Shown one piece after another: positions 1-64,000 of a DNA stretch of 64,000 nucleotides (position 1 is its first letter; each line of letters opens with the position of its first letter). The stretch is taken from IMG/VR virus record IMGVR_UViG_3300013101_000005, positions 34,632 to 98,631 of that record; one strand, written 5' to 3'. The position numbers were made by a program, and so were the translations under genes. The notes beneath the pieces are model-generated. The model was not told the origin of the DNA, did no database searches, and was given only the letters and a program-made list of their open reading frames with translations. This stretch comes from a virus.

Positions 1-57
1 GCAGATTATTTTGAAATTACTGAATGTGCTGATCTAACTTTTATAAAGGTGAAATAA
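1..57 (+). CDS. C-terminal end of an upstream gene (partial)
   Basis: An open frame runs from the left edge to a TAA at 55-57 and encodes the last 18 residues of a protein whose body lies outside the window. Its stop overlaps the ATG of the next gene by one base (TAATG), the same tight coupling seen across this operon, which is why it is taken as a real gene end. Nothing can be said about function. Confidence 0.55.
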   Translation, partial: ADYFEITECADLTFIKVK

Positions 58-737
58 TGGATAGATTATTTATAACTACAAAAGATCGTCCAACTGAACT
101 TGCTATTTTATGTAAGTCTTTATTACATAGTGATATGAGAAAATTTATCAAAGAAGTAATTTTCTTGGATGATAACTCTGAAGAGATAATGGAAATACAA
201 AGAATTTATACAGCCTTTATGTATACTCTTTTACCACAAGGTATTAAGTGTAGGTTACTAGAAGCAAAAGATGGAAGAGAAGGAATTAATGCCAGTTGGG
301 ATAGAATAAAACATTATCCATCTAACCACATTTGGGGATTAAATGGGGATATGATGGTTTTTGAAAACTATTTTGAAAGATGTTTAAGTATCTTAACTTT
401 TGGAATTGAAAAGTATGGCATGGGCTCTTCTTTGTTAGTTTCTGGGTTTAATACGCCAATGCATCCAGTAGAACTTACCCATTATGAACAGAAGTGTGTT
501 AAAGCACCAAGTGTAGGAGGCTGTGCTTTTGTTATACGACATATGGATGTTGTGTTGTTCCTAGAGGCTTTAGGAAAACCTACAATGAACAGGGGATTTG
601 ATTTGCATCTTGGTGAAGTTTTTGATTGTATTTTAACAGCAAATCCCTCAGTTAGCCAGCATATAGGTATTTTAACAGGATTAAACCAATTGCAATTATC
701 AGGGTTTCCCGGTGCTTTTGCAAGAGTAAGAGGATAG
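57..737 (+). CDS. Putative GT-A fold glycosyltransferase-like protein
   Basis: A 226-residue protein. The N-terminus MDRLFITTKDRPTELA is a typical opening of family 2 nucleotide-sugar transferases (strand, then a Thr/Arg-Pro loop). It is followed by an LDDNS strand end near residue 40, a NGDMM acidic motif near residue 97 where a DxD-type metal site would be, a GGCAFVIR segment and a GFDLHLGEV segment resembling the acceptor-side ED motif region. These are pattern matches by eye; donor and acceptor are unknown. It could glycosylate DNA, a virion protein or host surface. Start at 57 overlaps the previous stop; GGTGAAATA lies upstream. It heads a run of small metabolism genes and is one of four or five glycosyltransferase-like genes in the window. 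Confidence 0.55.
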   Translation: MDRLFITTKDRPTELAILCKSLLHSDMRKFIKEVIFLDDNSEEIMEIQRIYTAFMYTLLPQGIKCRLLEAKDGREGINASWDRIKHYPSNHIWGLNGDMMVFENYFERCLSILTFGIEKYGMGSSLLVSGFNTPMHPVELTHYEQKCVKAPSVGGCAFVIRHMDVVLFLEALGKPTMNRGFDLHLGEVFDCILTANPSVSQHIGILTGLNQLQLSGFPGAFARVRG

Positions 738-738
738 A

Positions 739-987
739 ATGACTGAAGATGAAAATAAAAACTTTTGGGAAGAAGAAAAATCTGAAGTTGATTTACTAAA
801 GTTAGGATCAGCGTATCCACCCGTTAGGGTTTACTTAACAGCAATAGAGATTGCAAGGCTGAACTCATTAGAAGCGGTTGTGAAATCTATTATTTTGTCA
901 GATGGTAAAGAACTTGATTTGGAAATATTCTTGGAAACAGATAGAAATAAGTTTGCGAAAGATTTAAGAGAGGCACTTGATGAATAA
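739..987 (+). CDS. Small acidic protein of unknown function
   Basis: An 82-residue protein rich in Glu, Asp and Lys, with no recognised motif. The N-terminal third is charged (EDENKNFWEEEKSEVDLL) and the middle contains a predicted helical segment around AIEIARLNSLEAVVKSI. It starts directly after the previous gene with AGAGGATAG upstream, and its stop overlaps the next gene's start. Its place in the operon and intact reading frame support it being real; no function is proposed. Confidence 0.7.
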   Translation: MTEDENKNFWEEEKSEVDLLKLGSAYPPVRVYLTAIEIARLNSLEAVVKSIILSDGKELDLEIFLETDRNKFAKDLREALDE

Positions 988-1588
988 GTTAAAAATAGCG
1001 GTAGATATGGATGAAGTTATTGTAGATTTAATCGGTCATTGGGAGATGATTTATAGGATAAAGGCTAATATTCCTGACATTGAGGAAATTATAGTAGACC
1101 AGTGGGATGTGGCAGAGTCTTTTACTCGCCTCCCAAAAAGAGAAATATATGCTATGTTGGACATACCGGGAATGTTTGCTCATTGCCAACCTATACCGGG
1201 GGCGATAGATGGGCTACTTTACCTTGAGGAAGATGATCGGTTTGATGTTCATATAGTTACCGTTGCTAAGGCTAGAACAGCATACAGCGAAAAAATAGAA
1301 TGGGTTGAACAACACCTTGGCTCTTTTTTAAAAAATAAAACTATCGGGTTGTGCTCTTTTGAAACTAAAGCAGAATTAGCCTGTAATTATGATGTTATGA
1401 TAGAAGACAATCATATGACTCTATCAAAAATAGATCCCAAATGTGGATGTCATAGAATACTTTTTAAACAACCACATAACTACATGGCTGTGTATCCTAA
1501 AGATTTTGATGATGCTGTTGTTGGTTGGGATGATTTAATTAGAAAGTTGCTGATACTATGGGAAAATCGACAACAAAACATGAGTTAG
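980..1588 (+). CDS. 5'(3')-deoxyribonucleotidase-like HAD phosphatase
   Basis: A 202-residue HAD-superfamily protein. Motif I is VDMDEVIVD (Asp9 nucleophile and Asp11), the signature of the 5'(3')-deoxyribonucleotidase branch. A TVAK segment is a candidate motif II, and YDVMIEDN is the acidic motif IV. The family removes phosphate from deoxynucleoside monophosphates and is common in phages that carry other dNTP genes, as here. An in-frame TTG lies three bases earlier, but the ATG at 980 has AGAGAGG at a good distance. The gene overlaps its neighbour on each side (8 and 31 bases). Substrate preference cannot be read from the sequence. Confidence 0.75.
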   Translation: MNKLKIAVDMDEVIVDLIGHWEMIYRIKANIPDIEEIIVDQWDVAESFTRLPKREIYAMLDIPGMFAHCQPIPGAIDGLLYLEEDDRFDVHIVTVAKARTAYSEKIEWVEQHLGSFLKNKTIGLCSFETKAELACNYDVMIEDNHMTLSKIDPKCGCHRILFKQPHNYMAVYPKDFDDAVVGWDDLIRKLLILWENRQQNMS

Positions 1589-1920
1589 TTAGGTCTGTTT
1601 TTTATGAGCAAGATAAGTCAGATCCAGAAAGAATACAAAAATATATTCTAGAAGATGTTTTTGATATATTTGTAGAAAATATAAAAGATGCTTTGGTTAG
1701 TGGTGAATATGTATATCTTCGTGGCTTTGGTACTTTTGCCCCGATTAGGGAGAACTTAAGAAGAAGAACAAGGTATGTGCCTGGACCTGATAAAATAGTA
1801 GACACTATTGTTTTAAATCATCATAGGATTTTTAAACCGTCAAGAGAGTTGATTCGTAAAGTAAATGTAGGAGCAAGTGATGTATTCCAAAGATATTTTG
1901 ACAATAGTAACGATTCCTAA
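1558..1920 (+). CDS. HU/IHF-family DNA-binding protein
   Basis: A 120-residue protein with the HU architecture: N-terminal helical dimerisation part (about residues 5-45), the conserved turn LRGFGTF near residues 58-64, a basic Arg-rich beta arm (RRRTRYVPGPD) ending in IFKPSREL, the usual C-terminal strand-helix. Such proteins bend or wrap DNA and assist replication, recombination or packaging. It is slightly longer than bacterial HU (about 90) because of a 15-residue tail. The start lies 31 bases inside the upstream nucleotidase gene, which suggests translational coupling. Confidence 0.85.
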   Translation: MGKSTTKHELVRSVFYEQDKSDPERIQKYILEDVFDIFVENIKDALVSGEYVYLRGFGTFAPIRENLRRRTRYVPGPDKIVDTIVLNHHRIFKPSRELIRKVNVGASDVFQRYFDNSNDS

Positions 1921-2581
1921 TTATGTTAGTTTCTCTAAGAGAACATTCTTAATTAAGATGTACAAAAATGTATTTGGTAATAACATTATATATGTTATAG
2001 AAAACATGACAAATACTTTGTCTGCTTATTTGAAAGAAGAGTTGGGACTGAGTATAAAATACTTTGCAAAGGGTCTTAACATGGACCCAAGATTAAATAT
2101 AGGTGTTTTTAAATGTTCAAACAAATTTATAAGTGATGTTTATACAGATTTGTGTGATAATAATAAATATGACTTTTATTGTTGTGTAGATCCCGGTGTT
2201 CTTGTATTTGAATATCCAATGTCAAAGTTTTTAAAGATACCGTTTGATACCTTTTTAGGGGTAAGATTTATAGGTACAAAAGATGCACAGTATTTAAATA
2301 TTAAGAAAGAACGCATGAATCTTGAATTAGACCTATTATATAAAGATTTAGGCAAAAATATAGAAAACGACTTTTGTTCTTTTTCTAATAAAAAGTACAG
2401 TAAAGAGGATTATGGTGTTTTATTATGTAGAAGATCCTTTTTACTTAATACAGGATTATTTGCTCATGCACTACAGAATGACTTTGTTCATACTGTAATA
2501 GATTCAGTTTATGTAAGTGATTTTGATATAGAGTATTCGCATGATCTTTATACATTTAAGTTAGGTAAGGAGGACAGATGA
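1880..2581 (+). CDS. Unknown protein, possibly nucleotide-sugar transferase-like
   Basis: A 233-residue protein with no confident match. It opens with a strand-loop (ILTIVTIPNYVSF) and contains a CCVDPGVLVFE segment near residues 95-105 that could be a degenerate metal or sugar-nucleotide site as in GT-A folds, then GVRFIG. This is weak evidence and the gene is best called hypothetical. The ATG at 1880 is preferred over the GTG three bases earlier because AGGAG lies six bases upstream of it. It overlaps the HU gene by 41 bases and the thymidine kinase gene by four (ATGA). Confidence 0.6.
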   Translation: MYSKDILTIVTIPNYVSFSKRTFLIKMYKNVFGNNIIYVIENMTNTLSAYLKEELGLSIKYFAKGLNMDPRLNIGVFKCSNKFISDVYTDLCDNNKYDFYCCVDPGVLVFEYPMSKFLKIPFDTFLGVRFIGTKDAQYLNIKKERMNLELDLLYKDLGKNIENDFCSFSNKKYSKEDYGVLLCRRSFLLNTGLFAHALQNDFVHTVIDSVYVSDFDIEYSHDLYTFKLGKEDR

Positions 2582-3150
2582 CACCAGGAATATTCAAGTT
2601 TATAACTGGTCCAATGTTTTGTGGTAAAACTGAGGAATTGATAAGAATAGCAACAAGGTACACAATTGCAAATAAACGAGTTCTAATCTGCAATCCAAAA
2701 AGGGATAAAAGATTTGGATCAGGCGTTATTTGTTCACATAATGAAAAAGCGTTACAATCACATGAGATTTCTACTATTCAAGATGTATTTCCAAAAATAC
2801 ATAATTACAAACCAGGAATAGATGGTATCTTTATAGATGAAATACAATTTGTAAAAGATCTAAATATAAAAGATATACGAAATATAACAGAAGGTTGGGG
2901 TATAGATTTATATGTTGCAGGGCTTACTCTAGATTCTTTTAGAGAACCCTTTCCAGAGATTTTGAATATACTACCTTTTGCAGATATATTACATTTAGAA
3001 TCTGTTTGTGATTTTTGTGGTAGTTTTTCTGCTAGGTATACCTATCGTAAGGATGTTGGGCATAAGGAACAACTTTTTGTTGGTGGTAAAGAATCTTATT
3101 GTGCAATATGTTCTAATTGTTTAAATAAAAAAGAGAGCCCTTATGACTAA
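2578..3150 (+). CDS. tdk: Thymidine kinase (type II)
   Basis: A 190-residue type II thymidine kinase that phosphorylates thymidine to dTMP with ATP. The P-loop GPMFCGKT is at residues 11-18. IFIDEIQF (Asp87-Glu88) is the Walker B strand and matches the family's DEAQF. AGLTLDSFREPF near 114-125 is the conserved lasso segment. A structural zinc site is visible as Cys144-x2-Cys147 and Cys175-x2-Cys178. Length and order of motifs are normal for the family. It is coupled to the upstream gene by an ATGA overlap. It belongs with ThyX, ribonucleotide reductase and dNMP kinase elsewhere in the window in feeding dTTP synthesis. Confidence 0.95.
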   Translation: MTPGIFKFITGPMFCGKTEELIRIATRYTIANKRVLICNPKRDKRFGSGVICSHNEKALQSHEISTIQDVFPKIHNYKPGIDGIFIDEIQFVKDLNIKDIRNITEGWGIDLYVAGLTLDSFREPFPEILNILPFADILHLESVCDFCGSFSARYTYRKDVGHKEQLFVGGKESYCAICSNCLNKKESPYD

Positions 3151-3490
3151 AAAGAAACAAAACAAACCAAAAATTCGTGGTGCAAAACTTGCATCACCAC
3201 CAGCAGACTCATTACTAACACCTATAAATATAGAAATAAATGGTTATGTTTATACTTGTTACGGTAATAGTAGAGTAGAGAGTATTGTTGATTCTGTAGA
3301 ATCACACATAGACAATGACAGAGAATTTAAGGATAATATAACAGTCATTCAGAATGGTTATATAAATGAAGTTGTTTATGCACCAGCAGTTCTGTGTATG
3401 TTAGGTTATTTTGATAAAGGGGACCTTTATAACATTCTAATTGGACAAACAGCAGAGGAGTTCTTAGATGGAAGTGAAGAGCAAGAATAA
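3143..3490 (+). CDS. Hypothetical protein with basic N-terminus
   Basis: A 115-residue protein. The first 15 residues are very basic (TKKKQNKPKIRGAK), then a beta-rich stretch with INGYVYTCYGNSR, and a Glu-rich end. No family is recognised. It starts eight bases before the thymidine kinase stop and overlaps the next gene by 23 bases, so it is part of the same transcript. Confidence 0.65.
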   Translation: MTKKKQNKPKIRGAKLASPPADSLLTPINIEINGYVYTCYGNSRVESIVDSVESHIDNDREFKDNITVIQNGYINEVVYAPAVLCMLGYFDKGDLYNILIGQTAEEFLDGSEEQE

Positions 3491-4037
3491 AACTGATTTG
3501 TTTTTTACAGATGCTATAGGAACCTTTTCTGTTCTTAATGATACTGTGTTTCTACCAAAGATATCAGCATTTAATAAACTGTCTTCTTTAAAAGAAGCAG
3601 AAGAAAAATTAGCTGTTCTTAGCACAGTAGCCTTCTATGGGAAAACCTTATTGACACATGGTACTATTTATAATAGAGAATACTTGTTTTTTTATTCGCA
3701 CTCTGGAAACTTTGAAAGTAGTAGAATATTAAATAATAAAATTGATAGTCTTTCATTCTTTTCTCATCAGGGGTTTAGGTTAATAGTCTTACTAGCACGA
3801 GAATTGCAACCTATGCTAAGATCTAAAAGTTCAATTAAAACCTTTTTTAATAAAGATCATATGAAAGATAGAAAACCTAGAATGGCTGTTATATTTGAAT
3901 CAGAGAAATTAAAAAAAGGGATAACTGCTGCCTCATTTGATGTAAATGATGTCTTTGATGAAACAGAAGTTGTTTTCTTTTTAGGAGAAGATATTAGAGA
4001 AGTTAGGAACAAAGAGGGGACTCTTTTATTATGTTAG
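3468..4037 (+). CDS. Hypothetical protein
   Basis: A 189-residue protein of unknown function. It has a mixed alpha/beta composition, a conserved-looking YLFFYSHSGNFE stretch near the middle and a basic segment SKSSIKTFFNKDHMKDRKPR near residue 120. No motif is diagnostic. The ATG at 3468 has GAGG in the right place (GAGGAGTTCTTAG) and overlaps the previous gene. The frame is intact. Confidence 0.65.
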   Translation: MEVKSKNKTDLFFTDAIGTFSVLNDTVFLPKISAFNKLSSLKEAEEKLAVLSTVAFYGKTLLTHGTIYNREYLFFYSHSGNFESSRILNNKIDSLSFFSHQGFRLIVLLARELQPMLRSKSSIKTFFNKDHMKDRKPRMAVIFESEKLKKGITAASFDVNDVFDETEVVFFLGEDIREVRNKEGTLLLC

Positions 4038-4315
4038 ATTTTTGCATAGTAAACATGGGTGATTATAATTTTAGATGTGTTCTGTCTGAAGAAACATACT
4101 TTGATTTTAGTGTGTCACAACTTGAACTTTTTGGTTACGATTACTTTTTTTCACACATGCAAAGAGGAGTTGGTGGTGCTTTATATGAAGTAGAAACAGG
4201 AAGATCAATAGGGGATGTAGTTTCAATTAGATATTTAAAACCTAAGGATGAAATTTGGGTTTTGGTTAGAAATGGTATACGTGGAGAATTGTATGCCAAA
4301 CATCTTGGAGGATAA
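4031..4315 (+). CDS. Hypothetical protein
   Basis: A 94-residue protein, unrecognised. It is rich in aromatic residues (DYNFRC, ETYFDFS, YDYFF), followed by a Gly-rich turn (MQRGVGGALYE). It overlaps the previous gene by seven bases and ends just before a strong ribosome site for the next small gene. Confidence 0.65.
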   Translation: MLDFCIVNMGDYNFRCVLSEETYFDFSVSQLELFGYDYFFSHMQRGVGGALYEVETGRSIGDVVSIRYLKPKDEIWVLVRNGIRGELYAKHLGG

Positions 4316-4316
4316 T

Positions 4317-4490
4317 ATGTTAGAGGTTACCATGTGGGAAAATATATTTGCTTTTTTCATCAAATTTAGTTTTATATCTTTAGTATCTTACGGTTGGATT
4401 AGAGGAATATTGGTCAATGTTATAAACAACATATATGGCGGTAAACTTGCTATAGAACAATCAAAACAAATAAAGAAAGAAAGTACTTAA
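4317..4490 (+). CDS. Small membrane protein
   Basis: A 57-residue protein with one hydrophobic segment of about 25 residues (ENIFAFFIKFSFISLVSYGW and onward) and a short charged C-terminal tail, so it is likely a single-pass membrane protein. A longer in-frame extension back to 4248 exists, but the ATG at 4317 has GGAGG seven bases upstream and lies right after the previous stop, so the short form is chosen. No function is assigned; it could be an accessory lysis, exclusion or anti-host membrane factor. Confidence 0.55.
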   Translation: MLEVTMWENIFAFFIKFSFISLVSYGWIRGILVNVINNIYGGKLAIEQSKQIKKEST

Positions 4491-4817
4491 ATGGCAAAAC
4501 GAGGAGAACATAAAAGAACGAGTAAGAAAGACAGCGAACTTTCACCAATGGGTAGGTGGAGAAGAAAGTATAAAGATAAATATCAGAAATGGCGCAAAAA
4601 ATATAAGCAAACAAATAAGTCAAACTCAAGGAATAAGGCAAGACGAATACTTATGAAGAGTGGCAGAGCTAAGGTTTGTACAAAGTGTGGTATTCGTCCT
4701 GAGTCTCGTAGGTTAGAGGTACATCATAAGAATGGTAAACCGTTGGATAACAGACTGTCCAATCTCGAATGGAGATGTTCAAAATGTAATCCACGAGGAA
4801 GGGCCGCAAGTAAATGA
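4491..4817 (+). CDS. HNH endonuclease
   Basis: A 108-residue HNH nuclease. A long basic N-terminal half (Lys/Arg runs to about residue 60) probably contacts DNA. The C-terminal half carries two zinc Cys pairs (CTKCG near 62-66 and CSKCN near 95-99) bracketing the catalytic core VHHKNGKPLDNRLSNLEW, where the paired His and the later Asn are the active-site residues of the family. This length and layout is seen both in free-standing homing nucleases and in phage HNH proteins that act with terminase; here it sits far from the terminase, directly before a recombinase gene with which it shares an ATGA overlap. Confidence 0.85.
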   Translation: MAKRGEHKRTSKKDSELSPMGRWRRKYKDKYQKWRKKYKQTNKSNSRNKARRILMKSGRAKVCTKCGIRPESRRLEVHHKNGKPLDNRLSNLEWRCSKCNPRGRAASK

Positions 4818-5611
4818 CTCCCAAAGAAGTAGAATTTAAAGATATTCTTAGGAAATTAGGCAGAAGTGATAATACAATAAAAGCGTATGTTAGGGACTTA
4901 TCCCTTCTTTTTAAGAAGCACGATGAAATAAATAATAAAACTATACAAGATATGATATTTACAATGTCAGATAACGGTATAAAGCCTTCTACGGTTCGTA
5001 GATTTATTTCCTCTGTAAAGACTTATTGCTCAATTTTTGAGATTGAAATAAATTTTGCTAAAATATCAAAACCTAAGTTGGTACAACGGGAGTCTTCTTA
5101 TATAACTGATACTGTTTTTACAAATGGTATTGGAACAATACTTGCAGAACATAATACAACACAACAAGACAGGGAGTTTAAAAGTTTAGTATTTAACTTC
5201 CTATACAAAACAGGGATGCGTGTTTCTGAATTATTAAATCTAACGTTGGACAATTATAATACTGAAACACATTTCATACAAATTATTGGCAAGGGAAACA
5301 AAGAAAGAAAAATTCCAATTCATGACACATTAGTATACGCTTTTGATCTGGCTTGGTTTTTTTCTAGACTAGGTAGTGTTCATTATAATACTGTATTATA
5401 CTGGACTAAAAAGTATTTTGGAAAAGAGTACTCACCACATAGTTTTAGGCATGGGTTTACAACAAAGTTGGTGAAAAAGGGGACTAGTGAGCGTGCTGTT
5501 CAATCTGTTTTAGGACACGCTTCCTTTGTTACAACCCTAAGGTACTTTCACTTAAACGAGGACGAAATTAGGAAAGAAGTAATTTCTGCATTGGAGGAAG
5601 AAAATGATTAA
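4814..5611 (+). CDS. Tyrosine recombinase
   Basis: A 265-residue tyrosine recombinase/integrase with a complete catalytic set: Arg136 in GMRVSELL, Lys160 in IIGKGNKERK, His209 and Arg212 in HSFRHGF, His235 in VLGHAS and nucleophile Tyr244 in TLRYFH. Residues 1-90 form the usual SAM-like core-binding domain. Size is at the short, XerC/D-like end of the family. No repressor, excisionase or att-like repeat is seen next to it, so it may resolve genome multimers or act in replication rather than integrate the phage. It overlaps the HNH gene upstream and SSB downstream by 4 and 8 bases. Confidence 0.9.
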   Translation: MTPKEVEFKDILRKLGRSDNTIKAYVRDLSLLFKKHDEINNKTIQDMIFTMSDNGIKPSTVRRFISSVKTYCSIFEIEINFAKISKPKLVQRESSYITDTVFTNGIGTILAEHNTTQQDREFKSLVFNFLYKTGMRVSELLNLTLDNYNTETHFIQIIGKGNKERKIPIHDTLVYAFDLAWFFSRLGSVHYNTVLYWTKKYFGKEYSPHSFRHGFTTKLVKKGTSERAVQSVLGHASFVTTLRYFHLNEDEIRKEVISALEEEND

Positions 5612-6023
5612 CAAAGTAATTTTACAGGGCAGACTTGGTGAGGATGCAGCTTGTGAAAATATTGATCAACCAGTTAAATTTTCTATTGCTACTTGGGAAA
5701 GCTATAGAGATGAAGATGAAGAGTCTGGGTGGAAGACTACCACAACGTGGCATCGTATTACGCTGTGGGGGAAGCCTGAACACAGGAAGTCTACTGCTGA
5801 TAGATTGAAAAAGGGTATGCTTGTATATCTAGAAGGAAAGATTAAGACGAGTAAGTGGACCAACAACGAAGGTGAAGAGCGTAGAAGTAATGATGTTACT
5901 GCACAGTTTGTTAAGGTAGTTCCTGTTGGTAAGGAACAAAAAGAACAAAGTAATGTTTCTGTTGCAAAACCTACGCCTTCTCCTGCTGTTGCTGAAGAAG
6001 AACCTGACGACCTACCTTTTTAG
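5604..6023 (+). CDS. ssb: Single-stranded DNA-binding protein
   Basis: A 139-residue SSB. The OB-fold opens with MINKVILQGRLGEDAACE, contains FSIATWESY and the TTTWHRITLWGK strand, and LKKGMLVYLEGKIKTSKW, all hallmark SSB segments within residues 1-115. A flexible linker leads to the acidic tip EEEPDDLPF, which in bacterial SSBs recruits replication and repair partners. This suggests it docks with helicase, polymerase or recombination proteins encoded elsewhere in the window. Start overlaps the recombinase stop by eight bases. Confidence 0.95.
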   Translation: MINKVILQGRLGEDAACENIDQPVKFSIATWESYRDEDEESGWKTTTTWHRITLWGKPEHRKSTADRLKKGMLVYLEGKIKTSKWTNNEGEERRSNDVTAQFVKVVPVGKEQKEQSNVSVAKPTPSPAVAEEEPDDLPF

Positions 6024-6031
6024 GAGTGTAA

Positions 6032-6742
6032 GTGTATTACGTATATAAAACAACAAACCTAAAGAATGGCAAGGTTTACATTGGAATTACGGGTAGGGAT
6101 CTGGATGGTGGGGATCCCTACCTTGGATCTGGTAAACATTTACTTAGTTCTATTAAAAAGTATGGTAAAAAGAGGTTTACCAGAGAAATACTATTAAGAC
6201 ACGAAGATCTTGAATTGGTTGCTTTTGTTGAGGAAGAGCTGGTTGATGAAGAGTTTGTTGCTAGAAAAGATACTTATAATATTGTTATTGGTGGGGGGTA
6301 TCCCCCTGTGCATAAAGGGGAAGCCCATCCTCTTTTTGGGGTAGGCCATTCAGAGGAATCTAAGAAAAAAATGTCAGATAATAGTCCAGACATGTCAGGA
6401 AAGAATAATCCAAGATATGGTTGCAAACTTTCAGAAGAAACGAAAAAAAAGATGGTAGAAAATCGTATTGCTCCATCAGGCAAAGACCATTATATGTATG
6501 GACGGACAGGAAATAAAAATCATTTTTATGGGGGGCACCATACAGAAGAGACTAAAAAGGCTCTTTCTGAGGCAAGGCGAGGGGAGAAGAACCCTATGTT
6601 TGGTACAAAAAGTCCAAATGCAAAACGTATTGAGATTGATGGTATAAAATATGAAACACAACAAGAAGCTGCTGATGCTTTAGGAGTGGAAAGGCACACC
6701 ATTTGGAGATGGAAAAAACAAGGGAAGCACAACATAAAATGA
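6032..6742 (+). CDS. GIY-YIG homing-type endonuclease with NUMOD repeats
   Basis: A 236-residue nuclease. The N-terminal catalytic module has YYVYKTTN (the GIY position) and VYIGITGR (YIG) and a following basic helix KKYGKKRFTRE. Residues about 95-200 carry several NUMOD3-type DNA-binding units, each with a G-x-x-H/N-P-x-[FY]-G turn followed by S/TEE-x-KKxM/L. The C-terminus has a NUMOD1/IENR1-like helix-turn-helix (YETQQEAADALGVERHTI). The start is GTG at 6032 with AGGAG five bases upstream. It is free-standing, with no visible intron, and shares an ATGA overlap with the following gene, so it is a mobile-type insertion between SSB and a glycosyltransferase. Confidence 0.9.
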   Translation: MYYVYKTTNLKNGKVYIGITGRDLDGGDPYLGSGKHLLSSIKKYGKKRFTREILLRHEDLELVAFVEEELVDEEFVARKDTYNIVIGGGYPPVHKGEAHPLFGVGHSEESKKKMSDNSPDMSGKNNPRYGCKLSEETKKKMVENRIAPSGKDHYMYGRTGNKNHFYGGHHTEETKKALSEARRGEKNPMFGTKSPNAKRIEIDGIKYETQQEAADALGVERHTIWRWKKQGKHNIK

Positions 6743-7656
6743 CAAAACTAACCAAAAACATAGTTACGGCATCTGGCCTTGGTGACCTCTTTGTGCTTTT
6801 GTCGAGATTGGATGATTTTTTTCTAAAAAATACTGAATATGACAAAATTAAATATTGGTCGTGGATCCACCACCCGGAACTTGCCAGAGAATTAGTCAGT
6901 CATTCAGAACACGATGTAAGTATTTTTTCAGTAGAAGATATGACAAATTATCTAAAAGAGATAATACCGAAAGAGCACTTAGAAAAGGCATCAGAACTTT
7001 TTATACATCAAAAAGTCTCTGGTATTGGTGTAGATAAATACATGGAATTTATTTCTAGGTTCTTCCCTAACATCGAACAATGTGTGTGGCTACCTGTATA
7101 CAAAAAGTATAAAACCACATATCCTTTTCAGTTGGATGTACCTATACCTAAACGAGAAAAAGAATATATACTTGTCCACCCCTTTTCTACTACAGTTAAA
7201 ACAGAAAAGGCTGAAAGAACTTGGTCAACAGTGCGGTGGGGCAGAACAATAAAAATGATAAGTTCCTACTGTTCAAATGAAGACATTATTCTTATTGGTT
7301 CTTACAAAGATAAGATTGAGGGGCCTAGGGACTTCCCTTCTAAACGTGTTATTGATTTAAGGGGGAAGACCTCTATTACAGAAACTATAGGGCTTATAAA
7401 TGGGGCTAAGGCTGTTATAGGTATAAACTCTTGGCCAGCATTGATGGCCTATTGGAATAATACTCCTACATATGTACAATGGTTTGTACAACAACAGTTC
7501 TTGGATACACATGTCCCAAAGCCTGTTGATAAAATGAACCATGTAGTTTTTGAGTTTCCTCTTAAATCTGGGCCGCAGAATGAGGGGGCACACCCTACAG
7601 TAGATGCGGCATGGGTTAATATAAGGAAGGTACTTGATGCAACAGTTACTATTTGA
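6739..7656 (+). CDS. GT9-like (heptosyltransferase-family) glycosyltransferase
   Basis: A 305-residue GT-B fold protein related to the ADP-heptose transferase family. The N-terminal NIVTASGLGDLFVLLS matches the Gly-Asp loop. The C-terminal half has ILVHPFSTT, a W..RW pair, IILIGSYKDK, VIDLRGKTSITETIGLI and AVIGINSWPALMAYW, which is the sugar-nucleotide binding end (normally G-x-D/N-S-G-x-x-H). Asn-Ser is kept but the usual His is replaced by the Leu-Met-Ala region, so donor use may differ. The ATG at 6739 is chosen for its ATGA overlap with the nuclease gene; an in-frame TTG/ATG 30-36 bases earlier is possible. It overlaps the polymerase gene. Confidence 0.7.
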   Translation: MTKLTKNIVTASGLGDLFVLLSRLDDFFLKNTEYDKIKYWSWIHHPELARELVSHSEHDVSIFSVEDMTNYLKEIIPKEHLEKASELFIHQKVSGIGVDKYMEFISRFFPNIEQCVWLPVYKKYKTTYPFQLDVPIPKREKEYILVHPFSTTVKTEKAERTWSTVRWGRTIKMISSYCSNEDIILIGSYKDKIEGPRDFPSKRVIDLRGKTSITETIGLINGAKAVIGINSWPALMAYWNNTPTYVQWFVQQQFLDTHVPKPVDKMNHVVFEFPLKSGPQNEGAHPTVDAAWVNIRKVLDATVTI

Positions 7657-9565
7657 AAATATAAATAGTAAAGAACTGTGGTTTCATAAAGAGGGGTGTA
7701 GATATCATATTATAGATACAGAAGCGAAATTGTCTAGAATGTGTGATATCTTAATGTCTTGTAAGTTAATATCTCTGGACATAGAAACAACTGGGCTTGA
7801 TATAGGAACATCTGAGATACTCGGTATTTCCTTTTGTCCAGAAGTTGGCCTTGCTTTTTATGTACCGTTAGCACACTATGGGGATGGTAATATAAGCAAA
7901 GAAATGTTCATTTCTTATTTGGCTTCCTTGTTGGAAAGTAAACCAATATGTGGGCATAATCTTAAATTTGATTATAAGTTTATTAATAAAAAATTAGGTA
8001 TAAAAATAAATTGTGTTCATGATACTTTTATTATTTCAAAACTTCTTGATGAATTTGATTCATGCAAACTAAAATACTTAGGGGAAGTGTTATTTAATTA
8101 TACAGTGGTTGAACTAGCTGAATTAATGAAGCCATATAATTTAAAAGTGAATGAAGGAGATATGCTGAAGGCAAGTGAGATGTATGAATATGCTTGTCAA
8201 GATGTTGATTTAACTTTACGATTATTTAAATTCTTTTGGTTAGAGATGGAATGGCGACCGGATTTTATATATGAACTTGAAATAGATTTAATATATTCTA
8301 TTGCTGCAATGGAAACACGTGGTGTAAAAGTTGATTATGCTTTCCTTAAAGAGCTAAGAACAGAGTACCAAGATAAAATAGATGTACTTGGGGATAAAAT
8401 AAAAGGTATTCTTGAAGTACGAAAAGATTTTAATTTAGAATCAAACCAAAAGTTTGGGGAAGCTGTTGTACATAAGTTCCCTTGGATGAAAACAAAATTA
8501 GTATATACACAAAAACAGGGTATTGCTAAGATGGATGAAGAACATGTTAAACGATATATTGTTAGGTTCGATGAGTATTTACCTTCTAATGATTTATCTG
8601 ATGATCAAAATCTTTTTAGATATTTTAAAGAACGTAAATCAATGCTTAATTTGGTTGTTAAGTATCTGACTTCTTGGATTACTCGTATTGAAACAAATAA
8701 GTCTACCACAATATATACTAACTTTAATTCTCTTGGGACAGATACTGGTAGAATGTCATCAAATGATCCAAATATGCAAAACATAGCACCAAAAATAAGA
8801 CATGCAATAATACCAAGAGAGGGGTACTACTTTATCTCTATGGATTATGACCAAGTTGAATATAGGATACTTGCTGGTATGGCAAACCTTGAGCACCTAA
8901 TTGTAGAAATGAACAAAGGTGATGCTGATGTGCATAAAATTGCGGCAAGTCTATTATTTAAAATTGGTATAGAAGATGTAACAAAGGATCTAAGAACTAG
9001 AGCAAAAACACTTAACTTTGGTTTAATTTATGAAATGGGAATACCGAAACTCGCAGTTGCTCTTAGTATATCAGAGGCAGAAGCTGAAGAACTAAAAGAG
9101 CTATATGTAGAAAGATTCCTAAAAAAGACTCCTTGGTTTAAAGATGTAAAGAAATTTGCAAAAAAGAATGGGTATGTTTTGACATCTTTTGGTAGGAAGA
9201 GAAGAATAGATAATCTTACTTTTCCATATAACCCATACCAAACTGATGAGGAACGTAGAGAAATTCGTGGTCTTATGGCGGCGGGGTATAGAAAGGCAGT
9301 TAATACACCAATACAGGGTACTTCTGCTGACATAACTAAAATAGGGCTTAATACGGTTCATAGTTTTTTACAAAAAGGATCTTACGACATACATCCTATA
9401 TTAGTTATCCATGATGATTTTGTGTTTGAAGTAAACAACAAATATCCTCCAGAGGATATAATCCCAAAATTAAAAGATTGTCTTGAGATGCTATTTAAAG
9501 ATAAGGTAAAACTAACTGTTGATAATAATGTATCAACAATTTCGTGGGGAGCAATAAAAGGATAA
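7637..9565 (+). CDS. polA: Family A DNA polymerase with 3'-5' exonuclease
   Basis: A 642-residue replicative polymerase of the Pol I type without a 5'-3' exonuclease domain. Exonuclease motifs are present: SLDIETTGLD (Asp48, Glu50), CGHNLKFDYKF and YACQDVDLTL. The polymerase motif A is SMDYDQVEYRIL (Asp403). Motif B is RTRAKTLNFGLIY starting at 453, with Phe in the position that controls dideoxynucleotide discrimination in Pol I. Motif C is VIHDDF (His592-Asp593-Asp594), where the usual His-Asp-Glu has become His-Asp-Asp. Motif B ends YEMG rather than YGMG. The ATG at 7637, just after an in-frame TTG, has GGAAGG at a good distance. It would replicate the genome with the helicase, primase and SSB. 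Confidence 0.95.
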   Translation: MQQLLFENINSKELWFHKEGCRYHIIDTEAKLSRMCDILMSCKLISLDIETTGLDIGTSEILGISFCPEVGLAFYVPLAHYGDGNISKEMFISYLASLLESKPICGHNLKFDYKFINKKLGIKINCVHDTFIISKLLDEFDSCKLKYLGEVLFNYTVVELAELMKPYNLKVNEGDMLKASEMYEYACQDVDLTLRLFKFFWLEMEWRPDFIYELEIDLIYSIAAMETRGVKVDYAFLKELRTEYQDKIDVLGDKIKGILEVRKDFNLESNQKFGEAVVHKFPWMKTKLVYTQKQGIAKMDEEHVKRYIVRFDEYLPSNDLSDDQNLFRYFKERKSMLNLVVKYLTSWITRIETNKSTTIYTNFNSLGTDTGRMSSNDPNMQNIAPKIRHAIIPREGYYFISMDYDQVEYRILAGMANLEHLIVEMNKGDADVHKIAASLLFKIGIEDVTKDLRTRAKTLNFGLIYEMGIPKLAVALSISEAEAEELKELYVERFLKKTPWFKDVKKFAKKNGYVLTSFGRKRRIDNLTFPYNPYQTDEERREIRGLMAAGYRKAVNTPIQGTSADITKIGLNTVHSFLQKGSYDIHPILVIHDDFVFEVNNKYPPEDIIPKLKDCLEMLFKDKVKLTVDNNVSTISWGAIKG

Positions 9566-10008
9566 TGGTAGCACATAAACAAATAGAAGAATTATTAAAA
9601 GTTAGTGGATTAAATAAGAAAAAGGCAGATTTACTTCTTGGCCAGATTATTGCTAATATATGTTTTAGCTTTATGAAAGAAGTGTCTGAGTATATCTATA
9701 AGGAAAGGGCAACAAGACAAGCAGAATATAATTCGTATTGTGATAGCATTTTTACTGAAATAGCTATTAGCATAAAAAATGCTCATAAGTGTGGAACTTT
9801 TGAGGAGTTTCATAGTAAGATTATGAGCCCAATTTATAGTGTACGTGTTATAGTTAATAATTTAGCAGATAAGTATGATTTTATACAAAATAATTGTGAT
9901 GATCTTGAACTTTTAATAAATTTAAAAGAAGAAAGTGAACAAATTTATAAAAAGTTCTTCAAAAGAGCACCACGGAAACGGAAGGTTAAGGCGCATGGGA
10001 ACAAATAA
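9565..10008 (+). CDS. Hypothetical helical protein
   Basis: A 147-residue, mostly helical protein with a basic C-terminus (KKFFKRAPRKRKVKAHGNK), unrecognised. A longer frame starts at a GTG 21 bases upstream, but the ATG at 9565 overlaps the polymerase stop (TAATG) and is preceded by AAAAGG. The position directly behind the polymerase could mean a replication accessory role, which is inference only. Confidence 0.65.
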   Translation: MVAHKQIEELLKVSGLNKKKADLLLGQIIANICFSFMKEVSEYIYKERATRQAEYNSYCDSIFTEIAISIKNAHKCGTFEEFHSKIMSPIYSVRVIVNNLADKYDFIQNNCDDLELLINLKEESEQIYKKFFKRAPRKRKVKAHGNK

Positions 10009-10345
10009 ACAAGATAGAGATGTTAGGCTGAAGAAGGAAATCGTTCAAATGATGGGTGAGCGAGATGAGAGTATCCGTCAAGCCTTTGAACAATTTGATC
10101 AAAAAGTTGGTCAAGGTTTCCAAGGGGTGGAATACAAACTTTCTATCGTAATATCGGCATTAAACTTGCTTGGTATTAATGAAGAAAAGTTACAAGAAAT
10201 TGCAAAGGGTATTCAAGCAAAAATGGGGGGTGAACAAAATGAACAAAACCAAGGTGGACCTACTCCTACAGAGAGCATCGAAGATCCTAATGAATCAGAG
10301 GAACAACCTCCAAGCAACGAAGGAGGGGACGAGCATTTTGGATGA
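9995..10345 (+). CDS. Hypothetical protein with acidic tail
   Basis: A 116-residue protein. Residues 1-75 are charged and helical (KQDRDVRLKKEIVQMM, IRQAFEQFDQKVGQGF), possibly coiled coil; residues 80-116 are a low-complexity Gln/Glu/Pro/Asn tail ending GGDEHFG. Function unknown. The frame is open back to 9935, but the ATG at 9995 has AAGG upstream and a 14-base overlap with the previous gene, in keeping with the neighbours. Confidence 0.6.
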   Translation: MGTNKQDRDVRLKKEIVQMMGERDESIRQAFEQFDQKVGQGFQGVEYKLSIVISALNLLGINEEKLQEIAKGIQAKMGGEQNEQNQGGPTPTESIEDPNESEEQPPSNEGGDEHFG

Positions 10346-10535
10346 GATAGACGACCTTCTTAGTGGATTATCCGCTTTTAATGATGATGTTATTAATGAA
10401 TCATTAAGCGAGAACTTCCCAGAAGATAGTATTATGTCTGATCTAGATGCTTCTGGTCTTTGTGTCTTACTTATTAATAAGAAAGACAATTTTGATGGTC
10501 GTGAAAGTACATGGTTTGATATGGAGAGTGTGTAA
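10338..10535 (+). CDS. Small acidic hypothetical protein, TTG start proposed
   Basis: A 65-residue acidic protein (DEIDDLLSGLSAFNDDV and onward). The same frame is open upstream to ATGs at 10239 and 10170, but that part only mirrors the previous gene in another frame. The TTG at 10338 follows a very strong AAGGAGGGG (10320-10328) with nine bases between and overlaps the previous stop. The ATG at 10239 is the alternative start. Function unknown; the stop touches the next ATG (TAATG). Confidence 0.5.
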   Translation: MDEIDDLLSGLSAFNDDVINESLSENFPEDSIMSDLDASGLCVLLINKKDNFDGRESTWFDMESV

Positions 10536-11194
10536 TGAATATTTTGATAGGAGTTGCAGGGAAACCACGTAGTGGTAAGGATTCAATAGGAGTTCATTTA
10601 GAGGAGCATCATGGATTTTTCAGGTATGCTTTTGCTGATTATTTAAAATGGATTGCTGTTGAATATTTTGGATTTAGTAAAGAAGAGTTATGGGGAGAAA
10701 AGACAGAAGAATCTAGAAAATTCTTACAAGAATTAGGAAGATTCTGTACAGATATTGATACAAATTTCTTTGTTTCAAAAGTAGTTAAAAAGATTAAAGT
10801 AGATTATGAAAAGTGTAAACGGGATGGTATTCCTTTTTCTGCTGTCATAACAGATGTACGTAGAGAAGATGAGTTAAAACTATTTGACAGGAATAGTACA
10901 TTCTTTTTGACTTATGATGAAATAATGAATTCAGGGATTAGTATGAAAAATGCTTTTGACAAAATAGTTCTTGTAAAAGTAGAAAGACCTTTAGAAATTA
11001 TTTTACAAGAGGAGCCAGGACTTGAGGAGAATATGAAACATCCTGTTGAACAATTAACTAATAACTACGATAAATGGGATTATTTAATTTCTAATAATGA
11101 GGGAATGGATGTCCTTAAGTCTCATGTTGATCGTTTAGTGTTAGACTTAAAAGAGGATTCTAATAATGATCTTAATAAAAGGGAAGTTGTATGA
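10535..11194 (+). CDS. Deoxynucleoside monophosphate kinase
   Basis: A 219-residue P-loop kinase of the phage dNMP kinase type (as T4 gene 1). The Walker A is GKPRSGKDS at residues 9-17, followed by the nucleotide-substrate segment YAFADYLKWIA, and later the TDVRREDEL segment typical of this family. It should phosphorylate dNMPs to dNDPs, completing the path from ThyX, thymidine kinase and the ribonucleotide reductase to dNTPs. Acceptor specificity cannot be told from sequence. One-base overlap with the previous stop. Confidence 0.85.
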   Translation: MNILIGVAGKPRSGKDSIGVHLEEHHGFFRYAFADYLKWIAVEYFGFSKEELWGEKTEESRKFLQELGRFCTDIDTNFFVSKVVKKIKVDYEKCKRDGIPFSAVITDVRREDELKLFDRNSTFFLTYDEIMNSGISMKNAFDKIVLVKVERPLEIILQEEPGLEENMKHPVEQLTNNYDKWDYLISNNEGMDVLKSHVDRLVLDLKEDSNNDLNKREVV

Positions 11195-11726
11195 TAATGT
11201 AGATGAGGCTATTCTATATTTTGAACCAACAATTAGACAATTAACAAATATGTTCTTAGGTATGCATCCTGAAAAGGATGATTGTAGGCAAGAACTTCGT
11301 ATAAAAATATGGAATTTATATAATAATAAGGAAAGAGAATTTAATAGTGGCTATGTAACAAGGAGACTTAGGTGGGACACTATTAATTTTATAAATAGAA
11401 ACACAGGGTATAATTGGTATAAAACATTCAAGTCATTAGATACTATGAAAGAAACAGAGAAAGATTTATTATTTAGCTCTCTTGAAAATAAAGGGAATAT
11501 AACAAAGGATGATGAATTAGAAATAGAGAGCATGATAATAAAAGCAAAAAAACATCTTTTACCAAGACAGTATGAAGCCTTAACTTTATTTCTTAGTGGG
11601 GCATCTACAGAAATGATAAGAGAGTTTCTTGGAACTCGTAGTAGAAATATGACAAAATATTATCTTCTGTTAGCTGAGGCATTTGCAATATTACGAGAGG
11701 TAGTGCATGACACAGTTGAAGGTTAA
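11166..11726 (+). CDS. Sigma-70-like transcription factor
   Basis: A 186-residue protein with the layout of a small sigma factor. About residues 38-80 resemble region 2 (DDCRQELRIKIWNLY, then a basic GYVTRRLRWDTINFI). Residues 128-175 resemble region 4, a helix-turn-helix (LPRQYEALTLFLSG, EMIREFLGTRSRNMTKYY) ending in a long helix. It probably redirects host RNA polymerase. It lies immediately before the packaging and head genes, overlapping the kinase upstream and the next gene by 20 bases, as expected for a late-gene activator. Similarity is by eye only; a DNA-binding regulator of another family is possible. Confidence 0.6.
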   Translation: MILIKGKLYDNVDEAILYFEPTIRQLTNMFLGMHPEKDDCRQELRIKIWNLYNNKEREFNSGYVTRRLRWDTINFINRNTGYNWYKTFKSLDTMKETEKDLLFSSLENKGNITKDDELEIESMIIKAKKHLLPRQYEALTLFLSGASTEMIREFLGTRSRNMTKYYLLLAEAFAILREVVHDTVEG

Positions 11727-12624
11727 AGAGGCTCCTCTATATAATGTTAAAAAAGAGGATGTCATAAAATTTTATCATTTTGTATACGCCTTTATCCTTG
11801 ATTTAAAAAGGAGAAAAGGGGACAGAGTAACGCATCGTCATCGTGCGGCAGTTAAAGAGCCAGGGTGGGCTGCTGCTGAGATCATTTATTTAGCTCTATA
11901 TGGCTATACAAAAAAGACAAAATTTTCAAAGAAAACACAATATCTAAAATGGAAAAGTGCCCCGAAGTCTTTTGAGAAACGTGTAATTTATTTACTAGGT
12001 ACAGAGGGTATAAAGTATGTTAAAGAAAAAGAAAAAGAACTTTTGAATATAAGGGAAGAAAGAGGTGTGCAAGGCATAGCCCCGGTAAGCACCATATCGT
12101 ATGAACTACGAACAGGGGACGAAGAAGTACAAATAAGAATGCAACGGTATATTGAAGATTTTGATTTACACTCTGCTGTTGATATAGATGTGCTTAAAAA
12201 CCTTGTTCAAACACAGATACTTATTGAAAGTGCTCACAAAAATTTGTCAAAGGGTGAGGGTACCTCTTTTGACTTAAAATCATTAGCTTCACAATTAAAA
12301 GATTACGCTTTATTACTTGGTCTTTCTAAAAAGGATAGATTAGATTTTGGGGCAGAACGTAAAAAAGGTAGCATTGCAGAACTAGCTACAGTATATGAAC
12401 AAACATTACAGGAATATCCTGAGATAAAGCATGATTTTCTAATGGATGAATTAAACATGCTTCTTGATAAACACGAACGTCTAAATGAGGACGGGGAGAG
12501 AGAGATAGCTTCTAAGTCTTTCAGAATTATTTCTGGTGGGTTTACTATAGAAGAGGCTCTTTCTATGACAGGTAGAAAAAGAAAGAATGCAAAATCAAGC
12601 AAAAACCGTTCATCTAACACGTAA
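11707..12624 (+). CDS. Putative small terminase subunit or packaging protein
   Basis: A 305-residue charged, helical protein. The assignment rests mainly on position: it ends 38 bases inside the large terminase gene. Residues 20-50 hold an Arg/Lys/His-rich stretch (DLKRRKGDRVTHRHRAA). The middle is helical with LASQLKDYALLLG, and the C-terminus has an LSMTGRKRKNAKSSKNRS basic tail. Small terminases are often about 150-200 residues, so this one is long. It may instead be another packaging accessory. It would recognise the packaging site on phage DNA. Confidence 0.5.
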   Translation: MTQLKVKEAPLYNVKKEDVIKFYHFVYAFILDLKRRKGDRVTHRHRAAVKEPGWAAAEIIYLALYGYTKKTKFSKKTQYLKWKSAPKSFEKRVIYLLGTEGIKYVKEKEKELLNIREERGVQGIAPVSTISYELRTGDEEVQIRMQRYIEDFDLHSAVDIDVLKNLVQTQILIESAHKNLSKGEGTSFDLKSLASQLKDYALLLGLSKKDRLDFGAERKKGSIAELATVYEQTLQEYPEIKHDFLMDELNMLLDKHERLNEDGEREIASKSFRIISGGFTIEEALSMTGRKRKNAKSSKNRSSNT

Positions 12625-14488
12625 AGAAAAATTATATGGATTGAAAATGGTTCACTTTTACAGAAGGCATCCAGTGCTTGCTGTACGTGACCTATTAGGC
12701 TTGCCTGTTAGTGCCCCCCACTTTAGAATAGCATTAAGAGCCGCTTGGTTTTGTGACCACTCTATCCTTCTGCTTTCCCGTGGTATGATGAAGTCTACTA
12801 TCAATGCTATTATCTCTATTCTTAAATCTATATTATACCCAAACAGAACACAACTTGTTCTTGGTCCACAGTTCCGTCAAGGTCGGATGATTTTTGAAGA
12901 CGCTGGAATAGAAAAAGTACTTAGTGATCGTATGGGGATGCAAATACACCGACGAGGATTTGCCAACCAATCCTGTAATACTCCAAAAAAAGTAATTAAT
13001 AAGGGTACAAATGATATATGGAGAGTTAAGTTTAAAAACGGATCACAGATTGTTACTGGTCCACTTGGTAAAAAAGGAAGTTCTCTTCTAGGATTACGTG
13101 CAAATGATATTAGACTTGATGAAATGCGTGATTTTACAAAGTACCAAGTAACAAAAGTAATTCATCCTTTTGCAAATGTTCTTGCAGATCCCTTCAGTAA
13201 TGCAGCAGAACACGAAGATTTTGAGGGCAATACTTTTATGTATGGTGGTACAATCAGGTATACAGACGATTACTATTATGAAATTATAGAAGAATTCAAA
13301 AAGAAGATGGAAGTTGACACAGACTTAAAAAAATATGGATTTTGCCCAAGGTTAAACAGGGGCAAGTACTGTGTGGTTGAATTTAATTATGAAGATGCTT
13401 TTAGTTTGGCACAAGGAACTAAACGTCCTAAACAATATACAGTAGATATTGTGGATGAATTAACTAAGAACAGAAAAATTCATTTCCACTTTAGAATAAA
13501 TATAGAAGAAATAGAGTCTGCAAAGTTTTCTGATACTGTAAATATAGAGGATTGGTTAGCTGAAAACAAGAATAGACCTATAAAACTAGGTAGTAAAGAG
13601 TTTCCATACTTATTACTACAATCTATATCAGATTTAATTGAATTTGACAACCCTGATATGGTTAATTCTGATCTATTATTCCCTGAATATTTGAGTGAAG
13701 CAAAGAACTTTTCTCGTAGTGGTGACTTTGTTGCACCGTTGGAGCCCCTTATGGATTGCCCTTTAGAGACAGTTATGGGGGTAGATGTGGCTACAGAGAG
13801 TGATAAATTTGCAATTGTAATAATTAGACCAGGCACAACACAGGGTAATTTATTTGATAATATTGTGTATGCCTTTGCAAAATCACACATGAGTTACTCA
13901 GATATGCGAAATAAATTGTATGAGTGTATAGATTTGTACAATATTGTGTTATTTCATATGGACAAACGTGGTGGTGGAACTGCCCTACGGGATATGTTAC
14001 GGGAACCTGAGGATGAAGCGAGGCCATCCCTTGTTGATGAGGCCACTGATCCTAAGGCTATTTTGCACCCTAATAGGGTCAATATGCTCCGTATGGTCAA
14101 TGCTACGGCTGAATATAATACAACAAGCGTTAATACAATTAAAGCACGAATGCAATCAAAAAAGTTGTTAATACCAAGAATTGTTAGTATTCACCCAGAT
14201 CCTTTAGTAAGTGAAATTTACAACGATTTACTAGCATTACGTAGTCAATTTGGTAAAATCAAATCTAAACCTATTGGTGGAGGATGGAAAAAGTACTATG
14301 TCCCAGAGACAAAATCTACAGACGAGTCTCTAGAACGAGGTTATAAAGATCTTTTTAGTGCTTCATTATATGCAATGAACGCTATTTTGGAGCATACTGG
14401 GATTAAGGACCTTATTGATAAAAAGAAGAGATTTGATAATATTCCGTTGCCACATTATATAAATGTTGCGCCAATTGTTAGGAGGTAA
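12587..14488 (+). CDS. terL: Large terminase subunit (TerL)
   Basis: A 633-residue DNA packaging motor. The ATPase has a Walker A-like loop SRGMMKST (residues 64-71) and a Walker B DIRLDEMRDF near 183. The RNase H-like nuclease domain follows, with GVDVATESDKFAIVI (Asp near 402), a second acidic strand LFHMDKRGGG near 458 and a final YKDLFSASLYA near 586 supplying the third acid. It cleaves concatemers and translocates DNA through the portal encoded 1.3 kb downstream. Size is typical. The 38-base overlap with the previous gene suggests coupled translation. Confidence 0.93.
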   Translation: MQNQAKTVHLTRKEKLYGLKMVHFYRRHPVLAVRDLLGLPVSAPHFRIALRAAWFCDHSILLLSRGMMKSTINAIISILKSILYPNRTQLVLGPQFRQGRMIFEDAGIEKVLSDRMGMQIHRRGFANQSCNTPKKVINKGTNDIWRVKFKNGSQIVTGPLGKKGSSLLGLRANDIRLDEMRDFTKYQVTKVIHPFANVLADPFSNAAEHEDFEGNTFMYGGTIRYTDDYYYEIIEEFKKKMEVDTDLKKYGFCPRLNRGKYCVVEFNYEDAFSLAQGTKRPKQYTVDIVDELTKNRKIHFHFRINIEEIESAKFSDTVNIEDWLAENKNRPIKLGSKEFPYLLLQSISDLIEFDNPDMVNSDLLFPEYLSEAKNFSRSGDFVAPLEPLMDCPLETVMGVDVATESDKFAIVIIRPGTTQGNLFDNIVYAFAKSHMSYSDMRNKLYECIDLYNIVLFHMDKRGGGTALRDMLREPEDEARPSLVDEATDPKAILHPNRVNMLRMVNATAEYNTTSVNTIKARMQSKKLLIPRIVSIHPDPLVSEIYNDLLALRSQFGKIKSKPIGGGWKKYYVPETKSTDESLERGYKDLFSASLYAMNAILEHTGIKDLIDKKKRFDNIPLPHYINVAPIVRR

Positions 14489-14492
14489 CAAA

Positions 14493-15014
14493 GTGGGCGA
14501 ACCTACTATTATTACAGAAGTTATGTTGACAGATAATTCGGTTGTTGATTCTTCACGGACATCACATGCTGCATCTGCAACTACATATTGGTTATCAAGG
14601 AATTTGCCGACAACAGGCAAATCAACGTTAGATTCCACTATTGGAGGCTATAACTGCGAAGTTGCAAAGTATTACTTTGAGGGTCATGGTAGTGGTAATT
14701 ATGTTACAAATTTTAAATTTTACTTAGCTGATAGGAATGCTGTAGCACAAGATATGACTTTTTGTACATATGCTACAGATACATTTACAGAGCCAAGTAC
14801 CATTAGTGAGTCTGATATCTATAATTTTGTTGGGGATTGGGAAGAAGCAGAGTATGCCATCCCTTCCTCTTCAAATTTAGGTACAGATGCCACATTTGCA
14901 TCTAATGATGATCCTACATGGACACAGCTTATCTATTTTGCTGCTGTTGTAGAATCTGGGGCGACTACAGGGACTTCCTCTTGGGTTAACAAGTTGCTGT
15001 ATCAATACACTTAG
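14493..15014 (+). CDS. Hypothetical Ser/Thr-rich protein
   Basis: A 173-residue beta-rich, Ser/Thr-rich protein with no Lys-rich region. It could be a minor virion or surface-exposed protein, judging from composition (SSRTSHAASATTYWLS, GATTGTSSW) and location among head genes. A GTG start at 14493 is proposed because TTAGGAGG (14480-14487) precedes it; the frame extends upstream into the terminase gene without a better site. Not recognised. Confidence 0.55.
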   Translation: MGEPTIITEVMLTDNSVVDSSRTSHAASATTYWLSRNLPTTGKSTLDSTIGGYNCEVAKYYFEGHGSGNYVTNFKFYLADRNAVAQDMTFCTYATDTFTEPSTISESDIYNFVGDWEEAEYAIPSSSNLGTDATFASNDDPTWTQLIYFAAVVESGATTGTSSWVNKLLYQYT

Positions 15015-15022
15015 GAGAGGTT

Positions 15023-15481
15023 ATGCTAAACTGGAATGCTTTTGGGACACATGAAGGAGGACAATTTGCCCTTCTGGATACAGATGATTGGGGAAAAGAT
15101 GTTGTAAATGGTGTTGGTATTGACAGTATTTCTCATTTTGAATTAATTAATGAAGATCAAAAAGTAATGCTTTTTGTTAGAAAAGGTGTTATACATATAG
15201 GGGAAGATAACTCTCTTAAATTGGGTATAAATTTAGGTGGTTATATGTACACCCTTTATGATAGTTGTGTTTTCTCATTAGAGGATATTGCTCCATTTAC
15301 TACAGCAGTATACACAAGTTCTACTAATAAAAGTGAAGATCTTGGTAAACATTTAATGTTAAAGTATAAAGTTACAGCAATTATGGATAAACTTGAAAAG
15401 AAGAAAATTAAACTTGATACCCCAATAGAAAAAACTTTTTTATTGCATTTAGATAAATATGGGTATCTATCTATCTGTTAG
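15023..15481 (+). CDS. Hypothetical protein
   Basis: A 152-residue soluble, beta-rich protein (FVRKGVIHIGEDNSL, LGGYMYTLYDSCVFSL) of unknown function. Start follows AGGAGAGGTT. It lies between the terminase and a holin-like gene. Confidence 0.6.
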   Translation: MLNWNAFGTHEGGQFALLDTDDWGKDVVNGVGIDSISHFELINEDQKVMLFVRKGVIHIGEDNSLKLGINLGGYMYTLYDSCVFSLEDIAPFTTAVYTSSTNKSEDLGKHLMLKYKVTAIMDKLEKKKIKLDTPIEKTFLLHLDKYGYLSIC

Positions 15482-15489
15482 GAGATATT

Positions 15490-15777
15490 ATGGGTTCTGA
15501 ACAATTACTTATAGGTAATATTGCTATTGCTTCTATTATTATAAAGACTATTATTTCTGGGTTTAAACAAATCTTTCCGTTTAAGCCTTTATATGCTCAA
15601 ATAGCAGTAATGGCTTTGGGTGTGGGGACCGCATTTGTAATAAATGCTACCTTGTTAGAAATAGCAGATCCAACCCCGCTTGCTGTCGTTTTACAAAAGA
15701 CGCTTGCTGGTCTTTTTATTGGTGCTACTTCTATGGGTGTCCATGAAACCACAAAGGCAATGACAAAAAATGCGTAA
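15490..15777 (+). CDS. Holin-like small membrane protein
   Basis: A 95-residue protein with two or three hydrophobic segments: about 8-24 (GNIAIASIIIKTIISGF), 35-55 (QIAVMALGVGTAFVINATLL) and 68-85 (LQKTLAGLFIGATSMGV), the last containing Gly and Ala. It ends in a short charged tail. Size and topology are those of a phage holin, which would form the inner-membrane hole for lysis. No endolysin is seen next to it, so the assignment is tentative. AGGAG precedes the start; its end overlaps the portal gene by eight bases. Confidence 0.5.
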   Translation: MGSEQLLIGNIAIASIIIKTIISGFKQIFPFKPLYAQIAVMALGVGTAFVINATLLEIADPTPLAVVLQKTLAGLFIGATSMGVHETTKAMTKNA

Positions 15778-18013
15778 AAATGAAGCTCCTCTGGAATTTC
15801 CTGAAATTGAACCACTAAAAACCTTAGCAGACTATAGTTCTTTATCTGATGAAGATTTATCTTTACGGCAAGCAACAGTAACAAAATATTTGGTTACCTT
15901 TGCTATAAATTATAGTAGGCGAGTTAAGACTAGTACTGATTACCTATTAAAAGAGGTTAATGAGTACAAAGACATAGCGAATTATCGCTATGATAGTAAG
16001 GCGGCGAAAGAGAAGGAAGTACAACTTTCCAGAAAGTTGATAGAGGCAGATGAATTGTGTGGTACTGTTCTTGATAGAATGGTATCTTTTTGTATTACTC
16101 CTGGTAATATAGAAAATGTAAAAAACAAAGAGTTGTTAGTTCTTCTTAATAGATGGAAGGACTATGTGGGGAATTTGGAGAGTGAAAAAAATAATAAATC
16201 AAATGTCTTAGTTGCAAAACCCATGGGTATTGGTATATTATTTGAACAGGTGTTAGAACGATTATTTGTTGATGGTGACGCTTTTGTTTCTGAAGTGTGG
16301 GCTGAGGATGTTGTAATAGACGGCGAACAAAAAACGTTACCTTACAAATTTAATATATATGATACATTACTAATAGAATATGATGAACAATCTTTTATTG
16401 CTAATGGTCAAGAAAAAGTATATGTAAATTTAGATTTAGCTACAACTGATTATTACAAAAAGAAAGGGACACAAGTTCCACTTTTTAAAGAAAATTCAAT
16501 GCCCTTTACAACACACCTAAAACTACGACCAAAGACATTTAGTTTCTGGGGTACATCTTTCTTTAAGAGGGCCTTTCATCCTGTTGCAGCTAAAAAAAGA
16601 ATAGAAGCACTAGAAGTTAATACTATAGAAGGATTAATAAACAGGCTGACTATTTTAAAGGCAGGTAAACTTGATTCTGAATCTGAGTCTGGTATAATAG
16701 CACCACATAGGTTGGCTATTTTAGAACGTCTTATTGCTCAACCAAAAGTTAATAATATGTTGTTATGGCCTGGGGACGATATCTCTGTATTAGATATTGG
16801 TCCTGATGCTGGTTTATTAACTTATGAGAAAAAATATACGGAAGCAAATGAGCAAGTGTTGGCTGCTTTAGGCTTCCCTAGAGTTCTCGTAGATGGTGAG
16901 AATACCACTACTGAGAACTGGCACAAATTTCTTGGTGTGATTTCATATATAGATAAAGTAAGGAATAATTATATAATTCCTTGGATTAATTCTGTATTAA
17001 GAAAAATAGCTGTTAAGAATGGGTATGAAGATGAATACCCAAGGTTCTCTTTTTCTAGAGTTAAACTACATGATCTACAACAAATGCTTAATTCTGTTAA
17101 GGTATTTTATGACCGTGGCCTTATGTCTGAGTTGTCTGCTGTTACTAGTGGTGATCTTGATTATGAGCTAGAACGAGCTAGGCGTGAGGTTGAAGTTGAA
17201 GAAGGAATGATTAGTCAATTCGGTGGTCCTCAAGCATTACCATTTAGTAAAAATACTCCTGATGGTTCTGAAAAGGAGGGGACCACTAGCCCAGACAAAG
17301 ACATTGAAAAACCAGAAGCAAAGGAAGCTAAAGTAGCTGCTTCCATAAATGATGTGGATAGAGAAGCCCTTATTGAGGTATTTGAAGATTATATCTTTGC
17401 TTTACATGATTTATATACTGAAAAATTAGTACAAGCAATAAAACTAGGGTTCTATAATACAATAGACTTTGTTATAAATACTTATGGGGCGCATCTTAAA
17501 AAGACAACAGAAGAGCAGATGAAGATATTATTCAATCAAGAAGTATATGGATTTCATGTAGAAAATGATTTCTTAGTTGCTGCTATTGATTGGATTGATA
17601 CTTTCTATGATGGTTATATTGATGAGATTTCTATTGAAATTAAAAATGTTGTAAAAAATAATGAGGGGAGAGTGGCAGTATTACCAGACCTAATAGCTGG
17701 TATTATGGCTGCGCTAAAAACAAAAAGGTTAAGATTATATAGTTCATCAGTTTATAATAAAGCGAAGTCAGCAGGGGAATTAACACAATTAAGGGCTTCG
17801 GGAACGAAGAACATGCAATGGAAATCAGCACTATCTGAACGAACATGCGAGTGGTGTGGTGAGATGCACAACCAAGTACTTACCTTGGACAACTTCTTTG
17901 CTAGTTTCCCTCCGCATCCAGACTGTGAGTGCTGGGGCGTTGGTACTGCTTTAGAACTATCTGAAAATTCGCCCGAAAAAGATAGAAATAATTGGAGCAA
18001 AGTAGCAACCTAA
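15770..18013 (+). CDS. Portal protein fused to a MuF-like C-terminal domain
   Basis: A 747-residue fusion. Residues 1 to about 480 look like a portal: helical stem and wing segments, with ALEVNTIEGLINRLTILK, then AALGFPRVLVDGENTTTENW, a tract very like the crown-proximal part of siphovirus portals. An acidic Lys/Glu linker (about 490-525) leads to a helical domain ending in the Mu F-type head morphogenesis signature: MQWKSALSERTCEWCGEMHN, then FPPHPDCECWGVG near 690-725, with Cys-x2-Cys and the Pro-Pro-His-Pro-x-Cys-x-Cys pattern. Usually these are two genes (as SPP1 gp6 and gp7). The dodecamer would thus carry MuF domains built in. Confidence 0.8.
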   Translation: MRKNEAPLEFPEIEPLKTLADYSSLSDEDLSLRQATVTKYLVTFAINYSRRVKTSTDYLLKEVNEYKDIANYRYDSKAAKEKEVQLSRKLIEADELCGTVLDRMVSFCITPGNIENVKNKELLVLLNRWKDYVGNLESEKNNKSNVLVAKPMGIGILFEQVLERLFVDGDAFVSEVWAEDVVIDGEQKTLPYKFNIYDTLLIEYDEQSFIANGQEKVYVNLDLATTDYYKKKGTQVPLFKENSMPFTTHLKLRPKTFSFWGTSFFKRAFHPVAAKKRIEALEVNTIEGLINRLTILKAGKLDSESESGIIAPHRLAILERLIAQPKVNNMLLWPGDDISVLDIGPDAGLLTYEKKYTEANEQVLAALGFPRVLVDGENTTTENWHKFLGVISYIDKVRNNYIIPWINSVLRKIAVKNGYEDEYPRFSFSRVKLHDLQQMLNSVKVFYDRGLMSELSAVTSGDLDYELERARREVEVEEGMISQFGGPQALPFSKNTPDGSEKEGTTSPDKDIEKPEAKEAKVAASINDVDREALIEVFEDYIFALHDLYTEKLVQAIKLGFYNTIDFVINTYGAHLKKTTEEQMKILFNQEVYGFHVENDFLVAAIDWIDTFYDGYIDEISIEIKNVVKNNEGRVAVLPDLIAGIMAALKTKRLRLYSSSVYNKAKSAGELTQLRASGTKNMQWKSALSERTCEWCGEMHNQVLTLDNFFASFPPHPDCECWGVGTALELSENSPEKDRNNWSKVAT

Positions 18014-18028
18014 TAGGAGAGTCTAACA

Positions 18029-18214
18029 ATGGAACAGACCACAACCGAACTTTTAATAAAGCTGTTGGTGGAATTCGGCCTACCAACCTCTTTATGTTTT
18101 TACTTGTTAATATCATTTGAAAAGAAAATTGATAGAATTATTTCTTTAGTTGATAGGTTGACAGGAATTATTCTTAAAATGTCGGATATTGATAGGAGTG
18201 ATTTAGATGCCTAA
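18029..18214 (+). CDS. Small holin-like membrane protein (BhlA/UviB type)
   Basis: A 61-residue protein with one N-terminal membrane span (LLVEFGLPTSLCFYLLISF, about 12-30) followed by a charged amphipathic helix (EKKIDRIISLVDRLTGIILK). This is the layout of the BhlA/UviB family of bacteriocin and phage holin-like proteins. It may act as a second holin or antiholin to the gene at 15,490. AGGAG precedes its ATG and it overlaps the cupin gene by eight bases. Confidence 0.55.
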   Translation: MEQTTTELLIKLLVEFGLPTSLCFYLLISFEKKIDRIISLVDRLTGIILKMSDIDRSDLDA

Positions 18215-18785
18215 TTTTTTTATAGAAAATCCTGAATCAATTATATTCACAGTAGTATTTTTGGCAATGTTTATATACGGAATAAACAAGAATATTGTAT
18301 ACTCAACTAAAGTATCTGAATTAGCAAAAAAGTTAAATCTATTAGCTCCAGATTCTTTAGACGAATACGCCGATGTTCATACAAATCTTGATTTTGCTTC
18401 TGCTGATCCAAACTACGGTATATTATCCTTAGTAGCTGATAAGTACCACAAGGGTTATGATTTTATTATTATTGACCAACCAAAAGCAGGATCACAAGTT
18501 CCTTTACATAGGCATAAAAGGTCTAATGAACTATTTTATGTTCTTAAAGGAAAAATCCGTATATATATATGTGATAAAAAAGCCACAGTTGCTGATTGTT
18601 TAGAAGGATGTGAAAAGGCCACAGAACTATCTGTTGGTGATTGGTTATTTGTTGAAGCAAAAAGAGAGCATTGTATTGAAGTAATAAAACCCACAAAATA
18701 TATTGTTATAGCAAAACCCCAACTATTCTCAAGGATTGGTAAATTATATGAATTCTTATTCAAGAAAGAAAACAAACAAGCATAG
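18207..18785 (+). CDS. Membrane-anchored cupin protein
   Basis: A 192-residue protein. Residues 11-27 form a hydrophobic anchor (SIIFTVVFLAMFIYGIN). The C-terminal half is a single cupin: motif 1 fits the consensus exactly (Gly95-x5-His101-x-His103-x4-Glu108-x6-Gly115, within VPLHRHKRSNELFYVLKG). Motif 2 (LSVGDWLFVEAKREHCIEV) keeps Gly144 and His155 but lacks the Pro-x-Gly turn. Three His and one Glu can bind a metal. The reaction is unknown; sugar-binding or isomerising cupins are common in surface polysaccharide pathways. Location between a holin-like gene and the protease is unusual. Overlaps both neighbours. Confidence 0.75.
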   Translation: MPNFFIENPESIIFTVVFLAMFIYGINKNIVYSTKVSELAKKLNLLAPDSLDEYADVHTNLDFASADPNYGILSLVADKYHKGYDFIIIDQPKAGSQVPLHRHKRSNELFYVLKGKIRIYICDKKATVADCLEGCEKATELSVGDWLFVEAKREHCIEVIKPTKYIVIAKPQLFSRIGKLYEFLFKKENKQA

Positions 18786-20574
18786 GTCTAATGGACTTAT
18801 TAATAAGGATGAGATTACTGCCGGATTGAGAAAGTCGGTTATTTCTGTGTTGTCAAACACGGACAACTTTGATCATCTTGTTGGTGATCCTGTGTTGATT
18901 TCTGACATAGCAGACGCTGTGTTCGCTTCTATTTATAAAAAGAACGGGAGGCTGTTCGCTGTGCGTAAGGGTGACACTTTTGATAGTATGATTGAAAGTA
19001 TCATGTTTAACACAGAAAAAGTATGCCAAGTAAAAGAAACTAAGAAGCAAATTCTTAAGGCTGCTGAAGTTATTGTATCAGAAACTGTTAATACTGTAGC
19101 TTTGGAAGTTCTTAGTGCCAGCGTAACCGATAAACTTGATTCTAATATTAGTAAAGAATTAGACTTTTTTGAAAGTAAATTTAAGAATGAAGTAGACAGA
19201 TTGGTATATGCTGGCTCAAACATGAGCCTTAAAAATTTGCCAGCAAGGAAAGATTTGTTGTATTTAGATCTTATCTTAGTTGCTGAAGGCACAAATGCCA
19301 ATAAAGATACTATACTGGCAGAAGAACTACAAGAGAGATACCTTACTCTTATTGGTATGCCCTTAGTTGAAGAACACGAACCACAAGCTATACGTGGTGT
19401 TTTCTTTGATTCAAAATTAGTAAGAATTAAGCCAGGAAAAGAAAAGGGATCTGTAAAGATTGTTGCAAAAGGTGGAAGATTAGCTGTTAGAGCAAAGGCT
19501 TATGTCTATAAAAATAGATTCCCAAGGGAAGCCTATTTACTTAAAGATCGCCAAGAAAAGGGGCTATTACGGTATTCTGTGGAGTTAGCATTTAGTCTTT
19601 CTGAGTGCGGTGTTTGCGGAAAAACCTTTAAGGCTTCTGAAACATATTGTGAGCATTTACTGTTAAGGCATAGTGTAAATGATCCAATGTTTAGTAGAAT
19701 AGTACGTGATATTTACTTTATCGGTGGGGCATATACAATAAACCCGGCTGAAAAACTAGCTGTTTCATTAGAAGTTACTGATCCAATTGACGAGAAACCA
19801 TCAAAAAGTAACAAAACAGGTGCTTCTTGTGTTAATACTATAGACGATACTGGCAAGGTCGTTGACAAGAGATTAGATTCTCATGAAACCACAGATAAAA
19901 ATAATGCTGATGGGGATAATAAATCCTCAAACCCAGATGGAGGACAGCAAATGCTATATAATTATAACTCTGTTGAAGACCTTCTAGCAAGTAAAGAAGT
20001 CGGTGCCTTAGTTGAGTCACAGGTTTCTAATATACTTGATGAGGAACGGGAGAGTTTTGAAGCCTCTCTTACCGAACTAGAAGATACTCAAAAAGGTTAT
20101 AAAACACAGATTGAAGAGCTAAAGGCTTCCTTGGTTGAAAAACAGGCCGAGCTAGACAAAGCAAAAGAGACTCTTTCTGCTATGGAAGTAGAGAAAAAGA
20201 TTTCGGATGCTATTTTAGACCTTCAAAATGCTGGTTATACCTTTGACTCAGACGAGGAAATTAAAGCCTTCTCTGATCAAATTAAAGAAATGTCTCCGGA
20301 TCAGGCTTCCTTTATCATTGATATGATGAAGAAAACTATTACAGCTACTGAGGATCCTGTTAAGGAATCCAAGGAAACTGAAGATGATCCAACCACAGAT
20401 CTTGATGAAGGATCTACAAAAGCTTCTGATGAATCGAACGAGGAATCGAACGATGAGTCTATTGAAGCCTCACAGCAAGCAGATCTGAATGCATCTGCGG
20501 ATGATAACCAAACTCTTCTATCCATTCGTAAGGATTGGGACAAACGTGTTAACACGTTGAAAGAACTGTCCTAA
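18748..20574 (+). CDS. Prohead protease-scaffold fusion protein
   Basis: A 608-residue protein (ATG at 18748; a TTG 12 bases earlier is possible). The middle, about 165-340, resembles prohead proteases: LDLILVAEGTNANKDTILAEEL, IGMPLVEEHEPQAIRGVFFD, then LAVRAKAYVYKN. It also holds a Cys-x2-Cys...Cys-x3-His-type insert (CGVCGKTF then YCEHLLL) near 287-305. From about 405 on it is a long coiled coil (EERESFEASLTELEDTQKG and following) and an acidic Ser/Glu-rich region, as in scaffolding cores. Catalytic residues cannot be assigned with certainty. It lies upstream of capsid genes, where such maturation proteins belong. The coiled-coil part is probably removed on maturation. Confidence 0.7.
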   Translation: MNSYSRKKTNKHRSNGLINKDEITAGLRKSVISVLSNTDNFDHLVGDPVLISDIADAVFASIYKKNGRLFAVRKGDTFDSMIESIMFNTEKVCQVKETKKQILKAAEVIVSETVNTVALEVLSASVTDKLDSNISKELDFFESKFKNEVDRLVYAGSNMSLKNLPARKDLLYLDLILVAEGTNANKDTILAEELQERYLTLIGMPLVEEHEPQAIRGVFFDSKLVRIKPGKEKGSVKIVAKGGRLAVRAKAYVYKNRFPREAYLLKDRQEKGLLRYSVELAFSLSECGVCGKTFKASETYCEHLLLRHSVNDPMFSRIVRDIYFIGGAYTINPAEKLAVSLEVTDPIDEKPSKSNKTGASCVNTIDDTGKVVDKRLDSHETTDKNNADGDNKSSNPDGGQQMLYNYNSVEDLLASKEVGALVESQVSNILDEERESFEASLTELEDTQKGYKTQIEELKASLVEKQAELDKAKETLSAMEVEKKISDAILDLQNAGYTFDSDEEIKAFSDQIKEMSPDQASFIIDMMKKTITATEDPVKESKETEDDPTTDLDEGSTKASDESNEESNDESIEASQQADLNASADDNQTLLSIRKDWDKRVNTLKELS

Positions 20575-20600
20575 AGTACAGATAGTTGATTGGAGGATTC

Positions 20601-21155
20601 ATGAATAAGACAAGCGTATCACATGCTCCTAGTTATGCCCACCAAGGGGAGTTTCTTGCTTCTGGTTTGGTCTATAATTTTGCTGCGTGTGTAGAAGATA
20701 CTTTCGACTTCACTTCTGGTGAAGGCGTTGAGTACTTACATAACGTCCATTATCTAAAGCAAGTTGCGACTTCTGCTATAGCTCAGGACGGGACTGTAAT
20801 GATGTATATGGGCTATAAGTGGCCCACCGAAGATGATTACTATGAACGTAATGGTCTTTATGCTGATAGAATTGTTGACGGTGAGGGTATTATCGGATTG
20901 CAGATGATGCCTGGTGTTCGTATTCAAGAATACGTTGGCACTGATTATACCGTTGGTGGTCCTGAGGCTTCCGATGTCAAGTTGGGGGCGTTAGCTCCTA
21001 TTGATTGGTCTGCTGTTGCTTACGGGACTGTCCTGTATCTAACGGATAAGGGCCAATTTACTACTGCTACCACAAATAAAATCGTTCGTGCTCAATTTAT
21101 TGAGATGAAGGGTATGTGGGTTATGCTAGAAATGATACAGCCTTACCAACCGTAA
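20601..21155 (+). CDS. Putative head decoration protein
   Basis: A 184-residue protein translated from the ATG at 20601, which has TTGGAGGATTC upstream (the frame is open from 20586). It is beta-rich and Gly-rich with a small-domain pattern (YGTVLYLTDKGQFTTATTNK) like cement or decoration proteins, and lies right before the major capsid gene with the same GC-richer codon use, which suggests a high-copy virion protein. Family not recognised with certainty. Confidence 0.55.
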   Translation: MNKTSVSHAPSYAHQGEFLASGLVYNFAACVEDTFDFTSGEGVEYLHNVHYLKQVATSAIAQDGTVMMYMGYKWPTEDDYYERNGLYADRIVDGEGIIGLQMMPGVRIQEYVGTDYTVGGPEASDVKLGALAPIDWSAVAYGTVLYLTDKGQFTTATTNKIVRAQFIEMKGMWVMLEMIQPYQP

Positions 21156-21184
21156 TCAAGGCTTTATTTTAAGGAGGCTACATA

Positions 21185-22156
21185 GTGGCTGATACATTAA
21201 TTTCAAGAGAGCTTTCTCAAGCTCTTGGCCTTGAAGCCAAGGACAAGGAGCTTTTGGTAATGCTACAGTCGATTGATTGGCGTGACCCTGCTTCTGAGTC
21301 TGATAGATACATGTTCGCTAAAGAAATTGTACGTCAGGCAGAAGATCTGGTTCAGTTAGTTGACCCGACTCCTCTTATGTTAAACCAAACTTCATATGAT
21401 CCTAGTGTTACAAACATTAAGTTCACTGATGTTGTTGGTTTTGAAGCTAAAGCCGTTACCGCTGGTGGACACAAAGAGGCCATCCGTGTTGACAACGAGA
21501 TCGTTAGTATGCCTATTCCTAGGCGTTACGATCATGTGACCATTGAAATTCTCAAAGAAGACCTTGAACTTGGTACCTATGGTTCCATTGCTGGTCTACG
21601 AGAAGGAATTGCTGATGCACTCCTGCGTAAGAAAATCAATGCTGTCTGGGCGGCTTGTAACGATGCTATTACATCTGCGGATCTCACAGGGCAATCTACT
21701 GGAAATGATAATTATATATCTCTTCCCGGTGGGGCTCTTACTGAAGATGCCGTTGATTATGCTATTGACAAGATGGATGCGGAAGGTGGCGGGGTCTATT
21801 CGATTCTTGGTCATCCTTCCAAACTTAATCCTATCTCTAAGTTCGCTACGTTCCAATCCATTATGCCTGAGCGTCTTAAGTTAGACTACTGGCGTACTGG
21901 TTTTATTGGTCTTTATCGTGGTGCTAACTTAGTTAAGATTCCTGCTGTTGTTGACAAGAAATACAACATTGCACCTACGGACGCATACTCTGTGTTTGTT
22001 CTTGGTGCTGGTCTGGGTGAGATCGCCCAGATTAGAGGTATGACCGCATCAACTTGGGACGATCCTGCAAGAGATGTACAGTTCATCTCGGCGCAGCATA
22101 AATATGTTGTGCTTACGTGGCAACCTAAGGGTGGATTCCGTATCCGCCTGTTCTAA
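21185..22156 (+). CDS. Major capsid protein
   Basis: A 323-residue HK97-fold-type capsid protein by size, position and composition. It opens with a short helical arm, has a long extended segment (NQTSYDPSVTNIKFTDVVGF), a spine-type helix IAGLREGIADALLRKKINAV, and a C-terminal beta end (QHKYVVLTWQPKGGFRIRLF). It begins at GTG 21185 after AAGGAGGCTACATA. Codon use is distinctly GC-richer than flanking genes, as expected for the most abundant protein. It follows the protease-scaffold gene and is followed by a strong hairpin. Confidence 0.85.
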   Translation: MADTLISRELSQALGLEAKDKELLVMLQSIDWRDPASESDRYMFAKEIVRQAEDLVQLVDPTPLMLNQTSYDPSVTNIKFTDVVGFEAKAVTAGGHKEAIRVDNEIVSMPIPRRYDHVTIEILKEDLELGTYGSIAGLREGIADALLRKKINAVWAACNDAITSADLTGQSTGNDNYISLPGGALTEDAVDYAIDKMDAEGGGVYSILGHPSKLNPISKFATFQSIMPERLKLDYWRTGFIGLYRGANLVKIPAVVDKKYNIAPTDAYSVFVLGAGLGEIAQIRGMTASTWDDPARDVQFISAQHKYVVLTWQPKGGFRIRLF

Positions 22157-22170
22157 CGGTTGTGAAAGTT

Positions 22171-22193
22171 TAGGGGGGCCTAGTGCCCCCCTA
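22171..22193 (+). terminator. Hairpin after the major capsid gene
   Basis: A perfect nine-base inverted repeat (TAGGGGGGC / GCCCCCCTA) closes a five-base loop (CTAGT). It lies 15 bases after the capsid stop and before the next gene's ribosome site. No U-run follows, so it may be a partial terminator or an RNA-stabilising structure that sets capsid transcripts apart from the genes downstream. Confidence 0.7.
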
Positions 22194-22213
22194 TAACAGG
22201 TTAGGAGAATTTT

Positions 22214-22822
22214 ATGGAGAAGAGAGGCATAGTTGTAAACGATCCCCGAAGTGTTGTTCTAGTTGTTAATAATTCTGGTGGTACTATTTGTTTACCAAGG
22301 GAACACAATAAAGATATTATTTTTCATCCAGGCGAACTTGCCCAGATAGAGTGGGCAGAATTTGTTAGGTTTAAGAATATTCCACATTTTGGTAGGTTCT
22401 TAAAACTAAGTGATTCAGTTGTAATATCTGATGGAAAAGTAAAAATTAGAAATGTAGTTGGAAGTATTTCCAATGACGAATTAGTAGACCTTTTACCTCA
22501 AGGCGTTTCTGTAATAAAAGAATTTACTTTGACCCTAAATGCGGCAGAACGGCATATTTTACATAGTTTTCTTGAGCAAAGGGCTAAACTTGGTATTGAA
22601 ACAGAAAAATGTGAAGAAGTTATTGAATTTATTGAAAAAGAATTTCCAGAAGAAGAACTTGTTTCAAAAGAAAAAGAAGAAACAGTTGAGCCACAAGAAG
22701 CTGCACCTAAGAAAACAAGGAAAAAGAAAACAAAAATCTCTATAAAGGGCGATAAAAAACTTGTTGAAAATGAGGAGCATCTTTCTGTGAATGTTATAGA
22801 CATTGATGGGGATTCTGACTAA
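22214..22822 (+). CDS. Hypothetical protein with Lys/Glu-rich tail
   Basis: A 202-residue protein. The first 95 residues are beta-rich (VLVVNNSGGTICLPREH, GKVKIRNVVGSISNDEL). Residues 100-150 are helical, and 150-202 are a low-complexity Lys/Glu tail (PKKTRKKKTKISIKGDKK) ending in acids. Unknown function; position after the capsid gene suggests a head or head-completion protein. TTAGGAGAATTTT precedes the ATG. Confidence 0.6.
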   Translation: MEKRGIVVNDPRSVVLVVNNSGGTICLPREHNKDIIFHPGELAQIEWAEFVRFKNIPHFGRFLKLSDSVVISDGKVKIRNVVGSISNDELVDLLPQGVSVIKEFTLTLNAAERHILHSFLEQRAKLGIETEKCEEVIEFIEKEFPEEELVSKEKEETVEPQEAAPKKTRKKKTKISIKGDKKLVENEEHLSVNVIDIDGDSD

Positions 22823-22843
22823 TTCTTAACAAGAATTAAACTG

Positions 22844-22881
22844 AACTCCCGATCCTTTTGTTTAGGTTATCGGGAGTTTTT
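22844..22881 (+). terminator. Rho-independent terminator
   Basis: A ten-base perfect stem (AACTCCCGAT at 22844-22853 with ATCGGGAGTT at 22869-22878) around a 15-base loop, ending in a run of five T (22877-22881) that includes the last two stem bases. It is the clearest terminator in the window and ends the capsid operon. Just before it, 22821-22837 is a seven-base perfect inverted repeat (AATTCTT-AAC-AAGAATT), a possible small hairpin or protein site. Confidence 0.8.
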
Positions 22882-22899
22882 AAATATGAGGAAAGAAAC

Positions 22900-23361
22900 A
22901 TGGCCCCAAATTTACCAATAGAATTTACCGATGAAGTTAGGCTCGAAATAATAGCTGAAGATACCTATTTAGATGAAGAAATATGGACGTTTGCTAGAAA
23001 AACTGCACAACGAATAAATCCATTAATTCAAGGTGATGCTTTTGTTGAGGATGGTACATCTGTGTGGGATTATACTATATCTGGTAGTGCCCAAATAAAT
23101 GATCCAGCCTATTGGGAAATAGTAAAGTGGGGAACAGTTCACCTTATGTTAAAACATTATATGCATAAAATGATTGCAGAAGGTGTTGGAATTTCCGTTG
23201 GCCTTGGGTCTGAACGTATAGATACCAAGAGTTTATTATTAACTGTTAAAGAATTGGTAAAAGATGCTGGGAAAACTTTAAAGGAAAAAATATTAGCCTA
23301 TAATCTCGTAACTGTCCAAGGATATGTTGTTGACTTATATATAAGTGAAGAAGTATGGTAA
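22900..23361 (+). CDS. Putative head-tail connector protein
   Basis: A 153-residue mostly helical protein in the slot where siphoviruses encode the head-tail adaptor. Helices are suggested by LDEEIWTFARKTAQRINPLI and YWEIVKWGTVHLMLKHYMHK. The frame runs back to 22858 through the terminator, but the ATG at 22900 has GAGG upstream. The assignment is by position, size and helical content. Confidence 0.45.
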   Translation: MAPNLPIEFTDEVRLEIIAEDTYLDEEIWTFARKTAQRINPLIQGDAFVEDGTSVWDYTISGSAQINDPAYWEIVKWGTVHLMLKHYMHKMIAEGVGISVGLGSERIDTKSLLLTVKELVKDAGKTLKEKILAYNLVTVQGYVVDLYISEEVW

Positions 23362-23816
23362 CTTATAACAAGTATATGAATATATTGCGAAAGCAATTTA
23401 TACCATTAAAAACCTTTGGTGTACAGTTGCCTCCTATTAAGGAGGACTGTACTTGTGTTGTAAATTATTCCTTGTCATTGATGAACTCTCCTGCCGAGTA
23501 CTGTGCAGCTTGCGATAACCGGGGATATATAGAAACTCCTGTAGTTTTTGACATTACAGGCTCTCTTGTTGATTTTGCGTCTGATTCAAATTCATATGCC
23601 AATGCTTTAATTATATCAGAAGCTGGTGATTTTGATTATCAACGATATGTAATTCATGCTGATCTTGAAGATTGTAAAGTAGAGGATTACGATTACCAGA
23701 ATTGTTTTGACTTGGCAAAATTTGTAACAATAGATGTGGAAGACTACAAGATAGAAACCATAGATAAATCTACACTACTGGGTCAGATACGGGTTATAGT
23801 TTCAAGATCGAATTAA
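23355..23816 (+). CDS. Putative head-completion protein with Cys pairs
   Basis: A 153-residue protein. Residues 30-57 contain two Cys pairs (Cys-Thr-Cys in EDCTCVV, and CAACDNRGYIE) that could bind zinc, followed by a beta-rich, acidic half. The Cys-x2-Cys-x-x-Arg-Gly-x-Ile turn is like a zinc ribbon knuckle. It lies in the connector cluster and overlaps its upstream neighbour by seven bases. Role inferred from position only. Confidence 0.45.
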   Translation: MVTYNKYMNILRKQFIPLKTFGVQLPPIKEDCTCVVNYSLSLMNSPAEYCAACDNRGYIETPVVFDITGSLVDFASDSNSYANALIISEAGDFDYQRYVIHADLEDCKVEDYDYQNCFDLAKFVTIDVEDYKIETIDKSTLLGQIRVIVSRSN

Positions 23817-23843
23817 AGGTACTAAGGGAAAGGACAAGAAGAA

Positions 23844-24074
23844 ATGGATTCTAATAACAAAAAGATAATTGTGGGAAGTATAGATAAAGAACTTAATAAC
23901 GAAACAAGTAGAACTATCAGAAAAGTAATGGAAATACTAGAAAGATACACTAATTATGAAACACTAGATGCTGATAGAAAAGCTATTGTTCGGGATACAG
24001 TTCTAAACCAAATAAATAGACTAGTTAGAGTTGCAAAGCATAAACAGACCTTAACTTTTTCAAACGAGAAGTAA
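23844..24074 (+). CDS. Small helical hypothetical protein
   Basis: A 76-residue helical, charged protein (NNETSRTIRKVMEILERY, DTVLNQINRLVRVAKHKQ) of unknown function in the head-tail joining cluster. A weak AAGGGAAAGG precedes the ATG by some distance. Confidence 0.55.
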   Translation: MDSNNKKIIVGSIDKELNNETSRTIRKVMEILERYTNYETLDADRKAIVRDTVLNQINRLVRVAKHKQTLTFSNEK

Positions 24075-24075
24075 T

Positions 24076-24852
24076 ATGGCTATAAGCGGTTCTTTTATTA
24101 ATAAACCTGGTGCTATGGATAAGGCACGTGCTGCTTTAAATAAATCTGGTCTAATTTTCTATTTTTCAGTTAGTTCATTAGATATAGAAAATGAGTTAAG
24201 AAAATTTAATAATGCTCTTGCATCTGATTTACTTAAAGAATTAAAAGCAAAGAAACCTGCAAAAGTAATACAAAAGAAATCAGAAGCTAGGTTACTTGGA
24301 AGAGTTTCTGCAAGTTCACAAAGAATTATGTCTATAATGGCAGCTATGAAGAGAAATACAAGATATACTACCTATAGTGGTCGTGAGACAAAACATGTAG
24401 GTAAGGCAAGAAATATTAGAATGCAAATGTTTGATATTAAAGAATTAGATAAAAAGACTAATCTTAATAAATTAGATAAGTACTTTCCACAAAAACATAT
24501 TGCGCCTCTTCATGATAATCCAATGCGAAACTTAAGTTCGGCAGCTTATAAATATAGAGGTATGGTAAAATTCTCTTTGTGGAGAATGTTTGAGTACAAA
24601 ACAAAAGGCTCATATCGTATTCCTTTAAGAGCAGAAGGCCCACTTCATTTTACAGTAGACAGTGATGGTCATAGTACTTGGAAAGTCCAGCGTACTGTAA
24701 ACTGGACTACACGTGGAGGCGGCATTGCTAGATCTGCTTATTTTATGTTAGATGATAGTAGAAAAATGTATAAAAGAGATCAAGGTGTTTTTGCAAGAGC
24801 AATTGGGTATGGTGTCCAAAAAATTATCAAAAACAAGACGAGGTTTAGATAA
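24076..24852 (+). CDS. Putative tail completion protein
   Basis: A 258-residue very basic protein (many Lys/Arg, e.g. KHVGKARNIRMQMF, SAAYKYRGMVKFSLW) in the position of HK97 gp10-type neck or tail-completion proteins. The C-terminus has ARSAYFMLDDSRKMYK and FARAIGYGVQKIIKNKTRFR. No motif is decisive. One base overlaps the next gene (TAATG). Confidence 0.4.
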   Translation: MAISGSFINKPGAMDKARAALNKSGLIFYFSVSSLDIENELRKFNNALASDLLKELKAKKPAKVIQKKSEARLLGRVSASSQRIMSIMAAMKRNTRYTTYSGRETKHVGKARNIRMQMFDIKELDKKTNLNKLDKYFPQKHIAPLHDNPMRNLSSAAYKYRGMVKFSLWRMFEYKTKGSYRIPLRAEGPLHFTVDSDGHSTWKVQRTVNWTTRGGGIARSAYFMLDDSRKMYKRDQGVFARAIGYGVQKIIKNKTRFR

Positions 24853-25415
24853 TGCAACTTTTTGATGCCAGTACCTTAGGTATAGATATTTTGTGTGAAC
24901 TATCTGTTGGTTGGTTTTTTACTGATTTATTAGATAGTTCCGGATTTCACATAATTTACAGGCCAGATGGAACTACTCCTGTAAATTTCATAAATGGATT
25001 TGCTTGGTTGGATGATCTGGAACGTAAGGATGTAGTAACACGTGCAGATTTTACCGATTACAGGCATCAAATACCCTTGCCAGTGGTATCGTATGATTTT
25101 GTAAGTGATTATGCTGAAAGTATAGAATTAGGTAGTAAAACAAAAAAGAAGACGTATAACCTCTCCTTTATAATTGGGGCAGAAAATAAAGCGCAAGCTG
25201 TTAATTTAGCTAATTTTGTATCTACAACACTGAATGAGAGAGAAGTGCCTATATTAAACTATAATGTGGACGCAAAACCCAAAATTGGTGTTATTTACTT
25301 TGAAGACATAATTACTACTAGACTTTTTGATGTGTTTTCCAAAACAGATCTTGCCAAAAAGTTCTCATTGACCATATCAAGTGATGCGGTTGCTGAGTTT
25401 AACAATAATTTTTAA
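24852..25415 (+). CDS. Putative tail terminator or adaptor protein
   Basis: A 187-residue mixed alpha/beta protein that sits directly before the major tail gene, where tail terminator proteins are usually encoded. It contains a strand IPLPVVSYDFVSDYAES and a regular helix AQAVNLANFVSTTLNER. Assignment is by position and size. Confidence 0.4.
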   Translation: MQLFDASTLGIDILCELSVGWFFTDLLDSSGFHIIYRPDGTTPVNFINGFAWLDDLERKDVVTRADFTDYRHQIPLPVVSYDFVSDYAESIELGSKTKKKTYNLSFIIGAENKAQAVNLANFVSTTLNEREVPILNYNVDAKPKIGVIYFEDIITTRLFDVFSKTDLAKKFSLTISSDAVAEFNNNF

Positions 25416-25442
25416 TAAGAAATTCTCGTAAGGAGGATTAAA

Positions 25443-26753
25443 GTGAGCAAACCTAATGAAATAAGACATCCGCAAGCAGCTTTGCTTGCAGAAGAATATG
25501 TCTGTCAAAGAGTTCAATCTCTCGGGTATACCGCAGATTTGAATTCCGAAGAGGTTCACCAGCTTACAGATGCTAATGTGGTTGAGGTCGTTGATTCAGA
25601 TCCTACGGTTTCTCTCTCAATTGACATCAATGAGTTTGGTTCAATTAATATATATAATCAATTAGCAGGATTTACTGCTTTTCCTACTAGCTTTGATACT
25701 GCTGATGCAAAATATGGGTTTACAGAAGCTACACTTGATAATACAAACCATCGTGATGGTACTATTTCCCATGTTGACTTTGGTGAAATAGGTACTGATT
25801 TCATGGTTCATGTCAAGGAAACCTCAGATGGGACTACTACTAGAGCCTTGTGGTTTAGTAATTGTTTCATTGATAGTCTCTCTGGTACATATCAGGTTGA
25901 TGGTTTCGCTTCAGAATCTGTTTCAATGTCTGGTTCTGCCCAACGGTGGTTCTTAAATGCATGGGCAGGGGCAACTATTGGTTATAGTGAATGGCTTGGT
26001 GTTGGTGGTGTTGATCACTCTATGTCAGATCTAGGTTCTGATGGTTCTGTTTTATATCTTACTGAAGACGGTATTATATTATCAGATAGTCTCTACACTG
26101 TTGCAGCCGCCCAATTTGTACAAGCTGGGGGACATGATTTCCCTGAAGACAGTAGATTCCGTTATATCTATGTTCCTAGTACAGTAGTTTTCCCAACTAT
26201 TCCTCAAGACACTGGTACTCTTATCGGTGGAGTGAAAGAAGGGGAAATTGAGTTGATAATGTGGGATTCTGATTTAAAAGCGGAACCCGGCATTGGTGTT
26301 GACGGTGCTGCTGATATTCAGGCACTTCGGGTACAGTCTATTGATTATGAAATCTCTTTTGATAGAGAAGATTTGAAACAACTGTATACTGGTACTTACT
26401 ATAAGGGCTTGAATACTATTACTGTTACAGCTAGTCTAAATGTCCTTGATTCTGATCTTCAAATGTGGGCTTTAGCTACTGGAAACACTAATAACTATAC
26501 TAATGATATAGTTAATACCATGTCCTTAGCTGATTTTCAATCTATGAGTACTCTTGATGCTCGTATTGATGTCTTTAATACTAAAGACTATTTACTACAT
26601 GCTGGAGATACTCTATTGAAATCCATTACCCTTATTGGGGGCAAGGTTACATCTGTTGGAGATTCCAGAGATGTTCCTGGTCGTGGTAGTCAAACGTTTG
26701 AAGTTCAATTTACTAATGCTCATTTCACTGGAACTGGGCTTGTCGGTAGGTAA
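25443..26753 (+). CDS. Major tail (tube) protein
   Basis: A 436-residue beta-rich, Gly/Thr/Ser/Asp-rich protein with no Cys cluster other than scattered single residues. It starts at GTG 25443 after TAAGGAGGATTAAA. It has the GC-richer codon use of an abundant protein, lies directly upstream of the frameshifted chaperones and the tape measure, and ends in a hairpin, all as expected for the tube protein of a siphovirus. At 436 residues it is large for a plain tube subunit, so it may carry an extra surface domain. A contractile sheath was considered, but only one such protein is present. Confidence 0.7.
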   Translation: MSKPNEIRHPQAALLAEEYVCQRVQSLGYTADLNSEEVHQLTDANVVEVVDSDPTVSLSIDINEFGSINIYNQLAGFTAFPTSFDTADAKYGFTEATLDNTNHRDGTISHVDFGEIGTDFMVHVKETSDGTTTRALWFSNCFIDSLSGTYQVDGFASESVSMSGSAQRWFLNAWAGATIGYSEWLGVGGVDHSMSDLGSDGSVLYLTEDGIILSDSLYTVAAAQFVQAGGHDFPEDSRFRYIYVPSTVVFPTIPQDTGTLIGGVKEGEIELIMWDSDLKAEPGIGVDGAADIQALRVQSIDYEISFDREDLKQLYTGTYYKGLNTITVTASLNVLDSDLQMWALATGNTNNYTNDIVNTMSLADFQSMSTLDARIDVFNTKDYLLHAGDTLLKSITLIGGKVTSVGDSRDVPGRGSQTFEVQFTNAHFTGTGLVGR

Positions 26754-26767
26754 GTTTAATTAAAATT

Positions 26768-26801
26768 ATCTGGGTCAGTTGAGTAATTGACTGACTCAGA
26801 T
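26768..26801 (+). terminator. Hairpin after the major tail gene
   Basis: A 12-base stem (ATCTGGGTCAGT with ACTGACTCAGAT, one G-U pair) around a ten-base loop, in the 101-base gap after the tail protein. No U-run follows, so it is likely a leaky terminator or RNA 3' end protector lowering expression of the chaperones and tape measure relative to the tube protein. Confidence 0.6.
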
Positions 26802-26854
26802 ATTAATAAGGTGTAGTAATACACAGGTATGTAGGTAACTACTTGGAGGATGAT

Positions 26855-27541
26855 ATGACTAAGAAAGTAGAAGAAACTGTTGTTGAGGAAGTTGTTGTTG
26901 AAGAAGAAGAAAAAAAAGAGACTAAAGAAGACTCAGAATTATTTACTGTAATAGCTTCCGGAGAGAAAACTATTACATATACAAAAGAACCCCATGGGTT
27001 TGATCTTGTTGTAAAATTCAAACTACCAACAATGAGTCAAAAAAGTACTGCTGACATGTTATATGCTAAAAAGTATAACAAACTCCTACAAGATGATGAC
27101 CATCTAACAACCTCACAACTATTAGAAACAGCAAGACGGCGTAAAACTTGGACCGAAGAAGACGAAATTCGTGTTACTAAAGTAGACGCTGATATTATAG
27201 ATACTAAAGAGTTAGTACAAGATGAGAAAAATAAAAAGAAAAAGGAAAGTTTAGAGGCTGAATTAGCAGAATTTAGGGAAGAGAAATTTAGGTTGGCACT
27301 AAAAGTTGGACAGATTACAGGGACTTCCATTGAAGTTCTTTCTGAACAAGAAAGAACCAGTTACATGTTAATTAATTGTTTATATGTTATTGATGCGTCT
27401 GGGGAGTCTGCTTTAATGTATCCTACTAGATCCGCTTTGGACGAAGAGCAAGATCTAAAAAGACTAGAAACTGTGTTGCTTGAAGCAAAGAGTTTCTGGT
27501 CTGGTGAAGGCTTATCGGATTTTTTGCACTTAGGCGATTAG
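26855..27541 (+). CDS. Tail assembly chaperone, short form (G-like)
   Basis: A 228-residue acidic protein (ATG at 26855 after GGAGG; the frame begins at a TTG 12 bases earlier). Residues 1-30 are almost all Glu/Val/Lys. A Lys/Glu coiled-coil region follows near 125-150. It is the analogue of lambda gpG: gene order tube - G - GT - tape measure is conserved in siphoviruses. Its last codons contain the slippery heptamer described next. It should coat the tape measure during tail assembly and is not expected in the virion. Confidence 0.8.
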   Translation: MTKKVEETVVEEVVVEEEEKKETKEDSELFTVIASGEKTITYTKEPHGFDLVVKFKLPTMSQKSTADMLYAKKYNKLLQDDDHLTTSQLLETARRRKTWTEEDEIRVTKVDADIIDTKELVQDEKNKKKKESLEAELAEFREEKFRLALKVGQITGTSIEVLSEQERTSYMLINCLYVIDASGESALMYPTRSALDEEQDLKRLETVLLEAKSFWSGEGLSDFLHLGD

Positions 27542-27843
27542 CTAGAAATTCTTTTGTGCAACTAAGATGGAGAGAGAGTTCACGAAGTGGACTTCCTATG
27601 TTCCCTATACAACATGCTTCAGATCTTTCTTACGTCCAGTTGTGGCTCCTGCATTGGGTACAGGTATACGACTGGGCGTTTTCTTTATCAGACAGAGAGA
27701 AACCATCAGACAGCGTTTTAGATGATGATGAAAGTTTTGATGATTGGTATAGATACTATGCCGCACAAAAGATGAGAGACTCTAGACAAGGTACTGCTAA
27801 TCGTAGTAGTAGTAAATCCCACGATAACGTTATAACCTTTTAA
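26855..27843 (+). CDS. Tail assembly chaperone, frameshift fusion (GT-like)
   Basis: A predicted 329-residue product made when ribosomes slip back one base at 27520-27526 and continue in the -1 frame to the TAA at 27841-27843. The -1 frame is open from before the heptamer through 27843, and it has no convincing start of its own (only a GTG at 27556 without a ribosome site). The T part is aromatic at first (SYVQLWLLHWVQVYDW), then acidic and basic by turns. This is the usual way siphovirus GT proteins are made; the T domain recruits tube subunits. Confidence 0.8.
27520..27526 (+). promoter_or_regulatory. Programmed -1 ribosomal frameshift site
   Basis: The sequence T-TTT-TTG is a classic X-XXY-YYZ slippery heptamer in the zero frame (codons GAT TTT TTG). 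It lies 12 bases before the stop region of the short chaperone, and the -1 frame is open across it. A six-base pairing (TTGCAC with GTGCAA) is nearby but overlaps the heptamer, so no stimulatory structure is claimed. Confidence 0.85.
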
Positions 27844-27854
27844 CGGAGATTAAA

Positions 27855-30800
27855 ATGGCCCAAAGTTCAGACACAGCACGCTTTGTAATTACTGGTGAAT
27901 TTAGAAGCGGAGAAATGATAAAGCAATTTGAGGCTTCTATTGGTCAGATGTCTAAAATGGCAAGTGCAAAACTTGGTAAAGTAGGCAAAGAGGTAAGTGC
28001 TTCCGTAGAGAGTGGAATGGTTAAAGGAGCCGAAGCTGCTGGCGGTAAGATGGCTAAAGGAATGCAGAAGGTAAAAACAGAAGCTAAGGGTGCTGGTAAG
28101 AATATTGATGATATGGGCAACAAGATGGATAAGGTTAATGCAGACATATTTACTGCGGTAAAACGTGTCTTATTGTGGGGTACTGCTTCAAGGTTAATCT
28201 ATAACACTTATGGCAAAATAGCTGATGCTGTAAAAGATGTTGTAGAGTTAAATAGAATTCTTGTAAACATTGAAAAAATTCGTCCTGCTGGACTAGATGT
28301 AGATATTATAAGCGAAGATATTTTAGCTAAAGCTAAAAAGTATGGTGTTGCTTTTGCTGAAATTGGCGAAACTCAAAGAACATTCTTCCAGCAAGGTTTT
28401 AAAACAGCGGAAGTTATCAAATTAACAGAGTCACAGTTGTTAGCTGTTACTGCTGCTGGGTTAACCGCTGGTGAAGCCATGGAACTACTTGTTAGTTCTA
28501 TGACTGTTTTTAATATTTCTGCTCAACGTTCCATTACTATTGTTGATAAATTACAAAATGTCCAAGCTAACTATGCGGTGTCTACTCAAGATCTTGCTTC
28601 TGCTATGCGAAGGGTTGGTCCTGTCGCTCAAGAACTTGGTGGAGATATTGATCACTTAATTGGACTTATAACTACACTAAAAGAGTCTACTCGTAAATCT
28701 GGTGAATTTATTGGTACTGCTCTTACTACAATCTTTTCTCGTACTATAACAAGTGTTGGTGCAAGTCAATTACGTAGAATTGGTGTAGATATTAATGAGA
28801 CAGCACAGATATTACGTCCTATAAAAGATATTTTTGATGAAGTAGGCAGAGCATGGGCAAACCTTACTGATCAAGAAAGGATTAGTACTGCGTTTGCTCT
28901 TGGTGCTAGACGTAGATATCCCCAAGTTATTGCTTTGTTTGAAGATTATGCAAAAGCATTAGAAGTGGCGGCTCTTTCAACAAACTCCTTTGGTGCTGCT
29001 CTTATAGCACAGCAAAAAGAAGTGCAATCAGTATCTAGGCAGATGTCTATTGCTACTGAATCAGCTAAACAAGCTGGTATTGCTTTTGTTAAGGCTTTCT
29101 CTTTTTCTGGTAGTATTGAATCAGATTTTAAAAAAATAGCAAAAGCTATACAAGATTTTAATAATTTTGTAAAAAAATCAGCTAGACCTCTAGCAAATAT
29201 GGCTAAATCTCTGGCCTTTTTTGGTACCGTTGCTATTTTAAATGTAAGTCTAGGGGTGTTAGCAAAGAGGATAAGTTGGGTAGGGGTTAGGGCTTTGTTT
29301 GTGGCACCTGCTCTTACTGCCATGTCTGCACAAATGACAATAGCAAGTAGATCCGCTTTTATCTTAGGGAAAGCCATAAATCTTATTGGAGGATTCCTCC
29401 CTTCTATTGTAATTGCAACGATTGCCTTTACAGCACTTGAATACAAAATTAACCGAAATAATAATGCAATTGGGGATTTAAGCGAAGGGTTCCGTGGATT
29501 TTCTGAAGAATCTGAAAGTGTAAAAAGAACTTTAAATGAATATCTTAGTATAGTAAAACAATTTACTCAGGTAGAAGGCCCAAAATCTTTGGTTGATTTT
29601 CTTGGTGCTGATTTTAAAGGAGGTAAAGATAGTATACTTGGTTATATGAAAGCAATAGAAGGAGTTGGGGAAGATTTAGAGGGGGCTAATTTTGAGAAGT
29701 TTAAACAAGCTATACTTGCTGTTCGTGGTCCTACTGCTTCTGTTGAAGAAGCCTTTTATGATCTTTCTCAAGTTATAGGATTTCTTCAAGCTACTAGTTC
29801 TGGATTCAGAAAAGAATTAGAAGAAATGTCTACTCAAGCTAATACCTCTCGTAATATTATTACAGACCTTGCGGTGAGTTTAGCCTCTTTGTTTACAGAA
29901 GGGTCAAGATTCTCATCTGAGGATTTCTTAACAGAAGCCTTTGGTAAAGGAACCCTTGATAATATAGATAAAAGAATACAAGATATTGCAAATGAAATAT
30001 CTAAAGCTGAAAATTCATTTCCTAAAATGTTGTACACAACAGTAGATGAAAGATCAGATTTTGCTGCTTTTCAAGATAGAGTATTTGATGAATTAGAAAA
30101 AGAGTTACTTGCTGGTAATGGAAAATTTGCAGAATTAGCAAGGGAAGGTGGGATTCATGGCACTCTGTTTTTAGATGCATACTTCGCCTCCTTAAGGGAA
30201 TCTATAAATGACTCTCAAGTGGAAGATCAACTTTCACTTTTACAAAGTATCCCTTTCTTTTTACCCCTGCTAATAAAAATAAAAAAACCAACAAAGGAAG
30301 AGTTAAATAAGGCATTTAAAGAAGGAGTTGAAGCTCTATCACCAGAAAACATTGAAAAGTTCTATTTAGACGAATATGGTAAGAAAGCAATAAATCTTCA
30401 AGACTTTATTATACAAACCGGAGATACTGCTGTTCTTGGTTCTATGGCTAAAGATTTAGCAGAGGCATATGATGTTGAATTACCCACTATATTTAAAAGA
30501 TTAGAAGATAGATCAAATAAATTTGGTGGGACTTTATTACAATTACAATTAAAAGTCAGAGCCCTATCTGGTAGTGCTGGTTTCTTAGCAGAAAACATGA
30601 CAACTACTTTTAAGAATTTTGTATTACATACACAAGATTCTGTAAAATTAGCAGAAAGTCTTAAACTTGCTGGTTCCTCCTCTTTATATCTAGGGGGGGC
30701 ATTAGCAAAATTAGACTTTAAAGCAGTTGGATCCCGCCTAAAAGCCTCATTAACTCAATTAGCAAAAGTTGATACTCTTGATGAACAAATAAAATCTTGG

Positions 30801-33800
30801 GAAAGAACAAGAGATGCTTATGAAGAATATTTAGTAGTATTAGAGAAAGATCCAAAGACAACGGGATTAAAAATTCAAGCAGCTATTAAAGAATCTGACA
30901 GATTAAGTCAGAAAATTGCTGATCTTACTGTTGAGCAGGAATTCCTTGCGACACAAACAGAAGAACTAAATAAAACAATTGAAAAAGAAGCGGCAGCTTA
31001 TAAGAACCTGTTTACTTATTTACAGAACATAGAAAATGCTTATGGGATACAAAAAATACAGATACAAGCAAATACTGCTGCTAGAAAAAAAGAAATAAAG
31101 GCAATGGAGCAATACCAACGTGCTCTAAACAAAATAGCAATACAAACAGAAAAATTAGATGTAGGGGGCTCTTTCGCTGAGGATCTTGCCTTAACTGTAA
31201 AGGGCATTACAAAAGATTATCAAGAACAAGCCAAAGCAATTCTTCAAAATATAGCTTTAGATGAGAACAGAACACGTAGTTTAAAAGATACCTTAAAGGG
31301 GTATCATGAGGCTCTTGGGGCAAATAATGCCTTTTTGTTGATATCTAAAAGAATCCTTGGTGTAGATCTTTCTGTAAATAAAACTTATCAAGATGCAGAC
31401 CGTCTACTAAATAATACAAATATTAAAAGAACAGTACAGTACACACATACCTTACGGTTACTTGATTTAAATGAAAAAAATGCAAAATCGCTTGCTAAAT
31501 CAAACAATAATTTAGATCAACAAAAGGCTATTCAAAAAGCAAACCTTGCTGTAATAAACTCAGTAGTTAGTGCAATTGAAGATGCGGCAAAAATTTCCAT
31601 AGAGTTTTCTAGAAATATTGCAGAAGTATCTGCAAGTTTTGCAAGATTAGATAGTGGTGGTAGTTTTGCAAAAGAGCTAAGAATTGAACAAGCATTAATA
31701 AGAAGAGAAACTGAACTAACAACAAAAGAAATAGATGCTCAAATAGCAAAGATAAAGCAAGCAGTTCTCTTAAAACAAAACGAATTAGGTCTAGCTAATG
31801 ATCTACTAAAATCTGATTTCGGTAGAACTGCTACTGTAAAACAGTTGCAACAAGCCTTTGAAGAAATGGACTTAGTACAAAAAGATGGGCTTAATGCAAT
31901 ACAATTACAAGCTGCTGGTCAGTTAGAGGGGTTAGCTGCACAGATAAAAAATCTTAAAGCTACCGAAGACAACCAACTTGCCCTTTCTGAATTAAACAAT
32001 CTTCTTGCAATATCCAACTCATTACATGAAGCAAATTTAGCTTCTATAGATAATTACGCTTCTGGTATCCAAGCCTCAATTGCAGCAACAAGAGAATTTA
32101 ATAGTGAGTCTGCTCAAATTCTTAAAAATTTCCAATTACTTAATAAAGCTGGGGAATTTGGTAGACAATTAAAAGTTGAACTTGGTGGAATAACTAAAGA
32201 ATACAAAATACAAAAAGAAGCAATTGCAGCTACTATTGAATTAACAAAAATAAGATTAAAGAAACAACAGGAAACCGCTGGGTTTTATGACGATGTATTA
32301 CTAGCTGAATTGTCTACTAAAGGTCTTTTAGAAGAGCAATTAAATATTAGAACAGACATTGGTGATGTACAAAAATCCCAACTAAACTCAATTGCTATTG
32401 CTGGTCAACAAGAGCTAGAATCCCTACAAATTCAGAGTAAGCAACTAGACAAACAAAAAGAATATGATTCAGAACTTGAACGGATGAATACTCTTTTAAA
32501 ATTAGCGGCTCGAACTCAATCTGATATTAATGATCTTGCCGCAGGATATGCTAATGCCTTCGGTGATGTTATAAAGAATATTGGTGAAATAATAAATGAG
32601 CGTGGTAGTTTAAGAACAATCCTACAGCCCTTTGCTGATGCCTATATAACAAGTGTCACAAAGAGGCTGTCTACTTCTCTACAAACCTATTTTGATGATG
32701 TATTGGAATCTTCTGTTGGTGGTCAACTAAAAGAACTAGAAGACCAGCTAAAGAAGAAATCAGAGGCAGAACCATACGATCTTGGCGGCGATATCATCCA
32801 ACGTAAGTTGATTGATGGTGCTATTGTTACTGGGAATATTATTAGTGCAAAGATTAAGGAAGCTGTTAGTAATATAATACTAACTCAAGGTGAAGTTGTA
32901 CAAGTAAAGGTAGAAATACCAGAGATTCCCCAGTTAAAACTGGAAGTTCCTGTTTTACCTGCACTTAAAATAGAGGCTCCTGATATCCCTCCTCTATCTT
33001 TTTCTATTCCAGAATTACCTAAACTGGAAATTGAAATTCCTGTTCTTCCTGTTTTAAAGGTGGATCTCCCAGAGATACCACAACTTACTTTTGCTATTCC
33101 TGTCTTTCCTAAATTGCAAGTGGAGGTACCGGACTTACCTGCTCTACAAGTGGACATGCCAAACATACCTCCATTAACAATAGAAATACCAGACTTCCCT
33201 AAATTACAAGTGGAAATACCAGACTTACCTACCTTGTCTGTAGCAATCCCTGATATTCCTTCTGTAACAGTAGAGGTCCCTAGAATACCTCAACTGGATT
33301 TAGTGGTCCCAGATTTACCTACATTAAAGGTGGATGTTCCTGTTGTACCTGATCTAGTTATTCCTGAATTAGAAGAATTTGGTATACGTGTTTTTGAAGT
33401 ACCTACTATAGATGTTAAAATTCCAGAAATACCTCAGGTAACAGTAGCTGTACCAGAATTTCCACAATTAACAATAGCAGTTCCTGAGTTACCTAAGGTT
33501 CTTGTGGATATTCCTAACATACCTCCTGTAGTTGTACCGGACATACCTCCATTAAATATAGTTGTGCCTGACTTACCTACTCTGACTGTTGATGCACCAA
33601 AACTATATAAAATAGCTGTGGAGATCCCCTCGATACCCCAGTTAAAACTATTAGTTCCAGAATTACCTACATTAAGTATTAAAGTTCCTATAATACCTGA
33701 ATTAGAGGCCCCTGTAATACCTCAGTTACAATTAGAGGTTCCTGAGTTACCCAAGGTTGTTGTAGATATTCCTAATATACCTCCTGTTGTGGTACCAGTG

Positions 33801-35915
33801 ATCCCGCCGTTAACAATAACGGTTCCTGTACTACCTACATTAACTGTGGATATACCTAATATTCCACAACTGGAACTTCCTAGGATTCCACAATTACAAC
33901 TGAAAGTACCAGAATTACCTACATTAAGTATTAAAGTTCCTCTAATACCAGAACTGGTAGCCCCTGTAATACCTCAGTTGGAGTTAAAAGTTCCAGAGTT
34001 ACCTAAGGTTGTCGTGGACATTCCTAATATTCCTCCTGTAGTTGTACCGGACATACCTCCGTTAAATATAGTTGTTCCTGCTTTACCTACATTAGCTGTA
34101 GCACTTCCTGATATACCTACAGTAACTGTGGAGATCCCTACAATTCCACAGTTACAACTACAAGTTCCAGACTTGCCTACATTAAGTATTAAAGTTCCTG
34201 TAATACCAGAACTGGTAGCCCCTGTAATACCTCAGTTACAATTAAAAGTTCCTGAATTACCTAAAGTTGTCGTAGATATCCCTAATATTCCTACTGTAGT
34301 TGTGCCGGATATTCCACCACTAACAATAATTGTTCCTGAACTTCCTACTTTAGTTGTGCCAATACCGGAAATACCTCAAGTAACTATGGTAGTGCCTGTA
34401 ATACCCCCCATGGAAATTGTTGTACCGGAATTACCAACAGTAGTGTTTTCTGTTCCTGATATACCAGAACTATCTATTGCTGTACCTTATATTCCTGAAA
34501 GTATAAAATTAGATGCCCTAGAAGCGGCACAATTAATATCAGCTACTTTGCTTTCTGGTGCGCAAGTTATATATACAAAAATAGCTGAAGCTATAAAAAC
34601 AGCAACTTCCATTACTATTGCTGTTCAAGATTCTGTAAAGTTAGATGCTTTTGAAGCTCAAATACTATTATTAGATGCCCACAGACAAGGTGCTGAAATA
34701 ATGAAAGCAAAAATTATTGAAGCAGTACAATTCTTTACTTTAAATGCTGGTGAAGGTGGGGAAGAAGTTAGTGTAGATACTAATGGTGTACAACAAGCCA
34801 TAACGCAGGGTGCTATAACTGGAGCAAATGCTATTGGCATTAGTACAAATGAAGCGGCAGATAAAATTTCTACCACAAATTTTGGTATTCCTGATACTAT
34901 AACTTTAGATGCTGCTAATGCTAAGTTACAGCTTATAGAAGGGCACACCATTGGTGCTGAGATTGCAAAAATTAAACTTATTGAAGCATTCTCTTCTTTT
35001 AAAATAGCAGACACAGCAATACCAGATTCAAAAGAAGACTCACCAGACCTTTCACAAGAAGCTAGAGTGGCTACTACTACTCTTGTAGAAGATCAAGATT
35101 TTGGTAAATTCACTATAGAACAGGATCAGAAGTCTTTAGCTTATATAAATAATGTATCTGCTAAAATTTTAGATGCTCATACACAAGGTGCTCAGATTCT
35201 TTATAATAAAATAGTAGAAGCTCATACTACTTTTGCTCCTGGTACGGGACAACAAGCCTTACCACAAGTGGCAACAGTAGGTGGAACTACAGACACTTTT
35301 AATACAACTCCTATAACAGATGGTTTAACAGGAGTAACAACTGGGGTAGGACTATTAAATGTTAGTCAGCAAGAACAAACCGAAGAAACAGAATTAACTA
35401 CTGAAGAAATGGCAAAGCAAGTAAATAAACAACGCTTGACTATTTCTGCAATTCAAGGTCTTGGCGTTATCATGGGGAACCTTGTTGGTGGTGGTGGGAT
35501 TGGTTCTGGAATAGGAGCCTCTATTGGTGGTATTGCTGGTTCTTTCTTAGGACCTGTTGGTGGAGCAGTTGGCTCAGTTGTCGGTGGGATACTTGGTGGA
35601 TTATTTGATAGTGCTCCTGAAGTAGAGGAACCAGAGCCTTTCCCTTCAACTATATATGAAGCTAATTCAGATGCTCTTGCTAAGAATACAGAAGCTCTAA
35701 TAAGAAATTCTCAAAACTTCGACTTCATGAAAAAATTATTAAATGCTCCTGCTAACTTTATTCAACCTGCTTTTGCTGATGTTGGTGGAGGAGCAAACAT
35801 AACTGTTCAAATAAATGCTCCTGTGGGCAATGAGAATGCCGTAGGTAAGGCTGTGTACGATGCTGTTTCAAAGGTGTACTCTAATGATTATAGACGTATT
35901 GGGAGGCGTGGATAA
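27855..35915 (+). CDS. Tape measure protein with decapeptide repeat domain
   Basis: A 2,686-residue tape measure that sets tail length and helps DNA cross the host envelope. Residues 1-500 match the TP901-type core (AAGLTAGEAMELLVSSMTVF, LIGLITTLKESTRKSGEFIG, FALGARRRYPQVIALF). About 445-530 hold hydrophobic, membrane-like segments. Residues 550-1680 are mostly helical and contain three related blocks spaced about 165 residues apart, each with a (G/A)GxF-(A/G)-x-(D/E/Q)-L motif. About 1685-2214 is a Val-Pro-rich decapeptide repeat, flanked by five copies of a helical motif. Near 2535-2580 is a Gly-rich hydrophobic stretch (GSGIGASIGGIAGSFLGPVG), then a short C-terminal domain. It is the longest gene and follows the chaperones directly. 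Confidence 0.92.
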   Translation: MAQSSDTARFVITGEFRSGEMIKQFEASIGQMSKMASAKLGKVGKEVSASVESGMVKGAEAAGGKMAKGMQKVKTEAKGAGKNIDDMGNKMDKVNADIFTAVKRVLLWGTASRLIYNTYGKIADAVKDVVELNRILVNIEKIRPAGLDVDIISEDILAKAKKYGVAFAEIGETQRTFFQQGFKTAEVIKLTESQLLAVTAAGLTAGEAMELLVSSMTVFNISAQRSITIVDKLQNVQANYAVSTQDLASAMRRVGPVAQELGGDIDHLIGLITTLKESTRKSGEFIGTALTTIFSRTITSVGASQLRRIGVDINETAQILRPIKDIFDEVGRAWANLTDQERISTAFALGARRRYPQVIALFEDYAKALEVAALSTNSFGAALIAQQKEVQSVSRQMSIATESAKQAGIAFVKAFSFSGSIESDFKKIAKAIQDFNNFVKKSARPLANMAKSLAFFGTVAILNVSLGVLAKRISWVGVRALFVAPALTAMSAQMTIASRSAFILGKAINLIGGFLPSIVIATIAFTALEYKINRNNNAIGDLSEGFRGFSEESESVKRTLNEYLSIVKQFTQVEGPKSLVDFLGADFKGGKDSILGYMKAIEGVGEDLEGANFEKFKQAILAVRGPTASVEEAFYDLSQVIGFLQATSSGFRKELEEMSTQANTSRNIITDLAVSLASLFTEGSRFSSEDFLTEAFGKGTLDNIDKRIQDIANEISKAENSFPKMLYTTVDERSDFAAFQDRVFDELEKELLAGNGKFAELAREGGIHGTLFLDAYFASLRESINDSQVEDQLSLLQSIPFFLPLLIKIKKPTKEELNKAFKEGVEALSPENIEKFYLDEYGKKAINLQDFIIQTGDTAVLGSMAKDLAEAYDVELPTIFKRLEDRSNKFGGTLLQLQLKVRALSGSAGFLAENMTTTFKNFVLHTQDSVKLAESLKLAGSSSLYLGGALAKLDFKAVGSRLKASLTQLAKVDTLDEQIKSWERTRDAYEEYLVVLEKDPKTTGLKIQAAIKESDRLSQKIADLTVEQEFLATQTEELNKTIEKEAAAYKNLFTYLQNIENAYGIQKIQIQANTAARKKEIKAMEQYQRALNKIAIQTEKLDVGGSFAEDLALTVKGITKDYQEQAKAILQNIALDENRTRSLKDTLKGYHEALGANNAFLLISKRILGVDLSVNKTYQDADRLLNNTNIKRTVQYTHTLRLLDLNEKNAKSLAKSNNNLDQQKAIQKANLAVINSVVSAIEDAAKISIEFSRNIAEVSASFARLDSGGSFAKELRIEQALIRRETELTTKEIDAQIAKIKQAVLLKQNELGLANDLLKSDFGRTATVKQLQQAFEEMDLVQKDGLNAIQLQAAGQLEGLAAQIKNLKATEDNQLALSELNNLLAISNSLHEANLASIDNYASGIQASIAATREFNSESAQILKNFQLLNKAGEFGRQLKVELGGITKEYKIQKEAIAATIELTKIRLKKQQETAGFYDDVLLAELSTKGLLEEQLNIRTDIGDVQKSQLNSIAIAGQQELESLQIQSKQLDKQKEYDSELERMNTLLKLAARTQSDINDLAAGYANAFGDVIKNIGEIINERGSLRTILQPFADAYITSVTKRLSTSLQTYFDDVLESSVGGQLKELEDQLKKKSEAEPYDLGGDIIQRKLIDGAIVTGNIISAKIKEAVSNIILTQGEVVQVKVEIPEIPQLKLEVPVLPALKIEAPDIPPLSFSIPELPKLEIEIPVLPVLKVDLPEIPQLTFAIPVFPKLQVEVPDLPALQVDMPNIPPLTIEIPDFPKLQVEIPDLPTLSVAIPDIPSVTVEVPRIPQLDLVVPDLPTLKVDVPVVPDLVIPELEEFGIRVFEVPTIDVKIPEIPQVTVAVPEFPQLTIAVPELPKVLVDIPNIPPVVVPDIPPLNIVVPDLPTLTVDAPKLYKIAVEIPSIPQLKLLVPELPTLSIKVPIIPELEAPVIPQLQLEVPELPKVVVDIPNIPPVVVPVIPPLTITVPVLPTLTVDIPNIPQLELPRIPQLQLKVPELPTLSIKVPLIPELVAPVIPQLELKVPELPKVVVDIPNIPPVVVPDIPPLNIVVPALPTLAVALPDIPTVTVEIPTIPQLQLQVPDLPTLSIKVPVIPELVAPVIPQLQLKVPELPKVVVDIPNIPTVVVPDIPPLTIIVPELPTLVVPIPEIPQVTMVVPVIPPMEIVVPELPTVVFSVPDIPELSIAVPYIPESIKLDALEAAQLISATLLSGAQVIYTKIAEAIKTATSITIAVQDSVKLDAFEAQILLLDAHRQGAEIMKAKIIEAVQFFTLNAGEGGEEVSVDTNGVQQAITQGAITGANAIGISTNEAADKISTTNFGIPDTITLDAANAKLQLIEGHTIGAEIAKIKLIEAFSSFKIADTAIPDSKEDSPDLSQEARVATTTLVEDQDFGKFTIEQDQKSLAYINNVSAKILDAHTQGAQILYNKIVEAHTTFAPGTGQQALPQVATVGGTTDTFNTTPITDGLTGVTTGVGLLNVSQQEQTEETELTTEEMAKQVNKQRLTISAIQGLGVIMGNLVGGGGIGSGIGASIGGIAGSFLGPVGGAVGSVVGGILGGLFDSAPEVEEPEPFPSTIYEANSDALAKNTEALIRNSQNFDFMKKLLNAPANFIQPAFADVGGGANITVQINAPVGNENAVGKAVYDAVSKVYSNDYRRIGRRG
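31120..32520 (+). repeat. Three long helical repeat blocks in the tape measure
   Basis: Three related coding blocks of about 165 codons lie in tandem. Each carries a marker segment: DVGGSFAEDL, DSGGSFAKEL and KAGEFGRQLK (near 31,160, 31,650 and 32,150). Each is followed by a charged helix such as GITKDYQEQAKAIL or GITKEYKIQKEAI and by a Leu-rich helical tail. They look like old internal duplications that lengthened the ruler; DNA identity is low. Boundaries are approximate. Confidence 0.65.
32908..34498 (+). repeat. About 50 degenerate Val-Pro-x-Leu/Ile-Pro decapeptide repeats
   Basis: About 530 codons encode the pattern (V/I)P-x-(I/L)P-x-(L/V)-x-(I/V)-x, mostly every 10 residues with some 8-residue units (IPELVAPV, IPPVVVPD). 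Pro occurs about every fifth residue, between alternating hydrophobic strand-forming residues. A higher-order unit of 84-86 residues repeats three times, beginning near 33,632, 33,885 and 34,143, with segments VPELPKVVVDIPNIP and LPTLSIKVP kept almost unchanged, so recent copies arose by duplication of about 252-258 bases. It is not collagen-like. Confidence 0.9.
34500..35232 (+). repeat. Helical motif repeats flanking the decapeptide region
   Basis: Four copies of a helical motif of about 35 residues follow the decapeptide region: KLDALEAAQLISATLLSGAQ then VIYTKIAEAI; KLDAFEAQILLLDAHRQGAE then IMKAKIIEAV; TLDAANAKLQLIEGHTIGAE then IAKIKLIEAF; and NNVSAKILDAHTQGAQILYN then KIVEAH. A fifth copy (IIQRKLIDGAIVTGNIISAK then IKEAV) lies just before the region, near 32,790-32,875. 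The common core is L-x3-x-GA-x-I-x3-KI-x-EA. Confidence 0.75.
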
Positions 35916-37621
35916 TGTCCTGTGCTCGTATTTGGTGGGTTGATAATGTTAATGGCGATGATGCTAATGCTGGTACAACCTATGAATCAGCTTTCCAAAC
36001 ATTAAACCAAGGGCTTGGGGTAGCTAGTTATAATGGGGAGCCAGGAAATATTGTTAGAATTTGTTATACTGGGACTGATTATACCCCAAACCCTTCTAGG
36101 TCTACTATTGGTGATGGGGATAACTGGAGAGTTAGCGGTTGCGGTTGGGAAGATGGGGAATTCTCTACTATAGAAGGTTATGACCCAGATGGTGGAAACA
36201 AACGTCCTAAGCTATTAATTTCTGGTGGAGGGTCTGCCTCTTATGGAATTACTTTTACAAACCATAGTAATTATTGGTTAATTAAAGATCTTTGGTTTGA
36301 ATATGATGGCACAAATACAAGTTGGTCAACTGGGTGTATATATATTGCTAATACTATTGATGATAATGAAACTTATTTTAAAGTACGTGGTTGTATCTTT
36401 GATGGTCTTTTATCAACCAGTACTAATCAACACTCGGCAGGTCTTTATATTATTGGGGGAGGCAGGATACATGTTGATGCCCAATATAATTGGTTTAAAA
36501 ACTGTGCTTACCCAATACGTACTAGTACCTCACTACCACGGATAGTTGGATACAGAATAAAATATAATTTATTCTATGGTAATGATCGTAGTGGCTCTCA
36601 TTTATGGTACGTTAATGACACTACTAATTCAGATGTAATTGATTATACGTTCACTAACAATACTGTTATTTGTTTAGGATCTTCAAAATATACTGGGGCA
36701 GCCTCACAACTTAGCAACGGGGCTTATATAACAAGAGATAGAGATAATTTTGAAGTAATGAACAACTTTGTTTTTTGGACAAACTATTTTTTAAGAGGAA
36801 CTTCTGGTAGCTCAGCTTCTCCAACTATAACAGAGACTGTAGATTATAATACCTGGGGGAAATTGGGTGGGCCTGACCTTGGGTATAGTGGTATTTTTGA
36901 TGTTTGTGAAACAGATGGCTATCTTGCTGCTAATGATGTTGAGTTGGATAGTTTAAAAGATCAGGGGTCTGGAGAAGCCTTGTTTGGTGATGTAGACGCT
37001 ACAGATTTCTTCTGGCCAGAAACAGGATGGATGACTATTCCCGATATGCGACCAAGGAGTGCTTTCTATCAAGGGAATCCCTATGGTGAAAATGATTATC
37101 TTACGGCTCGTGGAGCTATCCAACTTTGGGCTAACCTTAGCCAAACAATCATAGGAACAAATCACCAAGCAATTATAGCCTCAGACACACAATCCGCATG
37201 GAATACAGATACTGAATTGGCCCAAGAGTTCTCTCATGGTAGATCCTTTAGTTTTGTATCAAGCTATACAGATTCAAGTGCTGTTATTTCAGAGTGGGGA
37301 GACAAAACAGATCAAGATACTAGTATAACTCAGTTAACAACTGTTGGGACTAAGGTAGGGTTTTGGGGTGGTGTGGGCGTTACATTAGACCCTGGGCACG
37401 ATCTTGTAGAGGTTTGGGCAACTACAGAGGGGTGGCTTGATGGACCATCAACTGATATAACTAGCCCACCAATAGCTGCAACTAAAGGAACATACAAATT
37501 CCAATGGAATATAGGAGCCTCTCCTCCTGCGGGAACATATACTATGCGCTTTAGATCAAAAGATATAATAACAGATGCTTGGTTAGATTGGCGAGTTGCA
37601 ACAACCTTCAGTAGACCATAG
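35915..37621 (+). CDS. Right-handed beta-helix tail protein
   Basis: A 568-residue protein. The N-terminus IWWVDNVNGDDANAGTTYES followed by AFQTLNQGLG is the standard opening of secreted or phage beta-helix (pectate-lyase-like) proteins, and coils follow through about residue 300 (KDLWFEYDG, VRGCIFDGLL, FTNNTVICLG). The C-terminal third is a separate beta domain. Phage beta-helices usually bind or cut polysaccharide at the cell surface; no catalytic acid pair is assigned. It overlaps the tape measure stop by one base, an uncommon place for a tail spike. Confidence 0.7.
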   Translation: MSCARIWWVDNVNGDDANAGTTYESAFQTLNQGLGVASYNGEPGNIVRICYTGTDYTPNPSRSTIGDGDNWRVSGCGWEDGEFSTIEGYDPDGGNKRPKLLISGGGSASYGITFTNHSNYWLIKDLWFEYDGTNTSWSTGCIYIANTIDDNETYFKVRGCIFDGLLSTSTNQHSAGLYIIGGGRIHVDAQYNWFKNCAYPIRTSTSLPRIVGYRIKYNLFYGNDRSGSHLWYVNDTTNSDVIDYTFTNNTVICLGSSKYTGAASQLSNGAYITRDRDNFEVMNNFVFWTNYFLRGTSGSSASPTITETVDYNTWGKLGGPDLGYSGIFDVCETDGYLAANDVELDSLKDQGSGEALFGDVDATDFFWPETGWMTIPDMRPRSAFYQGNPYGENDYLTARGAIQLWANLSQTIIGTNHQAIIASDTQSAWNTDTELAQEFSHGRSFSFVSSYTDSSAVISEWGDKTDQDTSITQLTTVGTKVGFWGGVGVTLDPGHDLVEVWATTEGWLDGPSTDITSPPIAATKGTYKFQWNIGASPPAGTYTMRFRSKDIITDAWLDWRVATTFSRP

Positions 37622-37629
37622 AGGATAAA

Positions 37630-38652
37630 ATGGGTAAAAATAAAATACAAGTATTTTTGTTAGAGTGGGGCACAACAGATGCTTCAAATGCTGACATATC
37701 TATTGTACTTACAGATAATACAGCCCCTATTAATTTCTTTGAGGGGGCAGTTCCTGCTAATTTTGGTACTTTTTCTTATAGTATAGATGAAACAATATAT
37801 GATCAAACTTCTGGCGCAAACTTTTTTGATGCAACTATAAGCACACCAGTTGGATTTAAAAATGGGGATTCCTCCCCTATAGTAGATTTTACTACAAGCA
37901 TTATAACCTACGACTCAACAGGGCAAAAAGCCCTTTCAACAAATCATTACACAACACTATCACCAAACACAGATACCCTAGATACAAACCACATAGTAAC
38001 CTTAGATCGAACTGAGTTCTATACAAACGGTGCTGAGATCTTTTGGGAATCAAATACAACTACAGGGCTAACTGACGTAACCAACCCAGAATACATTTAC
38101 TCAAGCGATATGCGTTCTGAATATTGTGTTTTTCCAGATCAAACGCCGGCTGGAGATTATCTTAAAGTAAAGAGGGATACAAAGGCTTTGCATGAGGGTG
38201 TGGACGGTACTATTCGTATAGATACCACAATGTACACAGAGTCTTACGGTACTGATATGTCTGTATATATTAGTGAGAATGATACTAGTGTAGGAGTTTT
38301 ATTAGGCAGGCTTTCTGATATAACTTCTAGATACAACCTAACAAGAACAAGATTTAGAATACCAACAGATTTGATGCACACTATGAGTGATGCTTCCTTT
38401 GCGGGCATGACTATGAGCCTAACAAATGACCATACTACGGACTCTAGGTGGTTAATATATGACTCTGTATTTGAATACTCTCCTCTAACAAAAGGTGGGT
38501 TAGATACCACACATTCTTCCTTAGTAAATGATGCAACTACTCCCACTATCTGGCGTGATATCCAAACTACACACAAGGCAAGATTAAAAAAGGGAGCGTA
38601 TTACGTTATAGAATACTATACATTAGATGATTGGTGGGATTTTGATGTCTAA
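37630..38652 (+). CDS. Putative tail structural protein
   Basis: A 340-residue Thr/Ser/Asp-rich, beta-rich protein of unknown family in the tail-tip gene cluster. The N-terminus IQVFLLEWGTTDASNADISI is strand-like; the C-terminus ends WWDFDV. AGAGGATAAA precedes the ATG. Probably part of the tail tip or adsorption apparatus, inferred from neighbours. Confidence 0.5.
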   Translation: MGKNKIQVFLLEWGTTDASNADISIVLTDNTAPINFFEGAVPANFGTFSYSIDETIYDQTSGANFFDATISTPVGFKNGDSSPIVDFTTSIITYDSTGQKALSTNHYTTLSPNTDTLDTNHIVTLDRTEFYTNGAEIFWESNTTTGLTDVTNPEYIYSSDMRSEYCVFPDQTPAGDYLKVKRDTKALHEGVDGTIRIDTTMYTESYGTDMSVYISENDTSVGVLLGRLSDITSRYNLTRTRFRIPTDLMHTMSDASFAGMTMSLTNDHTTDSRWLIYDSVFEYSPLTKGGLDTTHSSLVNDATTPTIWRDIQTTHKARLKKGAYYVIEYYTLDDWWDFDV

Positions 38653-39112
38653 AATATTTACTATACCTAAGCAAAATAATATTGAGAATATTACACAATA
38701 TTTTGGGAGGTTCTTCCATTCTCCTTTGTATTTTAATACTCAACTCCCTTATTTTGGAATATTTGCATTTGAAGCAGTTAGTGGAGATAAATTAAACACT
38801 GTTGAAGAAAATCCTGATTATAGTAATGGTACTACCCTTACTACAGAATCAGATACAAATTCAAGGTATATATGTATTAAAACAGAAATAGGGGATATAC
38901 TAAATTTATATTCTCCTTCTGTAACCCCCAACTACTTTATTGATGGGGGGGATCAGTACAGGCTTGTACCTTGTATACAAGATTCTTCTGTTTTAATTCG
39001 TATATATTCAAGTACTGGAAGTACTTTTGATACTTGGAATCCTGGTTCTGGTAATCATCCTTTTAATGATGACCACATTTTTTATGTAACTTTTTATGGG
39101 AAAAGGGTGTAA
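38645..39112 (+). CDS. Hypothetical tail-region protein
   Basis: A 155-residue protein (ATG at 38645 after GGTGGG; an earlier in-frame ATG at 38627 is possible). It is beta-rich and aromatic (YFGRFFHSPLYFNTQLPYFG). Unrecognised. It overlaps its upstream neighbour by eight bases and precedes another small tail-region protein. Confidence 0.5.
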   Translation: MSKIFTIPKQNNIENITQYFGRFFHSPLYFNTQLPYFGIFAFEAVSGDKLNTVEENPDYSNGTTLTTESDTNSRYICIKTEIGDILNLYSPSVTPNYFIDGGDQYRLVPCIQDSSVLIRIYSSTGSTFDTWNPGSGNHPFNDDHIFYVTFYGKRV

Positions 39113-39113
39113 A

Positions 39114-40076
39114 ATGGATATAAAAGCTTTAAGTAAAGATTTCAAGAACAAGGGTGGTTACAAAACTAAAATAACCAACAATCAAATTACTATTATAGAT
39201 TCTAATAGTGTTGTTAAAATGGAAACTCACATTAATAAAATTACAGATACTTTATTTCTTGGTTTATCCAGAGGGATGAGGATTCCTGCTATGTACACTG
39301 GAGAAGCTACATATAATAGTATTACTGATTCTTGGGATGTTAAAAATAATTTAAACAAAGGATCTAATTTTTTACAAAGTGCAGTAGTAAATAAATCTGG
39401 GGATCAAATATTATCAATGACTCTTACTTTTGATGGGGCCATCTTAAACCTATCAGATAGTACCCCTCTATACTTTGTGTATAATACATCTACTCTTGGT
39501 GATTATGAAAATGACTATGTGCTGTTTCCAAGAATTTCTGATATTGTAAATAATGTTGTAACAGTAGCAATGGAATCTAATAATGCGGGTACTTGGGGAT
39601 ACTATGAATCTTCTCTTAATGGAGAAGAGGGGCTTTCTGTTGGTATTGATTGTTTATTACAAAGTACTGGTGAGGGTGCTGATACTGCTTTTTATACTCC
39701 AGGAATTCCTGATTGGACTTATGACTCCGCAGAGGTTTGGCAGGATGCTATATATGTTAATGGTTATATTTACAACACTATTATAGAAACATCAGATCTT
39801 ATTGATTGGCCATGTAAAGCAAAAGGAAGAATTATAAAATGGAGTGGTGATTGTGTTTCTGGGTCTGCGTGGCCAGGAGCTACATATGCTTATTCTACAG
39901 AACAAACATATAGAACAGGAAAGCATATTCTTAAATTTCTTGGATTAGATGGAGGAAACTTATACAAGGTTTGGGTACAAATAGATTCAGAAATAGGACA
40001 GGATAATCTAGAATGGCAACTTGTAGATTGTTTCTATACAACAGCACAAGGTGAAGGTGACATACATAATGGATAG
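39114..40076 (+). CDS. Hypothetical tail-region protein
   Basis: A 320-residue beta-rich protein (ATG at 39114 after AAAAGGGTGTAAA; the frame is open from 39096). It shows an N-terminal basic part, then Gly/Ser/Tyr-rich strands. No family recognised; co-transcribed with tail-tip genes. Confidence 0.5.
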   Translation: MDIKALSKDFKNKGGYKTKITNNQITIIDSNSVVKMETHINKITDTLFLGLSRGMRIPAMYTGEATYNSITDSWDVKNNLNKGSNFLQSAVVNKSGDQILSMTLTFDGAILNLSDSTPLYFVYNTSTLGDYENDYVLFPRISDIVNNVVTVAMESNNAGTWGYYESSLNGEEGLSVGIDCLLQSTGEGADTAFYTPGIPDWTYDSAEVWQDAIYVNGYIYNTIIETSDLIDWPCKAKGRIIKWSGDCVSGSAWPGATYAYSTEQTYRTGKHILKFLGLDGGNLYKVWVQIDSEIGQDNLEWQLVDCFYTTAQGEGDIHNG

Positions 40077-40090
40077 AGGAGTTTTATATA

Positions 40091-40681
40091 ATGAAGATTA
40101 ATAATGATTTAACCAACACTTTTGGGTTTTTTGGGCATGGTGGCTTAGGTCCTGGGAATCACCTTCTTGAGGAATTTGTATCTTCTTTGGATTTTGGTAA
40201 AGTTGCTAATATTTTAAACAAAGTTAGTTGGATTGTTGCATATAATGAAGAATCAACAGAAAGTCATTTATCTACATTTTATGGTAGTATTTTATTTAGA
40301 GAAATAGACTCTACAATGTCTGCTTTACTTGATCAAACTTTTTCAACATTTGGATTAAACTTAGCTTATGATAATCAAGATGCCGTTACAGTACATGATA
40401 TTTTTAATCCAGCAACAAACACATTTAATGTCCCTCTTGATGAAGAATTATTAATAGGAGAAATTCCTCCATATTTTAGAATAGAAGCTATATTCGACTC
40501 CGCTTCTTTACACAAATATAGAGCTTCTTTTGTTGATTATTCTTTCCCTTATGTAAAGTTTGCTTTGTTTGATTGTGAGAGTGGTGCTGAATTTACTTCT
40601 ACAGAATATGCCGCTTTGAATGATTATGAGTTGAAATTCTTTATATTTGGTTATAGACCTGTAAATGTGGCGGTATTATAA
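40091..40681 (+). CDS. Hypothetical tail-region protein
   Basis: A 196-residue protein with a Gly-rich start (GFFGHGGLGPGNHLLE) and a mixed fold, preceded by AGAGGAG and overlapping the next gene by one base. It is probably a minor tail protein, from position only. Confidence 0.5.
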   Translation: MKINNDLTNTFGFFGHGGLGPGNHLLEEFVSSLDFGKVANILNKVSWIVAYNEESTESHLSTFYGSILFREIDSTMSALLDQTFSTFGLNLAYDNQDAVTVHDIFNPATNTFNVPLDEELLIGEIPPYFRIEAIFDSASLHKYRASFVDYSFPYVKFALFDCESGAEFTSTEYAALNDYELKFFIFGYRPVNVAVL

Positions 40682-41658
40682 TGTGGCATAATTTTACTTT
40701 TGTTGAAAATGATACCACACATCAGTTCAAATGGAATCCGACTTCAGTTAGATTTGGTACTAAAGAAAAAACAGTACTTACCCCACTAGACGGTCCTCCT
40801 ATAATTCATTATCAAGATACAACAGAAGTTCTTGGCCAGCTTATATGGGAGAATGTCCCTGTAAAATGGAGAACTCCTTACACAAGCATAGAGGGCTTGG
40901 TAGGTAAATCTGGTGTTATTTATACGAACAAAATGCCACAATTGGTTGGTGTAAAAAATCTAATGTTACATAGTCAACTAAAAAATATGCTCACTGGTAC
41001 TGATTATTGGAGGGTGGGGTGTCTTGGAACCTATCATGAAGACAGTAGTGTTCTAGGTCCGGATGGGATTCATTTAGCTTATTTAAATAAGAATGATTCT
41101 GGTTCTACAAATGCTGGTTGTTATGTACCAAGCACAATTCCAGCAATTATTTCAGAACACAATGTACTCTCATGTTATGTAAAATATGGTGGATCTGATG
41201 AAGTTGGTATAAATATATACCAAACCGGCAGGAGTCAATCTCATTCTGCTAGTTTTACTTTTTCTGGGGGAGGAAGTGTTTTAACTCCTTATAACACAAT
41301 TACAGTGAATAATGCTGGTGCAGAAGCTGTTCCATATACTGATGATTGGTTTAGAATTTGGTTATATTTAGATGGGCATAATGCATATGCTGGTGATGCT
41401 GTTGGTGAACTTTGCCAAATTTATTTATACCCAGCAAGTGGTTGGACTTCTTCTGAGGTAATAGGTACTTATATGACTGATGTACAACTAGAACAAGGTG
41501 TGTTAAAACCCACTTGGTTTGCACAAACACAAGGGGATTCTATTGTAGAACCATTACAAGTAGAATTCCTTAATATGCAAACAGAGTATACAAACTTACC
41601 GGGCGTAGTAAAACACAACATAATACTTAATTTTAAATTAATAGGTGGTTGGCTATAA
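40681..41658 (+). CDS. Minor tail protein with carbohydrate-binding-like jelly-roll
   Basis: A 325-residue protein. Residues 1-90 form one domain (FKWNPTSVRFGTKEK, LDGPPIIHYQ). Residues 95-285 look like the jelly-roll module common in phage tail proteins: NLMLHSQLKNMLTGTDYW, VLSCYVKYGG, DDWFRIWLYL and MTDVQLEQGVLKPTWFAQTQ, whose last part is the usual closing strand. The C-terminal 40 residues (VEFLNMQTEYTNLPGVVKHN) resemble the end of the next gene. It likely sits at the distal tail and may bind glycans. Confidence 0.6.
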   Translation: MWHNFTFVENDTTHQFKWNPTSVRFGTKEKTVLTPLDGPPIIHYQDTTEVLGQLIWENVPVKWRTPYTSIEGLVGKSGVIYTNKMPQLVGVKNLMLHSQLKNMLTGTDYWRVGCLGTYHEDSSVLGPDGIHLAYLNKNDSGSTNAGCYVPSTIPAIISEHNVLSCYVKYGGSDEVGINIYQTGRSQSHSASFTFSGGGSVLTPYNTITVNNAGAEAVPYTDDWFRIWLYLDGHNAYAGDAVGELCQIYLYPASGWTSSEVIGTYMTDVQLEQGVLKPTWFAQTQGDSIVEPLQVEFLNMQTEYTNLPGVVKHNIILNFKLIGGWL

Positions 41659-42647
41659 TGCGGTTACATTTTGGTTATCAAAATTTGATTGGTGATAGTG
41701 GTAAGGTTGCTGGTGGTGACAGCAATACTATGGCAATGATTAGTGGGACAGACCTCTATGGAACCACAGTTGCTCCTGATGGCTCTTCAACTGCTGAGGG
41801 ATATTCTAATGATACCGCTTTATCTTGGAGAGGAATTACTACTCAAACTAGATCTGATTTAGATGCCGGGGAAGATATTTATTTGTGGGGAGGGTACATA
41901 AAACCAACATCTGATGGAAGTATAAGACATATTATGTACGTAAATGGTGATAAGGCTTCAAATTGTTTTGGTTATAACATCTCTTTTCATGATGGTAGTG
42001 TATTTTCTGCTATAGATAATCCATGGATGACCTCTGATGATTGTTTAGATTATGGATATTTTTCCTTAAGAAATAATTGGATTTATGCTTATATGGTTTG
42101 TGATTATAGACATAAATCTGGTAGTGGTGTTGAATTTATACATTATGTAAATGCAAACCAAACGTCTTGGCAAGTAGATGAGGGAGCATATATGTGGGGG
42201 TTTACTTTAGAAAAAACCCAAGAACGTAGATTAAACGGGCCTCCTATTATTACAGGTGTAAATCTTATAGACCATACTGATTTTCCTGTTGTAGATTTTA
42301 CACAACTCCCATCAAATATAGAAGAAATAGAAAATGACATTTATGGTTATATTAAAAGCACTACAGGAGCCTTAATGAATCATAGTACTTTTGTAGATAA
42401 AAATTTAAAAACTATGATATGGGATAAAATAAATTATGTTAAAAATGGAAGAATGATTCATGGGCTAAGATCAGCATTAAGAGAAAATTTAGAACAGGAT
42501 TGTGTCTTATTTTATCCAAAGGGATTTAAAAGCAGAATAGATTGGGCGTATGTTCGTATAGTTGATTTTAGATTTGAATACACTGAAATTCCTAATGTTG
42601 CTATAGTAGAAGTAGATTATTATATAATTAATTCACAAAGGTACTAG
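41658..42647 (+). CDS. Minor tail protein related to its neighbour
   Basis: A 329-residue protein (ATG at 41658 after AGGTGG; the frame starts at a TTG nine bases earlier). The N-terminal half is jelly-roll-like, closing with YMWGFTLEKTQERRLN. It is followed by GPPIITGVNL, the same Gly-Pro-Pro-Ile-Ile motif as the upstream protein, and a C-terminal FRFEYTEIPNVAIVEVDYY that parallels the upstream protein's end. So the two share domains in a different order. Confidence 0.55.
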   Translation: MRLHFGYQNLIGDSGKVAGGDSNTMAMISGTDLYGTTVAPDGSSTAEGYSNDTALSWRGITTQTRSDLDAGEDIYLWGGYIKPTSDGSIRHIMYVNGDKASNCFGYNISFHDGSVFSAIDNPWMTSDDCLDYGYFSLRNNWIYAYMVCDYRHKSGSGVEFIHYVNANQTSWQVDEGAYMWGFTLEKTQERRLNGPPIITGVNLIDHTDFPVVDFTQLPSNIEEIENDIYGYIKSTTGALMNHSTFVDKNLKTMIWDKINYVKNGRMIHGLRSALRENLEQDCVLFYPKGFKSRIDWAYVRIVDFRFEYTEIPNVAIVEVDYYIINSQRY

Positions 42648-42655
42648 AGGTAAAA

Positions 42656-45600
42656 ATGAGTATTAAACACCACCAAGCAACAGTTTCCACAACTTTAAAA
42701 GAAGCTGGGGATAAAGTAGTCCAAAAACATGATTCTACTGTATCTGTTTATAGAACAAACTACTCTTTCCCTTCTAACGGAGCAGATTACTATGTGTTTA
42801 ATAGCTCCTTAGGTGGGGCTTCTGGCCCTTCCTTGGCTAGTCCTGATGACCCAAATATTGTTAGCTATGGAAATATAGGGAATCTCTTCATAGATTGGGA
42901 GGGCGGCGGTCCTGAGGCTTCGACCTCTTCTATATGGCAAACAATAATCCAAGGAATGGCTTGGGGGCTAAATGGTCCAGCAGCCCCTGTAGATGTTACA
43001 TTTAAACTTGTGTACAGTGGTGGAGTTATTTTAAGTACTGGTGCGTGGGGGTCATATGAAGACACCCCTTCTGGTAATTTGTCAACTGTTTTAATAGATG
43101 ATTGGGATCAAGACGGAACTTCTGTTGTTCAGACTAGAGTGGTTTCTCAAGAAGTAACTGGAGCAGGTTTTATAAATACAGGAGCTTTTGCTTTTAGATT
43201 ACGTTACTGGAATAGAAGTGATGCCCCACATCTAGTTTGTTTTATAAAGAGGGATGGTATAGATGATGATTTTGTTGTTATGGGGGCATCTACTTTATCC
43301 TCTGGTTATGTGCCTGTTAATGGAGAGACATATGCAGCAACAAAAACTGTTTTAGAAGATGTAGTATCTTGGAATATTGATAGAGCACATGATAATATTA
43401 CTACAGCAGATATTCTTTTATTTGTAGATGCAACCACATCCTCAAATGCATATGATCCTGAAACAGAATCCTTTGGTGATATACGTAAAGGGAACTATAT
43501 AGAAATAGAAGCTGGATATAATGGTGAACAAACAAAAAGATTTGTTGGTAATATATCTGGTAGTACTCAAATTTCTCGTGAAGCAGAGGGGGCATATGTA
43601 ACATTGCATTGTGAAAGTATCGAGGGATTTTTAATAGACTCAAAAAACTTTAATTATCCTAATAATGCAATGTATAGCTATGCTGAATACACAACAGATG
43701 CAAGTGCTTATTATGAACCAAATGGAATAAAGCGTCCAGTAGCCTTTGACCAATGGGGATTAACTAGAGCTATAAGGGCTGTTTCTCTTAATGCTGGTGT
43801 AGACGACTATTATTTAAATCAATATAGACAATTTTATGCAGAAAATGGTACAATAACAACATCAACAACAAAATTAATAAGAGATTTAAATATATTCATA
43901 TCACGAACTAACGTTCTGCCTGATATAAATGTTAATTTACCAGAACAAGAATATCTTTGGGTATACGATTTCGGACAAGACACAGCTTATGATATCATAA
44001 AAGATATATTATCAAAATATGGATACTATTTAAGTAGTCTTGGTGGTGGCGATTTTTGTGGTTCTTTTGAACTTATTGAAGTAGAGTCTCCTACAGATAT
44101 AATAACTAAAATAAACACAGGGCTATCAAGTAATTACGTAGAGGGAATCCCTACGGAATATGCTGAGGGGTTCCTTTCTACTAAAATGAAAGCAAGTACT
44201 TCTACTTTAGTTGTTAATTGGGCAGGGAGTGGTATGGCCCTGTTAATGGGAGTAGGCCCTTCTTTAGCTGATTCTATAGCTATAACATATAAAGTTAATG
44301 TGTCTGATGGAGATTGGACTAATGCTTATGGGTATACACATGATTTTACTACATACGCTACAAGATTTATTGATACAGAATATGTAAATAGTGATTACAA
44401 TATTTTTTCATATGAAAACATTAATGCTCCCTCAGGTGGTAACCCCTCAATATTCTCTATTATTTTTAGTATTGATGATGAGGGTAATCCAGTACCATTA
44501 CCATATGGTGACCATTTAATACGATTGTCTAAAACGGTAGCAGAGGAAGCTTTTTTTGAAGGTGTTTTGGGCTATGATTTTGGAGGGGATTCTTATAAAG
44601 AATATTCTACATATGATATAATTACAGCTTTTTCTGTAGAAAATAGTATTGCTGATATAAGGAATGATATAGTAGTTCTAGGTGCCCCAAGGGGTGGATT
44701 CTCTTTTGTAGCAGATGAGGATTCTATCGCAAATGTACAAGAAAAATATGTTACATCAAGAGCCGCAGATCCTAGATCTATTTATGACCCAACATATAAA
44801 TTCTATGTAGGACGTAGAAAACAATTTGTAATAGAAGATCCAACAATTGTTACACAAGAAAGAGCAGATTGGTTAGCTGTTCATGTATTAGAAAAGTATA
44901 GAACTACCTCTAATGTAGGAGCTATCTCTATCCCATGTGATCTTGGGTTACAAGTTTATGACCAAATAAATATAGAAGAAGTACAAACAGGTTCTATTGA
45001 CTCTGGCTCTGGGTTTTATGCAAATCAATTAGTTGAAACATACTCTAAAGAGGAATATTCCTTACAGATTTCCTATTTAAATCATTGGATTCCTCCATCA
45101 TTTAGAAGAAGGGAACAAATAACATTAAATGATATTAGAGATTATTTTAATAATAGCCCAATTGCCTTTGAGAGGCAAACAGTTCCAATATTAGATGTAA
45201 GAACAGGCTATGATCCTATGTCAGCAGAAGATGGTATATATATTGATTTTGAGTGGACATTACTGGTACCGGGTATTCATTCTCTTGAGTTATTTGATAC
45301 ACGTGGTGACCAAAGAATACCGTTATACCATGCTTCTGAAAACCCAAATGAGCTAGTGGCTGTCCCTTTCGTTGGTATATATGAGTACCCTGGTAAATAT
45401 AGAGCAAGGTGGGATGGGGTACATGAGGGGTATGATTTAAATAGTAAATTTGCAAATACAAATTATGCAGACGTATACTATACTCCAAGGGGGCATGGAT
45501 ACGGTGCTAGAGGGCAAGATACTGCTATTATAGATGAAGTTCATCCTATACAAATAGAAGACGGGGATTTTCGTGCTGCCAAAAGAGTATATTTTCCTTT

Positions 45601-47677
45601 ATACCCTGTAATAAAATTTCAACCAATATACCCAGAGCACAGTACTTTAAACAATGTATTAAATTTTGGGTCAGAAAGCGGTACTGGATATAGTGATGGT
45701 GTCCTTATTTCTCAAGGAGATAATTCTTCTTTTGATGTGCAACACTTTGATTTAGAAGAGAGACAAAAACTATATTGGAATTTTGATCAAGAACGGTTTG
45801 GGACAGCAACAGATCAAGCTAATTTTATGGCCCACACTTCTCATGCAACAGATGCAGCGTTTGCAGAAGATGTTGATAACGTATTTATCAGGGAACAAAG
45901 TAGAACAGAAGCATATCAATTAAATAATGACATAACGCATCGTGTAATGGCCTGTGACCCCAAAAGACCCTTTGCAGAACCAACAGATACTGCTGGGTAT
46001 GGTGGTATAAGAAGACGACCTGTTAATATGCCCATGATAGATGAAACTGTTGGGGTTAGAATGTTTGTTGATGGTGTTTATGATAAAGATAGACGGTATA
46101 ACATATGGACAGCTAACCTACATATAGATGTGTTAACCCATTATATAGATACTTGTACTTATAATATAACTCAATATAGGGCAAGGGATAGAGGGCAGGG
46201 GGGGATATTCACATATAATATTAATGAATCTGTTACAAGAAAATTTAATTACTTTTTTAGACAACCACTACATGATATTCCTTTAGTTAGTTTTAATTTA
46301 TCTAGACAAACAATACCTGTTAAATCTTGGACATTTTTACCAGGAATAGAAGATAGTACAACATCCACCTCCGTTATTTTTGAAACAGTATTAAAAGATC
46401 AAGAAATATCAATACAACAAGCTGCTTTTGATACTATAAATACAGATGCGGCTGGAATTTCTGGTGTTGGGGTCGGCTCTGTTTTTGCTATTCCTATAAA
46501 TAGAATGACAGGAACTTCCTTAGATGGTTTTAACTTTTTTAGAAATTCAGCAGTATCATATTCTATACTAGAAAGACTTCATTGGCAAGGTGATATGCCA
46601 TTATTTCTAAGAACTTCCTTTGTAAGAGATTGGGACCAAAGAGAATTCTGGGAATCTAATAGAGAGTGGGCTGGGGATTATATAGATAATATAACAGGGA
46701 ATACTTACTTGTATAGTTATACAGGAACTACCTATTATGATCGTAAAATTTATAATTCTATCGTTGTTTCTATTGAATATTTACTAATAGATAGACTTGG
46801 TAGGGGATATTATTCCAGTGCAAAAACAGACGAAGGTAGAGTCCTAGTAGGAAGAAGAAATGATATAGAATTTCATTCTGAATTGGGTAGAGAGTTGTGC
46901 AAGTATGTTAACAGGTGGGATCCTTATTTACCCTCTGCTTGTTACTTTGAAAGATCTCCATATTCATTTACACATACTGATTTTGGAGACAGTTATTTAA
47001 ATACTATTAGAAATCATGGTAATACAACATATACACCATATGATCCAGATTATGATGGATTAAATTTAACAACACAAATACACAGAGAAGTTCAAACAAA
47101 AACAACATCAGACGTTGTACAAGGTACCACGTTGTTCCCATTAGATTCTGTTGAAAGAGTAGTAAGACCTAGTATTATATCTTATCCTTGGTATGTATAT
47201 CCAGCGAATCTCCCTGATTTAAATACTAGTGAAAATGCTGATGGGGCTTTATTTGGATTTTTTGGTACACCAAATACCCATTTAAATTCAAAAGTATGGC
47301 ACGCTCATAGTGTCTCTGGTAATTTTCCAAGGGACCATACTAATGAACCAGTAGACCAAGTAGGGCCGTGGGGACTCCCTGTTTATATTTCAGGTGGTTT
47401 TACAAATAAAGTTTTATCAATAGTTAATCATTCTGGTAGATATGATGCTATATCTGAATTATCCCAATGCCCTATCTTAGGCTTGCCAAGGGATGGGCAC
47501 ACTTGGTCAAACTGGTATGTAAGAGAATGGAATAATTTAGGAGTACCAAACCCAACTCTAGATGATTCATATATAAGCGCAAGAAGTGGTTTGTACGCTT
47601 TACTAAAAAATGCACCAGTATTCACACTGGTTGGCGGCGGTAATTATACTTGTAATAATTTTACACTTAGTTTCTAA
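42656..47677 (+). CDS. Large tail-tip protein (putative hub or baseplate-like)
   Basis: A 1,673-residue beta-rich protein. About residues 230-340 (VVSWNIDRAHDNITTADILL, KGNYIEIEAGYNGEQTKRFV, EAEGAYVTLHCESIEGF) follow the pattern of hub proteins, in which a strand pair defines a frame and an interrupted barrel. The remainder is Tyr/Asp/Thr-rich with few Cys, like adsorption proteins. Position between minor tail proteins and a second giant suggests the central tip. No peptidase or muramidase motif was found. GAGG precedes the ATG. Confidence 0.5.
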   Translation: MSIKHHQATVSTTLKEAGDKVVQKHDSTVSVYRTNYSFPSNGADYYVFNSSLGGASGPSLASPDDPNIVSYGNIGNLFIDWEGGGPEASTSSIWQTIIQGMAWGLNGPAAPVDVTFKLVYSGGVILSTGAWGSYEDTPSGNLSTVLIDDWDQDGTSVVQTRVVSQEVTGAGFINTGAFAFRLRYWNRSDAPHLVCFIKRDGIDDDFVVMGASTLSSGYVPVNGETYAATKTVLEDVVSWNIDRAHDNITTADILLFVDATTSSNAYDPETESFGDIRKGNYIEIEAGYNGEQTKRFVGNISGSTQISREAEGAYVTLHCESIEGFLIDSKNFNYPNNAMYSYAEYTTDASAYYEPNGIKRPVAFDQWGLTRAIRAVSLNAGVDDYYLNQYRQFYAENGTITTSTTKLIRDLNIFISRTNVLPDINVNLPEQEYLWVYDFGQDTAYDIIKDILSKYGYYLSSLGGGDFCGSFELIEVESPTDIITKINTGLSSNYVEGIPTEYAEGFLSTKMKASTSTLVVNWAGSGMALLMGVGPSLADSIAITYKVNVSDGDWTNAYGYTHDFTTYATRFIDTEYVNSDYNIFSYENINAPSGGNPSIFSIIFSIDDEGNPVPLPYGDHLIRLSKTVAEEAFFEGVLGYDFGGDSYKEYSTYDIITAFSVENSIADIRNDIVVLGAPRGGFSFVADEDSIANVQEKYVTSRAADPRSIYDPTYKFYVGRRKQFVIEDPTIVTQERADWLAVHVLEKYRTTSNVGAISIPCDLGLQVYDQINIEEVQTGSIDSGSGFYANQLVETYSKEEYSLQISYLNHWIPPSFRRREQITLNDIRDYFNNSPIAFERQTVPILDVRTGYDPMSAEDGIYIDFEWTLLVPGIHSLELFDTRGDQRIPLYHASENPNELVAVPFVGIYEYPGKYRARWDGVHEGYDLNSKFANTNYADVYYTPRGHGYGARGQDTAIIDEVHPIQIEDGDFRAAKRVYFPLYPVIKFQPIYPEHSTLNNVLNFGSESGTGYSDGVLISQGDNSSFDVQHFDLEERQKLYWNFDQERFGTATDQANFMAHTSHATDAAFAEDVDNVFIREQSRTEAYQLNNDITHRVMACDPKRPFAEPTDTAGYGGIRRRPVNMPMIDETVGVRMFVDGVYDKDRRYNIWTANLHIDVLTHYIDTCTYNITQYRARDRGQGGIFTYNINESVTRKFNYFFRQPLHDIPLVSFNLSRQTIPVKSWTFLPGIEDSTTSTSVIFETVLKDQEISIQQAAFDTINTDAAGISGVGVGSVFAIPINRMTGTSLDGFNFFRNSAVSYSILERLHWQGDMPLFLRTSFVRDWDQREFWESNREWAGDYIDNITGNTYLYSYTGTTYYDRKIYNSIVVSIEYLLIDRLGRGYYSSAKTDEGRVLVGRRNDIEFHSELGRELCKYVNRWDPYLPSACYFERSPYSFTHTDFGDSYLNTIRNHGNTTYTPYDPDYDGLNLTTQIHREVQTKTTSDVVQGTTLFPLDSVERVVRPSIISYPWYVYPANLPDLNTSENADGALFGFFGTPNTHLNSKVWHAHSVSGNFPRDHTNEPVDQVGPWGLPVYISGGFTNKVLSIVNHSGRYDAISELSQCPILGLPRDGHTWSNWYVREWNNLGVPNPTLDDSYISARSGLYALLKNAPVFTLVGGGNYTCNNFTLSF

Positions 47678-47686
47678 GGGGTTAAT

Positions 47687-50600
47687 GTGAAAAAGACACA
47701 AAGGCAAGATGTTATAGATCAAATACGTGATTTATCAAAATCTCGTAAATCTGTATATATTAAGGATCTGAATATTCAAGGAATACATTTTGAAGAAACA
47801 ATACCAGATGACCAAGCAGAAGGCCAAGATAGTATTGTTAGGTGGAATAGAATAACTTATTATCAGGATAATTCTACACAACCATCAGAATCATTATTTG
47901 AAAACATAGACAACCTTATAAATCCTAATATAAATACAGATGATATAGTATCTTTATCTGGATTAAGTGATACAAATATAACATATCAAATAAACTCAAA
48001 ATACACCACAATTATAAAAACCCAAAAAACAATAACAGATACATTAACACTATCTGGTAAATGTTGGGCAACTCTATATATAAATAATACTTTAGTATTA
48101 ACGCATAAGTATGATCCTGAGATTGAAGGATCTATTACTACTGTTACTTCAATACCTATCCCTTTTCCTAGACAACAGGAAATAACAATTCAAATTTATG
48201 TGTATGGGCACCTGAATGATACTAATACTGAGACTATCTCTCTATCTGGTAGGGCCTTTAGTTTTATTGAATACAATAGACTAGAAACTGTTTTACCTCC
48301 GTTAAACCTTTTTGCTACAGATAACTTAATTAATACTGTAAAAGTATCTTGGGAACAACAACAAGGGACAATTGGACAAGGTGGTGGAGTTGAGGTTTGG
48401 GGGAAACAACAAGATATTGAGTCTGATTATGTGTTGTTAGGTAGAGTTCCTTACCCTTCAGAATTTTTTATGCATACAGAACAAATAGGAAGTTCTGGTC
48501 TTATATCCAATGCTACCTTACAGCGATATAATTTTTATGGTGACACAGAGCTTGGGGCAGCGGTACCGGATTCTGAATATACAGATGGGACAGGTCTTGT
48601 GGATTGGGGAGTAACTAATCCTGCATCAGGAGCAGGGCAATTCTATGTTAGTAATTCTAGTATACCTGGCCAAGAATATATGTTATCTTACAATGTTAAT
48701 TTAAAATATGATATACCATTTAATGAGGAAGTATCCTCAACACTAAGAGTACCAGCAGAGATAATAAATCTTAAATTACAAGATCCAATTCTATTTACGT
48801 ACAATAGTACATATACTCTAAAGGTTGATTCTGCTATAACACAACCAACCATACCCACAAGTGGACACATAGAGTGGGTTTGGGACTACGATCCAAATAT
48901 AACAGATGCCCAAGTCCAATGTATTGTTTACATAAGTGGTAGCCCTACTACTTTTACTGTAGATGCTGTAGAAGGTAGTTATATACATGAATTAACCTTT
49001 AGCCAAATTTATAATTATTATTTAGATCCATCATATATTGATGCTGAATTTAAAACAACAAATGCTTTAAGAAATTCTGATAGTGCAGATTCTGAGATCT
49101 ATTATCAAGGTACCAGTATACATTGTACTCATAGTGATCTAGCTTCTGGTGTTTTGGACTCTAAACCATTTACAGTTAAGCCTGATGAAGAACTTACTGT
49201 AGAAATATTAACTTCTGACGATTTTGGTGTATTTCAGCTAGGGGGGATTCTTTATACTCAGAAAGAAAATGGGGACCCTTCTGGTAATGTGCATTTAACA
49301 AATCTTAAAAAGACTAGACAAGGTACTTTATATAAGTATACAAAAACAATTAAGATCATAAACCCAGAAGCTAGAGTTGCCTTTCTTTCTTTGGGGATAA
49401 GTGCCCCAAACGAGAGTGGTTCTGGAGAAATAAAATTTCACCAAATTGATGTGCTAAAACTTGCAACAAAAAGCCTCCCAAGTGGAGCAGCTTATAGTTA
49501 CAAAATAAGAAATTACACAAGAACATATTCATTTTCTGAATTTACAGATCCGGTTGTTGGTTATGCTGCTAGAGAAATTTATTACTTAACATTAACTGCT
49601 GATACTGAGTATGTTTCTTCTTTTCAAAGTACTAAGATATATGCAAGGGCTACTTCCCCGTTGTCTTACATAGATGTTGAAACAGTTCCTCCTGATGGTG
49701 AGTATGTTATTCCTTTGCAAGAGGTAGGACATAGTTTAAACTTGGCTGATTATACTTTTGAATACAGACCTTTACTTAGTAATTGTGTTATTTTTGATAC
49801 ATTTGAAACAGATCGTGATTTACGAGAGAATCCTGATGCAAATGGTGGTCTAACCAATGGTTTTGAAACATACGAAAATTCCCCGGCAAGAATACCGGCT
49901 GTTTGGAGAATTGAAGGGCCAACTACACCCTATTTGTGGGCAGATAGTGTATATAAATTTTGGAATCCTGGTGATTCTGAATCTAATGCTTACAGCACTT
50001 TTATTCAATTCGATGACTATAACCGATATAAATACAAAGAGTATGATTTAACAAAAGTTTCTACATTTTATTCTGGTATTTTAGGGAATAGTGGTTATGG
50101 TGGGGCACATAACCAAAAAGATCCAAAAAATATGGATAAATTTAGCCTTGGTATGATACTTAGAATAGATGCCCATAGCCAAAATGTTGGAGAAAATAGT
50201 ATAATTACTAGATCTCCACAAATATACACATTACATGTGTACCCACACTCCACAAATGTAGTTAGGCTTGCCCTAGCTATCCGTGGTAATCAGTATAGCT
50301 GGCAAAATCCAGATAATGGTGATGTTGTTTTAATACATACTATGCCTGTAACAACAGATGCTGATACTTACTTTTATGTACACGCTTCTGCTGATTGTAA
50401 CGCACTAGATGACCCAACTAGAACTTACATGGCTGTGCATGAAGTATCCTTAGATACAGATGCTACAGTAGAAAATTTGTATTCTGACAATGTACTGATA
50501 AACAGTACTAGATCTGAATGGTGGAATTGGGAGGATGCTGATCAAGCCTTTTTGGGATTTTCGTCTGGTAGTGCTACTGGGGATTTTTGCACATTTACTG

Positions 50601-52855
50601 TAGATACTTTCTACCTTACTGCTAATATAATAGAAAAATCCATTATAGATACTATCATTTCTCCTTTAATATACGAAACAAGAAATCCATTTTACCCAAC
50701 ATATGGATACTCTACAGGAGAAGCATTTAGAGTAACAGCAGAGGCTCTTCCAATTACTGCTGCAATGGAGGATCAGAATGAAGGGGCAATCCCAGTAGAT
50801 ACAGATACGCTACGTGGAGAAATAACCTTAACTTCTGATTGGACAGAACCAGACGGTACTTGTTATATACTTAGAGAAGCATATACAATGTCTCAATTGG
50901 ATATAGATACTATATCGGATGAACAGCCTGGGCACACATATACAATAGTTAATAAAATTTATGCTGATATGACTTCCTTGTATGCTCCTGTAACTAATAT
51001 TAGATTTTCTAATGATAAAATAAACTGGAGTACTTGGAGAGGCTATGCAGGGAACATATTATACCCTTGGGATCTTATTCCTATATTTGGTGTCCCAACA
51101 GACACAGAAGAGGGGGGGGATAGGTACGTTTGGGCACAAACAGTAACTACAGTTGGTGTGTCTTCTGATTATGTATTAAAGGTCAACCATAAAGATCATA
51201 TTTTTTATAATCCTTTAGGTTCTGTTGGTGGCATAGAAAGTTGGAACTATGTGCCTGGTGTTGAGGGATGGAGTTTGTCTTTAAGTGGTGATGCTGAGTT
51301 TAATAATATATTTATTCGTGGTAGATCTGTGTTTGCTGGTAAAGTTATTGATAGCAAAAAAATGCGAGATCATAATATTGGTACACAACTAGGACCAGAA
51401 GGTTTTACAACAGATACAGATCAAGGTCCTAATACTATTTTTAAAAATATTACACATCTTACTTCTCCAGATGGTATTAATTATAATTCAGATATAGCAA
51501 TTGATCTAACCTCCAATCTACTATTTATACCTACTAGTCATGAGGGGAAACACCAATGTCAGTTTTATAAATTTAGTACCCATTTTCTTACTGGATACAG
51601 GGAAGTTGGACCAACCCACCCAAATTTAGATCCATATGCCCAAACACATATAGCTTTGTCTAAAGAATTTGTTTTTATTGCTGGTGGCCTAAAAATACGT
51701 AAGTATCATAAAGAACATATTACTAATAATTTTATTGATCATATTGCTGAATATGATTTAAATAAAACTTGTCAAGGAATACATGCAGCATATTCTGCAA
51801 ATGGTGAATTTAGATTATATGTTTTAAAAGCGGATAGAATAGGGATTTCGGCACGAACTGTCCTTTGGAATGTTCTTGATGAAGACCTTCAAGTTCTAAG
51901 TTATGCTTCAACAACCTTTCAAAGTAACCTTAGCTATCCAACATTTATGTCTAAAAGTTGGGATTGTAATGGTAAATATTTAGTATTTACTGATTATGAA
52001 AACAAGATATTTTCATACCCCCTTGGGTTTGATGGGCTATTCCCTGATACAAATCTTGATTCATTTAGAAACACAACTATAACTGGTGTTGTTGATCTTG
52101 GTTCTGTATTTAATGTTCATAAATGGTTAATGTCAAATAATCTTTCGCCTATATATGACTTTGCTACATATCATCTAACATACCATATAAATAAAATTTC
52201 AGGCATACGTATATTTAAAGACTCTTACCTTTTTTATACCACATACGGTACTTATAAATATAACCAATTTACTGGTCCAAATTACTTTCTTGAATTTATG
52301 TATAATGCTATAGGCACAGCGGAATGTGTTAGAGCAGAAGAAGGCACTGGTGTTACTTCTATATTATATATGTGTAATTTTCCTTCTCCTGAATATGGTC
52401 AAACGCAAACAGTAGGGCCGCATACCCCTCCTATTTTTACAGTAGCCCGCCCACAACTTAATGCTACTCAGGCTCAACTTTACAGTACTGGTATTAATAT
52501 GCAATTCAATACCTACAATAATTTTGCACCTTATGTGGACAATTATAATAGTCTTAATGGTGGTGGCGTAATTGATGGTGCTTTTGGGTTCACTTCCCCT
52601 ATGATTGTTGGGGATAAGCTGCATATAGCACATTGTAGTTCAACAATGGATGAGCCTTCCTCTTCTGTATATGTTTTTGATTTTGATGGTAGATCGTTGT
52701 CATTTAATAACCCAAGTGTTATTACATCATATTCCGATTTTCAAATGTGCTCTATGGTTTATGATGGAAAAAGCCACTATAAACTAATGGCTAAACACTA
52801 CAATTTAGGTGGTGGTAATTGGTTAAATAATCAGTTATATGTTGTAAAACATTAA
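47687..52855 (+). CDS. Very large tail fibre or tip protein
   Basis: A 1,722-residue protein starting at GTG after AAGGGG. An FN3-like domain is likely near residues 205-290 (PPLNLFATDNLINTVKVSWE, EVWGKQ), with a second such tract near 600 (AYSYKIRNYTRTYSF). The middle has jelly-roll-like strands. The last 500 residues have short repeated strand blocks compatible with a beta-propeller, which is inference. It ends the plus arm, and its stop overlaps the convergent minus gene by four bases. Probable receptor-binding part of the tail. Confidence 0.55.
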   Translation: MKKTQRQDVIDQIRDLSKSRKSVYIKDLNIQGIHFEETIPDDQAEGQDSIVRWNRITYYQDNSTQPSESLFENIDNLINPNINTDDIVSLSGLSDTNITYQINSKYTTIIKTQKTITDTLTLSGKCWATLYINNTLVLTHKYDPEIEGSITTVTSIPIPFPRQQEITIQIYVYGHLNDTNTETISLSGRAFSFIEYNRLETVLPPLNLFATDNLINTVKVSWEQQQGTIGQGGGVEVWGKQQDIESDYVLLGRVPYPSEFFMHTEQIGSSGLISNATLQRYNFYGDTELGAAVPDSEYTDGTGLVDWGVTNPASGAGQFYVSNSSIPGQEYMLSYNVNLKYDIPFNEEVSSTLRVPAEIINLKLQDPILFTYNSTYTLKVDSAITQPTIPTSGHIEWVWDYDPNITDAQVQCIVYISGSPTTFTVDAVEGSYIHELTFSQIYNYYLDPSYIDAEFKTTNALRNSDSADSEIYYQGTSIHCTHSDLASGVLDSKPFTVKPDEELTVEILTSDDFGVFQLGGILYTQKENGDPSGNVHLTNLKKTRQGTLYKYTKTIKIINPEARVAFLSLGISAPNESGSGEIKFHQIDVLKLATKSLPSGAAYSYKIRNYTRTYSFSEFTDPVVGYAAREIYYLTLTADTEYVSSFQSTKIYARATSPLSYIDVETVPPDGEYVIPLQEVGHSLNLADYTFEYRPLLSNCVIFDTFETDRDLRENPDANGGLTNGFETYENSPARIPAVWRIEGPTTPYLWADSVYKFWNPGDSESNAYSTFIQFDDYNRYKYKEYDLTKVSTFYSGILGNSGYGGAHNQKDPKNMDKFSLGMILRIDAHSQNVGENSIITRSPQIYTLHVYPHSTNVVRLALAIRGNQYSWQNPDNGDVVLIHTMPVTTDADTYFYVHASADCNALDDPTRTYMAVHEVSLDTDATVENLYSDNVLINSTRSEWWNWEDADQAFLGFSSGSATGDFCTFTVDTFYLTANIIEKSIIDTIISPLIYETRNPFYPTYGYSTGEAFRVTAEALPITAAMEDQNEGAIPVDTDTLRGEITLTSDWTEPDGTCYILREAYTMSQLDIDTISDEQPGHTYTIVNKIYADMTSLYAPVTNIRFSNDKINWSTWRGYAGNILYPWDLIPIFGVPTDTEEGGDRYVWAQTVTTVGVSSDYVLKVNHKDHIFYNPLGSVGGIESWNYVPGVEGWSLSLSGDAEFNNIFIRGRSVFAGKVIDSKKMRDHNIGTQLGPEGFTTDTDQGPNTIFKNITHLTSPDGINYNSDIAIDLTSNLLFIPTSHEGKHQCQFYKFSTHFLTGYREVGPTHPNLDPYAQTHIALSKEFVFIAGGLKIRKYHKEHITNNFIDHIAEYDLNKTCQGIHAAYSANGEFRLYVLKADRIGISARTVLWNVLDEDLQVLSYASTTFQSNLSYPTFMSKSWDCNGKYLVFTDYENKIFSYPLGFDGLFPDTNLDSFRNTTITGVVDLGSVFNVHKWLMSNNLSPIYDFATYHLTYHINKISGIRIFKDSYLFYTTYGTYKYNQFTGPNYFLEFMYNAIGTAECVRAEEGTGVTSILYMCNFPSPEYGQTQTVGPHTPPIFTVARPQLNATQAQLYSTGINMQFNTYNNFAPYVDNYNSLNGGGVIDGAFGFTSPMIVGDKLHIAHCSSTMDEPSSSVYVFDFDGRSLSFNNPSVITSYSDFQMCSMVYDGKSHYKLMAKHYNLGGGNWLNNQLYVVKH

Positions 52856-53262
52856 ACAAGAAACAACTTTTCTGTCCCTTTAATATTGGTATATTTTTTG
52901 ATTGTGTCTTCTGTTCCACCTTTACGGTCTTCAGCTACACAAGCAATCAAATAATCAGACCACTCAGCAATAATTCCATTTCTCTGGAACCCAGCACTTC
53001 TGCCCTTCCTAGCCCATTCCGCAGGGAATTCTAGGTAGGGCAGTTGGTGTATAAAGCATATACGTTTAGCAAAGGAATCTGCACCTGTCATACAACCACC
53101 AGAGCAGATAATAGTTTCCCCCTTGATCCACAACTTCTTAATTTGGTCATACACCAATTCTTCATCATCAAAGGAGGTCCTTGTTCTTGTGCCTACTACT
53201 CCGATGATCCTCCACTGGTTTCTATCCATTGCTACCTTCCAATCTTCCGTAATCCCATACAT
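52852..53262 (-). CDS. SLOG-type (YspA/DUF2493-like) nucleotide-binding protein
   Basis: A 136-residue single-domain Rossmann-like protein. Visible motifs: RIIGVVGTRTRT (first strand and loop), ETIICSGGCMTGADSFAKRI (the Gly-Gly-x2-x-Gly-Ala-Asp signature) and PAEWARKGRSAGFQRNGIIA, then CVAEDRKGGTEDTIKKY. This is the pattern of SLOG/TIR-like nucleotide sensors related to LOG and DprA. Ligand unknown. ATG at 53262 follows GGGAG; an ATG at 53229 after GGAAGG is an equal alternative. It is last in the minus-strand operon and convergent with the giant tail gene. Confidence 0.8.
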   Translation of the reverse strand: MYGITEDWKVAMDRNQWRIIGVVGTRTRTSFDDEELVYDQIKKLWIKGETIICSGGCMTGADSFAKRICFIHQLPYLEFPAEWARKGRSAGFQRNGIIAEWSDYLIACVAEDRKGGTEDTIKKYTNIKGTEKLFLV

Positions 53263-53273
53263 AATACATCTCC

Positions 53274-53903
53274 CTAAAAGTCTAAATCATCAAACACAAC
53301 TGGTATCTTTTTTTTAAAACTTTCAAGCATTGAAAGGGCAAGCACTCTTATTTGGGGGTGGGCATTTGTTGAACATCTCATTGTAAAGAAATGATGCCAT
53401 TGTCTGAGATTATACGTTATGACAATTTCTGTTTTAAGTTCTGTTGGTAGAACTCCTCTTGCCTCTTGGGGTGTCCATCCTAAATCTAATAACTTAAAAT
53501 AATACATTTCTGCATCTTTCATAGCTGCTTTCCATATTAAAATAGCCTCTTTACTTTTTTGTAAAAGATGCTCTGGAAATATTACAGTTATTTCTTTATC
53601 AAATTTTTCTTTACAGTAATTACAATATCTTGTGCTTTCCTGTGAGTATGCCGCTATTCTATGTCTAACTATCTCATGTGAAATACCCCTATCACAAACA
53701 ACACGTACTGTAACAGAAGCGTGTTCCAAAACAGAGTGGTGCTTATACTGATGGCATATCATATTTACAAAACGGATAGCACTATCTTCAGATATTTTAT
53801 CTTCGGATTTATAACAAGTCCGTCCTGCCTTCTCTACCTTTTTTAAGAGATCTAACCCATCAAATTCTTCCTCAAAATCCCAACCAGTAGTCACACATCT
53901 CAT
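53274..53903 (-). CDS. thyX: Flavin-dependent thymidylate synthase ThyX
   Basis: A 209-residue ThyX converting dUMP to dTMP with FAD, NADPH and methylenetetrahydrofolate. The diagnostic motif RHR-x7-S is complete (RHRIAAYSQES, Arg80-His81-Arg82...Ser90, then Arg92-Tyr93). The His-rich FAD tract KHHSVLEHASVT is upstream, and the C-terminal LRQWHHFFTMRC segment is typical. AGGAG precedes the start. With thymidine kinase it covers both de novo and salvage dTMP supply. Confidence 0.95.
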   Translation of the reverse strand: MRCVTTGWDFEEEFDGLDLLKKVEKAGRTCYKSEDKISEDSAIRFVNMICHQYKHHSVLEHASVTVRVVCDRGISHEIVRHRIAAYSQESTRYCNYCKEKFDKEITVIFPEHLLQKSKEAILIWKAAMKDAEMYYFKLLDLGWTPQEARGVLPTELKTEIVITYNLRQWHHFFTMRCSTNAHPQIRVLALSMLESFKKKIPVVFDDLDF

Positions 53904-53912
53904 AATATTCTC

Positions 53913-54665
53913 CTATTTAATTCTGTAAACAAACCCCAAGTTCATGCCCTCTTCTGTAAAGACAGGCCCTGCTGTAACACGCTTGTAGCCAACCATAGTA
54001 CTAATTCCTACACTACTTCCCCCAAAAGCCCCCACATCGAAGTGCATATCCTCCCAGAATCGCTGGTACCACGGCCTAGTTTCTGGATCGTACCGAAGTT
54101 GCCACTGTGTTACAACAACTCCGGGGTTATTTGGGAACCTTATGGTGCCTATTCTATAGTCTGTTTTGTTCTCCCTAGCTAGGTAGATTTCCATTGTTAG
54201 GGGGTCTTGTTTGATTACGTAGCTGTAATCTCCTGTAGGGTGTACCAAGGATAGATCAAGTATATATCCATTCTTGTGATCCTTGACCCTATACGTAATC
54301 TCTTTATTATCTGGCATAACAATAATTTCAGCAACTCCTTCACTCTCTAAGGAATCCACCTGTACTGTTAATAAGGCAACCTCATCCACTTTAGCTTTAA
54401 AGTTTTTCTGTAATCTATTGATTACATCTCGTTGTTCTTCTGATAAACTTTCAGCATCATCTAGATCTTGTTCAAGAATTCCTAAACTGTATATGTATTC
54501 CCCTATTTTCTCGTCTTGTGTTGTTATTACTTGCTCTGTTCTTTCTCTAAATTTTCTTAAACGAGTCTCCATTTTACCCATTTTATGCCCATAGTATAGA
54601 TTAAAACAAATACCAACAACCAAACCTACCATAAGCATCAAGGCTATCTCTTTTATATTCTTCAT
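53913..54665 (-). CDS. Membrane-anchored coiled-coil protein
   Basis: A 250-residue protein with an N-terminal membrane span (KEIALMLMVGLVVGICFNLY, about 4-23), a coiled coil to about residue 100 (KMETRLRKFRERTEQV, ESLSEEQRDVINRLQKNF), and a beta-rich C-terminal domain facing outside, ending GYKRVTAGPVFTEEGMNLGF. The ATG at 54665 overlaps the upstream stop (TAATG) with AGAGG; the frame is open 24 bases earlier. It resembles phage envelope proteins of unknown role, such as spanin-like candidates, but no lipobox or second span is present. Confidence 0.55.
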   Translation of the reverse strand: MKNIKEIALMLMVGLVVGICFNLYYGHKMGKMETRLRKFRERTEQVITTQDEKIGEYIYSLGILEQDLDDAESLSEEQRDVINRLQKNFKAKVDEVALLTVQVDSLESEGVAEIIVMPDNKEITYRVKDHKNGYILDLSLVHPTGDYSYVIKQDPLTMEIYLARENKTDYRIGTIRFPNNPGVVVTQWQLRYDPETRPWYQRFWEDMHFDVGAFGGSSVGISTMVGYKRVTAGPVFTEEGMNLGFVYRIK

Positions 54666-55777
54666 TAGTATACCTCTTTGGGCTTCCATTGTAGGGTATC
54701 CCAGTACTCAAGTTTGCAATCTACATGAGTAAGGATGTCCCTTTTATTATAAATCTTAGCTCCTGTGTCTAAAACACCGTGTACTGTAAATTTTCCAATA
54801 GGTTTTTTAATAAAGCATTCTGACATTTCTACTGCTTTTATAATTGCTTTATCATTATATATGATTTCTAATCGCTTCCTTGTTTGGTCTATTTGGGAAT
54901 CATTTAGTATAAATTTATCATAAAAGTGATTAGCTCCCTTAGACCCTCCCTCTTCATAGAAGGTCCCTTTGCGTACAAAACAAGTAGATATAATACCCTT
55001 ATCTTGCTCATCAGGCCACACCCCATTGTTGTCCCATTTTCTAGCAAACCAAACTAGATTTTGTTTCTTTACAAAGTGAAGTTTCTTGTGGTTTTCTGAA
55101 ACAAACTCATCCCCAAATTTTATAAAAGTATTTGGCTCTTTACCTAGGCGCACTAACCACCCATTGTGATGAGTCATCCTGTTAAAAAAGTCCACTTCAT
55201 ACCCTGTTACAAGTAACAACTCATCAAATGGCCCTGTTGTAATTGCGGCCTCTCTTTTTATACAGGCACCACGAAGATACACATCATCTGCATAGAACAT
55301 TTTTACAATCTTAGGAGCAGGCTTTCCCATAGCGGCTCTATCTGATAAGGATACTGCACCGATTAAGTCAGGATTGTGCGCTGTTTTGAATAGCCAAGAA
55401 TAATATTGTAACAAATTCTTATCTAAAATAGTATCACTATCATTTAGGAATACTAAGTAATCTGCTGGGCCATCTAAAGCAGCATCAAGCCCATAATTAC
55501 ATGCTCTAGATGGTGTCGCATTATTACATCTTCCTTTTATATAGAAGTATTTTATGTTAGTTAGTTTGTCTAGGAATTCGGACCTAAATGTGGCATTCCT
55601 TAAATAGTTTGCTTTAGTACCTACAACCATGAAATATACAATTATTTCTTCTATATCTGTATTTTCCTTTGATAACTTATTTATTCTGTCTAAATTAAAT
55701 TTTAGTGTCTCTTTATCAGAACCACAAGTTATAATAAAGGCGATTGATTTCATCCTAGCTTTCTTTACAGTTTGCAT
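54665..55777 (-). CDS. GT2-family glycosyltransferase
   Basis: A 370-residue GT-A enzyme. It has the N-terminal strand AFIITCGSDKETLKFNLDRI, a donor-site VFLNDSDTILD (Asp-Ser-Asp metal motif), then GACIKREAAITTGPFDE and TGYEVDFFNRM, the acceptor-side ED-type motif. The C-terminal 100 residues are unassigned. GGGA precedes the ATG and the gene overlaps both neighbours. Adjacent to the GT9-like gene, so the two may act on one product such as modified DNA, a virion glycoprotein or a host surface glycan. Confidence 0.8.
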   Translation of the reverse strand: MQTVKKARMKSIAFIITCGSDKETLKFNLDRINKLSKENTDIEEIIVYFMVVGTKANYLRNATFRSEFLDKLTNIKYFYIKGRCNNATPSRACNYGLDAALDGPADYLVFLNDSDTILDKNLLQYYSWLFKTAHNPDLIGAVSLSDRAAMGKPAPKIVKMFYADDVYLRGACIKREAAITTGPFDELLLVTGYEVDFFNRMTHHNGWLVRLGKEPNTFIKFGDEFVSENHKKLHFVKKQNLVWFARKWDNNGVWPDEQDKGIISTCFVRKGTFYEEGGSKGANHFYDKFILNDSQIDQTRKRLEIIYNDKAIIKAVEMSECFIKKPIGKFTVHGVLDTGAKIYNKRDILTHVDCKLEYWDTLQWKPKEVY

Positions 55778-56994
55778 TTGAATTCCCTTTCCACAGGTAG
55801 TTCCCCATTCTTCTGAATCTCTAATAATTTCATAAATGATTCTTCAATTTCATCTATAGTAACAGATTCCATAACACGACAGAATTTGTCCCGTCCATAC
55901 TGTGGGAACATATTTTTTGAGGTACAAAGGTCATAAGGTAGCCCATCTTGGTCCCCCGGCTTCGTATGGTAGGCACAGGGGGCACTAGGACAGACATTCT
56001 GGTGCTGTAGGCTGATGTTGTTTTGATTGTACACTGTTCTCCACTCTGCCTTGAATGGGCCATAGATAGTAACGCTAGGAACGCCCAGTGCAGCAGCTAG
56101 GTGGGCTAGGGACGAATCTATGCCCACGAGCCCAGCAGATAGGGCTAGGACAGCCGCAGACTCCCTGTAGGCTGTCACACCAGCTAGATTTATATAGTCT
56201 AGTGTGGCCCCACCACCAATAACGTGTTTCATTGCCATTCCTACCTCATGTTCTATCAAATTACGGTAGTTTGGGTGTGTTAGTATAACAATCTTGTACC
56301 CTGTGCGTTGCTGGAGCCTATACATAGCAGCTACTAGCTTTTCATAGGGGTAATCCCTCAATAAGCTGGAACTCTTCCACTGGAAGCAAATATAAGGGGA
56401 CTGATAGATATTAAATCCTGTGGCAGACCGTACTTTGTTCTTTGCGGCGTTAATTTCGCCTGTTTGTAGGTAATAACGTGGTCTTTTTAGTTCTAAAGGC
56501 ATATCAAATATACCTAAATTGAAAGAAAAAGCATCAATTGCACAAAATTGATCCTCCCCCTTAAAATTCTCAATAGTTCCTTCAAAAATACCAACATAAT
56601 CATGTTTCTTTACAAAATCCAACCTAATTGGTAGGGAGAAACTTGAAGCTATTTTATCAATATTAGGGTTGTTCCTCCACACATCCTTAAATCTTTCACT
56701 TGTAGCTACAGACACCTTACATGTCGGGTATTTCCTTTTAAAATATTCTACAATAGGAGTAATAAAAAGCAGATCCCCAAAACCACCAGTTCTCCATATA
56801 GCTATTTTTTTCTTGTCAAGATTCTGTCCCATGTATGGCTTATAGTGTGGTTCAAATATTTCAAATCTTTGTACTGCACCTTTATGCCTTTTTGCTAGTT
56901 GTTGAGCAATAGGATCAGACATAATGTAAGCTGTTTTTGCTTTCATTTTTATCTCACCAAATTCCTCATCCACACCTAACTGCAATATCTTCAT
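55765..56994 (-). CDS. GT9-family glycosyltransferase (heptosyltransferase-like)
   Basis: A 409-residue GT-B enzyme. The Gly-Asp loop is present as RTGGFGDLLFITPIVEYFK near 68-88. The C-terminal nucleotide-sugar part has LVGIDSSLAHLAAALGVPSV and TIYGPF, the canonical G-x-D-S-x-x-x-H-L-A-A-A signature (here Asp-Ser-Ser-Leu-Ala-His). Unlike the copy at 6.7 kb, all key residues are present. Its C-terminal half lies in a GC-rich island. It overlaps the primase stop by four bases (ATGA) and the GT2 gene by 13. Confidence 0.85.
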   Translation of the reverse strand: MKILQLGVDEEFGEIKMKAKTAYIMSDPIAQQLAKRHKGAVQRFEIFEPHYKPYMGQNLDKKKIAIWRTGGFGDLLFITPIVEYFKRKYPTCKVSVATSERFKDVWRNNPNIDKIASSFSLPIRLDFVKKHDYVGIFEGTIENFKGEDQFCAIDAFSFNLGIFDMPLELKRPRYYLQTGEINAAKNKVRSATGFNIYQSPYICFQWKSSSLLRDYPYEKLVAAMYRLQQRTGYKIVILTHPNYRNLIEHEVGMAMKHVIGGGATLDYINLAGVTAYRESAAVLALSAGLVGIDSSLAHLAAALGVPSVTIYGPFKAEWRTVYNQNNISLQHQNVCPSAPCAYHTKPGDQDGLPYDLCTSKNMFPQYGRDKFCRVMESVTIDEIEESFMKLLEIQKNGELPVEREFKCKL

Positions 56995-58073
56995 TTATTC
57001 CTCCACTCATTCAGTATTTTAACTGATTCCTTAAATTTTATGTCAAAGAAGTCATTACAAAAACTTATAACATCTCCCCCCCTACCACAGCCCCAACAAT
57101 AAAAAGAGTTGTTTTTTGTGTATATAGTAAATGATGCAACAGAATCATTATGATCTTTAAAAGGGCACTCAGTTTTTAATAAGTTATCCACCTTAATCCA
57201 CTTTATTTTTGGTATAAGACTATCCAAAAAATCTGCTATTGGTACATCTTTTACAGTCTTTACTTCTTTAGAGGTACAAGACCCTCTTTCTCTATTTATT
57301 TTTGTTTTTATTGATTTTGGTTTTATATTAACCATTGCTGTAAGTGTTTTATTAAAATCAGATGGGTCATTACCATCAAGAAAGAAATCGTTTGCATCAT
57401 TATACTTACCCAAGTTCGACCTGAATAGTCTCATGCTTGGATACTCTTTTTTTATGAAAGAGGCCATTTGATTTGTAGCTTTGTCCCCCGGATCATCATT
57501 GTCAAAGCATAAAACAACAGTGTCAAACCACTCAAAATGCTTAAACATACTTTCTCTTATGTTATTAACTCCCATAATACCCATGGCAGGGAATCCCTTT
57601 TGTTGTAATATTATTGTATCAAATTGACCTTCAGCAATTACAACGTATTCCCCAAGTTCCTTATACTTTGTGTAACTATATCTATTACCTACCAATTCGG
57701 CACCAAAGAAATCCAATAAGGGCCTTTGTGGTAGGTTTATGTATTTCATTTTGCTTTTGTCATATTTTCTGCTGGATAAATTTACTACTAAGCCTTCAGA
57801 ATTCCTAATAGGAATAACCACAGAATTATAGAATATTTCTTGAGGCTCTCCATTAAAACGCATCAGCCCACTAGCCTCCAACTCTTCATTGGAGTACCCA
57901 CATTCTTTAGTCATAATCCTATGGAAATCCCCACGATTTCCTGTAGCTCCAAGAGAGAAAAAGCTGGCGGTTTTGCCTTGAATTCCTCTTCCTTTTAAAT
58001 ATTCCTGAGCTACAAAATCTGCTCTTAACAAAGAACTAAATACAATAGCAGCATCTTTTAAAATACTAGACAT
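56991..58073 (-). CDS. DNA primase, zinc finger at the C-terminus
   Basis: A 360-residue primase with the domains in the reverse of the DnaG order. Residues 1-130 match the N-terminal part of the DnaG catalytic core (FVAQEYLKGRGIQGKTASF, VVIPIRNSEGLVVNLSSRKY). TOPRIM is at 141-235, with Glu148 (IAEGQFD) and Asp191/Asp193 (CFDNDDPGDKA). The CHC2-type zinc finger is last, residues 303-337: CPFKDHND (Cys303, His308), SFYCWGCGRGGDVISF (Cys326, Cys329). No zinc finger precedes the core. ATG at 58073 has TAGGAG upstream. It would lay primers for the polymerase with the DnaB-like helicase. Confidence 0.88.
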   Translation of the reverse strand: MSSILKDAAIVFSSLLRADFVAQEYLKGRGIQGKTASFFSLGATGNRGDFHRIMTKECGYSNEELEASGLMRFNGEPQEIFYNSVVIPIRNSEGLVVNLSSRKYDKSKMKYINLPQRPLLDFFGAELVGNRYSYTKYKELGEYVVIAEGQFDTIILQQKGFPAMGIMGVNNIRESMFKHFEWFDTVVLCFDNDDPGDKATNQMASFIKKEYPSMRLFRSNLGKYNDANDFFLDGNDPSDFNKTLTAMVNIKPKSIKTKINRERGSCTSKEVKTVKDVPIADFLDSLIPKIKWIKVDNLLKTECPFKDHNDSVASFTIYTKNNSFYCWGCGRGGDVISFCNDFFDIKFKESVKILNEWRNK

Positions 58074-58081
58074 AACCACTC

Positions 58082-59938
58082 CTATGTAACTTCGCATTGC
58101 CCAGCATGGCAGGCAAGTTCACCTTTCAAATCTGTATTATCCTCTTCCTCTTTTATCTTTGTAAAGTCAACACTTATCATTGACTTGAGTAACTTATTAT
58201 AAATGTACGGGCTACAAGACTCAAATGGGGGTTGCTGATATGTTCCTCCGTCAAAGGGGAGTAGGCTTATTCCGTTAAAGTTCTTTCTGTTTGTCCATAA
58301 CCAATCTTTAACAATATCCCATTCTCCATCTTTAACAGATACGGTGGCTGATACATTATTTGTGTTTGGACCATCTACATGACCAGCAACCACCCATTTA
58401 TTAAAGAAAGTACTAATACGATCCAATAGTTCTATCATTTTTTCATCTCTTGTGATAGCATTCACTGGGGCTTTTTGTGGAATAGAAAGCACCGCAGTAT
58501 CGTGTGGTCGGAAGAAATCATCTTCTATTAAATCTGAATTCTTCTTATTTAAGTACTTATACATGTTCTCTTCTTTATTCAACCGGATTCGTCTTATGTA
58601 ATATTGTGAATGCCACGCATGAATACCAGAAGAACACCCTAACACAATACTAGAGGTTCCCGCTGGTTTGATCGTTGTAACTCTCTTTGCAGGATTTATG
58701 CCAATAAGTTCTGCAACACGTTTATTTTCTTCAATAGCTAGTTTTGCTCCTTCTTCTAAATCAATGTTTTCTAGTTTATTAGAAGCTATTCCAGTTAGAG
58801 ATACACCAATTAGAGCGTCCCTTTCTGTTGCCTCTTTCCAGATTTCACGTAAATAATGGAAATCTGTATAAGAGGCTTGTAAGGTTCCTAAAAAAGCGGC
58901 TGATTTGACTCTTTCATTGAGGTCTTCTTGTGTTGTTATTGTTGATGCATTTATTTCACTTAAGTTGCAGAAAGAATAAGGTTTCAATCCTATCTCACCA
59001 CAAGGATTAGATAGCATATCTTTATCATTAGTAAAATAAATTCCTGGTTCTCCCCACCTAGAAGCCTTTAGAAATTGAAAGGCTTTCTCAAAGTTTTCTT
59101 TTTTAACACGTGATCTAACAAATACAACAGAATTGTTTGCTCTACCTCTTTGTGGATTAATCTCCCACCAATTCCCTGTTTTAGAAGCAAACATTTCATC
59201 ATCCCTAAGGGAGAAGAAAGCAATCATAGCGGCTCGTCTTATCCCACCAGACAAGACAGCATCTGCAATATGACATAGAATATCGTGACACTGTACTGTA
59301 GTTAGGTTACCTGACTCTTTGGCTGTTTCAAGTATCCCTTTTATCTTAACCATGCATTCCTTTAGTGGTTGTGGCCCCGGTGCCTTACCTCCACTAGTTA
59401 CCAATCGTTCCCCTTTAGATCTAATATCAGAGTAGTCAAATTTAATCTTATGCCCACCAAAGAAATAAGACTTCATTAAAATCTTTATAGCATCTGCCCA
59501 ACCTTCAATAGAATCCCCAATCAAATATCGTTTTGTCTTCTTTGGGTGCGGCCCAACTATTTCAGGTAATTTACTAACATGATGCATTTGTACTGAATAA
59601 CCAACCCCAGTTCCTCCCAACAACAAAAACATTGTTTCATTAAATGCTTCCCACGAATCAATAGGGATGTAAGCACAATTATTAATTCTTGCTGGGTTGA
59701 TCTCAATTGGTTTACCTCCAAATTGTAAAGATCTCATACTTGGTAATACTTCTTTGTTGTACACAAGTTTGTATGCGGCATTTATTTCTTTTTTTAATTC
59801 AGGAAATTTTCGTGTGTGCATTTCCTTGTTACGGGTTACTACTTCCGTCCATGATTCCCTTCGTTGCTTCTCTGGTATATACTTTGCATATTTCATATAG
59901 ATAATAAGTTCTGATAAAATCTTAGATGCTGTCTCCAT
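58082..59938 (-). CDS. nrdJ: Adenosylcobalamin-dependent (class II) ribonucleotide reductase
   Basis: A 618-residue monomeric class II enzyme of the Lactobacillus leichmannii type, reducing ribonucleotides to deoxyribonucleotides. Active-site Cys residues are all present: Cys88 (NCAYIPI), Cys313 and Glu315 in NPCGEIGL, Cys324 in FCNLSE (11 residues apart, as in the family), and the C-terminal reducing pair Cys610/Cys615 in ACHAGQC. It is about 120 residues shorter than the bacterial enzyme (739) and begins close to the MRSLQFGG segment, so an N-terminal ATP-cone is absent. Start at 59938 follows AAAAGGAGATCAA. It implies the host makes or imports B12. Confidence 0.95.
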   Translation of the reverse strand: METASKILSELIIYMKYAKYIPEKQRRESWTEVVTRNKEMHTRKFPELKKEINAAYKLVYNKEVLPSMRSLQFGGKPIEINPARINNCAYIPIDSWEAFNETMFLLLGGTGVGYSVQMHHVSKLPEIVGPHPKKTKRYLIGDSIEGWADAIKILMKSYFFGGHKIKFDYSDIRSKGERLVTSGGKAPGPQPLKECMVKIKGILETAKESGNLTTVQCHDILCHIADAVLSGGIRRAAMIAFFSLRDDEMFASKTGNWWEINPQRGRANNSVVFVRSRVKKENFEKAFQFLKASRWGEPGIYFTNDKDMLSNPCGEIGLKPYSFCNLSEINASTITTQEDLNERVKSAAFLGTLQASYTDFHYLREIWKEATERDALIGVSLTGIASNKLENIDLEEGAKLAIEENKRVAELIGINPAKRVTTIKPAGTSSIVLGCSSGIHAWHSQYYIRRIRLNKEENMYKYLNKKNSDLIEDDFFRPHDTAVLSIPQKAPVNAITRDEKMIELLDRISTFFNKWVVAGHVDGPNTNNVSATVSVKDGEWDIVKDWLWTNRKNFNGISLLPFDGGTYQQPPFESCSPYIYNKLLKSMISVDFTKIKEEEDNTDLKGELACHAGQCEVT

Positions 59939-60299
59939 TTGATCTCCTTTTGAGTTCTCTGCTTATAAAGTTTGTAATGAGTTCCATCCATTCTTGGCTG
60001 GTAGCCAGCATATATATCTGCTTAGACCCTAGTTTACGCTCGTAGTGTAGCCACACATCTAAATTTTCTTTTTTAGCTTCCTCCAGAGTGTCTAATGCCC
60101 TGTAATAAAGCCCAGATTTAGGATACGTTTTCCTTGTTTTTAGTTCAACCAATGTTGAATATGAAACAGGCAATACTATATCCCCCGGTCTTGGTTCCCC
60201 AGCATCATTACTATTAATACGTCCACTACCCATATTTCTTGATGTCCCCATCCATTTTGCTATTTCTAATTCAAACTTTTTCCAAATTGTGTTTGACAT
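59922..60299 (-). CDS. PD-(D/E)XK-type nuclease, Holliday resolvase-like
   Basis: A 125-residue protein. The pattern E10...GD40-x11-E52-L-K54 (KFELEIAKW, GEPRPGDIVLP, VELKTRK) matches the PD-(D/E)XK fold, with Asp40, Glu52 and Lys54 as the likely catalytic set. Size and the opening Lys-Lys-Phe-Glu helix are like archaeal-type Holliday junction resolvases and other phage recombination nucleases. The ATG at 60299 follows GGAAAGG; the frame opens 18 bases earlier. It fits with the Rad52-like protein upstream. Confidence 0.75.
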   Translation of the reverse strand: MSNTIWKKFELEIAKWMGTSRNMGSGRINSNDAGEPRPGDIVLPVSYSTLVELKTRKTYPKSGLYYRALDTLEEAKKENLDVWLHYERKLGSKQIYMLATSQEWMELITNFISRELKRRSNGDSI

Positions 60300-60818
60300 A
60301 CCTATGCGCCTTTCCATGACATGTAGAACATAACCAAGTAACCATTAACCAACTGTCTTTTTTGTAACTAGAATGATGTGCATGTATAAATCCAACTATA
60401 CCACACACAGGACATACATTAGGTCTTGTTAGTTTTCCTGTTTTTAAAGCGTATTCTACCTTTCTTCTTGCTTTAAATTTATTGGAGTTTGCTTTGTAAG
60501 CACGCAATCTTTTTTCTCTATTTTTAGCTCTACTACTCTCTAATGTTTCCTTATAACGTTTACATGCCATAGAATTAATTCTTTTTCTATGTTTTCTATT
60601 ATACTCTTTATGCTTAATAATAAGTTCATCCTTATTTTTAATATAATATGCTTGGGCATACTCTGTTATTTTTTCTTTATTATTTTTTCTGTATTTAGTA
60701 TTACTTTTTGCTTGGCAAAGTCTACAATAGCTTCTATGCCCATCTTTACGCTGACTTTGTTTATTAAATTCTGTAAATAATTTAAAGAAACCACAACAAT
60801 TACATTTTTCCCTTCCAT
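60271..60818 (-). pseudogene. HNH nuclease gene interrupted by one-base frameshift
   Basis: Two frames join to give one sensible 182-residue protein. An ATG at 60818 has GGAG seven bases upstream, but in frame it stops after about 50 codons. Shifting by one base at the AAAAA run (60804-60808) gives a Cys-pair start, CNCCGFFKLFTEFNKQSQRK and YCRLCQAKSN, a Lys-rich helix, then the frame that from 60570 encodes NVCPVCGIVGFIHAHHSSY and STCHGKAHR, a zinc HNH core. No ATG, GTG or TTG precedes the first Cys pair in the second frame. Either a real mutation, recoding at the A-run, or a sequencing error. The intact part 60271-60570 could still give 99 residues. Confidence 0.75.
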
Positions 60819-60819
60819 A

Positions 60820-61461
60820 TTAACACTCCGGACATTCTATAAAGTCTTTAAGCACTAATTTAGCCCAACTCTCCAGTTCAACTTCTTCTGAATTTAAAAA
60901 AGAACCAAAATCTTTACGATTAACTTCTAATATATCTGCTATTTCAGTTTTACTTAAAATTTGTTCTTTTAATTTAGGAGTTATATTTAAATCTAACAAA
61001 AACAAAATACCTGTATGTACCTTACCAACTTCATTAGACTTGTCTTCAATTAGAGTAAAAAATTCAATATCTTTTGCATCTACTATAACACCAGTTTCCT
61101 CTTCCATCTCTCTAATTAGCCCATTAAACACCACAGGAGGCACTTTAGAGTTTTTTGTTTGTACCCAATCACTTGCATACTCCTTATCCCAATCCTCAGG
61201 ATCAATATGCCCACCAAAAATCATAGTAAAAAGTCCAGCTAGTCTCTGTTCCGTGTGTTTAGATTTTCTTTGGTACACAAGAATACTTTGCTTCTCTTTG
61301 TCTCTGATAACAAAAGAGGGGATGATCTGCTGAAAGTCAGGACGAGTTTCCATCCTAGTACGTTCAGCAAAGAATCCTCTGTCTTCTATAGTAGCAAAGG
61401 TATCTTCAATGGTGTCGGCTTTACCCATCTCGTCTGTTCTAACTACATAAATTGTTTTCAT
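60820..61461 (-). CDS. Nudix hydrolase
   Basis: A 213-residue Nudix protein. The Nudix box is readable but carries an insert: FGGHIDPED at 82-90, then NGLIREMEEETGVIV at 113-127, whose R-E-x2-E-E-x-G core holds the metal-binding Glu residues. Nudix enzymes hydrolyse nucleoside diphosphate derivatives. In phages of this kind they may remove odd dNTPs, cap-like nucleotides or sugar nucleotides, and the substrate cannot be told here. AGGAGAGTGCT precedes its ATG. Confidence 0.85.
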   Translation of the reverse strand: MKTIYVVRTDEMGKADTIEDTFATIEDRGFFAERTRMETRPDFQQIIPSFVIRDKEKQSILVYQRKSKHTEQRLAGLFTMIFGGHIDPEDWDKEYASDWVQTKNSKVPPVVFNGLIREMEEETGVIVDAKDIEFFTLIEDKSNEVGKVHTGILFLLDLNITPKLKEQILSKTEIADILEVNRKDFGSFLNSEEVELESWAKLVLKDFIECPEC

Positions 61462-61470
61462 AGCACTCTC

Positions 61471-62841
61471 CTAGAATGGCATAGTTTCATCTTCTTCTTC
61501 TTCTGGTTTAGAGGAAGCCCTCTGCCCCTTCTTGAACTCTATTTCTGAAATCTCTTCAAAAGTTTGAATAGTCTTGTGGTTTAACATAAAGAAATCTCCA
61601 ATAGCTCCTTCACGTTGTTTTGCCAGTAGCCCTTTTGTCTTTGATTGAACTTTATTTTTCCTCTCTTGATTTGTTGAATACAATAATAAAACAGTATCGG
61701 CATTTTGTTCAATTTCTCCAGAATCCCTGAGGTCATGTAGTGCTGGTTCCCTGCCTTCCATCAAGTGTCTACGGGATAGCTGTGAAATTAAAATAAGGGG
61801 TATATTTAATCTGGTAGCCTCTTGTTTAAATAGTCTGGAAATAGAGGCTACTTCATCATTTCTATTACCAGTGCTGGCAGGGTTTCTAATTAGTTGTAGA
61901 TAATCAATCATAATAAGATCAAGTTTATGTTTGTAGTGCGCTTTTCTGATGGAGGTAATTATATCAAAGACATCTGCAGATTGATTATCTTCAAAAAACA
62001 TGGTACTACTTTTTATTAGGTTTGCCGCAGATTGTAGTCTTTGAATATCTACTTCATTAATTATACCACGCTCTAGTTTAAAACTATCCACCTTAGACCT
62101 TTCAAGCAAGATACGTTCCACCAAACTTTCCTTAATCATTTCCAATGAATAGACAAAAACTTTTTTAGTTTTTTCTACGGCGGCATATGAACAAAGGTTT
62201 AGGGATAATTCTGTTTTACCAGTAGAGGTAGGGGCGGCGATTACAATTAATTCGCCACCAGAAAGCCCACCACGCTTAAGTAGGCTATTCAGGGCCGGAT
62301 AGGGGGTTTCAACCACATTGTCTTTTGTGTATTCTTTGCCGTCCAACACGTGTTGATGAATATCTAAATGTCTGTCAACAACTCTGTCTACAATTTCAGA
62401 GATAGAAAATATAGATGTACTACGTAACTGTTCCATACCATCTAGATCCACACGTAGTTTATGTAAGATATCGGAGGGGACTATGGTATCTGGGTCACCA
62501 CTAAGACGTTGTTTTAAAGAGGTAGCTGTCTTAGCTAAACTTCTAGCTATTAGCCCCTCCTCCAATATCTTATAGAATGTATCAAAGAACTCATAAGACT
62601 TATCCCGCAGTTTCAGATCAGAAATTGCACGTTGCTCGTTGTTGTTGTTTGATAGTGTAGAGATTTCTATTGGCTTGTTTTCTAATATGTTAATTCTAAT
62701 ATTAGCAACAAGTTTTTTATGAAAGGGGTCATGGAAAAGGTCAGGTCTTACCTTATCAGCATGTTCTATAACCATTTCTGGTGTATTTAGAAAAATTGAA
62801 AGTAAGTCCTTTTCAGCCTCTAGGTTTACCCCATTAATCAT
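61471..62841 (-). CDS. Replicative DNA helicase (DnaB-like)
   Basis: A 456-residue hexameric helicase of the DnaB/RecA-like type. It has an N-terminal domain with LEAEKDLLSIFLNTPEMV (1-100), linker, then Walker A APTSTGKT at 203-210 following GGLSGGELIVI, Walker B LIMIDYLQLI, and the DnaB-type SRHLMEGREPALHDLRDSGE (near 380-400) and QNADTVLLLYST. It moves 5'-3' on the lagging strand and partners with the primase on the same transcript. The start overlaps the previous gene by eight bases. Confidence 0.95.
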   Translation of the reverse strand: MINGVNLEAEKDLLSIFLNTPEMVIEHADKVRPDLFHDPFHKKLVANIRINILENKPIEISTLSNNNNEQRAISDLKLRDKSYEFFDTFYKILEEGLIARSLAKTATSLKQRLSGDPDTIVPSDILHKLRVDLDGMEQLRSTSIFSISEIVDRVVDRHLDIHQHVLDGKEYTKDNVVETPYPALNSLLKRGGLSGGELIVIAAPTSTGKTELSLNLCSYAAVEKTKKVFVYSLEMIKESLVERILLERSKVDSFKLERGIINEVDIQRLQSAANLIKSSTMFFEDNQSADVFDIITSIRKAHYKHKLDLIMIDYLQLIRNPASTGNRNDEVASISRLFKQEATRLNIPLILISQLSRRHLMEGREPALHDLRDSGEIEQNADTVLLLYSTNQERKNKVQSKTKGLLAKQREGAIGDFFMLNHKTIQTFEEISEIEFKKGQRASSKPEEEEDETMPF

Positions 62842-63142
62842 CTAATGCTTCCTTTATTAATTTATCCATTAAGTCCTTAGCAACTTCTGTACCTTTTTCG
62901 TCTGAATGTATTATTTTAGTTAAAGAAGATAAATAAAGGATTGTTATTTTTGAGGATATATCATTAACAACCTTTGGCTGATACCCATCTTTTTCAAGAT
63001 GGGATATCGCCTTGCTTATATTATCTGCCCCATCCCTTTTTATAATACTAAAAAGGAGTCCTGTTGTTTTTTTAGAAGGGTTTATCCACTTGTTCCTCAG
63101 CAACCGGAACTTGATCTTTCCCATCTTTACTCTTAGACTCAT
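62834..63142 (-). CDS. Small basic hypothetical protein
   Basis: A 102-residue basic protein between the Rad52-like and helicase genes. Its first third is Lys/Arg-rich (KIKFRLLRNKWINPSKKT), the rest helical (ISKAISHLEKDGYQPKVVND). It overlaps both neighbours (71 and 8 bases). The place before a DnaB-like gene suggests a helicase loader or replication accessory, but no motif supports this. Confidence 0.6.
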   Translation of the reverse strand: MSLRVKMGKIKFRLLRNKWINPSKKTTGLLFSIIKRDGADNISKAISHLEKDGYQPKVVNDISSKITILYLSSLTKIIHSDEKGTEVAKDLMDKLIKEALDD

Positions 63143-63872
63143 TTTTCACCTTTTTAGTTTTTGTGGGTTTGGCAGTAGTTTCTTTTCCTTTTAATAAACT
63201 ATCTAACTCTTTATTTATTAATTCAATATCAGCTTCTGTTAGGTTATGTATACCATCATATGTTTTTTCTACTACAGAACAAACAAAACGCATTAACACA
63301 TTATCATTAACTGTTTCTAGCCCATGCACTTCCATTAATACTTCTGAAATTCTATCAACTACCTTCTGCAATTTGTACTTAAATCCACGTAACTGTTCAT
63401 GAATACTCCCCTTGTATGCAGAATCTCCTAACCCAAAATATGAAAAGATCTTTTTCATTGCATCTGTTTGGGCACCTTTTAATGTGTCTCCTAAACTATT
63501 ATTTAGGAATTGACATCCACCAAAACTTTCTTTAACTGCTAAAATATCACCATCAGGATTTCTAATAGTAATTTTCATTCTAACACAAACAGACTCTTTT
63601 GATCCCTTTTTACCCTTATATTCAGTTTCAACAATATCCCTAATATAAGGGACAGATCTTCCTTCTGAATCATACCCAATTGTTAATAGGTCTTGTTCCC
63701 AATTACATCCAAAATTAAATAGTACTGAATTCAATCTATCAATTAAATACGCAATATTATACCCCTGTGCCTTGTCTCCAAAGTCCTTTGTTTGAACAGC
63801 ATCTACTGGAATCGGTTGTTTGAGTTCGTTGTAAATGTCATTCCATAGATCTTTCTTTTTTTCTACTGCCAT
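63072..63872 (-). CDS. Rad52/Sak-like single-strand annealing protein
   Basis: A 266-residue protein of the Rad52/22 family. Residues 1-160 hold its core: VQTKDFGDKAQGYNIAYLID, ECVRMKIT-like strand (ESVCVRMKITIRNPDGD), and LGDTLKGAQTDAMKKIFSYF with LGLGDSAY-like ending (GLGDSAYKGS), a hallmark tract of phage Sak-type recombinases. The C-terminal 60 residues are low-complexity Lys/Glu/Pro ending VDKPF. It anneals ssDNA for recombination-dependent replication. AGAGG precedes the ATG. Confidence 0.85.
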   Translation of the reverse strand: MAVEKKKDLWNDIYNELKQPIPVDAVQTKDFGDKAQGYNIAYLIDRLNSVLFNFGCNWEQDLLTIGYDSEGRSVPYIRDIVETEYKGKKGSKESVCVRMKITIRNPDGDILAVKESFGGCQFLNNSLGDTLKGAQTDAMKKIFSYFGLGDSAYKGSIHEQLRGFKYKLQKVVDRISEVLMEVHGLETVNDNVLMRFVCSVVEKTYDGIHNLTEADIELINKELDSLLKGKETTAKPTKTKKVKNESKSKDGKDQVPVAEEQVDKPF

Positions 63873-63999
63873 TTTGTACCTCTGTTCTTTTGACGTATTG
63901 TAATAACACGGATTGACTTAAAATTGTTTCAGCGGGTTTTTCCCTGAAATGCTCTTCATCTATCGTCATATATACCGAAAAAAGGAAGCAAGTAACGTG
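63838..63999 (-). CDS. Possible 3' end of an upstream minus-strand gene (partial)
   Basis: A frame open from the right edge of the window to a TGA at 63838-63840 gives about 53 codons, including FREKPAETILSQSVLLQYVK. It overlaps the Rad52-like start by 35 bases, as many neighbours do, so it may be the end of a gene lying outside the window. The only ATG inside (63969) has no ribosome site. The alternative is a leader or promoter region for the operon. Confidence 0.35.
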   Translation of the reverse strand, partial: HVTCFLFSVYMTIDEEHFREKPAETILSQSVLLQYVKRTEVQNGSRKKERSME

Positions 64000-64000
64000 C

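Follow-up and report, generated by a model that had tools for sequence, protein, structure and literature searches.

The window, i.e. the whole stretch of 64,000 nucleotides analysed here, belongs to an IMG/VR virus record of 98.6 kb and carries on its plus strand an uninterrupted single ORF of 2686 aa (27855..35915), which a first, sequence-only reading of this DNA had taken for a tape measure protein (TMP). Profile searches agree with this identity: PF10145 (PhageMin_Tail) matches with E=1.4e-26 and 94.1 bits, above the curated cutoff of 33.2, and nine PHROG tape measure families match as well, the best being phrog_4211 (E=3.1e-59). The protein also shows the traits of its class, namely a very long ORF located among the tail genes, a segment with a hydrophobic period of 103 degrees and a hydrophobic segment near the C-terminus. 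On these sequence grounds we assign the ORF as the TMP gene. Further 3', a tail-protein match is found at 40681. The region 42656-52855 (+) contains two adjoining ORFs of 1673 and 1722 aa without a PHROG or Pfam match at E 0.01, which by their position are probably tail tip or fibre proteins, and 53274-62838 (-), on the strand opposite to the structural genes, contains a cluster encoding thymidylate synthase, glycosyltransferase 9, a B12-type ribonucleotide reductase-like protein and a DnaB-like protein. The cues to the host conflict, the terminase resembling that of Microcystis phage MaeS and the TMP those of phages of Firmicutes.

Within the TMP (all features on the plus strand), the PhageMin_Tail core domain (PF10145; aa 159-346, 28329..28892) is the region common to 80 IMG/VR TMP loci that were collected with an N-domain profile. 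In the segment leading from the N-domain to the proline array described below, the part comprising aa 901-1430 (30555..32144) is collinear with L098 (2117 aa) and L099 (2092 aa), the nearest relatives found, whose N-domains are 41% and 31% identical to that of the window TMP and whose C-termini are similar. A helical module, M1 (aa 1644-1681, 32784..32897), which aligns with the modules M2-M5 and with a segment of L098, immediately precedes the array (aa 1688-2217, 32916..34505), delimited by pattern, periodicity and shuffles. Modules M2-M5 (at about aa 2218, 2262, 2350 and 2430; 34506..35264) follow it on the 3' side; their linkers carry single hPxxI motifs, and this stretch is mostly without counterpart in L098. 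The protein ends with a Gly-rich hydrophobic segment (about aa 2530-2585, 35442..35609), recognised from its sequence, homologous to the L098 C-terminus and putatively membrane-active, and with a conserved C-terminus (ITVQINAPVG..., 35610..35912) that aligns with both relatives.

The array takes up about 530 residues, a fifth of the length of the TMP, and its 52 hPxhP cores are in accord with the initial estimate of some 50 decapeptide repeats over such a length. The unit is h-P-p-h-P-p-h-p-h-p (h, hydrophobic; p, polar) with prolines at positions 2 and 5, i.e. 3 and 7 residues apart and not, as first described, at every fifth residue. Positions 4, 7 and 9 are V, I, L, M or F in 41/41 ten-residue units, positions 7 and 9 having had no part in defining the unit, and the polar positions are mostly D/E/V (3), Q/T/P/K (6), T/Q/S/K (8) and E/D/A/K (10). 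In 5,000 shuffles of the array residues, a mean of 6.1 and a maximum of 16 cores were obtained, against the 52 of the real sequence; outside the array the window TMP contains none. At the DNA level, all 32 matches of a two-unit pattern fall within the array, with none expected from shuffles. The 51 core spacings amount to 10 (41 times), 8 (eight times), 20 and 28 residues, all of them even, and the indels mostly consist in the loss of one hydrophobic-polar dipeptide. The first block comprises 14 strict decapeptides in succession (32916..33335). The second half (33480..34505) is built from a higher-order repeat of about 86 aa or 258 nt with 3.6 copies (starts of the four copies at 33480, 33738, 33990 and 34248), in which units of 10 and 8 residues are combined and a 10+10+8 superperiod is seen. 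The array is acidic and hydrophobic (GRAVY +0.71) and has a single glycine among 536 residues (0.2%). An elastic segment in the sense of elastin, as had been considered, is unlikely for a hydrophobic chain with so little glycine: glycine-containing VPGXG-type units are missing from the array, as is the Gly at every third residue of a collagen-like sequence.

Hydrophobicity spectra separate the array from the segment upstream of it. For aa 901-1430 the peak lies at 103 degrees (3.5 residues), the value of a coiled coil, whereas in the block of strict decapeptides it is found at 144 degrees (2.5 residues). Over the whole array a coherent period of 180 degrees is maintained, since every indel has an even number of residues and leaves the strand register intact. 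The array peaks are ~3 to 4 times the largest among 200 shuffles. It has to be considered that the number of independent indel events is small and that 8-residue units were duplicated as part of the higher-order repeat, which weakens the parity argument. As judged from the unit itself, a regular helix is incompatible with two prolines in every ten positions, and the natural reading would be an extended chain along which the hydrophobic residues line up in a single unbroken stripe. Both points, the non-helical nature of the array and the alternation of hydrophobic residues favouring an extended chain, had been anticipated in the sequence-only reading and are upheld by the spectra. Structure prediction, which that reading had named as a check, yielded no confident monomeric fold, and the array was free of helix in both AlphaFold2 runs. 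For aa 1640-2323 without alignment (pLDDT 37.6, pTM 0.30), short strands were placed on the hxhx parts and helices were confined to the flanking modules; when the copies of the array, aligned with one another, were supplied (pLDDT 44, pTM 0.14), no secondary structure was predicted. Both runs were done on monomers and at low confidence, and they cannot speak to oligomers.

A fold of the beta-solenoid or triple beta-helix type, located in the lumen or at the tip of the tail and with a coil of 28-30 residues (10+10+8 or 10+10+10), would account for the superperiod of the second half and for the strands placed periodically on hxhx in one of the two runs, and a C-terminal triple beta-helix has been proposed for the TMP of phage R4C (PMC10276861). 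However, these strands vanish once the self-alignment is supplied, the model in which they occur is of low confidence (pLDDT 38, pTM 0.30), and its best Foldseek match has a meaningless E=1.5. Two prolines per ten residues moreover cost backbone donors, and there is almost no glycine for turns; we regard such a fold as improbable.

To what extent is the array shared with other TMPs? A set of ten named phages with 11 protein entries was inspected (SPbeta c2, Slash, 949, phiL47, vB_BcoS-136, Geobacillus E3, Sundance, PJN02, MaeS, with the TMP gene picked by size and position, and Mammaliicoccus phi6255, represented by two genes). None of the 11 entries contains a proline array, at most two hPxhP cores being present in each. 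The giant TMPs of SPbeta, Slash and phage 949 share a homologous N-terminal domain with the window TMP (22-27% identity) but likewise have at most two cores and no array. The 80 IMG/VR loci were screened for proline density, and the best 30 by this measure reach at most two cores, their proline belonging to linkers that are short and unrelated. No core occurs in the three nearest relatives. Single-sequence IMG/VR scans with the TMP, the tail genes and the TMP C-terminus found no relatives, and a terminase scan returned one relative, on a contig without a TMP match. Taken literally, prediction gave no regular structure and relatives no conservation, the combination that the sequence-only reading had seen as speaking against it; but the unit is strongly conserved within the array, which argues for constraint.

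Window aa 96-1675 align with L098 323-1739, and 2386-2685 with L098 1812-2112, so that between the matching flanks about 710 aa in the window TMP stand against about 73 aa in L098. The array appears to be a lineage-specific insertion because L098 and L099 match the TMP on both sides of it and lack the array itself. From these alignments, the array and the extra helical modules (M1, M2-M5) are best read as a gain in this lineage, loss in the relatives being less likely. Only one contig carries the array, and repeats are prone to misassembly. A metagenomic assembly artefact is nevertheless very hard to credit: a single frame runs through the array, the copies differ by 19-40%, and both flanks are homologous to one and the same TMP.

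Pairwise comparison of the 86-aa copies gave dS values of 0.53-1.04 and dN/dS of 0.16-0.37 with 19-40% difference at the protein level, values that point to purifying selection between copies, and the first block is close to synonymous saturation (pS 0.67). This argues against a very recent neutral expansion, although the values may be biased by gene conversion and codon preference. Of the recent expansion suggested earlier, the lineage-specific presence and absence stands, whereas the recency is weakened by the dS of 0.5-1.0 and dN/dS of 0.16-0.37. A near-neutral expansion of a proline-containing linker without specific role would be in keeping with the lineage-specific occurrence, with the presence/absence pattern of psiM2 and psiM100 (see below), with the single IPDTI-like motifs between the helical modules, and with the likeness of the linkers VPYIPESIKLDA and GIPDTITLDA to the unit. 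The substitution values between the higher-order copies and the near-saturated first block speak against it, as do 1.6 kb without stop or frameshift and the 100% maintenance of the pattern at positions 4, 7 and 9. We consider it to have little likelihood.

The notion that no such domain belongs to the known tape measure families had to be abandoned, since the TMP of Methanobacterium phage psiM2 (ORF21, NC_001902), an archaeal virus, has 11 PKIEF-type pentapeptide units. In its record the gene is annotated as a TMP, direct repeats are noted, and an annotated transmembrane region follows the array. As in the window TMP, the array is interior, follows directly on a charged, probably helical stretch, has a mean of one hydrophobic residue per 2.5 residues (peak at 145 degrees) and is lineage-specific: the psiM100 TMP, 47% identical to that of psiM2, lacks it in the alignment. 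In both proteins the proline-periodic array lies between an upstream segment and a hydrophobic C-terminal part. On the other hand, the psiM2 array is about 60 aa long, nearly identical from unit to unit and charge-balanced, whereas that of the window consists of 52 diverged decapeptide units, extends over 530 aa, is acidic and is about ten times longer. BLASTP of the two TMPs aligns array to array with E=3e-6, and phrog_33360, which judging from its name, length and matches was probably built from psiM2 and psiM100, matches the window TMP only at aa about 1590-1741, across the array start and not over the whole protein (E 4e-4 to 7.7e-6); shared composition may lie behind both array matches.

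A scan of IMG/VR for hPxhx pentapeptides with charged positions returned 32 loci, psiM2 included. L304 is a clear TMP (phrog_339, E=1.2e-81) with a short ELPKI run, again contrary to the claim of absence from tape measure families. In L299, L324 and L325, MPKLE/MPKFE-type arrays were found and the phrog_33360 match is restricted to the array. Together with L312, L317, L326 and L327 these proteins have ~1120-1520 aa, some being truncated, and the number of MPKLE/MPKFE arrays varies between contigs; from their sequences, all seven are possibly TMPs of an undescribed group. Proline-periodic arrays, as far as sequences tell, recur in TMPs and come and go, and none of the others seen comes near the length of the one in the window.

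When all IMG/VR contigs were searched for three strict decapeptides, 23 loci were returned. The convincing long-ORF matches (L003, L008/L011, L018 and L024) represent a different large structural protein: its arrays (VPSIPNIQVD, VPEIPNIELI) have the same h-P-x-h-P-x-h-x-h-x unit as the window, but by PHROGs it is a non-TMP protein apart from an array-only match. In its N-terminal part it is similar to a protein encoded by a huge-phage genome of 595 kb. The five loci share a huge-phage-type architecture with a PKD-like N-terminus and VPxIPxIxh arrays, and in L011 and L018 the large array protein is preceded by two genes whose N-terminal parts are similar. The decapeptide scan of bacterial and archaeal genomes yielded 60 loci, almost all of them short, simple-repeat or probably wrong-strand, without a recognisable TMP, and array-only searches of PDB, Pfam and PHROG gave nothing useful. 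FFP and VPGVP arrays dominate among the matches listed for a relaxed four-unit scan. Many of the matches listed, L223 and L286 among them, are short phage proteins with PFFPPFFPFFPP arrays and a length of roughly 280-440 aa; in L223 and L286 the array is followed by a CVDGDTMILT-like sequence resembling a Hint/intein start. Elastin-like VPGVP/IPGVP arrays occur in virus proteins of 294-588 aa in L260 (1-1764, +), L219 (2875-3873, +) and L285, the first two without a PHROG match. Repeated LPPLPPDGGD motifs were seen in L207, a phrog_6651 internal virion protein, and L228. The collection scans required strict spacing, arrays of other spacing falling outside their scope.

What might the array do? 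Outside of phages, titin PEVK and periaxin are similarly proline-periodic, rich in V/E/K/L and extended, but these eukaryotic sequences are far less hydrophobic and considered largely disordered, and homology is not claimed. By analogy with them, the main rival reading holds the array to be a flexible or semi-extended tether, an entropic chain by which the C-terminal helical modules and the hydrophobic segment would exit from the tail tip and extend to or across the envelope, with the remaining TMP still in the tube. Its position between the upstream segment and the hydrophobic C-terminus, the annotated transmembrane region following the psiM2 array and the lack of structure in the AlphaFold2 run with self-alignment are consistent with this, as is the T5 TMP, whose C-terminal hydrophobic part is the first to exit and, as has been proposed, becomes inserted into the outer membrane (PMC10038345). 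However, with a GRAVY of +0.71 the array differs from the periaxin regions outside the hydrophobic one (-0.456 to -0.227; PMC7072810), its strict h/p pattern and dN/dS of 0.16-0.37 exceed what a mere spacer needs, and 52 units seem far beyond the needs of a tether. We judge the tether to be somewhat unlikely, if still to be reckoned with.

Instead, we favour, at a probability of roughly 40%, an extended, oligomeric amphipathic insertion that continues the TMP rod and lengthens the tail at about 3 angstrom per residue. TMPs fill the tail tube as parallel trimers in T5 (PMC10038345) and DT57C (PMC10713586) and as a hexamer in HFTV1 (PMC12494034), and beta segments have been proposed in the R4C TMP (PMC10276861). 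Shortening the TP901-1 TMP by 347 aa reduced the tail proportionally from 118 to 65 nm, or 1.5 angstrom per residue (PMC5099701). According to our proposal, the insertion lies in the C-terminal third of the TMP, preceded by the coiled-coil-like segment and followed by the hydrophobic domain of the C-terminus, and inside the tail the array would form an extended (beta/polyproline-II) amphipathic chain. Several copies in parallel would bury the hydrophobic stripe, and the rod would continue in non-helical form. The gain in tail length would then be about 3 angstrom per residue and not 1.5, i.e. about 166 nm vs 80 nm for 536 residues, and on ejection the array, like the remainder of the TMP, would exit before the DNA. 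We infer the oligomeric extended structure, the rise per residue and the effect on tail length; the array is probably a multi-stranded extended segment, and its length and constraint favour, but do not decide for, a structural role. Being distal, it might also have its place at the tail tip or adopt a compact fold, without a ruler role. A more specific version, which we put forward only as a doubtful possibility, is that in TMP trimers or hexamers the array would be a proline-laddered extended cable, different in structural class from the coiled coil, a 3-3-2-2 hydrophobic decad replacing the 3-4 heptad, and that the TMPs of psiM2 and others gained the same independently; tail length would then be bought at half the residues.

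A helical TMP, at 1.5 angstrom per residue, is believed to determine how long the tail becomes. Proline arrays of TMPs, present or absent between relatives, are on record for psiM2, for which no tail length was found in the literature searched, and are not discussed as a class in searchable papers. With this precedent, the class is not wholly new; the window array stands apart from that of psiM2 by its greater length and its decapeptide unit. A TMP with a non-helical fifth, together with array-free relatives, makes the rule testable, since the measured length of the tail should reveal which quantity the ruler registers: the number of residues, the length as a helix or the contour length.
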